Of a DNA stretch of 32,273 bases, positions 1 through 32,273 are shown piece after piece (the stretch's first letter is position 1; each line of letters begins with the position of its first letter). The notes beneath the pieces were generated by a model. That model was not told the DNA's origin and ran no database searches. It saw nothing but the letters and a program-made list of their open reading frames with translations. The DNA is taken from IMG/VR virus record IMGVR_UViG_3300010885_023073, positions 1 to 32,273 of that record. The stretch is one strand, 5' to 3'. The DNA comes from a virus. A program made the position numbers and the translations under genes.

Positions 1-369
1 GGCAGTGCGATGGCACATGAATTCCTGTGGCCTATCAAGTAATATTTTTAATGTAGGACTGCAAACAACATAGTCGGCATCCAGCAACAGAGTCTGATCC
101 CAAGGAGTCAATTGGTATGCATCCACTCGACTGGCATTGTACCAGGTCACAGTTTCTTGATAATCATCAAAGTATCGTGTGCCACCACTCACTGGGTCTG
201 CTGTGATCACACGATCAAACTTGGTGAGTCGTGTGGCATCTGTGCAATCTGTGATCACTGCCACTGGTATGTCAAGATGTCGACGGATACGATCAGCACT
301 CCATGCTGCCATGCCCACATAGTCAGTGTGTTCGTTGTTGAATGCAAGTATCAACGCACCAGTGGTCAT
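1..369 (-). CDS. Glycosyltransferase-like protein, partial (C-terminus off the left edge)
   Basis: The first 123 codons of a minus-strand gene are present, with no stop before the window edge. The ATG at 369 overlaps the TGA of the preceding 101-aa gene in an ATGA junction, which fixes the start and suggests translational coupling. The N-terminus has a hydrophobic beta strand (GALILAFNNE), then PVAVITD, and near residues 96-100 the run TLLLDADYVV. A DxD motif after a hydrophobic strand is typical of metal- and nucleotide-sugar-binding GT-A glycosyltransferases. The surroundings of that motif (YNASRVDAYQLTPWDQT) resemble phage proteins of this kind that I recall. The likely role is sugar transfer to a phage or host component; the acceptor cannot be guessed. 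The family call rests on the DxD context and fold pattern only, because the catalytic half is missing. Confidence 0.6.
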   Translation of the reverse strand, partial: MTTGALILAFNNEHTDYVGMAAWSADRIRRHLDIPVAVITDCTDATRLTKFDRVITADPVSGGTRYFDDYQETVTWYNASRVDAYQLTPWDQTLLLDADYVVCSPTLKILLDRPQEFMCHRTA

Positions 370-671
370 CGTCGTTTGCTCAGCTGTTCATGCTCTACCA
401 GCCAGGCTGTCATCTGTTCTTGCCAGCGCATCATGGCCATGACGCGTAATTCTTCTGGGCGGACCTGTACCGGAGTTTCATACAGGTCCAAGATCACTGC
501 ATCTCCCGGAGGAACTGTGGCCAGCAATACCAAGAGTTCAGGGCCGGCACGCCACATACCACCGGCGTGAGCAAACAGCATGCGGGCCTCGTATTTTTCT
601 TTAAGCACACGGCGAGCAGCCTCGTGGTCAAACCGTGCTCGTGCATGAGCGATCAAGTTGTCAGTATTCAT
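366..671 (-). CDS. Conserved phage protein of unknown function, 101 aa
   Basis: A short soluble protein with no signal peptide or membrane segment. The N-terminal half is helical and charged (ARARFDHEAARRVLKEKY), followed by a motif AHAGGMWRA around residues 34-42, a short beta-rich middle and a C-terminal amphipathic helix ending LSKRR. I recall similar small proteins in T4-like marine phages next to tail-fibre genes, but no function is known to me. It is the first gene after the terminator at 688-717 and its ATG lies six bases after a TATAAT element, with no Shine-Dalgarno sequence. It overlaps the glycosyltransferase-like gene by four bases, so the two probably form one small transcription unit separate from the structural block. 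Confidence 0.75.
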   Translation of the reverse strand: MNTDNLIAHARARFDHEAARRVLKEKYEARMLFAHAGGMWRAGPELLVLLATVPPGDAVILDLYETPVQVRPEELRVMAMMRWQEQMTAWLVEHEQLSKRR

Positions 672-677
672 TGAGCT

Positions 678-706
678 ATTATAAACGAAAAAAGGGCAAA
701 AGTCTA
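678..706 (-). promoter_or_regulatory. Sigma70-like promoter giving a probable leaderless mRNA
   Basis: On the minus strand TAGACT (701-706, four of six matches to TTGACA) is separated by 17 bases from a perfect TATAAT (678-683). The ATG of the 101-aa gene begins six bases after the -10, so transcription would start at or next to the initiation codon, and no ribosome binding site is visible. The -35 element lies in the loop and stem of the upstream terminator hairpin. The match is by eye; activity is not shown. Confidence 0.55.
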
Positions 707-717
707 CCTTTTGCCCT
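688..717 (-). terminator. Rho-independent terminator of the structural gene block
   Basis: A perfect 10-bp inverted repeat (693-702 with 708-717, core GGGCAAAAG/CTTTTGCCC) encloses a 5-base loop. In the minus-strand transcript it is followed at once by a run of six T. It sits 17 bases after the TAA of the last fibre gene. The A-run lies before the hairpin on the plus strand, so it would terminate leftward transcripts only. Confidence 0.88.
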
Positions 718-733
718 GGAGAAAGTTAGCCTA

Positions 734-1717
734 TTACGCCACGGAAGCAGCGATTGTGGGTGTGCCCCATGATGCACTCAAGCCTTGTGCAGTTGATGGT
801 GGGAAATAGGTACACAGTGTGGTTGGTGCTGTGCCTGTGATAGTGACCGAGCCAGCCGCAGTACCTGTTCCGCCCGAAATGTCCGCGGTTGTACCGGCGC
901 CGCTAACAGCCGGTTGGCTCCAATATGTTGTAAGAGTCAATACTGTACTCGACGTCTGCGTGGCATAGGTCTGAATAAATTCGCCAGTGTACGGAGAGTT
1001 GGTATTAAAAAGTGTAAACACGACCAGTGAGACACCTGTTAATTGATACCAGCCAGTGGTAGTGAGTAGTGTGGTCTGATTTCCACCGGAGCCGCCGATG
1101 CGTGTGGTTCCGGTGTAGCTGACACCAGCGATGGTCTGTGCTGCACTGTTGACCCGACCAGTGAAGTAAAGTGATCCTGGATATCCTGCAAAGGTATTCC
1201 AATCACCATCAATGTCAGTGCCTGTGCTTGATTTTCCAAACTGTAAACGTACACGGCCGCCAGCATTCCAAAAATATCTAGCTTGGTCGGCACTGGGGAA
1301 TGTCACAGTGTGTGTGAATTGAATAGTCCAGGCACTTTGGCCCGAACCGGTAGCAGTGGTCTTGCTTGTGGTGCCGCTGGCATATCCTACCTCTGCGCCA
1401 GAACTGGCTGCGTTACCACGGTTGGTAGTGCAGCTGGTGATATCAGTGCTCACGTTGGCCAAAATCGAAATAAGAGTACCTGTGGTTGGCGCTGCTCTTG
1501 ATGTTATGGTTGTTGAAGTTTGGGCACCGGATGTAGAAAGATTGTTTACCAGTGTGGCCCAGTTGGTGGCAGCGACTGTACCACCGATGCTCACTGCACT
1601 GATTGATGTTTGTCCCCATCCGGAGTCTCCTGATCCTGTGCTCCAGATTGAGTTGAGATTGGTCTGGAAAGTGTTGTAATCACTTGCCTGAATTAACCCG
1701 CCGGTCACATAAGTCAT
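734..1717 (-). CDS. Tail-fibre-type structural protein, 327 aa (paralogue of the adjacent gene)
   Basis: A Thr/Ser/Gly-rich protein with the start MTYVTGGLIQASDYNTFQ, followed by WSTGSGDSGWGQ and NWATLVNNLSTSGAQTSTT, a pattern I recall from fibre-like structural proteins of T4-like marine phages. The middle contains FPSADQARYFWNAGGRVRL, and a weaker-conserved C-terminal part includes VSYTGTTRIGGSGGNQT. It aligns end to end with the 335-aa product just upstream, with the same domain order. The start is supported by that alignment; AGGA lies about 11 bases before the ATG. The gene ends in tandem stops (TAA TAG) just before the terminator, making it the last gene of the structural operon. The likely role is a distal tail fibre or adsorption protein; this is inference from composition and position. 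Confidence 0.75.
   Translation of the reverse strand: MTYVTGGLIQASDYNTFQTNLNSIWSTGSGDSGWGQTSISAVSIGGTVAATNWATLVNNLSTSGAQTSTTITSRAAPTTGTLISILANVSTDITSCTTNRGNAASSGAEVGYASGTTSKTTATGSGQSAWTIQFTHTVTFPSADQARYFWNAGGRVRLQFGKSSTGTDIDGDWNTFAGYPGSLYFTGRVNSAAQTIAGVSYTGTTRIGGSGGNQTTLLTTTGWYQLTGVSLVVFTLFNTNSPYTGEFIQTYATQTSSTVLTLTTYWSQPAVSGAGTTADISGGTGTAAGSVTITGTAPTTLCTYFPPSTAQGLSASWGTPTIAASVA
1496..1702 (-). repeat. Duplicated 5' segment, copy in the 327-aa gene
   Basis: This segment matches 2521-2727 at a constant offset of 1025 bases. It contains three exact identical blocks: 1496-1546 (51 bases), 1588-1618 (31 bases) and 1663-1702 (40 bases), with few substitutions between them. It encodes the N-terminal third of the fibre paralogue. 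The conservation at DNA level, including silent positions, exceeds that of the rest of the gene pair. Confidence 0.9.
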
Positions 1718-1734
1718 ATCTCAGTTTCCTGCGA

Positions 1735-2742
1735 TTATAACGGAACAACAGTTACTGAAGCGACGATTGTGGGTGTGCCCCAACTGGCACTCAACCCTTG
1801 TGCTGTGGATGGTGGAATATAGGTACACAATGTGGTTGGTGCAGTAGCACCACCAATTGAGGTGGCACCCACTGCCGGTGCTGTTCCGCCCGAAATGTTA
1901 GTGGTTGTGCCGGCTGCCGATACTGCTTGTTGACTCCAGGTGGTCGACAAAGTTAGAACTGTGGAAGAGGCTGCAGCTTGGACGTTAATGTAGTTGGTTG
2001 TATATGGCGAAGTGGTATCATAAAGAACGAATATACTACCACCGGGCACGGCAGTTCCAATCAACTGATACCACCCGGTGGTTGTGGAAAGTGCAGTCTG
2101 ATTTCCACCTGTGCCACCGATACGAGTGGTTCCAGTATAGCTTACTCCGGCAATGGTCTGTGCTGCGCTGTTGACATAACCGGCAAGGTAAATCGATCCA
2201 GGCCAGCCTGCCAGCTGATTCCAGTCAGGATCAAGATCGGTACCTGTACTAGACTTGCCAAATTGCAATCGAACACGGCCACCTGCATTAAAGAAGTATC
2301 TGGCTTGATCAGCACTAGGAAATGTCACGGTATGCACCCAACGAATCTGCCAAGCGCCCTGGGATCCATTGCTGGCTCCACTGGTTGCACTTGTAGTACC
2401 ACTAGCGTATCCAACCTCGGTGCCTGCACTGGCGGCATTACCACGGTTGGTTGTGCAGTTAGTAATATCAGTAGTTACGTTGGCCAAAATACCTACCACA
2501 TTTCCAGTAACAGGAGCAGTTCTTGATGTTATGGTTGTTGAAGTTTGGGCACCGGATGTAGAAAGATTGTTGACCAGAGTGGCCCAATTGGTGGCAGTGA
2601 CTATACCACCGGTGCTCACTGCACTGATTGATGTTTGTCCCCAACCAGAGTCTCCCGAGCCGGTGCTCCAAATACTATTCAGATTGTTCTGGAAAGTGTT
2701 GTAATCACTTGCCTGAATTAACCCGCCTGTTGAATAAGTCAT
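1735..2742 (-). CDS. Tail-fibre-type structural protein, 335 aa (paralogue of the adjacent gene)
   Basis: This is the upstream member of a tandem duplication. It starts MTYSTGGLIQASDYNTFQ and shares with the 327-aa protein the blocks GSGDSGWGQTSISAVS, ATNWATLVNNLSTSGAQ, TFPSADQARYF, NAGGRVRLQFGKSSTGTD and GVSYTGTTRIGG. It differs mainly in residues about 105-135 and in the C-terminal half, which includes a short extra tail ending VTVVPL. AGGA eight bases before the ATG gives a good ribosome binding site. Seventeen bases separate it from the following gene. The product is probably a fibre or adsorption protein; the divergent C-terminus would be the part that meets receptors. No enzyme motif is visible. 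Confidence 0.75.
   Translation of the reverse strand: MTYSTGGLIQASDYNTFQNNLNSIWSTGSGDSGWGQTSISAVSTGGIVTATNWATLVNNLSTSGAQTSTTITSRTAPVTGNVVGILANVTTDITNCTTNRGNAASAGTEVGYASGTTSATSGASNGSQGAWQIRWVHTVTFPSADQARYFFNAGGRVRLQFGKSSTGTDLDPDWNQLAGWPGSIYLAGYVNSAAQTIAGVSYTGTTRIGGTGGNQTALSTTTGWYQLIGTAVPGGSIFVLYDTTSPYTTNYINVQAAASSTVLTLSTTWSQQAVSAAGTTTNISGGTAPAVGATSIGGATAPTTLCTYIPPSTAQGLSASWGTPTIVASVTVVPL
2521..2727 (-). repeat. Duplicated 5' segment, copy in the 335-aa gene
   Basis: Partner of 1496-1702. Exact blocks are 2521-2571, 2613-2643 and 2688-2727. The direct repeat could act as a substrate for homologous recombination that would fuse the two fibre genes into one chimera or delete one of them. Confidence 0.9.
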
Positions 2743-2755
2743 ATTCGTTTTCCTG

Positions 2756-4153
2756 TTATTTGATTGTTACAATAGCTTCAACTGTGCCCGATTCTACGGT
2801 GTTCTTGCCACTCAACGCACGGCCAATCACATTAAACGAAGTTGCTTCGCCGGGCTGTGCTGCACGAGCTACACCAGCGCCTGCAGAGATCAATCGATCT
2901 CCTTTGTTCACAATACCTGTTACTTTCACAGGAACACGGCCTGTCATGGCCACCGGAGGATGTGTGTCATCCTCGCCGGCACCACCATTCATTGTGAATG
3001 CAGGACGGGTAGAGATAACTCCAAACACCTTATCGCTGGCATCAAGTTGAACACGGGTAATTTCTGCAGATCCGCCCAACTCAACCACTGTGCCCGGTTC
3101 GTAGATCGCATCTGCTGCAAAACGCTCTGCCACGTCAGCATACAATGCTGTGGTACTTTGTGCAAATACCTTGTTGAAATAACTAGAACTAGACCCAATG
3201 TTGCCCACAGCATTACCGGCTCCGTTCACGATGGCAGTAGCACCGCCGGCTGTATTAACAGTAGTAGTTCCGGCAATAGTTGTCATACCATTGGCACCAT
3301 ACATGGTAATCATTGTAGTAGGGACACCACCTTCATTGATCTGGATCAACAGGTTACCATTGCTGGTCTGGTTACGCAAGTAAACATCGTTGCCTGTAAC
3401 ACTTATCCGAGCATCAGAGTTGAGTCCAACCGAAAGACCAGTGTTGTTGAGAACACCCAACGTGCCTGTCATGGTTTGATTATTAGTAGTTTGTACAAAT
3501 CCCGAAGCTGCAATATTCCCTACTGTGTTGGCATTGTTGGCAGTGCCTTGGAAATATTGGCCCACGCCGGAGATTGATGTGGCTAATGTTATGCCCGGGC
3601 GCACATTGGATGCAAAACCCGTGATTGGAACCTGTGGATCAAACGATGCATCTTTGCTCACAATGCCCACGATAGAGTCTTCAACATACAATTCCACAAC
3701 CACATGACTGATACTGTTGGTGTCGGTGATTGTGGTAGGAATAGCGCCAGTCACTCCGGTGCCTGCGGTGTATGCTGGTCCTACCAAGATCCAAGCTGCA
3801 CCGCTGTAAACATTGAGTTGAGCATTGGTGCTATCATACCATAGATCACCTGCCACATTTGAACTTGGGGCACTGGCCGAGGCAGTGGCCCCAGAGATGA
3901 CCTTGAATACCGTACCATTGTACACTTTCATGGTGTCTGTGGTCTGGTCCCACCATAATTGACCTGTCAGCGGCGCACCTGGCGCTGTGGTGTTAGAGCC
4001 GTTTTCCAACAGTCGGATGATATCATCGTTGATAAACTGACCATAACCAGCATAATTTTTACCCACCAGGGTCATGCTAGATGTGGTGTCGATGGTTCCA
4101 TCAGGAACTACTGCGAAAATTGCACCATCAGTGAGAGTGATTGTATATGACAT
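2756..4153 (-). CDS. Tail fibre protein with conserved C-terminal module, 465 aa
   Basis: The N-terminal part (MSYTITLTDG, then VGKNYAGYGQFINDDIIRLLENG and GQLWWDQTT, GDLWYDS around residues 25-110) looks like the attachment region of marine T4-like phage fibres. A repetitive beta-rich shaft follows, with TNNQTMTGTLGV and NVYLRNQT-like segments. The C-terminal ~130 residues hold the module SYFNKVFAQSTTALYADVAERF, then EPGTVVELGG, VFGVISTRPAFTMN and PVAMTGRVPVKVTG followed by KGDRLI. I recall this module at the ends of many phage fibres; it resembles intramolecular-chaperone or peptidase G2-type tips, but no cleavage site is proved here. GGAG nine bases before the ATG is a good ribosome binding site. 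It leads the fibre cluster and has two late-promoter-like motifs upstream. Confidence 0.8.
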   Translation of the reverse strand: MSYTITLTDGAIFAVVPDGTIDTTSSMTLVGKNYAGYGQFINDDIIRLLENGSNTTAPGAPLTGQLWWDQTTDTMKVYNGTVFKVISGATASASAPSSNVAGDLWYDSTNAQLNVYSGAAWILVGPAYTAGTGVTGAIPTTITDTNSISHVVVELYVEDSIVGIVSKDASFDPQVPITGFASNVRPGITLATSISGVGQYFQGTANNANTVGNIAASGFVQTTNNQTMTGTLGVLNNTGLSVGLNSDARISVTGNDVYLRNQTSNGNLLIQINEGGVPTTMITMYGANGMTTIAGTTTVNTAGGATAIVNGAGNAVGNIGSSSSYFNKVFAQSTTALYADVAERFAADAIYEPGTVVELGGSAEITRVQLDASDKVFGVISTRPAFTMNGGAGEDDTHPPVAMTGRVPVKVTGIVNKGDRLISAGAGVARAAQPGEATSFNVIGRALSGKNTVESGTVEAIVTIK

Positions 4154-4178
4154 GTTTGCTTGCTCCGAATCTTAAAGG

Positions 4179-4186
4179 TATTTATT
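4179..4186 (-). promoter_or_regulatory. Candidate late promoter (AATAAATA) before the 465-aa fibre gene
   Basis: The minus strand reads AATAAATA, one mismatch from the T4 late consensus TATAAATA and a full match to the looser NATAAATA form. It lies 25 bases before the ATG, with the GGAG ribosome binding site between them. Distance and position suit a gp55-dependent late promoter. Such AT-rich octamers also occur by chance. Confidence 0.5.
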
Positions 4187-4203
4187 ACCTGGTAATCTAC
4201 ACA

Positions 4204-4211
4204 TATTTATG
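4204..4211 (-). promoter_or_regulatory. Second candidate late promoter (CATAAATA) overlapping a stop codon
   Basis: The minus strand reads CATAAATA, and its TAA is the stop codon of the 204-aa gene. It is 25 bases upstream of the AATAAATA element at 4179-4186, giving two candidate start sites for the fibre gene. Weak evidence taken alone. Confidence 0.35.
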
Positions 4212-4821
4212 CTGTGCTTAGGTTAGTCAGGGTCTGTATTCGCACAGTGTAATCAATCTGGATCTGTCGATTCAAACTCTTTTGCACCGGGTGGAATATC
4301 ACATGTGTTAATAACCGTAATTGAGTAAGGTCTTCACCTGTAACTGCTTTGAGCCCCAATTCATCAAACACATATTCGCCGTTGAAATTGGTACTATTGT
4401 CAAATGCCTGCTGTCCGGGTATGGCTCCGTAATCTAATAAACAACTAACTAGAATATCTGTGTAAATCTGCCCGCTAGTGTGCAACACTTGCATATAATT
4501 GTTAGTAGTATCCGTATCAGCTGCCGAGTTATCATCAACTACTTTGGCGTAGGTTTCATTATAAAGATCAGCATTGGCTCCAGTTGTGTTAGGTGGCAAA
4601 TAGGTAATCACGCCGGTGGGATCCACAGAGCTACCGCCATTGCCAAATGCCATGAGATAGATCCACCCACCACCCTGTGCCAGTGTTCGGTTGCTGAGAG
4701 TCTCAGCAAGGCTGATGCTCATGTTTTCATAATGGATGGCGTTCTTTTTGTCCACAAAAACTTCACCACTCACAGGATCATGTATCTTTACAAATCCTTG
4801 TACTTGAACCGGTATCATCAT
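4207..4821 (-). CDS. Virion structural protein of unknown role, 204 aa
   Basis: The N-terminus carries VQGFVKIHDPVSGEVFVDKK and then ENMSISLAETLSNR. The middle has GGWIYLMAFGNGGSSVDPTG, and the C-terminal third is beta-rich (LRLLTHVIFHPVQKSLNRQ, QIDYTVRIQTLTNL). I recall proteins of this form near the baseplate-fibre genes of T4-like marine phages, annotated only as structural. The ATG at 4821 overlaps the TGA of the preceding 46-aa gene (ATGA), so translation is probably coupled; a second ATG follows directly and could also serve. Its N-terminal motif repeats that of the 46-aa protein. It lies between the giant virion protein and the fibres and may link fibres to the baseplate, which is inference. 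Confidence 0.7.
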   Translation of the reverse strand: MMIPVQVQGFVKIHDPVSGEVFVDKKNAIHYENMSISLAETLSNRTLAQGGGWIYLMAFGNGGSSVDPTGVITYLPPNTTGANADLYNETYAKVVDDNSAADTDTTNNYMQVLHTSGQIYTDILVSCLLDYGAIPGQQAFDNSTNFNGEYVFDELGLKAVTGEDLTQLRLLTHVIFHPVQKSLNRQIQIDYTVRIQTLTNLSTA

Positions 4822-4958
4822 GCTGGTATCTCCACAAATACTTGTTTGGTTTTGGGATCAGATATCTTCAAGAATCCCGAAACTGCGATGGCACCGCGTT
4901 CATTTGGGCGAGATACAGGCTTTGGCGGCTGTGGGTGAGGCTTATGATTTTGCTGCAT
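4818..4958 (-). CDS. Small protein, 46 aa, related to the N-terminus of the 204-aa protein
   Basis: An intact short reading frame fills the gap between the giant gene and the 204-aa gene. The N-terminal half is Pro/Gln/His-rich (QQNHKPHPQPPKP). The C-terminal half, GFLKISDPKTKQVFVEIPA, matches the start of the next protein: V-GF-KI-DP and VFV are shared, about ten identities over 17 positions. The frame is bounded by AAGG ten bases before the ATG and by an ATGA overlap with the next gene, both typical of a real coupled gene. It could be a free short copy of a beta-rich binding motif or the remnant of a truncated duplicate. No function is known to me. Confidence 0.7.
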   Translation of the reverse strand: MQQNHKPHPQPPKPVSRPNERGAIAVSGFLKISDPKTKQVFVEIPA

Positions 4959-4961
4959 GTT

Positions 4962-4970
4962 TTATTTACC
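4962..4970 (-). promoter_or_regulatory. GGTAAATAA motif, candidate late promoter
   Basis: The minus strand reads GGTAAATAA directly after the TAA of the giant gene and three bases before the ATG of the 46-aa gene. The same nonamer occurs before gp6 (22594-22602) and before the gp48-type gene (30951-30960 region). It is too close to the ATG to give a leader that keeps the AAGG site, so here it may only be AT-rich spacer. Confidence 0.3.
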
Positions 4971-7900
4971 TTAGTTTTGTCCTCTGAAGAACCTTGCGGC
5001 ATCAGTTTGGGTTACTTGCAATGCTTGTCCATCAGAGGGGTTGCCATTGGCCGGTTGATACCACCCGAATCCTTGTCTCACACGCAGAGAAACTTCATAT
5101 CCTGCTCGAGGTGCTGTTGCAAAGGTTATGGCAGCAGGTGCTACAGAATCCACTGTGTATCCTGTGGTCACTCGCAGACCGGCAACATATACTAGGATGG
5201 CCTGCTCAGCAAAATTCAAGGACAAGTTGCCAAGATTGATATTAGCTGCCGAGAATGTAGTGGTAGCACCATCTGCCAGTGTATTGGTGTACACGATGCG
5301 ATCTTGGTATTCAGCCGGAGCCAAGTTGCCTTGACCAAGATTGTATACGATACTACTCACAGCATGTTCGGCCACTGCTGTGCCTGCTGTACCACGCATT
5401 AGGCTACTTACCGTGTTGTTATTAGTGTCAAGTTCACGATACATGATACGCTCACCATTGATGGTGATGATTCCCCAGACGTTAATTTCTAAGTTGGGCT
5501 GTGTAAGCGTGCTGGCATTGTTCACATAAATGATATCTTGATCTTTGAATAATGTTTGTGTTAGATATGTGGTAGTTGCAGTAGTCATGCGATACGTGGC
5601 TTGTACTCCGCGCATGTCTTGGAATATACGGAATTCCATCTCTTCTGGCACAACCGAATCTGTAAACAACTGTGCTACTATCACATCAGTGGATCCGATC
5701 ACAGGGCCGTTCAGTATGAGTTGTTCTCCAGAAATCAAGAAATCATCACCATAGAAAATACGGGCACCGTTCTTTGTGACCCACATCCTTGTTGGATCAA
5801 GTATAATCCTGCCAAGCTGGAAATCATTTACGATAATTTGCACGCCTTCGGTGTAATCAAAACTGCCCGGGTCATCAGTGACTGTGCCCACATCAAAGTC
5901 GGTGCTGTCATAAGGTTCGTTTACTACGGTACCTATGGTCACTGGGCCTTGCCATAACAATGTTACTATGCTTTGCTGTGCGGTGTCATTCCAGGATGTG
6001 ACACTAACGATATCACCGTATTGAGGATAGAATCCACCGGAGGTGCGGAATACCAATTGATAATTGTCAATACTACTGCCGTCATCAAAAATCACATAAT
6101 CTGCTTTGGTAGTTACGCTGATCAACACTTGAGATCCTATGCCTGGAGCCGTAGTAAAATCTACATATCTGGTATTGCTACCGGTGTAGGGCTCTACTAT
6201 GTAATCGCTGCCTAAGGTGAGTCGATAGTTGTCTACATAAACAAGAACATCATTGTCAGCAACCAATGCCAGGCTGTACCCTCCGCGATTGGGCAGAGCG
6301 TATCCAGAACTTCCATCAGCAATATACAAAGCACCCTCAGGTGGTCTAGCACGGATGCCGTCTACTTCCACGATCAAGTTAGCAATGTTGGTACCCGACA
6401 TAGAATTTTCCAGCCGATAGTCCAACTGACCATAACTCACAAAATTCTGTGTCTGCGGTGTGGACCAGGTGTAAGGCAATGATCCATCAGTGCTGCCAAG
6501 AGCAGTGACATTGATCTCATCAGATGATCCATATGTATTAGAAAACATGATGTCAGTGGTGTTGTTGCTACCTGCCACATATGTATAATTGTTGATCAGC
6601 ACACCGTTGACAAAAATCACCATGTCAAAGATTTCAACATCTGCCACAGGAATGTTCAAGAAGTTGCCAACATCTGCGCCATTGAAACTGTTTTTGTACA
6701 GTTGATTGCCGCCGCCTATGCCAAATACACTCACTACCAAGGTATCGCCATTGGCTGCTGGTGGTGCACTGATACTGGGCACAATAGCAACTATTTGATT
6801 TACCCAATCCACAGTGTAGGCTATGCCTTGAGTGAGGTCTCGGCTTTGTGTTTGATTGGTCACACGTATCTGCACAGGATTAGGGACAATGCCTGCAAAA
6901 CTTTGTGTGTATGCGGTACTGCTGTTAAATGTCCATTTTGTGATCTTCCAGGCAAACCCGTGGCCATCTCCGGCCCAGTCAGATCCGGGGCGTGTATAAA
7001 CACGGAAGTCCATAGTGTCAAATTCCGAACCAGGTACCAGTTCTTCAGGTGCATGGCTTTCATAAGGACCCACAAACTCACCACCGACCACGTTGATATC
7101 TGTTGGGCGCAGTCCTAGATAGATATCCAGGAATCTACTTTCGTAGATAGTATCCAAAATACCCGGATCATATGTAGGACGACCTTCTGGGCCATAGGCA
7201 ATATTATCCCAAGGGTTTGTATCCCAGTTGCCCACGTCCCATCCGGTGTTTTGGTTAAATGTTGGAGCACTAACTTGCACGCCAGGGTAACTCACACCAT
7301 CAATCAGCAGACTTAGATCTAAACCAGGTTCATTCACGGTAGGAACATACAATCCCATGGTACGATCCACGCCACTGAGAGTGGCGGCATTTACCAGCAA
7401 CCAGTTTGCAGGATCAAATGTGGTGGTTTCAACCGCTGTAGAATCGGAACTGTTGGCTTCCCATACTCTATTGTCGTAACGTACTTGGGTACCGTTGTCA
7501 TATGACACATTGGGCTCCCAATCAACAATAGTAGTCACATATTGATATCTGTCATATTTCATGGTGACATCAAAACTACGCACTAGATTGTATGCTGTAT
7601 CATCAACCAAGGCATTAGCCATCACCGCAACTAGCTGTCCACCTGTGCCGTTGCCTCCATTGAGTGTGATGATAGCAGTTGTGGTATATCCTGACCCGGT
7701 GTCTACCACTGTGACTCCGGTGATAGCACCGGCACTGTTTACCAGAACAGTGAGAACCGCAGGAGTAACGCAATCACCAGTGACCACTGCTACTGGTGGC
7801 ACAGTGTATCCAGATCCTGCATCGGCAATGTTCACACTGACTACGCCTAGTGCATAGTTATCATACCAGAAACTCCAAGGCTGTTTTTGCCACACAAGAC

Positions 7901-10900
7901 TGTCGGCGGCCGCATCACTGGCATCACTGGGCGTGCCTGTACCAACTGCTGTACTCACTGTATAAGGTGTAAGTATGGGACTCACAAATTGATTGGGGAT
8001 CACATCAGTATCATAATACGCTGGAACATCAAAATCTGTGAGTGTGCCTTGATAGTCATCCAGACCGTTGTAGATAAGATTGAATTCACGAATCTGCACA
8101 TGATAAGGTTTGACTTCCTTAATGTAATCTACCACAAAGTCTTGATTGTCCTGACGATAAGTCTGGAATGGCAACAGTTCGCGAATAGTATGATCCACAT
8201 CGATCAATGAAGTCTTGCTTAGCCAGTCAGGTGCCTCGAACTCGCTCAGCACAAAATTAAACATCAAGATCAGAGCCCGATTGCGTTCTATCAACAGCTC
8301 GTCTATCAACAATTCCTGATTGATGGATTGGATTATCTTGCGAGTTTCAATCACCGGTTCTTGGTCAAAGTATTGTGCGTCAAATACATTAACGTCCCAT
8401 CCAAATTTACCCAGTTCATAATCCCACAGCACCGAAGAAATTTCAATAGTGCCATCCTGTAACGCCACTCGATTCCACATGTTAGTGGCTGCGCGTAGAT
8501 AAATTTCCCACTTGTTTTGTGAATTGGCCTTTACCCTAACACTGGATCCCACCGGTGCTTGATATACGCTTAACTTGGAGAGATCACTGTATATGGCCAC
8601 TGTGGCAATGATCTGTTTGCTAGGATTATATCCAGGAAGATACCAGTCAATGTGATTCCAGTATCTCCTTGTGTCATAGTTTTGTACTCGAACTAAATCC
8701 AAAGTAGCGAAGGTCTTTGTAGTAGTCACACTGTAGATGGTCCAGAAACCATTCTGAGCAGAATCACTCACCACCAAATATAGATAACCTACCGGAACTT
8801 GGGCAAAATCTTGATAACTGAGTTCTTCAAGATTGGCTACACGTTTGTTCCATGCTCCGGATCCAGAAGGTGGTTCGGGTTCTCTGCTGTACAGCAATGG
8901 AAAACTACGTATCTCTGTGATAGGATACTGTGCCAGCACCGAATTTACTCTAGTGAAGTAATTTTTTAATGCCAGAAATCTATCTTTGAACATGCTCTGC
9001 CGCGGGCGGAACTGCACACCATAACGATTGGCTATGCTGAGTCCCGGATCGGGTACCTGGGCACCGGTTGAGTTTACGCCGCACAGACTGTCAAGGAATT
9101 TGAGATACAAGGTATCAGGTAAGAATCCATCAGCACGGTCCTGGGGTATCAAACTGTACTGTACATGAACATTGGCATCTGTGAGTTCGCGGTCAAATTC
9201 AATGCTTAGTATAGTATCTTGAGCAGAGATATCGTTCACAGCATTGTAGATACCAGTGGCACTGGCACTGAGAAAAGCCACGTAAGGTACACCCGAACTT
9301 CTAGGATCTTCAATGTATCTTGCCACAGCAGTGATGGGCAGAGTTTTTCCTGCTGAGGTGTTGGTAGTGGTAATACCTTGTGCCCAGAAATAATAGGTAG
9401 TGGCAAAAATATTATCGGCGTTCAACCCAGTGGTCACATTGTAACTCAAAATATCTCGAGGAGTTCCTGGACCGGTATAGTTAGCCGGTGGTACTGTGCT
9501 GCTGATCCATTGATAGATCGCCACGACTGATCCAGGAAACACCTGTCCCCATCGGCGCGCAGCATAGGTAATATTGTCCTGATTGGGATCAATGAATCTC
9601 ACTGTGCTAGTGTCCCACCATACTTCGCCTATGTGTGCATCAGCCCAGATCCTACCAAAATTGTTTACTGCACCAACATTGTAGGCAGCAGGATCCACGG
9701 CACCAATGTAATTGATATTTTCCGCTGCTGCTCCTAGGATCTTGCCCTGTAACGGATCAAAGTAATCAAAGAAAGTGGTCTTGGCTCCGGTAATTGAACT
9801 GTAACTGTATACAGAATTGATCAATGAAGTATCCACCACCGGCACTTGTTCATGTATCACTGCCCAAGCAGGAGATTGATTGGCATTATTAAACACTGCC
9901 ACACGGCCATAATTCAATTCACTCAAGGTGCTGTCATCTACATCACTGCCCGGGCTGCCTATCATCAACACACCATTGGTGTAACTAACTGCTGAACCAA
10001 ACTGATCTAGTTCTTGCACTCGTTGGTCGTATATCTGTTGACCAAACACAAATTTGCCCGGATCACTCACAGAGTCCGATGCGCTAGATAGATAATCATA
10101 GGTGTATACTACACCAGTCTGATAAAGTGGTCCATTAAATGTAGTGGCACGACTGTCAAAATACGTGGTTCCTGCATCAAAGGTATTTGCACGATATAAA
10201 TTACCGCCGGGCGCACCAACTGTGAGTGTCAATGCCGAGGTATCGATGTTTACAGCAGTTCCAAATCCGGCATTTATCGCAGGTGCCGGACTGGTAATAG
10301 TTTGGGTGTATGCAAAGGTATCAAACTCAAGACTTTGGAATACAGTTCCAACCAGTCCCGGTAGCACAGTAAGTCGGTTACCTTTTTCTGCAGCCAGGAT
10401 GTTTTTCACGCTGATGGTCAACAATCCATAACTGCTGGTTCCTGCTACGCCCACTCTGGCGATCACATTAGAAATCCCGGACGCATTTATATCTTGTGCC
10501 AACACCGCAGGCCATCCACTGGTCTGCCAGTATGTGGTATTGGTAAGTGCGGTTCCTGCTGGCACAGCACGGATAGATATGTACAAGCCTTGTGCATACT
10601 CAACAATGCTATTTTTTGTATAGGCCGTGGTGATGCTCCAATAATCAGGAGTGCTCACAGCAACTTCTTGATCATTGATCCTGATAGTTTCACCGGGAAC
10701 CAACAATGCATTGGCATTAGTGCTGGTAATGACGCCATATACTCTGCTTTGATTTACGTTACGTTGTGTTGATCCAGCGTTGGATAACACAGAACTATCC
10801 TGGGGTGCTCCGGTGTAAAGACTGCAACTGTATCTGCAGATGTCCACTGCGGCACCAAAATTCGCTGATATACTGGGAGTGTTAGCACCAATGATCTGCA

Positions 10901-13900
10901 AGAGATTAAACGTGTTAACTTGTACTTGTAGTACATCTCCTATTGCCAAAGTAGGTGTGACTGTGACTGTGGATCCATTTACAGAGAAAGTTCCAGTCAC
11001 ATTGCCTTGTGTATTGGTCAGGAAGGTGTTGTTTAGTATCACAGAAGTGGGTGCAACTAAAAGATTCCCATCCACTGTATAAGAAGTTTGTGCAGTATCA
11101 GTTATGATAAAGTTCTGCACCGACCGATCGTACACATACACAGCACCAGCGGTTGTGGTGTTATCATAATAATCGTTAGGGGTACCAATCATGACCTGGC
11201 GACCATCCACAGTACAGGCTACACTTTGACCAAATCTGGCTGCATCGGGCAATCTAGCAGTAAGAGTGGTCGATGCTACACTTTGGCCAGGACTGACTTG
11301 ATAGGTGCCAGTGCCACCAGTGCCTGTGAGCAATGCTGTGATCCTGGACCCTTGAACAACTCCGGCGGCGCTTAGGATCATGCCCACAGTGAGTGGCGGT
11401 GCACCAACTGGCACATAATTCACAGTCATTGTGGTGCCACTGATTGATGCGGTGCAGGTTGTGGTGAATTCTAAAGTGTCAACAAAAGTATAATAACTGT
11501 TGGTGGCCACAGTAATAGAATCATTCAGCGCAGGTGCTGTTTCAAATATCAGATCTCTACCATAAGCACTGTCATCAGCATTAAATGTGTAGTCAATGTT
11601 TGGTCTTTGCAGAACTCCATTCAATGCTACCCGGAAGCTGTAGATGTTTACTGCACTGTATAGGTATTCATTCAGTGAGAATATCTCAGTTACTCCATCA
11701 CCGGTATATGATGCGTTGGTTCTGCGGATAATCTGTAATACTAGATCACTTGCTGGTATTGAAGTAAGCACCACGCTGGTACTGGTCTGTGTGTAATCCA
11801 CACCATAGATCAACTGTTGGTTGTTCAAAATCACAGTGATTTGTTCAGGATCTTGGAAATCAATCACAACGTGATCACTGTAGTTGAAAACCAGAGTTGA
11901 TCTATCTGTAATGTATTTAACTGATTGGGATTCAACCTCTACCAGTCCATAAGCAAATACCTTGTTGATACCCGGCGCGCCAATATACATCCATCTTTCG
12001 TCTCGACTGATAGCCACACTAGTGCCAAACTCTGCTGGGCGGACTAGGTCTCGAGGATCGGGTGCCGTGAGCAGAGCCGAGATAGCAAAACTCACTGTAC
12101 CCGGAATGCGGTATACCACGCTTGCATAGCCTCTGTTGTTGTAGCTGGCAGGAGCACCCACCACTTGCCAGGTTTGATCGCCGACACTGATAGACTGCCC
12201 AAATTTCAGCGTATCGGCTGCGTTGAGTACAATTATAGAATTTTCTACAAATGGAGCAAGTGCTGTGCGAACAAAAGTATATACGGTGCCGGTATCCGAA
12301 TCCGAAGCCGGACTGCCGACCAAGGCATACAAATTGTCTTTACTCTGCGCTACACTTTGACCAAATTCACTGTTAGACACCGGAGATGTGGCCTTGATCT
12401 CTGCTGCGGAGGTGAACACGTTTTGTTTTTCCAACACCTGCCACAATCCTAATCCGTTGTTGTCCACCCAAACTTTGTTTCCTGGAATAAGACTATTTGC
12501 GTAGGGAAGAGTGATCACATCGCTTGCCTGGCTCACACGCTGTGTCTGCAAGGTAAATCCAATACCCGAACCTGTAGCAGTGATTTGATTGGCATTGACA
12601 AAACTAAATGCGGCCACCAATTGATTGGCACTGGGCACATTCAATACTTGGTATGCACCATTGATTTCATCTGAGAAAAATCGCACAATGAACAGATTTC
12701 CTGCTGTGATTCCATGTGATTGTGTAAAAGTAAACACACTGGTACCATCAAGATTGGTAGTCACTGAAGTCAAATATCCTGGTAATTGACTGGTCCTGAA
12801 TATACCCCAATCATGGGTGTTGATCTTGGCCACCCAAATAACTGTGCCTAGGCCGATAGAATTGATATTTGCATTCAATGAAGCAGTATTGGTAATATCA
12901 AAAACCGTGATATCAACATCGTCAAAGTTCACATATCCTGCACTGGGCAATGCTGTGTCGGTCACAGGAATCGTGGTGGTGGTTAGGATGTTTGGGCTAG
13001 GTAATTTGTAACTGGATTTCCATAATTTGCTCAACAGCACTGTTTGATCGGCTAGGCTAGATTCGTTTGGCAGCACAACCTGTATGGTACTAGGATTGGC
13101 GGTGAGTAATGCTTCGTTGAGTTGTAGTTCATAAAAACTACGATTTGCATTGGCCCCATATGTGGCCCTCAGTACCGCCCAGTTTTCATATATGTCGTAC
13201 TGTGCTAATCCTCGCCCCAGATCAGCAAAAGTAAATATTTCAGCAGCACGTATGGTACCTTTGCTGCCTAAGAACTGTTGATACAGTTGTACCTGGCTGG
13301 TAGAATCTAGATTGAGATTTACCATGTATTGTCTTGGTTTCCACCCAATCAATGCATATGCAAACAGATCTTGATTGAGTTCAAGGTTGGCAGTATACAC
13401 ATTGTAACTGTTGGCCAACTGATCACTCTTGTTGGCCAGGTTAGGCAACATACCTTGCTGGATCAGCGTATAGTCAGACACAGTCCAATTGTTGATATCA
13501 AAGGCAGATGATGGCTGCACAATGTCCACAGCACTGTAATAGGTATTTTTCCATTTTACAATTTCACCTCGAGCATATTTTTTAAGCGGATTCCAGGGCT
13601 GGATGTTATCTTGATTTAATATGAATCCTTGTGCATCCAATTGGCCATTCCACTCGGTGGTGGTCCACCCCACCAGTCTCAATCGACTTTGTCTTGCACC
13701 TGTGACAGGGTTGTACAATAGGTCTGCAAAGATGCTGGTGTTGTCCAGCACAATCATGTTTTCGTAACTGGTAAACTTGATATTGAGAAAATTGATGGTT
13801 TCGTTGGTCAAACTGGTAATGGTGAAGGTATTATCCAATCTTTCAATCACAAGATCTCTAGCGTTAAAAGGTGTTCGATTGGCGTTGAGCACCATATTTT

Positions 13901-16900
13901 CCACCGTCTGCAAAGCGATACTGTCCACTATAGCACCCGGTTTTTCAACAATCAATTTAGTAGCACCCGGATTCAGATTGATAATAGACCCAGTTTCCCA
14001 TCCTTGATTGCTCCAATACAAGAATTCGCTGGCCATTTGATTCCAGTCTAGCACATATCCATTTTCCAAAGTATCAAATACTAGGCCTTGCTTCTGCAAC
14101 AACGCACCATAGCTCAACAGGAAATCTACCATCAAGGTCCTGTTGGTAAACACATAGCCATAGGGTATCTGTACCACATTGTTTGAATAATCCACAGGAA
14201 CTCGCACCGAGCTGCCACCAGCAGATACCGTGGCCAGGTTACCGTTGATCTGACTTTGTAAGATATTAAAGTATTGTTGATTTAAACTGTATCCATATAC
14301 TGCCCATCCATTGCTAGTGCTTTGCACAATCACACTGGAATATGTAAGTTGGGCAAATGGTACATTTTTGTAAAACAATAAGTTGTAACTGTTGTCTGGC
14401 AGCAACAAAGTAGAATTCAAACTGTTGGGACTGGATTTTTCTGTATAGATATCCAGAAGATTCTTTCCTGTGAAAGCAGCCATCCTGTAGCACAGTCTCA
14501 TATCAAGATTTTTAAGATCGGCAGTGAGTGCATCAGTGGAATTGATGCCACTCTGACGGTTGAAATCCACAATCCAATCAATATAACTGGCCTTGCTGGT
14601 ACCGTTGCCATAAATCTCTACACCATTAGCGTCCAATCTATAACGATGATTATACAAGTACTGATCATAATCAACATTAAATCGATAAAGATCTCTGTCA
14701 GCAAACAACGAGAAAAATTCAGCCGGGCGTGTGAGCGCCAACAATCTCATGATGGAAAATGGATATGCACTAGATGTGCGCCAGGCATTTTCAACAGGCC
14801 CGTCATCCCCGGCTATCCAACTACGGCGGAAATTGGTACTGTTAAAATTGCCCACCATGACTTGCATAGGACTGAGTAAGGCACCTTCGCTATCTGCGGG
14901 TATCACGTCCAATAATCCTGGACGTATATATCTAGGACGCACATAAGGTGCGATTGGGTCTCTAACCAGGCCGGCAGCTAGATCTTCCCACAGCACCAAG
15001 TTGCCCGAAGTGTACGGTAACGGACCATACTGTAACTCCCACCATACCGGACGTTCACTGAATCCCAACATCTCCCAGGGTCTGGTATTGGGATAAATTG
15101 TATCGTAGAAGTAGTTATAGATGCCGCGCCAGGCTCCTATAACCAGTGGTTGGTTGTTGGTGAGTTTGTTTGATGCGGTAGAATAGTTCCAAGTAAACTG
15201 ATTGGTGGGTATGTAGTCTTGTGCTTTGTAATCCAGTTTGTTCCATCCTACCCAGATCAAGAAATCCAAATTCAATATATCTTGTATTTCTTGTGTGCTG
15301 TAATCGGTAGTGCGGAACTCCCCGGGTATGACTTCTGCGGCGGTGAGTGGCACTGGATTGCCATCCAGTTTGAGATTGTTGTAGATCCTAGTTTCGTACT
15401 CTAACAGCAACTCATCACGGAAGTCGTCAAACGCTCTGGTGATTGACCCATCATGTCCACGGATCACAAATATCGGATCAACATAAGTTTCATCTAGGAA
15501 AATTTCTGGTACAAATGCAGGATACAATCCCATCTTAGTAGGAGTATTGGGCACATAATTTCCATAGGTGGCTTCATATTCCTGAATAGTTACTACATCA
15601 CCCACTGTGAGTGGTATTAAGATCGCAATGGTAGGTGCGTCAATACTGACAGTGTATTCAACATTTCTAGTCAGTAATCGATCATTTACATATACCAGCA
15701 AGGCTTGATAGTTGGCCGAGGTGTAATTGAATACCTGTGTGAGATCAAACACTGCATCGGTGATAGGAGTCACAGTGGTCTGTTGCTGTGTGTACACTGT
15801 GCCTGTGGGCAACATGTCGGACCAGTAGAATGGACTTGAGCTGGTACGCCCAATGTTGATTTCAGCAAATACTGCATTGAGTATTTCCGGGATGGTCATA
15901 TTTACGTAGTCACCGGTAACAGCCTGATTCAAGAATTGAGCTTTGAATTGCTCATACTGTCTTGAATTGTATTCCAAGGCTGCAAATATATCATACTCGG
16001 GTTTGCGGAAAAAATATCCTGCCAAGGTCATAGGTGAACTCTGTTGCAGGATGCTTAGTCCATAAGGAACAATGTTACCCAGGTCTCTAGAGTTGTTGGC
16101 TCCATTCACTGCACCAGTTAGATTTACTAGATTTTGTGCAATAGTGTCATAGTGAGTACGGATAGTTCCTAGAGTAAAACTAGAACTGTTGCCGTTCAAT
16201 GAATTGTTTTCTAGATTGATAGGTACTTGATAGAATCCCACAGCACTAACTTGATCGCTCAGGGCCAGCACTTCCACAATGTCCCCGGGCACTATCTTAG
16301 TGGTGGCATTGAATCTTATAGTAGTGGTATTATCAGTTGTGGTAAATGAGTATGTTCCGGGATCCTGGAACAGGCTGCTATAGTTTTGACTTATGCTAGT
16401 GGCATACAACTTGATACTGGGTACAGCGCCGGTTGGTACCACGGCCACATCCAATATCAACGGAGAGGTCACTGCCATCACTTGTGAATATACAGTTTGA
16501 GACGATGATACTGCGTATGTTCCTACTCCTCCGGTACCAGTGAGAAACTGGGTGATTTGTGTGCCAACCACAATGCCCGGGCCGCTGAGTGTTTGACCCA
16601 ACTGTAAAGATACTCCATCAGCAGGAGGTATTGTGACTGTGAGTGTGGTGGCAGAGATAGATCCTGTGATGGCCACGCTGGTGTAGGTGAAACTGAATTG
16701 TTGATAGATCTGACTCTTGACCACTGCGGTTTGCCAACCAATTTCTTTCTTGTACACAGTTCTATCTGCATATTGGCGCACATGACCTATGCTGATGTTT
16801 TTGGTGGTACCGGCGTTGTCCATGACATACAAAAATGTATCTGTGTACAAATTGTTATCAAAGACTATATCTCCTATGTTATTCAAACTGAGGTATCGTA

Positions 16901-19112
16901 GAGGAAAGCCCAAAACTGTATCTGCTATTCCACTGGTTCCTATGGCATAGCTGAACAATGCGCTGCCGCCAACTGTATCACCAAGATTGTTTTTGGTTGT
17001 TGAAAAAGTTGAACTAGGATATACCGCACGATTGCCCAGGCTATATCCATTCTGATCATATACATCAAACATGGGAGTTTGATTAACCGATGTTTTTTCT
17101 TGTGATCGGATCCACTGTTCACCATCATAAAAGAAAGTTATACCTTGCAGTGTATTGCCACTTAGACACACCACACATTGATCAACCAATGCTTCTGCAT
17201 CTGAAGCAGGCACAAGATTTATTATAGGCTCATCCTGTAGTGTACTGTCGGGCAATGGCCCAGTAGCAGGGCTGATAAAATTGACCACATATATTTTGTC
17301 TCGCACCCGAGCGTCTGAATCTCTTGCAAAGATAACCCTGGTTCCTTGTTGAAATACATATCCATCAATTGCATAACCAGGCTGCCCATTGATGTTGGAC
17401 AACGCATCGGTTTGACTAAGATCGATAATGTTTACCGGTTGCTTGGCCTGAGTGCCCATGTTGTACAATCTAATGCCACCGCGGAATTCGATAATTGGAC
17501 GTTTGGCTCGCTGTGCATTGTCCAACGAGGCTGTGGTATTGTTGTATGCAGCAGCAGCAGTAATCACGTCAATGTGGAACCAACGATTTGATCTAGTCCA
17601 GGCATTGAGATCCGCGCTATCCAACGCCACGGTGATGTAATCCAACTGTAAAGGTTGATTTAAACTGCCATCAAAGTTTCCCACATCAAAAGGCACTGAA
17701 TCAAAAGGTATAGTAGCACTCTGGGTATAAGTTTCCGGAGTGACATAGTTGCCTACCGGTAGCAGTTGGATGGCTGTTCCTACTCCGGCCACATAGTATG
17801 TTTGATTTTGATAACTGGTAGGAACCACGCTGCCACGGAAAGTGATCTTTAGATTGTTGGTAAACACCACGCCATTAGGAGCAGTATAGTTAGTTTTACC
17901 TAGTATATCTGTATCCACATTGATGGTTTCTACATCAGCCGGATTTACCAGTCTTATCTGCCCAAAAATTTCTGGATTGGTGCCATCTTGATACCATAGC
18001 AGATCTTTCACAGCAGTCAGCAGGGGCACTTGCTGGAAATATCCGTTGGCATTGCGATACCATTGTGTGGTGCTGTACTCAGTACCAAACATTATGGTAA
18101 ATTTATTCAATACCGGAACTTCTAGTATAGGTACCAAATTGAGCACTATTCCACCTATCGTGGTCTGATATTGTATTTGCCATACGTCAGGTGCAACTGC
18201 AGAACTGCTGAATACTACAGTTCGATTTTCAAGATTGGTGATTCCATCAATACCCGAGGGATACTCGGTCAGGAAGTCAGCAAGATATACACCATTGATT
18301 TGTTCAAGTTGTAAATCTGTAATTAGATCCACTTGCCCTGGATTGGGCACAGTGGGTGCAAGATCTAGGTTATAGTAGAATTGCTGTGCGTTTTTGTAGG
18401 GCACGTCAAATGTCACTGTGCCTGCATCTTCACCGTTGTTGCCAACACCCAGTACAGTCCTTGAACTGATGTTAGGAGCATATGGCAAAACTCCATCAAC
18501 ACCTGGGTCAGACTGTATCCAGAACGAGTTGGGAGATTGATTTACTGCAAAACTGTAGTTTCCTCCGCGCACTAGTGTGAGCACAGGGTTCTTACCAACT
18601 ATGCCCGAAAACTTATAATAGTTGTCTGCTCTAGTCACATCAAATGTGTCAGTGATGGGTATTGCAGCCGCACTCACATCCACGGCTAATGGTCCAGCGG
18701 GCAACCAATAATATTGACTGTAATTAGAAAATTTATCAAAACTTATAAAAGGATCCCAACTATAGTATTCACTGGTGTATAATCTTGCAGCGTTGTTGGT
18801 GATGCCTCCTTGACGACCAATGGCATCAGTTATACCAGGGTATGTGATAGCATCTGAAATAGTATTGGTGTCTGGCACCAAACTGATCACGCCGGGTTCC
18901 AACTGATAATTGGCACGAGTGGCCGTGGGCTCAATCACATAGTAATCATTGGGATTTACCCCGGGTCCCACATGCCGTCCTATAAATCCTTGTGTTTTTT
19001 TAAATTGTGGTTCTTGAACCAATTGATCCAGCGTGGCGGCCAAAAACTGTTTGTTAGTACTGGTCTGAAATATGGGTGGTAGAAAATCTACTGTTCTTGT
19101 GCGACTTGCCAT
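4971..19112 (-). CDS. Giant virion structural protein, 4713 aa (probable outer baseplate or adsorption protein)
   Basis: One uninterrupted frame of 14.1 kb directly after gp6, whose TAA overlaps its ATG (TAATG). The N-terminus MASRTRTVDFLPPIFQT, then FLAATLDQLVQEP and RHVGPGVNPNDYY, and YSQYYWLPAGP near residue 137, matches large proteins I recall from T4-like marine phages labelled only as virion structural. Seven FG-GAP-like motifs have their Phe at residues 2250, 2304, 2362, 2627, 2752, 2950 and 3038, enough for a seven-bladed beta-propeller with inserts. Three ~38-residue aromatic modules (Trp pairs 1840/1876, 2825/2862, 3865/3904) resemble CBM5/12 carbohydrate-binding domains. Two copies of a Thr/Gly-rich module lie near 811-875 and 2553-2615. 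Several segments of the form NG-x-L-x-G-x-DYT recur, and GSGYT repeats occur near 3765-3820. No hydrolase motif, signal peptide or membrane segment is seen. By position it stands in for T4 gp7-gp10; receptor or glycan contact is inference. Confidence 0.88.
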   Translation of the reverse strand: MASRTRTVDFLPPIFQTSTNKQFLAATLDQLVQEPQFKKTQGFIGRHVGPGVNPNDYYVIEPTATRANYQLEPGVISLVPDTNTISDAITYPGITDAIGRQGGITNNAARLYTSEYYSWDPFISFDKFSNYSQYYWLPAGPLAVDVSAAAIPITDTFDVTRADNYYKFSGIVGKNPVLTLVRGGNYSFAVNQSPNSFWIQSDPGVDGVLPYAPNISSRTVLGVGNNGEDAGTVTFDVPYKNAQQFYYNLDLAPTVPNPGQVDLITDLQLEQINGVYLADFLTEYPSGIDGITNLENRTVVFSSSAVAPDVWQIQYQTTIGGIVLNLVPILEVPVLNKFTIMFGTEYSTTQWYRNANGYFQQVPLLTAVKDLLWYQDGTNPEIFGQIRLVNPADVETINVDTDILGKTNYTAPNGVVFTNNLKITFRGSVVPTSYQNQTYYVAGVGTAIQLLPVGNYVTPETYTQSATIPFDSVPFDVGNFDGSLNQPLQLDYITVALDSADLNAWTRSNRWFHIDVITAAAAYNNTTASLDNAQRAKRPIIEFRGGIRLYNMGTQAKQPVNIIDLSQTDALSNINGQPGYAIDGYVFQQGTRVIFARDSDARVRDKIYVVNFISPATGPLPDSTLQDEPIINLVPASDAEALVDQCVVCLSGNTLQGITFFYDGEQWIRSQEKTSVNQTPMFDVYDQNGYSLGNRAVYPSSTFSTTKNNLGDTVGGSALFSYAIGTSGIADTVLGFPLRYLSLNNIGDIVFDNNLYTDTFLYVMDNAGTTKNISIGHVRQYADRTVYKKEIGWQTAVVKSQIYQQFSFTYTSVAITGSISATTLTVTIPPADGVSLQLGQTLSGPGIVVGTQITQFLTGTGGVGTYAVSSSQTVYSQVMAVTSPLILDVAVVPTGAVPSIKLYATSISQNYSSLFQDPGTYSFTTTDNTTTIRFNATTKIVPGDIVEVLALSDQVSAVGFYQVPINLENNSLNGNSSSFTLGTIRTHYDTIAQNLVNLTGAVNGANNSRDLGNIVPYGLSILQQSSPMTLAGYFFRKPEYDIFAALEYNSRQYEQFKAQFLNQAVTGDYVNMTIPEILNAVFAEINIGRTSSSPFYWSDMLPTGTVYTQQQTTVTPITDAVFDLTQVFNYTSANYQALLVYVNDRLLTRNVEYTVSIDAPTIAILIPLTVGDVVTIQEYEATYGNYVPNTPTKMGLYPAFVPEIFLDETYVDPIFVIRGHDGSITRAFDDFRDELLLEYETRIYNNLKLDGNPVPLTAAEVIPGEFRTTDYSTQEIQDILNLDFLIWVGWNKLDYKAQDYIPTNQFTWNYSTASNKLTNNQPLVIGAWRGIYNYFYDTIYPNTRPWEMLGFSERPVWWELQYGPLPYTSGNLVLWEDLAAGLVRDPIAPYVRPRYIRPGLLDVIPADSEGALLSPMQVMVGNFNSTNFRRSWIAGDDGPVENAWRTSSAYPFSIMRLLALTRPAEFFSLFADRDLYRFNVDYDQYLYNHRYRLDANGVEIYGNGTSKASYIDWIVDFNRQSGINSTDALTADLKNLDMRLCYRMAAFTGKNLLDIYTEKSSPNSLNSTLLLPDNSYNLLFYKNVPFAQLTYSSVIVQSTSNGWAVYGYSLNQQYFNILQSQINGNLATVSAGGSSVRVPVDYSNNVVQIPYGYVFTNRTLMVDFLLSYGALLQKQGLVFDTLENGYVLDWNQMASEFLYWSNQGWETGSIINLNPGATKLIVEKPGAIVDSIALQTVENMVLNANRTPFNARDLVIERLDNTFTITSLTNETINFLNIKFTSYENMIVLDNTSIFADLLYNPVTGARQSRLRLVGWTTTEWNGQLDAQGFILNQDNIQPWNPLKKYARGEIVKWKNTYYSAVDIVQPSSAFDINNWTVSDYTLIQQGMLPNLANKSDQLANSYNVYTANLELNQDLFAYALIGWKPRQYMVNLNLDSTSQVQLYQQFLGSKGTIRAAEIFTFADLGRGLAQYDIYENWAVLRATYGANANRSFYELQLNEALLTANPSTIQVVLPNESSLADQTVLLSKLWKSSYKLPSPNILTTTTIPVTDTALPSAGYVNFDDVDITVFDITNTASLNANINSIGLGTVIWVAKINTHDWGIFRTSQLPGYLTSVTTNLDGTSVFTFTQSHGITAGNLFIVRFFSDEINGAYQVLNVPSANQLVAAFSFVNANQITATGSGIGFTLQTQRVSQASDVITLPYANSLIPGNKVWVDNNGLGLWQVLEKQNVFTSAAEIKATSPVSNSEFGQSVAQSKDNLYALVGSPASDSDTGTVYTFVRTALAPFVENSIIVLNAADTLKFGQSISVGDQTWQVVGAPASYNNRGYASVVYRIPGTVSFAISALLTAPDPRDLVRPAEFGTSVAISRDERWMYIGAPGINKVFAYGLVEVESQSVKYITDRSTLVFNYSDHVVIDFQDPEQITVILNNQQLIYGVDYTQTSTSVVLTSIPASDLVLQIIRRTNASYTGDGVTEIFSLNEYLYSAVNIYSFRVALNGVLQRPNIDYTFNADDSAYGRDLIFETAPALNDSITVATNSYYTFVDTLEFTTTCTASISGTTMTVNYVPVGAPPLTVGMILSAAGVVQGSRITALLTGTGGTGTYQVSPGQSVASTTLTARLPDAARFGQSVACTVDGRQVMIGTPNDYYDNTTTAGAVYVYDRSVQNFIITDTAQTSYTVDGNLLVAPTSVILNNTFLTNTQGNVTGTFSVNGSTVTVTPTLAIGDVLQVQVNTFNLLQIIGANTPSISANFGAAVDICRYSCSLYTGAPQDSSVLSNAGSTQRNVNQSRVYGVITSTNANALLVPGETIRINDQEVAVSTPDYWSITTAYTKNSIVEYAQGLYISIRAVPAGTALTNTTYWQTSGWPAVLAQDINASGISNVIARVGVAGTSSYGLLTISVKNILAAEKGNRLTVLPGLVGTVFQSLEFDTFAYTQTITSPAPAINAGFGTAVNIDTSALTLTVGAPGGNLYRANTFDAGTTYFDSRATTFNGPLYQTGVVYTYDYLSSASDSVSDPGKFVFGQQIYDQRVQELDQFGSAVSYTNGVLMIGSPGSDVDDSTLSELNYGRVAVFNNANQSPAWAVIHEQVPVVDTSLINSVYSYSSITGAKTTFFDYFDPLQGKILGAAAENINYIGAVDPAAYNVGAVNNFGRIWADAHIGEVWWDTSTVRFIDPNQDNITYAARRWGQVFPGSVVAIYQWISSTVPPANYTGPGTPRDILSYNVTTGLNADNIFATTYYFWAQGITTTNTSAGKTLPITAVARYIEDPRSSGVPYVAFLSASATGIYNAVNDISAQDTILSIEFDRELTDANVHVQYSLIPQDRADGFLPDTLYLKFLDSLCGVNSTGAQVPDPGLSIANRYGVQFRPRQSMFKDRFLALKNYFTRVNSVLAQYPITEIRSFPLLYSREPEPPSGSGAWNKRVANLEELSYQDFAQVPVGYLYLVVSDSAQNGFWTIYSVTTTKTFATLDLVRVQNYDTRRYWNHIDWYLPGYNPSKQIIATVAIYSDLSKLSVYQAPVGSSVRVKANSQNKWEIYLRAATNMWNRVALQDGTIEISSVLWDYELGKFGWDVNVFDAQYFDQEPVIETRKIIQSINQELLIDELLIERNRALILMFNFVLSEFEAPDWLSKTSLIDVDHTIRELLPFQTYRQDNQDFVVDYIKEVKPYHVQIREFNLIYNGLDDYQGTLTDFDVPAYYDTDVIPNQFVSPILTPYTVSTAVGTGTPSDASDAAADSLVWQKQPWSFWYDNYALGVVSVNIADAGSGYTVPPVAVVTGDCVTPAVLTVLVNSAGAITGVTVVDTGSGYTTTAIITLNGGNGTGGQLVAVMANALVDDTAYNLVRSFDVTMKYDRYQYVTTIVDWEPNVSYDNGTQVRYDNRVWEANSSDSTAVETTTFDPANWLLVNAATLSGVDRTMGLYVPTVNEPGLDLSLLIDGVSYPGVQVSAPTFNQNTGWDVGNWDTNPWDNIAYGPEGRPTYDPGILDTIYESRFLDIYLGLRPTDINVVGGEFVGPYESHAPEELVPGSEFDTMDFRVYTRPGSDWAGDGHGFAWKITKWTFNSSTAYTQSFAGIVPNPVQIRVTNQTQSRDLTQGIAYTVDWVNQIVAIVPSISAPPAANGDTLVVSVFGIGGGNQLYKNSFNGADVGNFLNIPVADVEIFDMVIFVNGVLINNYTYVAGSNNTTDIMFSNTYGSSDEINVTALGSTDGSLPYTWSTPQTQNFVSYGQLDYRLENSMSGTNIANLIVEVDGIRARPPEGALYIADGSSGYALPNRGGYSLALVADNDVLVYVDNYRLTLGSDYIVEPYTGSNTRYVDFTTAPGIGSQVLISVTTKADYVIFDDGSSIDNYQLVFRTSGGFYPQYGDIVSVTSWNDTAQQSIVTLLWQGPVTIGTVVNEPYDSTDFDVGTVTDDPGSFDYTEGVQIIVNDFQLGRIILDPTRMWVTKNGARIFYGDDFLISGEQLILNGPVIGSTDVIVAQLFTDSVVPEEMEFRIFQDMRGVQATYRMTTATTTYLTQTLFKDQDIIYVNNASTLTQPNLEINVWGIITINGERIMYRELDTNNNTVSSLMRGTAGTAVAEHAVSSIVYNLGQGNLAPAEYQDRIVYTNTLADGATTTFSAANINLGNLSLNFAEQAILVYVAGLRVTTGYTVDSVAPAAITFATAPRAGYEVSLRVRQGFGWYQPANGNPSDGQALQVTQTDAARFFRGQN

Positions 19113-22100
19113 TAGATCACTCCGCTGCCCGGGGCAGTTCTTATATTGATTGATGTCAATGCAGTTATCACTTCTACCGAACTCACACCGGCTGCGTTAA
19201 CAAATATTTCATTAGGTGCTGAACGGATTTCGTAGAGATCGCCAAAATATTTCAGGGGGTCCAATGGCACCAATACCACAGAACTCACGACACCCCCCAT
19301 ATTGCGATGTATGTATGCTGCTAGTTCAGAGAAATAAAAGGTATCACCAAAGTTCCACGCTGCGATATCAAAGTATTGATTAAGGTTGGCCACCACTAGG
19401 GTTTTGATTTCACTTTCACTGGCAGTTGAATTTGCAGCACGGATCACCTTGATAGTTGCTCGAAGATTTTCCGCTGCCTTGGGACCAAACAAGGGTTTGA
19501 ATGTTACAGAATTTACTACCACATTATCTGAGATCATTTTGTACTTGTTAAGCCCTTGATAAGCAGTACTGAGCTCGTTGATGGTAGGAACCGTAGGTTT
19601 GGGTACTGTATTTGTGTTATCTCTGACCCAGTTGGTGTATGCAGTGTAGTAACTTTGTGTTACCACATACAAGTCAATGATATTAGTAGTACCCGGGTCT
19701 ATGCGATCTGTGAGTGGAGCATTGTGTCTATATTGGAAATATATGCCCGATCGACCCACTTTGGCCAACCAGGTACCTGTGACATCTATCAGGCTTCGCA
19801 CACCGGTGGTAGAGATTGCCAATTCATAAAATGCACCAATCTGCCCGGCAAGTGGGCCGGTGAAGATTTCCTGACTGTATGCGTAAAATATTTGTCCAAC
19901 GATATATTGGGACTTGACCAATTCAATATCATCCAATAACGCATAGTCACTGTTCACTCGCTCTGGGTCAACCAAGAGATAGCGTTGTAAATTATCAAAG
20001 TCCACAGTCTTTTCAAAGAACACATACTTGGTGCTTGGATTCACTGCAGGGGCCACGATCTCATTAAAGAAATCCGGGTCATCGGCTATGCCATCACTGT
20101 CGCTGTCTCGATAACTCACTATGACCTGATAGTCGTCCACGTAGCCATCTGATTGCACAGGTTGCCCAATAATGCTGAGATAGATATCACTGGGCAATGG
20201 ACTATTTGAATCAGGAAGGCTGTTGGTTCGTAACACATTTACATAATCGCTGATGGTCTTGCCGGTTCTTGGATCATAGATACGATTGGCAGTTTCAAAG
20301 AAAAATCTTGTTTGAAGCACTGATCCAAAATTGTATACCAATGCGCGGCTGGTCACGGTGTATTTTACGCCGTCGGTCACAGCCTGTATCATCCATGACG
20401 CATCCTGATTGGTGCCAGAAGTGCTCTGTGCGTTGGCCAGGCTGAAATCTGCATCCACCGCAAGGTTGTTTGATGTGATCAAGTACCAGGTCTGTGTGAG
20501 ATTGTTGTATCCAAGTCCAAAATTTCTGTATAACAAGATCTGTTCAGATATGCTGTTCTCAAGGCTGGTGGGAATATCTGTGATCAGTAGCGGAATTACC
20601 TGTACCGGAATAGCCCCTGTGGGTACGAAATTATTCAGTGTCACCGGACCTTGGCCACTTAATCTGCCCGAAGTAAAATTGCCTTGACCTTGATTGGTAC
20701 CATCTATGTATATGCTCACAGGACTGGCCCATAACTCAAGACGTTCAGCCGCCAGTGTGGGAGTACCTAGTTTTAGTCGGTTGTTAGCATCAAAATAATA
20801 ACCTGCAGGAGCAGCAAATTTTACCAAACTACCCACCTGTATATATTTGGTGTTAGTGCTGGAGTAAATGCTGATAACAGCAGGATTTCCTAGAGAATTC
20901 ACAAAGTATCCTGTGGTTTCGTTGGCCAAGGTGGTGCTCTGATGCCAAGTGAGATTGTTGGCCAAGAGATCAGGTCTTACAAAATTAGCATAGTAGAATT
21001 GTGTAAATGCATTGGTAATCAGCAACGGCTGTATCTGGTTGGTTATTACACTGGCCACTTCATTTCTTGTGAGCCATGTGAATAAAAACGTGGGCAATTG
21101 ATTTTCTTCCCAGATGGCACCGTCTGACGCAAAGATATTTGTACTACTGTATTTGCCTGTGTTGTCCACCAGATCAAGATATCTACTGGTGCCAATGCTG
21201 GCACGGTTTAAAGCATAACTCTTGATGATACTGTTGTAAGCAGTGAATGGAAAGTTGGTGTAGTCTTCACCATTCACCATGCGATTCTGTGTGTAGTATC
21301 TTGCTGGAGCACGTTGTTTGATCTGATCAAGAGTTTCTCGAGCCTGAGCATTGCTCACCGGAGTGGTAATACCACAAGTGAATGTTATGGTTTGTAGCTG
21401 ACCGGATCTACTGACATAACTGATGGGTATGACCACACTCTGCATCTCATCAGGATTGATAATGTATGTGAGACCGTTACTGGCACGAACATAACAACGG
21501 AATATTCCAACTGGAACACTGGAAAAAACACCATCACCAAATGTCAAAGTAATCTGATCGTTGGCCCTGCTGGTAACAGAAAATAGTTTGCGTTGATCAG
21601 GAGCCAATTGTTCGGCCGCTGCGGCATATACTGACTCTACATATTTCCATTCAGCAGATACGTTGCCAACATTGTCTAATTGAAACAACCAACGGTCTTC
21701 ATTGTTCACACCTTCAATGTTAATATCCACTGTGCGATTTGGGATACGTTCAGCAAGATTGAAGTCTTGATTCTGCAACACGCCTTGCTTGAAGTAAAAG
21801 AAATAACCAGTATTGGCGCTGGCAAATCCTAACGAATCATTACGGAACAATAAATTAAAAATACCATTGGGCAATGGCGATGGCTCATATACAAATGGAG
21901 CAGTAGCTGGCGTTCCCACCGAAGTAGAATTAACTGCCTCAAACGGCATGTTCACACCATCCACTGTGGCAGTGTATGGAAACACTGGTAAAAACCCAGG
22001 CACCAAGTTAACGCTGTATTCAGATGTGTCCACGCCCAGGATAGTGGTACGATTTCCTGGTCGACCCACACGTTGTGTGTTCACCAAGGCTGCATTGATG

Positions 22101-22576
22101 ATAGTGGCAAACTGCTCGGCCCAGTTGAAGTTGGTAGGGTCATTCCAGTTCACTGTGACACTACCAAGATCAATCCCATTGAAGTCAACTACATTTTCTG
22201 TGGTTTGAACTGAAAATACTTTGAGATATCCCTGTGCCTCTGTATTGCGCTTGGGAGTGTAGCTCACAAGATTGGCCAGCCGAACCACGCTGTCTCTGCG
22301 TTCTGCGGTGTCAATATAATTTTCGCGTGTGTTGAGATCGTTCCTGAAACTCATGGCCTGACCCATGAATGCCATCACATCCAACATGGCCATGAATTCC
22401 GATGATTCAATGTAATCATTGAATGCTTCAGGATAGTATTGGCGTAGGTAATCTACGAAACTTTTTCTTAAAGCTTCAAAGTCGTAGCTCTGAAAGTCGG
22501 CTTCTCTAAAGGTCTGGTAGATACGTTTCCAGTCTTCAACTCCGAATACAACTGTTTGTCTAGTAGTGCGTGCCAT
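19112..22576 (-). CDS. gp6: Baseplate wedge protein gp6-like, 1154 aa
   Basis: T4 gp6 dimers form the inner ring of the baseplate wedges that switches shape on infection. The N-terminal region here (VFGVEDWKRIYQTFREADFQSYD, then SFVDYLRQYYPEAFNDYIESSEFMAMLDVMAFMGQ, residues ~10-75) and the following RNDLNTRENYIDTAERRDSV are typical of T4-like gp6. The C-terminal ~130 residues (SEIKTLVVANLNQYFDI, FGDTFYFSELAAYIHRNMGG) match the conserved gp6/gpJ-type end. The T4 protein is about 660 residues; here the middle is expanded to give 1154, with beta-rich sequence between residues about 220 and 900. It lies 40 bases after gp25, the usual T4-like pairing, and overlaps the giant gene by one base. No strong Shine-Dalgarno is seen; AATAAGA is the only purine run before the ATG. 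Confidence 0.92.
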   Translation of the reverse strand: MARTTRQTVVFGVEDWKRIYQTFREADFQSYDFEALRKSFVDYLRQYYPEAFNDYIESSEFMAMLDVMAFMGQAMSFRNDLNTRENYIDTAERRDSVVRLANLVSYTPKRNTEAQGYLKVFSVQTTENVVDFNGIDLGSVTVNWNDPTNFNWAEQFATIINAALVNTQRVGRPGNRTTILGVDTSEYSVNLVPGFLPVFPYTATVDGVNMPFEAVNSTSVGTPATAPFVYEPSPLPNGIFNLLFRNDSLGFASANTGYFFYFKQGVLQNQDFNLAERIPNRTVDINIEGVNNEDRWLFQLDNVGNVSAEWKYVESVYAAAAEQLAPDQRKLFSVTSRANDQITLTFGDGVFSSVPVGIFRCYVRASNGLTYIINPDEMQSVVIPISYVSRSGQLQTITFTCGITTPVSNAQARETLDQIKQRAPARYYTQNRMVNGEDYTNFPFTAYNSIIKSYALNRASIGTSRYLDLVDNTGKYSSTNIFASDGAIWEENQLPTFLFTWLTRNEVASVITNQIQPLLITNAFTQFYYANFVRPDLLANNLTWHQSTTLANETTGYFVNSLGNPAVISIYSSTNTKYIQVGSLVKFAAPAGYYFDANNRLKLGTPTLAAERLELWASPVSIYIDGTNQGQGNFTSGRLSGQGPVTLNNFVPTGAIPVQVIPLLITDIPTSLENSISEQILLYRNFGLGYNNLTQTWYLITSNNLAVDADFSLANAQSTSGTNQDASWMIQAVTDGVKYTVTSRALVYNFGSVLQTRFFFETANRIYDPRTGKTISDYVNVLRTNSLPDSNSPLPSDIYLSIIGQPVQSDGYVDDYQVIVSYRDSDSDGIADDPDFFNEIVAPAVNPSTKYVFFEKTVDFDNLQRYLLVDPERVNSDYALLDDIELVKSQYIVGQIFYAYSQEIFTGPLAGQIGAFYELAISTTGVRSLIDVTGTWLAKVGRSGIYFQYRHNAPLTDRIDPGTTNIIDLYVVTQSYYTAYTNWVRDNTNTVPKPTVPTINELSTAYQGLNKYKMISDNVVVNSVTFKPLFGPKAAENLRATIKVIRAANSTASESEIKTLVVANLNQYFDIAAWNFGDTFYFSELAAYIHRNMGGVVSSVVLVPLDPLKYFGDLYEIRSAPNEIFVNAAGVSSVEVITALTSINIRTAPGSGVI

Positions 22577-22593
22577 AATGTCTTATTGTTCAG

Positions 22594-22602
22594 TTATTTA
22601 CC
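22594..22602 (-). promoter_or_regulatory. GGTAAATAA motif, candidate late promoter of gp6
   Basis: The minus strand reads GGTAAATAA in the 40-base gap between gp25 and gp6, 17 bases before the gp6 ATG. The same nonamer precedes the gp48-type gene at a similar distance. It shares the TAAATA core of T4 late promoters. It could drive gp6 and the giant gene apart from the upstream hub genes. Confidence 0.4.
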
Positions 22603-22616
22603 AACAAAATAAACGG

Positions 22617-22997
22617 CTAGTTTAAAGCAAAATTTGCTATGCGTTGTTGTTGATCAAAAAACACACTCAATAGTTCAGCATTGGTATTGGGGGCAAATTG
22701 TATTTCTAATTCTATCAACACACCGTTTTGCTGAGGAAATACCAATGCGTCAATGAGATTGATCCTTGGGTCACCGCCAACAACACGCTGTACTTCTTTG
22801 ATTATGTTACTCAAAGTGGTCTGATCTTGGCTTTCAAACAAAAAACTCCACAAGATGGTTCCATACCCTGGTCGGCCGGGCAACTGCCCTTGTGTGATAT
22901 TAAAAGCATTGAGTAGATCACGTTTGATCAATTCACTGTCAACTAACGTGAACTTTTTGTATTGATTTTGAGTATTGAATCCAATGAATGTAGACAT
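22617..22997 (-). CDS. gp25: Baseplate wedge protein gp25-like, 126 aa
   Basis: gp25 joins the wedge core to the sheath and is among the most conserved contractile-tail proteins (GPW/gp25 family). The length fits T4 gp25 (132 residues). Visible family features are the helical DSELIKRDLLNAFNITQGQLPGRPGYGT near residues 18-46, the Gly-rich LPGRPGYG turn, an IIKEVQRVVGGDPRINLIDA stretch near residues 65-84, and the terminal strand VLIELEIQFAP. The gene lies between the 445-aa structural gene and gp6 in the usual T4-like order. No clear Shine-Dalgarno precedes the ATG; instead CATAAATA ends four bases upstream. Confidence 0.93.
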   Translation of the reverse strand: MSTFIGFNTQNQYKKFTLVDSELIKRDLLNAFNITQGQLPGRPGYGTILWSFLFESQDQTTLSNIIKEVQRVVGGDPRINLIDALVFPQQNGVLIELEIQFAPNTNAELLSVFFDQQQRIANFALN

Positions 22998-23001
22998 ACG
23001 A

Positions 23002-23009
23002 TATTTATG
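23002..23009 (-). promoter_or_regulatory. CATAAATA motif just before gp25
   Basis: The minus strand reads CATAAATA, one mismatch from TATAAATA, four bases before the gp25 ATG and inside an 18-base intergenic gap. If used as a late promoter the RNA would begin at or just inside the start codon, so a leaderless gp25 message or no promoter activity are both possible. Confidence 0.35.
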
Positions 23010-23015
23010 GAGGCG

Positions 23016-24353
23016 TCAAGCGTTCCCAGGTCCCAACCGATTCAGTGCTGCAACGATAACATCCTGATTTGCGCGGGCCTGTGCTATCTCGGCGCGATAT
23101 CTAGGGATTGACTTGGCTGCATCTGCTGCACGAACAGTATCTCCCACATCGAGATAGTAGGCCTGATACTTTTCTGCATCTCTAATTTGCCGTTCATTGA
23201 TGCGTATGAGATCACGCATGTCTTCGTAGAGTTCATCGAGAATTCGTCTTGCTGTGGCTGGTCTCAAAGCATTGAGTTGGGCTGCTGTGATCACAGGTGT
23301 GGTAAGAGGTCCTGTGTACACTGTATCAGGCACGGCTGCCGGTGCTGCCGCCGCCGCTGCCGCTGCTGGTGTAAAAGTGGGAGTCTCAATTTTAGCATCA
23401 CCGATTATTGCAGATGTAGCCTGATCCACACTGGTTCTGTTCACTGTGCTGGTAAATCCTTTTGCTGCCACTACACCTGCTTGTAAAGGATTGCCGCCGC
23501 CTGATATAGCAGAATTGATGTCAGCAAATGACTGGCTGAACTGTGCGGATGTGGCAAAATTATTCATTTGATTTATCAAGGCACCGGGTGCCTTGCCATT
23601 GAGCCAGGCAGTGGCAGTGGCAGCTCCAAATTTAGTAGCATTGTTCAATAGTGGTCCCAGTTGACTGGCTATTTCGGTGCCCTTGATAGTGCCCAACTGT
23701 TTGAGTTGATCAAAATTCGCATTCATCAATCCTTGTTGCACACGAGTTTGTAGACTGCTATTGTTCAGCACCGAATCAAGATTCACAGCCCCCAACTTGC
23801 CAGTCCAACTGCTAGGACTGCTCAGTATCTCTTTGAATTTTTCCGGAATCTGTTTTATCTGTTCGGCAATTCCAGGTTTGATCAATCCTGACAACTGCAA
23901 TTGACTGGCATCAAGACCAAATTTTCCAAGTCCTTTTGCATTGGTGATAGTGTCGGCGGCTTGATTGACCGACGCTGCGGCCTGTGCCACAAGACCTTGT
24001 ATCTGATTAGATGCGATAGATCCAATATTTTGGCCACTGATCTTTGTGGTTACAAAATTACTCACTGATATGGCATTTGGAATCAAGGCTCCTATCTTGG
24101 TAGGAAGATTGATAGCGCCGCCTATTTGTTTGGTGAGTGCTATTGCTTGAGGTCCAATCTGTGCCAAAGCCGACGACAGCCCGCCTGCTGCTTGAGTCAC
24201 AGCATTGACTGTAACGCCTACTGGAATATTTGTTAAACTGCCTGTGGATAGTTGCTTGTCAAATATTGCTTTGGCCTGATCAAATGTGGCGCCCGAAGGA
24301 CCTTGTATTTCAAACACCTTACCATCAGGGCCGGTAAATTTAAAAACACTCAT
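23016..24353 (-). CDS. Structural protein of unknown role, 445 aa
   Basis: The N-terminus has MSVFKFTGPDGKVFEIQGPSG followed by ATFDQAKAIFDKQLSTG, a short motif I recall at the start or inside of several phage structural and hydrolase proteins. Residues ~40-320 are Ala/Gln/Asn-rich and predicted helical, with phrases such as GGLSSALAQIGPQAIAL and NQAADTITNAKGLGKFG. An Ala-rich linker near residue 330 (PAAAAAAAAPAA) precedes a charged C-terminal coiled coil (LYEDMRDLIRINERQIRDAE onward). The ATG overlaps the TGA of gp5 (ATGA), so it is coupled to the spike gene. Placed between gp5 and gp25, it may be a hub or spike-associated protein; it is unlike any T4 protein I can name. A tape-measure role is less likely given its modest length and location. 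Confidence 0.75.
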   Translation of the reverse strand: MSVFKFTGPDGKVFEIQGPSGATFDQAKAIFDKQLSTGSLTNIPVGVTVNAVTQAAGGLSSALAQIGPQAIALTKQIGGAINLPTKIGALIPNAISVSNFVTTKISGQNIGSIASNQIQGLVAQAAASVNQAADTITNAKGLGKFGLDASQLQLSGLIKPGIAEQIKQIPEKFKEILSSPSSWTGKLGAVNLDSVLNNSSLQTRVQQGLMNANFDQLKQLGTIKGTEIASQLGPLLNNATKFGAATATAWLNGKAPGALINQMNNFATSAQFSQSFADINSAISGGGNPLQAGVVAAKGFTSTVNRTSVDQATSAIIGDAKIETPTFTPAAAAAAAAPAAVPDTVYTGPLTTPVITAAQLNALRPATARRILDELYEDMRDLIRINERQIRDAEKYQAYYLDVGDTVRAADAAKSIPRYRAEIAQARANQDVIVAALNRLGPGNA

Positions 24354-25861
24354 GCGGTCCTCACTAGGCTCCAGTCAGCAGCAACTGGCTCAGCTGCTGG
24401 TGGTGGTTTAGGTGTTCCTTCAGTGAAATTCACACTGGCTTGTACACCTTTGTTGTGATAAGGATACGGCTCGTGTGTGGGAGCACGAGTCACAATACTT
24501 TTTAATGCAGCGGTTTTTACTTGCCATCCAGTTGAACTGTCAAATGTTGTGTCATCCATTGTGGTTTCGGGAAATAGTCGAGGTATGGTGACAGACGCTG
24601 CACCACCTCCATTGAGATCAATACGATCTGATTTAAATCTCAACCCTGATCCGCCATCCCAAGAGCCGCCGCTTACACCCTGCAATGCCAATGTACCATC
24701 GCTACGCACACCTATGGTTGTTTGACTGTAGATAGTCATGTCACCTTGACTGGCCATGTTAAGTGTAGTGACCGCGCCAATATTAGTAGCAGCATTAGAT
24801 TTCATGTTGATATTGCCTCCGGCAAACATGTTGATATCTTTGTCTGCATGCAAGTTTATAGTACCTTGTGTTCGTACATTCACAGAATTGGTAGAATAGA
24901 TATCTACTGTGCCTTCTTGCCCTAGTTCAATCCAGGTCTGACCATTGGCATGAATAATGTAAAAGAAGTTTTCACTGTCGTTCATCATGAGTTGATGACC
25001 TTTGCTGGTACGCAAACGCAGCAAGGCATTATTGCCCTCGATGTCGCCGTCATCCATGACCAGAGTATGTCCGCCCAATCGTCCAACCACCTTGACATCC
25101 GCAGGTGTGAGTGAGCCCTCGGCCAATTGTTTTCTTATGGTGGCTCTCTTTGCTTTGCCATCGTATATAGGCAATCCTGGAGTAGATACACCATATACTG
25201 TGCTAGGGCTTTCACGTTGTGCATTTGAAATGATTGGACCACGTTCGGGATCAGTTGCTAACCCTTGCTGGAAAAAAACAGCAGCTTGATAACTATGAAC
25301 AGGTTTTTGTTGATCAAAAAATTTAGGACTGCCATCTATATCGTTGTTTGCTGAATTTAATTCAGTGACCGGTAATGTGGGTGCATCGGCAAAATATTCT
25401 TCCTGAGTTTTATTGCCTGTCACATACTCACCTGCAGGTGCTGCACCAATGGCCGGTATCATGTGAGTTAGCGCATTGTTGATGATGCATCCCACGTAGT
25501 AGCCCTGACTGGGATCGCCTTCTACAAAGAAACACATGACCTGTGTTCCAATATCCGGAGGAGTAAACCACATTCCATAACTCTGCTGATTACCTGGATA
25601 CGATCCAACCCCGGCACTGGAACTGGTTTTTTCTGTGACACCGTAAAAGGGCGGAAGATAGTTGACCCAACGCCATAACTGTGGATTATCATCTGCGCCC
25701 GAAGCAAATTGCTGTATACGCACCTGCAGTCTGCCTGTTCTTGTGGGATCCACGTTGTTCATCACTGTGCCAATGAATGGGCCCATCTCGGCAGGTTTGC
25801 CACCACGGTCAAATTTGTAATTGCTGGTTCTTCCCGACAACTGTTGATTATTTACTGGCAT
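24350..25861 (-). CDS. gp5: Baseplate hub/spike protein gp5-like, 503 aa, without a lysozyme domain
   Basis: gp5 forms the membrane-piercing spike under the hub. An N-terminal OB-fold is visible at residues ~25-140 (GPFIGTVMNNVDPTRTGRLQ, WRWVNYLPPF, PPDIGTQVMCFFVEGDPSQ, YYVGCI). The C-terminal half has the VgrG/gp5-type repeats of the triple beta-helix, about residues 270-410 (GGHTLVMDDGD, HQLMMNDSE, INLHADKDINMFAGGNINMK, LNMASQGDMTIYS). T4 gp5 has 575 residues with a lysozyme domain between these parts; here the interval (about 150-265) is a Pro/Gln/Asn-rich linker with no lysozyme-like Glu-Asp-Thr context. The end is Pro-rich (TPKPPPAAEP), possibly for a PAAR-like tip. It follows the hub candidate by 18 bases and overlaps the 445-aa gene by four. 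Confidence 0.88.
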   Translation of the reverse strand: MPVNNQQLSGRTSNYKFDRGGKPAEMGPFIGTVMNNVDPTRTGRLQVRIQQFASGADDNPQLWRWVNYLPPFYGVTEKTSSSAGVGSYPGNQQSYGMWFTPPDIGTQVMCFFVEGDPSQGYYVGCIINNALTHMIPAIGAAPAGEYVTGNKTQEEYFADAPTLPVTELNSANNDIDGSPKFFDQQKPVHSYQAAVFFQQGLATDPERGPIISNAQRESPSTVYGVSTPGLPIYDGKAKRATIRKQLAEGSLTPADVKVVGRLGGHTLVMDDGDIEGNNALLRLRTSKGHQLMMNDSENFFYIIHANGQTWIELGQEGTVDIYSTNSVNVRTQGTINLHADKDINMFAGGNINMKSNAATNIGAVTTLNMASQGDMTIYSQTTIGVRSDGTLALQGVSGGSWDGGSGLRFKSDRIDLNGGGAASVTIPRLFPETTMDDTTFDSSTGWQVKTAALKSIVTRAPTHEPYPYHNKGVQASVNFTEGTPKPPPAAEPVAADWSLVRTA

Positions 25862-25879
25862 TGATAATTGCTTTCTATA

Positions 25880-28846
25880 TTATGCATCTTTTGCTACGAG
25901 TTGAGGAGCGTCTGTATTGGCTCGGGCCAGCCCATATCCGTAGCCACCTGTACCTAGTTTTGCAGGTGGTACAAATTCTGCTGCTGTCTCTTGTACAGGA
26001 TTTGCAGGCAACGGTTGTGTAATGGTATTACCTGCAACCACATCTCCTGATGACTCGGCAGTGGGTCCGTCACTCCAATTTGCAGGATTTCTTCCTGCTG
26101 CATCGCGAGCAACTTGTATTTCATTGTTTCGTGCATCTGTTGCCTGTGCTTCTCCTTCATTGCCCACATTGGCCGATGCTACCACACGAGTCGTTTCAGA
26201 TGCCGGCGGTGTTGCACTACCTAACACATTGTTTCCATCTTGTATCATAGCTCCTTTGAGTTCTTGAGTAAATTTTCCTCTAGCGAACGTGCTTTTGACA
26301 TTCAAAGTCAAATAGATCACAGATTCTTGTGCTAACCCTGCGCGACCTTTTGCTCGATCAGCAAAATAATTATTTTGTGCTGGATCCATAAGGCCTGTGT
26401 TGAGATTGTAATCTACTACCCGGTTCCATGCAAATTCAAAATATGGAGCACCGGCAACAAAATTTATAGTTCCATCTGGAAAAAACGGACTTACTACAAA
26501 GTTTCCTGGTTGCGGATTTTTCGGAGATGGTATCCAGGCCGGATCCCCAATCACTTGTATAGTTATATTGTTCAAATCAGTGGTGTACAACATATCAGCA
26601 GCATTGGCCGCTGCCTCGTATACATCGCCCTCGGCACCTTCTCTAGATTGATTACTAGCCGGCATGAATCTCTTTGAATACATGACTCTGGTGTTAACTT
26701 GATTTTTTAAATTTTCAGCAGGTTGAAAGGTAGTGGCCTGACCTGGTGAGTTCGCTGATATTGTTTGTTTCCATAACTGGTTAAAACTTTGTTCGTACTG
26801 TAACACCTGCGTGTTTTGTCCTGTGAACCAGTAGTTATATACCTTGTGTACGCCACGAAATGAACTGGGATCAAAGTATTCGCTGGTTGCTATCATTGCT
26901 GTTTGATAGGGCGCTATCTTGTAGATCATCTTGTATGCAGTAGAACGAGTGGTTGTGTCATATCCTATAGCCCGGGCTTCGCAGGTGATATTGAACCATG
27001 CAAAATTTTCAGCAGTTTTGCCATTGTATTTCCATTCGCCTTTTCCAGTTTTTGGATTCACTTGGTATACTGCTTTTTGTTGGTCCGAAATATAACTGCT
27101 GCTACGCATGATCTCGTCTATTACCTGTGTTATCTGCTGCCCTTGAGTGACAGATCTAACTCTTATGTTTGGACTAAAATTTTGTCTATTAGGGTCAAGA
27201 TTGGTAGCAGCATTGGCATTGGGATTTCCGCCTGCAAACGCTTTGTCTACTGCACCGGGAGGTGTTATTTTGGCATTGGCCAACATCTTGTCTAGAAACT
27301 GTACTTCATAAATGTCTGGTATTCCGTTGCGTGCTTTTGCTTGTTCAGCATAAAAAAGATTTAGTGCTGCACATAATCCTGTGCCTTCTATTCCTGAAAC
27401 TTTTTTAGGAGCATCAGGTGCCTTGGCCGGTGCAGATTTAATACCTAATCTAGCTCTCTCGGCGGCGCTTTCATTATCTGCATTGCCTGTTGCCGACAGT
27501 CTACGATTGAGTCGAGTGAACTCAGCATCGGATTCATTGGCGGTGTTATCAATTATTGCCCCGACTAATATATCTTTGACCGTGGTACCTTGAAATTGAA
27601 AGGCTTGAGGTATGCTGCCTCGATCTGTGCTGAATGCTGTGTTTTGTTCTACTGGCACACCGGTGATGTTGTATTCTACCAGTTTGTTGGCCACTTTAAA
27701 CTCTATATTGGTGATCTGAAAAGGTATGAACTTTTCAACAGCAGCCTGCCGATCAGTGACACCTGATCTTTGATCAATAGGCAGCACCAGATTGCCTGCA
27801 GAATCATACCCGTAAAATCTCACTACCATCACATAGTGTACTTCACCATAACTCACAGTTGTTCCTGGTGGCGCCAACTTCTTTTTTTGATAAAGATCAT
27901 TGATGGCTCTTATTAGATTTGGTTGAAGAGTTATACCATTGGGTTCTGTGACTGTGAAACTCAGTGTTTTTATCGTTGCTGAGCCGCCGGACCCTGGGGT
28001 GCCAGAGATCGCAGTCTCGGTCACAAAATTGTCCATGTAATAATCCAAAGGAAAAAATGGACTGCGGCCAGCGGAAGTGGTAGATACATAATTCTGTGTT
28101 GTTGTTTGTATTGGTGCTCCACCACTTTGCATCAGCAGATAGTAATTGTTAAGTTGCTTGATATCGCTGGTAATCAGAGTATTATAAGTTTCATAATCCA
28201 CCAGGTACCAACTGAGACTGTAGGTGTAACTGCCAAATTGATCTAGGATGTTGTCTTGACTCACTATGGCGTTTTGAGCGCCGGCGTACAATTCATCTAA
28301 ACGATTTACTACTGAATTGGCCGGAGTAGAGGGTCGGGCAGCATCATCGCCTCGAGATCCAGCCGCGACGGCTTGCCCTGCACTTGTAGAGGACTGTGTT
28401 TGTGTTATGGTCCTTGTTGGAGCATTTGTTCCAAAATCTTTGTTTCCATTAGCAGTAGTTTCGGCTGCATTGGCATTGGTAGGAGCAGCAAAGGATTTTT
28501 CTACCACTCTACCATCCGGTCCTATTTGTTTCTGCACCGGAAGGGCAGCATTGGTATTTGCACCATCATCTCGGGCCACTTGGGCCTGTGCTGTGGTATC
28601 TGATGAACTGGCAGTATTGCGCTGATTTTCCAGTAGATTAAGCTGATTCAACTGTTGGATCAGCGCAGTCTGTTGAGCCTGATATCCTGCCAGTTCGGCC
28701 TGCAGAGCAGCCAGTCGTGGTGCTTTCTCAGCAGCAGTGAATAAACTTGAATTATTGGTAGAATTGATTTGTCGTGTAACACGGCCAATCAAATCGTTGA
28801 TGTCCGCCAGAGCCGCCTCAAGACCTTGTTTTGTATCCGTTGCCAT
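25880..28846 (-). CDS. Large baseplate hub protein, gp27-like candidate, 988 aa
   Basis: It sits immediately upstream of gp5, where the T4 partner would be the gp27 hub that joins spike to tail tube. Residues ~1-75 form a coiled coil (EAALADINDLIGRVTRQIN, LAALQAELAGYQAQQTALIQ). Residues ~75-195 are low-complexity linker. A beta-rich hub-like part begins near residue 200 (FGSYTYSLSWYLVDYETYN) and goes on with YGEVHYVMVVRFYGYDSAG and FIPFQITNIEFKV. Near residue 570 the pattern VRSVTQGQQITQVIDEIMRS, followed by WFNITCEARAIGYD and YKMIYKIAPYQ, is the type seen in gp27-like hub proteins. Residues ~434-471 hold a two-copy NES-x-AE-x-x-RL motif also found in the tube-cap protein. Two bases separate it from the gp53-like gene. 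The hub role is inferred from position and pattern; overall size is more than twice T4 gp27. Confidence 0.65.
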   Translation of the reverse strand: MATDTKQGLEAALADINDLIGRVTRQINSTNNSSLFTAAEKAPRLAALQAELAGYQAQQTALIQQLNQLNLLENQRNTASSSDTTAQAQVARDDGANTNAALPVQKQIGPDGRVVEKSFAAPTNANAAETTANGNKDFGTNAPTRTITQTQSSTSAGQAVAAGSRGDDAARPSTPANSVVNRLDELYAGAQNAIVSQDNILDQFGSYTYSLSWYLVDYETYNTLITSDIKQLNNYYLLMQSGGAPIQTTTQNYVSTTSAGRSPFFPLDYYMDNFVTETAISGTPGSGGSATIKTLSFTVTEPNGITLQPNLIRAINDLYQKKKLAPPGTTVSYGEVHYVMVVRFYGYDSAGNLVLPIDQRSGVTDRQAAVEKFIPFQITNIEFKVANKLVEYNITGVPVEQNTAFSTDRGSIPQAFQFQGTTVKDILVGAIIDNTANESDAEFTRLNRRLSATGNADNESAAERARLGIKSAPAKAPDAPKKVSGIEGTGLCAALNLFYAEQAKARNGIPDIYEVQFLDKMLANAKITPPGAVDKAFAGGNPNANAATNLDPNRQNFSPNIRVRSVTQGQQITQVIDEIMRSSSYISDQQKAVYQVNPKTGKGEWKYNGKTAENFAWFNITCEARAIGYDTTTRSTAYKMIYKIAPYQTAMIATSEYFDPSSFRGVHKVYNYWFTGQNTQVLQYEQSFNQLWKQTISANSPGQATTFQPAENLKNQVNTRVMYSKRFMPASNQSREGAEGDVYEAAANAADMLYTTDLNNITIQVIGDPAWIPSPKNPQPGNFVVSPFFPDGTINFVAGAPYFEFAWNRVVDYNLNTGLMDPAQNNYFADRAKGRAGLAQESVIYLTLNVKSTFARGKFTQELKGAMIQDGNNVLGSATPPASETTRVVASANVGNEGEAQATDARNNEIQVARDAAGRNPANWSDGPTAESSGDVVAGNTITQPLPANPVQETAAEFVPPAKLGTGGYGYGLARANTDAPQLVAKDA

Positions 28847-28848
28847 GA

Positions 28849-29148
28849 TTAGAATCCTAATGCGTTACGCAATGTGGTTATCTTGGGTAGATAGATCAAG
28901 GTGCCCACCTTGAAATCCAACGGAGGTTTTGTAAGGGTGTTGGGATTTCGCTGATAAAATACCCACCACAGAGTAGAATTATCGTAAAGATCAAATGCCA
29001 GCATATCGGGTCTGTACTGATATGTCTGTGTGATCACCAGGGTCTGGTCGTCACTTTCTTTAGGAAAAGGACGATTGGTCATCACATCCAGAAAGAACTG
29101 ACTGTAGGGAGTGAGATAGTACGCACTAGTGCTGTCGTAGTTAGCCAT
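28849..29148 (-). CDS. gp53: Baseplate wedge protein gp53-like (LysM-like fold), 99 aa
   Basis: The central and C-terminal part, YRPDMLAFDLYDNSTLWWVF followed by YQRNPNTLTKPPLDFKVGTL and IYLPK, is the signature of gp53 and related LysM-like wedge proteins: RPD-x-LA near residues 48-53, paired Trp, RNP, and a G-x-x-IY-x-P ending. T4 gp53 has 196 residues, so this is a short form lacking the C-terminal extension. The N-terminus (SAYYLTPYSQFFLDVMTNRPFP) is also typical. Its ATG overlaps the TAA of the tube-cap gene (TAATG) and it lies two bases from the hub gene, so it is firmly inside the baseplate operon. A generic LysM-domain tail protein is the alternative. Confidence 0.78.
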   Translation of the reverse strand: MANYDSTSAYYLTPYSQFFLDVMTNRPFPKESDDQTLVITQTYQYRPDMLAFDLYDNSTLWWVFYQRNPNTLTKPPLDFKVGTLIYLPKITTLRNALGF

Positions 29149-30935
29149 TACCAGAATCCTTGTTTCACTAACGCACCATTGGCAAACTGTTTGAGACTGA
29201 ACTGGCGGCTGGCCTGTTGGCGTGTGATTATTGGCGACAGACTCAATGATATGTCTATCTTTGTGGGCACATAGGTGGGAGAATTTTTACTGAAGGTGGG
29301 TGCAGCGGCTTGAGTTACCAAGCCGCCTTTTTGAACCTTTTGTCCTGTAAATAATTGATTTAATCGGGTTAACGCACCCGAGATAGGATTAGTAGGTAGA
29401 TTATTCTGTGTGCTCGTTCTTCTCTTAAGCAAATCTGTTCCGTTTTGGTTCGGACTACCCGCACGTATGTAGTCAACATCTGCCGGTAGACTGTATTCAA
29501 AACTGGTCAACACACAAGGATGATTGTTGAATTGATACTCTCCTAGTCCTGAGATGAACAACAATGGTGGTGGTGCTCCGCGCTCGGCATCTTGCCCGTA
29601 AAACATCTTACTAGCTGACCGGAAGAAATGTATCACCGCCAATAGATACTGTGCTTCCACAGTGTCCTGTGCTGTGAATGTTCCTGAAATACGGACCGGT
29701 CCCACTGCACTGCTTTGATAAAAATAGTTTGTGTAATTTGAATGAGTAAGATCAGTATTACTATAAGTGGCTTTGTAGCTAACATCAATCTTGGGAGTAT
29801 AAGGAAAAATCACACCATGTGTAGCAGTTAATGGTGCCAAGATTCCACGCTCTGCTTCGGGCGCATTGTATAGATAGGTGGAAAACGGCGCAAGACTCAC
29901 GCGAACTCTCCAGTCTCCGGTGTCATTGATCAGTTTTTTCTGCGCGGCCAGTGCCTGCTGTCGTTGGGCCAGTAGTTTTTCAGATTCTGTCAGGGCTGCT
30001 TGTTCAACTCTTGCTAGACGAGCAGTCTCAGCAGCACTTTCATTGGGCGTGGCTGCTAGATTTAATCTAGCCAGTCTGGCTGTTTCTGCGTCACTCTGGG
30101 TTACTGGGGCCGGTGCAGTGGTTGGCACAGTACCACGACCTGCCTCGCCTGGGGCCTGAACAAAAGATGACGGCACATCTGTTGCGGCAAACGATTTGGC
30201 CTGAAGCCCGGCTGAATCTGCTGCGGGAGGGTCGGTGTAATAAGTTTGGCCAGTTTCAGGATTTGTTTTGATTCCCTGTGCTGCTACACCTGTTTCATTC
30301 AGCACCGGTATTCCTGATGTGTTAGCATTGACAGTGTCAGCAGCGGTGGTAGGGGCCACAGATGGATTATTGATACCAGTTCCGTAGCCAAATCCCGATG
30401 ATGCATTGGGTGTGCTAGAGATTATGCGAGAATCACTTGGAGTTTCGGTAATCGGGCTTGGCACTGGTTCAGCTGTTTGAACTGGTGGTACGGCAGCAGC
30501 AGCGGCTGCTGCCCGTTGTGCCGGATCTTGAAACGTACTTGCTGCCGGTGCCACAGTGGGTACTGCCTGTACTTGATTGAATGCAGCAAAAGGGCTAGGT
30601 CCAGGTTGCGGACTAGTTAGGGCGTTTTGTCCGGCTCGTTGTGCCGGATCCTGGAAGGTACTGATTGCGGCCGCAGGTGCATTTGTTTGTGCAGGTTGTT
30701 GAGCCGGTTCACCTGTGCCAGATTGTGCATACGATACCGTGGTCAATCCAGCAGTGTTGGTGTCTCCACCCGCACCTGGCACCACTGCTCCTGCATTGGA
30801 GTTTGTGCCGTACCCGTACTGGCTGGGATTAGTGCTTACCCCGGACTGTGTGGCTGCTTCTTCCACAGTGACACCAGTTCGTACCAGTTGATTGAATGTG
30901 GCTGCGTTGCTTGAATTGTAACCGTATTGACCCAT
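29148..30935 (-). CDS. gp48: Tail-tube cap protein, gp48/gp54-type, 595 aa, with long disordered N-terminus
   Basis: The C-terminal ~250 residues are recognisable: VIFPYTPKIDVSYKATY, LTHSNYTNYFYQSSAVGP, AQYLLAVIHFFRSASKMF, PPPLLFISGLGEYQFNNHP, SFEYSLPADVDYIRAG and the ending FANGALVKQGFW. These match the cap/junction proteins that start tube polymerisation on the baseplate; T4 gp48 has 364 and gp54 320 residues, and I cannot separate the two here. Residues 1-330 are Ala/Thr/Pro/Gln-rich and probably disordered, with STFQDPAQRA twice (near residues 90 and 131), an Ala run, and ETARLAR twice near 280-305. AGGA six bases before the ATG is a good ribosome binding site. It is the first gene of the leftward block, divergent from gp55. 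Confidence 0.75.
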   Translation of the reverse strand: MGQYGYNSSNAATFNQLVRTGVTVEEAATQSGVSTNPSQYGYGTNSNAGAVVPGAGGDTNTAGLTTVSYAQSGTGEPAQQPAQTNAPAAAISTFQDPAQRAGQNALTSPQPGPSPFAAFNQVQAVPTVAPAASTFQDPAQRAAAAAAAVPPVQTAEPVPSPITETPSDSRIISSTPNASSGFGYGTGINNPSVAPTTAADTVNANTSGIPVLNETGVAAQGIKTNPETGQTYYTDPPAADSAGLQAKSFAATDVPSSFVQAPGEAGRGTVPTTAPAPVTQSDAETARLARLNLAATPNESAAETARLARVEQAALTESEKLLAQRQQALAAQKKLINDTGDWRVRVSLAPFSTYLYNAPEAERGILAPLTATHGVIFPYTPKIDVSYKATYSNTDLTHSNYTNYFYQSSAVGPVRISGTFTAQDTVEAQYLLAVIHFFRSASKMFYGQDAERGAPPPLLFISGLGEYQFNNHPCVLTSFEYSLPADVDYIRAGSPNQNGTDLLKRRTSTQNNLPTNPISGALTRLNQLFTGQKVQKGGLVTQAAAPTFSKNSPTYVPTKIDISLSLSPIITRQQASRQFSLKQFANGALVKQGFW

Positions 30936-30950
30936 AGTAGTTCCTATGCT

Positions 30951-30960
30951 TTATTTACCC
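30951..30960 (-). promoter_or_regulatory. GGGTAAATAA motif, candidate late promoter of the baseplate block
   Basis: The minus strand reads GGGTAAATAA 15 bases before the ATG of the tube-cap gene, just upstream of its AGGA ribosome binding site. It shares GGTAAATAA with the motif before gp6. As the only such element in front of the first gene of the block it is the best placed candidate for late initiation of the whole baseplate operon. Confidence 0.5.
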
Positions 30961-30988
30961 AAAAAATAATCTGCCCAGTTTATAACCA

Positions 30989-31016
30989 TTGACAAACCTC
31001 AAAAGTGTGTTACAAT
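30989..31016 (+). promoter_or_regulatory. Sigma70-type promoter of gp55
   Basis: A perfect TTGACA (30989-30994) is followed after 16 bases by TACAAT (31011-31016, five of six matches). The predicted start near 31023 leaves about 20 bases of leader containing AAGGA nine bases before the ATG. This is the strongest host-type promoter seen in the window and fits expression of the late sigma factor by unmodified host polymerase. Confidence 0.75.
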
Positions 31017-31021
31017 AAATA
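31014..31021 (+). promoter_or_regulatory. AATAAATA late-type motif overlapping the gp55 -10
   Basis: The plus strand reads AATAAATA, sharing three bases with the TACAAT of the sigma70-type promoter. If recognised by gp55 it would allow autoregulation. The overlap may be chance in AT-rich sequence. Confidence 0.35.
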
Positions 31022-31042
31022 ACATTTTAAGGATCCGCCCTG

Positions 31043-31942
31043 ATGGCCACCATCGCAAGAGCAACACCAAAAACCAACTATCTCAACAACAGAGATATTC
31101 TCAAAGAAATCCACCTAAGCAAAAAAAACTATTGTGCCTATATCAATCCTGACATAGATCATCAATACGACATCATATTGCCCAGTGTAAGCAAAATCAA
31201 TCAAAAGACCACAGCAGAAGCACGAAGAAATCGTGCAGATCGTATCAAGCGTGAGACTGGCGAGATTGTTGATCCTAAAAAAATCCCCAACACAGACATA
31301 GTTTTTCGGATCATGACCTGGGAACACATACCCATGGCACCTAAAAAAATCACCAAAGCTGCTGCCAAAAAGCGCAAGTTGGAAGAACTATTAGAACTAG
31401 AAGATGCCGTAGAGGATGATCCTCTAGCAGGCCTGGTGGACGAAGTGATCCTGGATCCCACACACATGCGAGTGAACTTCCCCCCGTTTTTCCACTACCG
31501 TGTGGATGAAAACAAAGAGCCTGTGCTAGTTGGCAAGAGCCATTGGCGGGGCGATCTAGAAACTGGAGAGTTCTCTAAGGATCACGGTGAAATGACCCGC
31601 ACATTGGCTCGAATGTTTATGAAATTGTGCGAACGATATGCTACAAGGAGTAACTGGCGTGGATACACCTACAACGAAGAAATGCGAGGACAAGCCCTGC
31701 TGCAACTCAGCCAGATTGGATTGCAATTTGACGAGTCAAAATCGCAGAACCCTTTTGCGTATTATACTGCCGCTATCACTAATAGCTTTACTCGCATCCT
31801 GAACATCGAGAAAAAGATGCAAAACATCCGTGATGACATTTTAGAGATGAACGGACTGAATCCTTCATGGACCAGACAGAATTCCGGCAAACATTCAATG
31901 CAAGCCATGTCCGGACCGGTTGTAAGTACCTTGGATGAGTAG
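31043..31942 (+). CDS. gp55: Late-transcription sigma factor gp55-like, 299 aa
   Basis: gp55 replaces sigma70 on host RNA polymerase and recognises the short late promoter. The family core is at residues ~185-290: MTRTLARMFMKLCERYATRS, NWRGYTYNEEMRGQALLQLS, NPFAYYTAAITNSFTRILNI and EKKMQNIRDDILEMNGLNPS, which are the region-2-like helices and the following basic segment seen in T4-like gp55. T4 gp55 has 185 residues; here an N-terminal extension of about 110 residues includes a Lys/Ala-rich stretch (PKKITKAAAKKRKLEEL) followed by an acidic one (LELEDAVEDDPLAG). AAGGA nine bases before the ATG supports the start. It is followed by gp47 after 12 bases, an order familiar from T4-like marine phages, and is divergent from the baseplate genes. 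Confidence 0.9.
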   Translation: MATIARATPKTNYLNNRDILKEIHLSKKNYCAYINPDIDHQYDIILPSVSKINQKTTAEARRNRADRIKRETGEIVDPKKIPNTDIVFRIMTWEHIPMAPKKITKAAAKKRKLEELLELEDAVEDDPLAGLVDEVILDPTHMRVNFPPFFHYRVDENKEPVLVGKSHWRGDLETGEFSKDHGEMTRTLARMFMKLCERYATRSNWRGYTYNEEMRGQALLQLSQIGLQFDESKSQNPFAYYTAAITNSFTRILNIEKKMQNIRDDILEMNGLNPSWTRQNSGKHSMQAMSGPVVSTLDE

Positions 31943-31948
31943 TATAAT
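31920..31948 (+). promoter_or_regulatory. Sigma70-like promoter giving a probable leaderless gp47 mRNA
   Basis: TTGTAA (31920-31925, four of six) is separated by 17 bases from a perfect TATAAT (31943-31948), and the ATG of gp47 begins six bases after the -10. The spacing to the ATG is the same as at 671-683. AAGG touches the ATG directly, too close to work as a ribosome binding site on its own. The -35 lies within the end of the gp55 frame. Confidence 0.5.
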
Positions 31949-31954
31949 CTAAGG

Positions 31955-32273
31955 ATGACTAATCTATTCCAAAAAGCCGCGATCTTCACCGACATCCACT
32001 TTGGACTGAAATCAAATAGTGTCACTCACAATGAGGATTGCCTAAACTTTGTAAAATGGGCCACTGCCAAAGCAAAGTCGGAAGGCTGCGAGACCTGCTT
32101 GTTCCTGGGTGATTGGCACAACAACAGAGCCAGTCTCAACATCGTCACCTTGAACTACAGCCTCAGGGCCTTGGAGCACATGAATGCAAATTTTGAACAT
32201 GTTTACTTTATTCCTGGCAATCACGACTTGTATTATCGCGACAAGCGTGATATTCAAAGTGTTGAATGGGCAC
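31955..32273 (+). CDS. gp47: Recombination endonuclease subunit gp47-like (SbcD/Mre11 family), partial
   Basis: gp46/gp47 form the phage SbcCD/Rad50-Mre11 complex that trims DNA ends for recombination-dependent replication. The first 106 residues are present and the gene runs off the right edge. Metallophosphoesterase motifs are clear: DIH at residues 13-15, GDWHNNR at 52-58 and GNHD at 88-91, with the metal-binding Asp, His and Asn residues all intact. The start MTNLFQKAAIFTDIHFG agrees with the family. It follows gp55 by 12 bases in the same direction and may be read from gp55 transcripts or from the promoter at 31920-31948. Confidence 0.92.
   Translation, partial: MTNLFQKAAIFTDIHFGLKSNSVTHNEDCLNFVKWATAKAKSEGCETCLFLGDWHNNRASLNIVTLNYSLRALEHMNANFEHVYFIPGNHDLYYRDKRDIQSVEWA

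Follow-up and report, generated by a model that had tools for sequence, protein, structure and literature searches.

An interrupted seven-bladed FG-GAP propeller of integrin-alpha type predicted in a giant wedge-operon protein of uncultured T4-related phages

Why would a giant phage protein, encoded beside baseplate wedge genes, carry seven FG-GAP-like motifs of the kind found in the propeller of integrin alpha chains? The question is raised by the stretch of viral DNA analysed here (32,273 nucleotides, IMG/VR record IMGVR_UViG_3300010885_023073; hereafter the window), which encodes a protein of 4,713 amino acids on its minus strand (4971..19112). The gene lies immediately downstream of a homologue of the baseplate wedge protein gp6 (19112..22576, minus strand; phrog_10646, E 3e-277, and also phrog_219), which in turn follows a homologue of the wedge protein gp25 (22617..22997, minus strand; PF04965 and PHROGs). 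Upstream of this gp25-gp6-giant order, and farther from the giant, are genes for a gp5-like hub/spike protein (24350..25861, minus strand) and a gp53-like baseplate wedge subunit (28849..29148, minus strand; phrog_7145, E 1.4e-19). The gp5-like protein (503 residues) matches the Phage_base_V OB domain and no lysozyme domain in Pfam, and a late sigma factor is encoded in the window on the strand opposite the giant. The source is a T4-related and probably jumbo phage; we call the group jumbo because two of the propeller-bearing contigs measure 262 and 343 kb.

Outside the propeller, the giant is homologous to the 'virion structural protein' of jumbo phages, and its PA5oct homologue is annotated as detected by ESI-MS/MS, which supports the giant being a virion protein. 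Like T4 gp7, the giant follows gp6 in the wedge operon. Profiles built from blocks 1186-2010 and 3090-3680 of the giant retrieved neither T4 gp7 nor any other baseplate chain from the PDB, and the correspondence with gp7 is therefore one of gene position only. It is likewise gene position that would place the propeller at the baseplate rim.

All seven FG...G[SAT]P motifs reported in the first-pass annotation (Phe 2250, 2304, 2362, 2627, 2752, 2950 and 3038) were recovered by a regular expression that matched nowhere else in the giant and that found a mean of 0.03 and a maximum of 1 motif in 200 shuffles of the protein. The strands said to follow the motifs (TVYTF, SVVYR, VFAYG, VYVYD, RVYGV, VYTYD and VAVFN) are indeed there; the repeat unit itself has to be redrawn as D-A-B-C, with a D strand preceding each FG. 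The suggested profile search against FG-GAP families bore out the assignment, as FG-GAP_2 (PF14312) matched the giant at 57.1 bits against a curated cut-off of 23 (E 2.1e-15) and also matched 44 of 44 homologues, counted at E values up to 0.01; a six-frame scan placed FG-GAP_2 at four separate positions in the frame of the giant. When each blade was left out in turn and tested against an HMM of the other six built from homologue sequences only, six blades were recovered at 15.5-29.4 bits, compared with a best score of 6.8-9.5 in 200 shuffles. Blade 2 reached 4.8 bits, which is not significant by itself, and is accepted on the strength of where it lies, how well it is conserved and what the structure model shows. 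No relative turned up among PDB sequences in a phmmer search with the propeller region, and the match to integrins is thus visible only by profile and by fold.

Structure prediction, also suggested in the first-pass annotation, gave confident models. AlphaFold2 returned a pTM of 0.82 for the window region, with pLDDT mostly above 90 across the propeller (54 aligned sequences) and low confidence past residue 3092, and a mean pLDDT of 90.0 with a pTM of 0.91 for L034, a homologue of 755 residues whose inserts are shorter. Strand units occur at all seven motifs, and the strand lists describe four-stranded blades. Integrin alpha chains dominated the fold matches, accounting for all 50 PDB matches listed by Foldseek for the homologue model (best E 1.2e-11) and for the large majority among the matches listed for the window model. 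The best alignment of the homologue spans 786 columns over a 440-residue integrin head, with a TM score of 0.62 by target length; RMSDs of the best matches are about 7-18 Å, which is high because the inserts break the alignment. That the predicted ring is closed is suggested by the pTM values, by alignments that take in entire integrin heads, and by an additional strand at each end, since blade 7 could be completed by 2236-2239 or by 3083-3088. We conclude that the region is almost certainly a seven-bladed, interrupted FG-GAP propeller of integrin-alpha type.

Pfam, AlphaFold2, Foldseek and the break in homology with cultured relatives together delimit the propeller to residues about 2232-3090 (9843..12419; this and all coordinates below are on the minus strand). 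Repeat 1 (residues 2236-2281, FG 2250; 12270..12407) is defined as strands D-A-B-C by DSSP of the model and contains nearly all of the best Pfam stretch, 2235-2280; repeat 2 (2289-2335, FG 2304; 12108..12248), weak in the leave-one-out test, is likewise drawn from DSSP. The leave-one-out HMM and the model define repeat 3 (2342-2391, FG 2362; 11940..12089), in which DERWMYIGAPG is almost invariant; repeat 4 (2613-2664, FG 2627; 11121..11276), also found in the six-frame scan; repeat 5 (2735-2788, FG 2752; 10749..10910); repeat 6 (about 2935-3009, FG 2950; 10086..10310); and repeat 7 (about 3019-3076, FG 3038; 9885..10058). Repeat 5 has a conserved CxxxC, with Cys 2759 in 72 of 72 alignment rows and Cys 2763 in 71 of 72. 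Cys 2633 in repeat 4 is present in 58 of the 72 rows; from the sequence, these cysteines could provide blade 5 with a disulfide or a metal site at its A-B turn.

Successive FG pairs in the window protein are 54, 58, 265, 125, 198 and 88 residues apart. The 265 residues described earlier for blades 3 to 4 hold as a spacing, the net insert being only about 220 residues. The beta-rich inserts noted earlier between blades 3-4, 4-5 and 5-6 do fold confidently as beta modules (pLDDT about 90), and each joins strand C of blade 3, 4 or 5 to strand D of the following unit. Insert 3-4 (residues about 2392-2612; 11277..11939) holds two bead-like modules and a GTGG-type module, insert 4-5 (about 2670-2729; 10926..11105) holds one bead-like module, and insert 5-6 (about 2789-2932; 10317..10748) is a flagellin-IN-like domain with nested modules, among them a CBM5/12-like module recognised by sequence and profile matches (about 2825-2877; 10482..10640). 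A GTGG-x-GTY module occurs twice in the giant, at about 810-880 (GTGG at 859) and, within insert 3-4, at about 2555-2615 (GTGG at 2597). The C-terminal part of the protein (window 4971-9843) contains more bead-like modules, for example near residue 4291, and a weak PF02839 match is listed for residues 3865-3904 (18 bits against a cut-off of 26.2); these features make the giant modular as a whole.

Across homologues the inserts differ in how freely they vary. FG-to-FG spacing ranges from 190 to 295 residues for blades 3-4 and from 147 to 270 for blades 5-6, because whole modules are present or absent; it is almost constant for blades 4-5 and is 88 residues for blades 6-7 in all but a few rows. 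Insert 3-4 consists of two beads with or without a third module, which in the window is the GTGG-type; insert 4-5 is a single bead; and the flagellin-IN-like domain of insert 5-6 may have a CBM5/12-like module, a bead or both nested in it. The CBM5/12-like module shows 49% identity with part of P20 (tail fibre J) of phage phiL7. A tail fibre of the F2 pyocin is matched by the profile of the region (E 5.6e-4), and three of the 44 homologues have PF02839 matches, the best with E 5e-4. The usual propeller topology puts C-D loops on the lower, outer side. On the whole, conservation is stronger in the A-B turns, presumably on the lower face where the inserts are, than in the D-A loops, presumably on the upper face. 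The calcium cage motif of integrins, DxDxDG, occurs in 0 of 308 blade sequences, and calcium binding as in integrins was accordingly rejected.

The propeller is fixed in a large clade that is known here only from environmental contigs. An IMG/VR search with the propeller found 72 loci, 71 of which could be aligned across the region, and these 71 retain all seven motifs save for a few FG-pair substitutions, mostly F to Y. Using the N-terminus alone as query, so that the propeller could not influence the search, yielded 45 loci whose reading frame extends past the region, some on contigs shared with the first set, and all 45 have exactly seven blades. Seeding the search with a cultured, propeller-less relative uncovered about 50 distant giants with 3-7 detectable blades at the same place, some of whose reading frames end early; more than seven blades were never seen among them, and the blade HMM found none in reversed decoys. 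The earlier reading of seven motifs as exactly one propeller therefore agrees with the homologues, close and distant.

The blade HMM also found no blades in PA5oct, Phosso, GAP32, Atu_ph07, SCTP-2, RaK2, Vibrio phage 2.275.O or PBECO4, or in contigs L178, L181 and L243, and a tblastn search of the cultured phages in the collection turned up none with the propeller and only one module, that in phiL7. In the propeller-less phages, homology to the giant ends near residues 2010-2207 and restarts near 3059-3090, with only about 35-45 residues between the flanking blocks in GAP32 and PBECO4. Since the flanks continue without a propeller in cultured jumbo phages (PA5oct, RaK2, GAP32 and PBECO4), the propeller behaves as a plug-in domain. 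The Phosso and Atu_ph07 giants (L078 and L080) have roughly 1,500 residues of other sequence at the propeller position; a hidden propeller in this middle part was considered, and the blade HMM found none. In a tree of block 1186-2010, a single change separates 55 propeller-bearing from 12 propeller-less rows with a support of 100, and because the tree is unrooted this change is one gain or one loss.

With the repeat, the predicted fold, its conservation, its single-event distribution and the modular inserts established by computation, the question becomes what the propeller does. One possibility, which we favor by a modest degree of belief, is that it forms a rigid wedge-borne platform that displays exchangeable surface-binding modules. 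The propeller would be a self-contained plug-in domain, its two ends meeting, within the giant encoded after gp6; the ring would sit at the baseplate rim and present the insert modules, some of them carbohydrate-binding- or tail-fibre-like, outward to the host cell surface; and exchange of modules would change binding specificity and leave the wedge undisturbed. This reading is suggested by the variation of the inserts by whole modules, one of which is similar to a module found in tail fibres of phages and pyocins. Since the giant has bead and CBM-like modules outside the propeller too, their presence alone is no proof of a display role. From the character of the modules, which hint at receptor or glycan binding, we would put a receptor-binding role for the propeller at about even. 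It is conceivable, and we offer this only tentatively and with some doubt, that this uncultured jumbo clade recognizes its hosts by an integrin-like propeller built into the wedge and alters its specificity through module exchange at the blade connections, not through exchange of tail-fibre tips. The propeller-less relatives are working phages, so a wedge does not generally need the propeller.

The main rival to the binding platform is that the ring is closed but purely architectural, joining wedge subunits or fibre attachment proteins, with the inserts acting as spacers or docking sites. We think this somewhat unlikely but give it real weight. Among the loops, the A-B turns, which share the presumed lower face with the inserts, belong to the better conserved ones; an assembly interface would be expected to keep spacings as nearly constant as those of blades 4-5 and, at 88 residues, of blades 6-7; and T4 gp7, in the same gene position, is well established as a structural protein. 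The exchange of whole modules in inserts 3-4 and 5-6, including one of tail-fibre type, is nevertheless more typical of exposed parts. A ring that is split or completed in trans, for instance with the inserts dividing blades 1-3 from blades 4-7, would accommodate both the large inserts between blades 3 and 4 and the high Foldseek RMSDs over the window model, yet it is very improbable given that the unit number is always seven and that the shorter-insert homologue, with its pTM of 0.91, aligned to whole seven-bladed integrin heads.

It is very improbable that the propeller is an enzyme domain, such as one that degrades polysaccharide, instead of a binding platform. Propellers often carry glycosidase sites, but the best matches here are integrin alpha chains, which are non-catalytic, and no glycosidase family in Pfam matched the window protein or its homologues. 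That the short motifs arose by chance or convergence and form no propeller could be argued from Pfam detecting only four of the seven blades individually and from the weakness of blade 2 alone; this reading is largely refuted by shuffles with no more than one motif, by Pfam matches in 44 of 44 homologues and by a confident AlphaFold2 fold with integrin matches, and its probability is negligible. Shared by dozens of related environmental phages and absent from the cultured relatives tested, the propeller is real, and it appears to be an undescribed device for host contact or assembly.

The finding puts an integrin-type propeller among the components of T4-like contractile tails. The single change in the tree suggests that a wedge protein gained or lost a closed domain in one step of its evolution. 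The propeller marks a large group of environmental phages, with no cultured member found in the collection searched, and a defined domain of 750-880 residues provides an object for direct tests of host recognition by uncultured jumbo phages.

The phage domain resembles FG-GAP_2 and the integrin alpha propeller in its FG...GAP motif, its D-A-B-C unit, its seven units and its best PDB fold. It differs from integrins in having no DxDxDG cage in any of the 308 blades, in being carried by a tail protein, and in the placement of its inserts, which occupy the C-D connections of blades 3-5; in integrins the I domain is inserted between blades 2 and 3. The gp6-adjacent giants of PA5oct, RaK2, GAP32, PBECO4, Atu_ph07, Phosso and SCTP-2 share the gp25-gp6-giant order and are about 20-40% identical to the window giant in blocks of the N-terminal 2,000 residues and in 3060-3750, but unlike it they have no propeller. 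Two Phosso proteins (XYS97266 and XYS97267, about 3,160 and 3,690 residues) and the 'hemagglutinin' of Atu_ph07 (YP_009611985) do have FG-GAP_2 repeats, as the window giant does, but are encoded by separate genes far from gp6; the fold search also matches an Atu_ph07 protein named hemagglutinin. The two Phosso genes are adjacent (L256, Sinorhizobium phage Phosso 48338-68978), are annotated as hypothetical and hold the majority of the 42 FG-GAP_2 matches in Phosso; with far more than seven repeats together, their products may, from sequence, be strings of propellers.

The first-pass annotation knew of no propeller described in a T4-like baseplate, and the literature searched, a part of the whole, does not contradict it, with neither a phage FG-GAP propeller nor a baseplate propeller of this type found there. 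Tail beta-propellers are known from the receptor-binding proteins of the S. aureus phages phi11 and 80alpha and from the nozzle proteins of T7 and SU10 (PMC4901313, PMC7048315, PMC6702177, PMC9509320), and in the papers searched the term FG-GAP does not accompany them. Propeller lectins also occur in the fibres of eCIS (PMC12923769). Unlike the propeller described here, those of phi11, 80alpha, T7 and SU10 do not belong to a T4-like wedge giant; the new features are that the wedge giant next to gp6 contains a propeller, that this propeller is interrupted, and that it is fixed in a large environmental clade.
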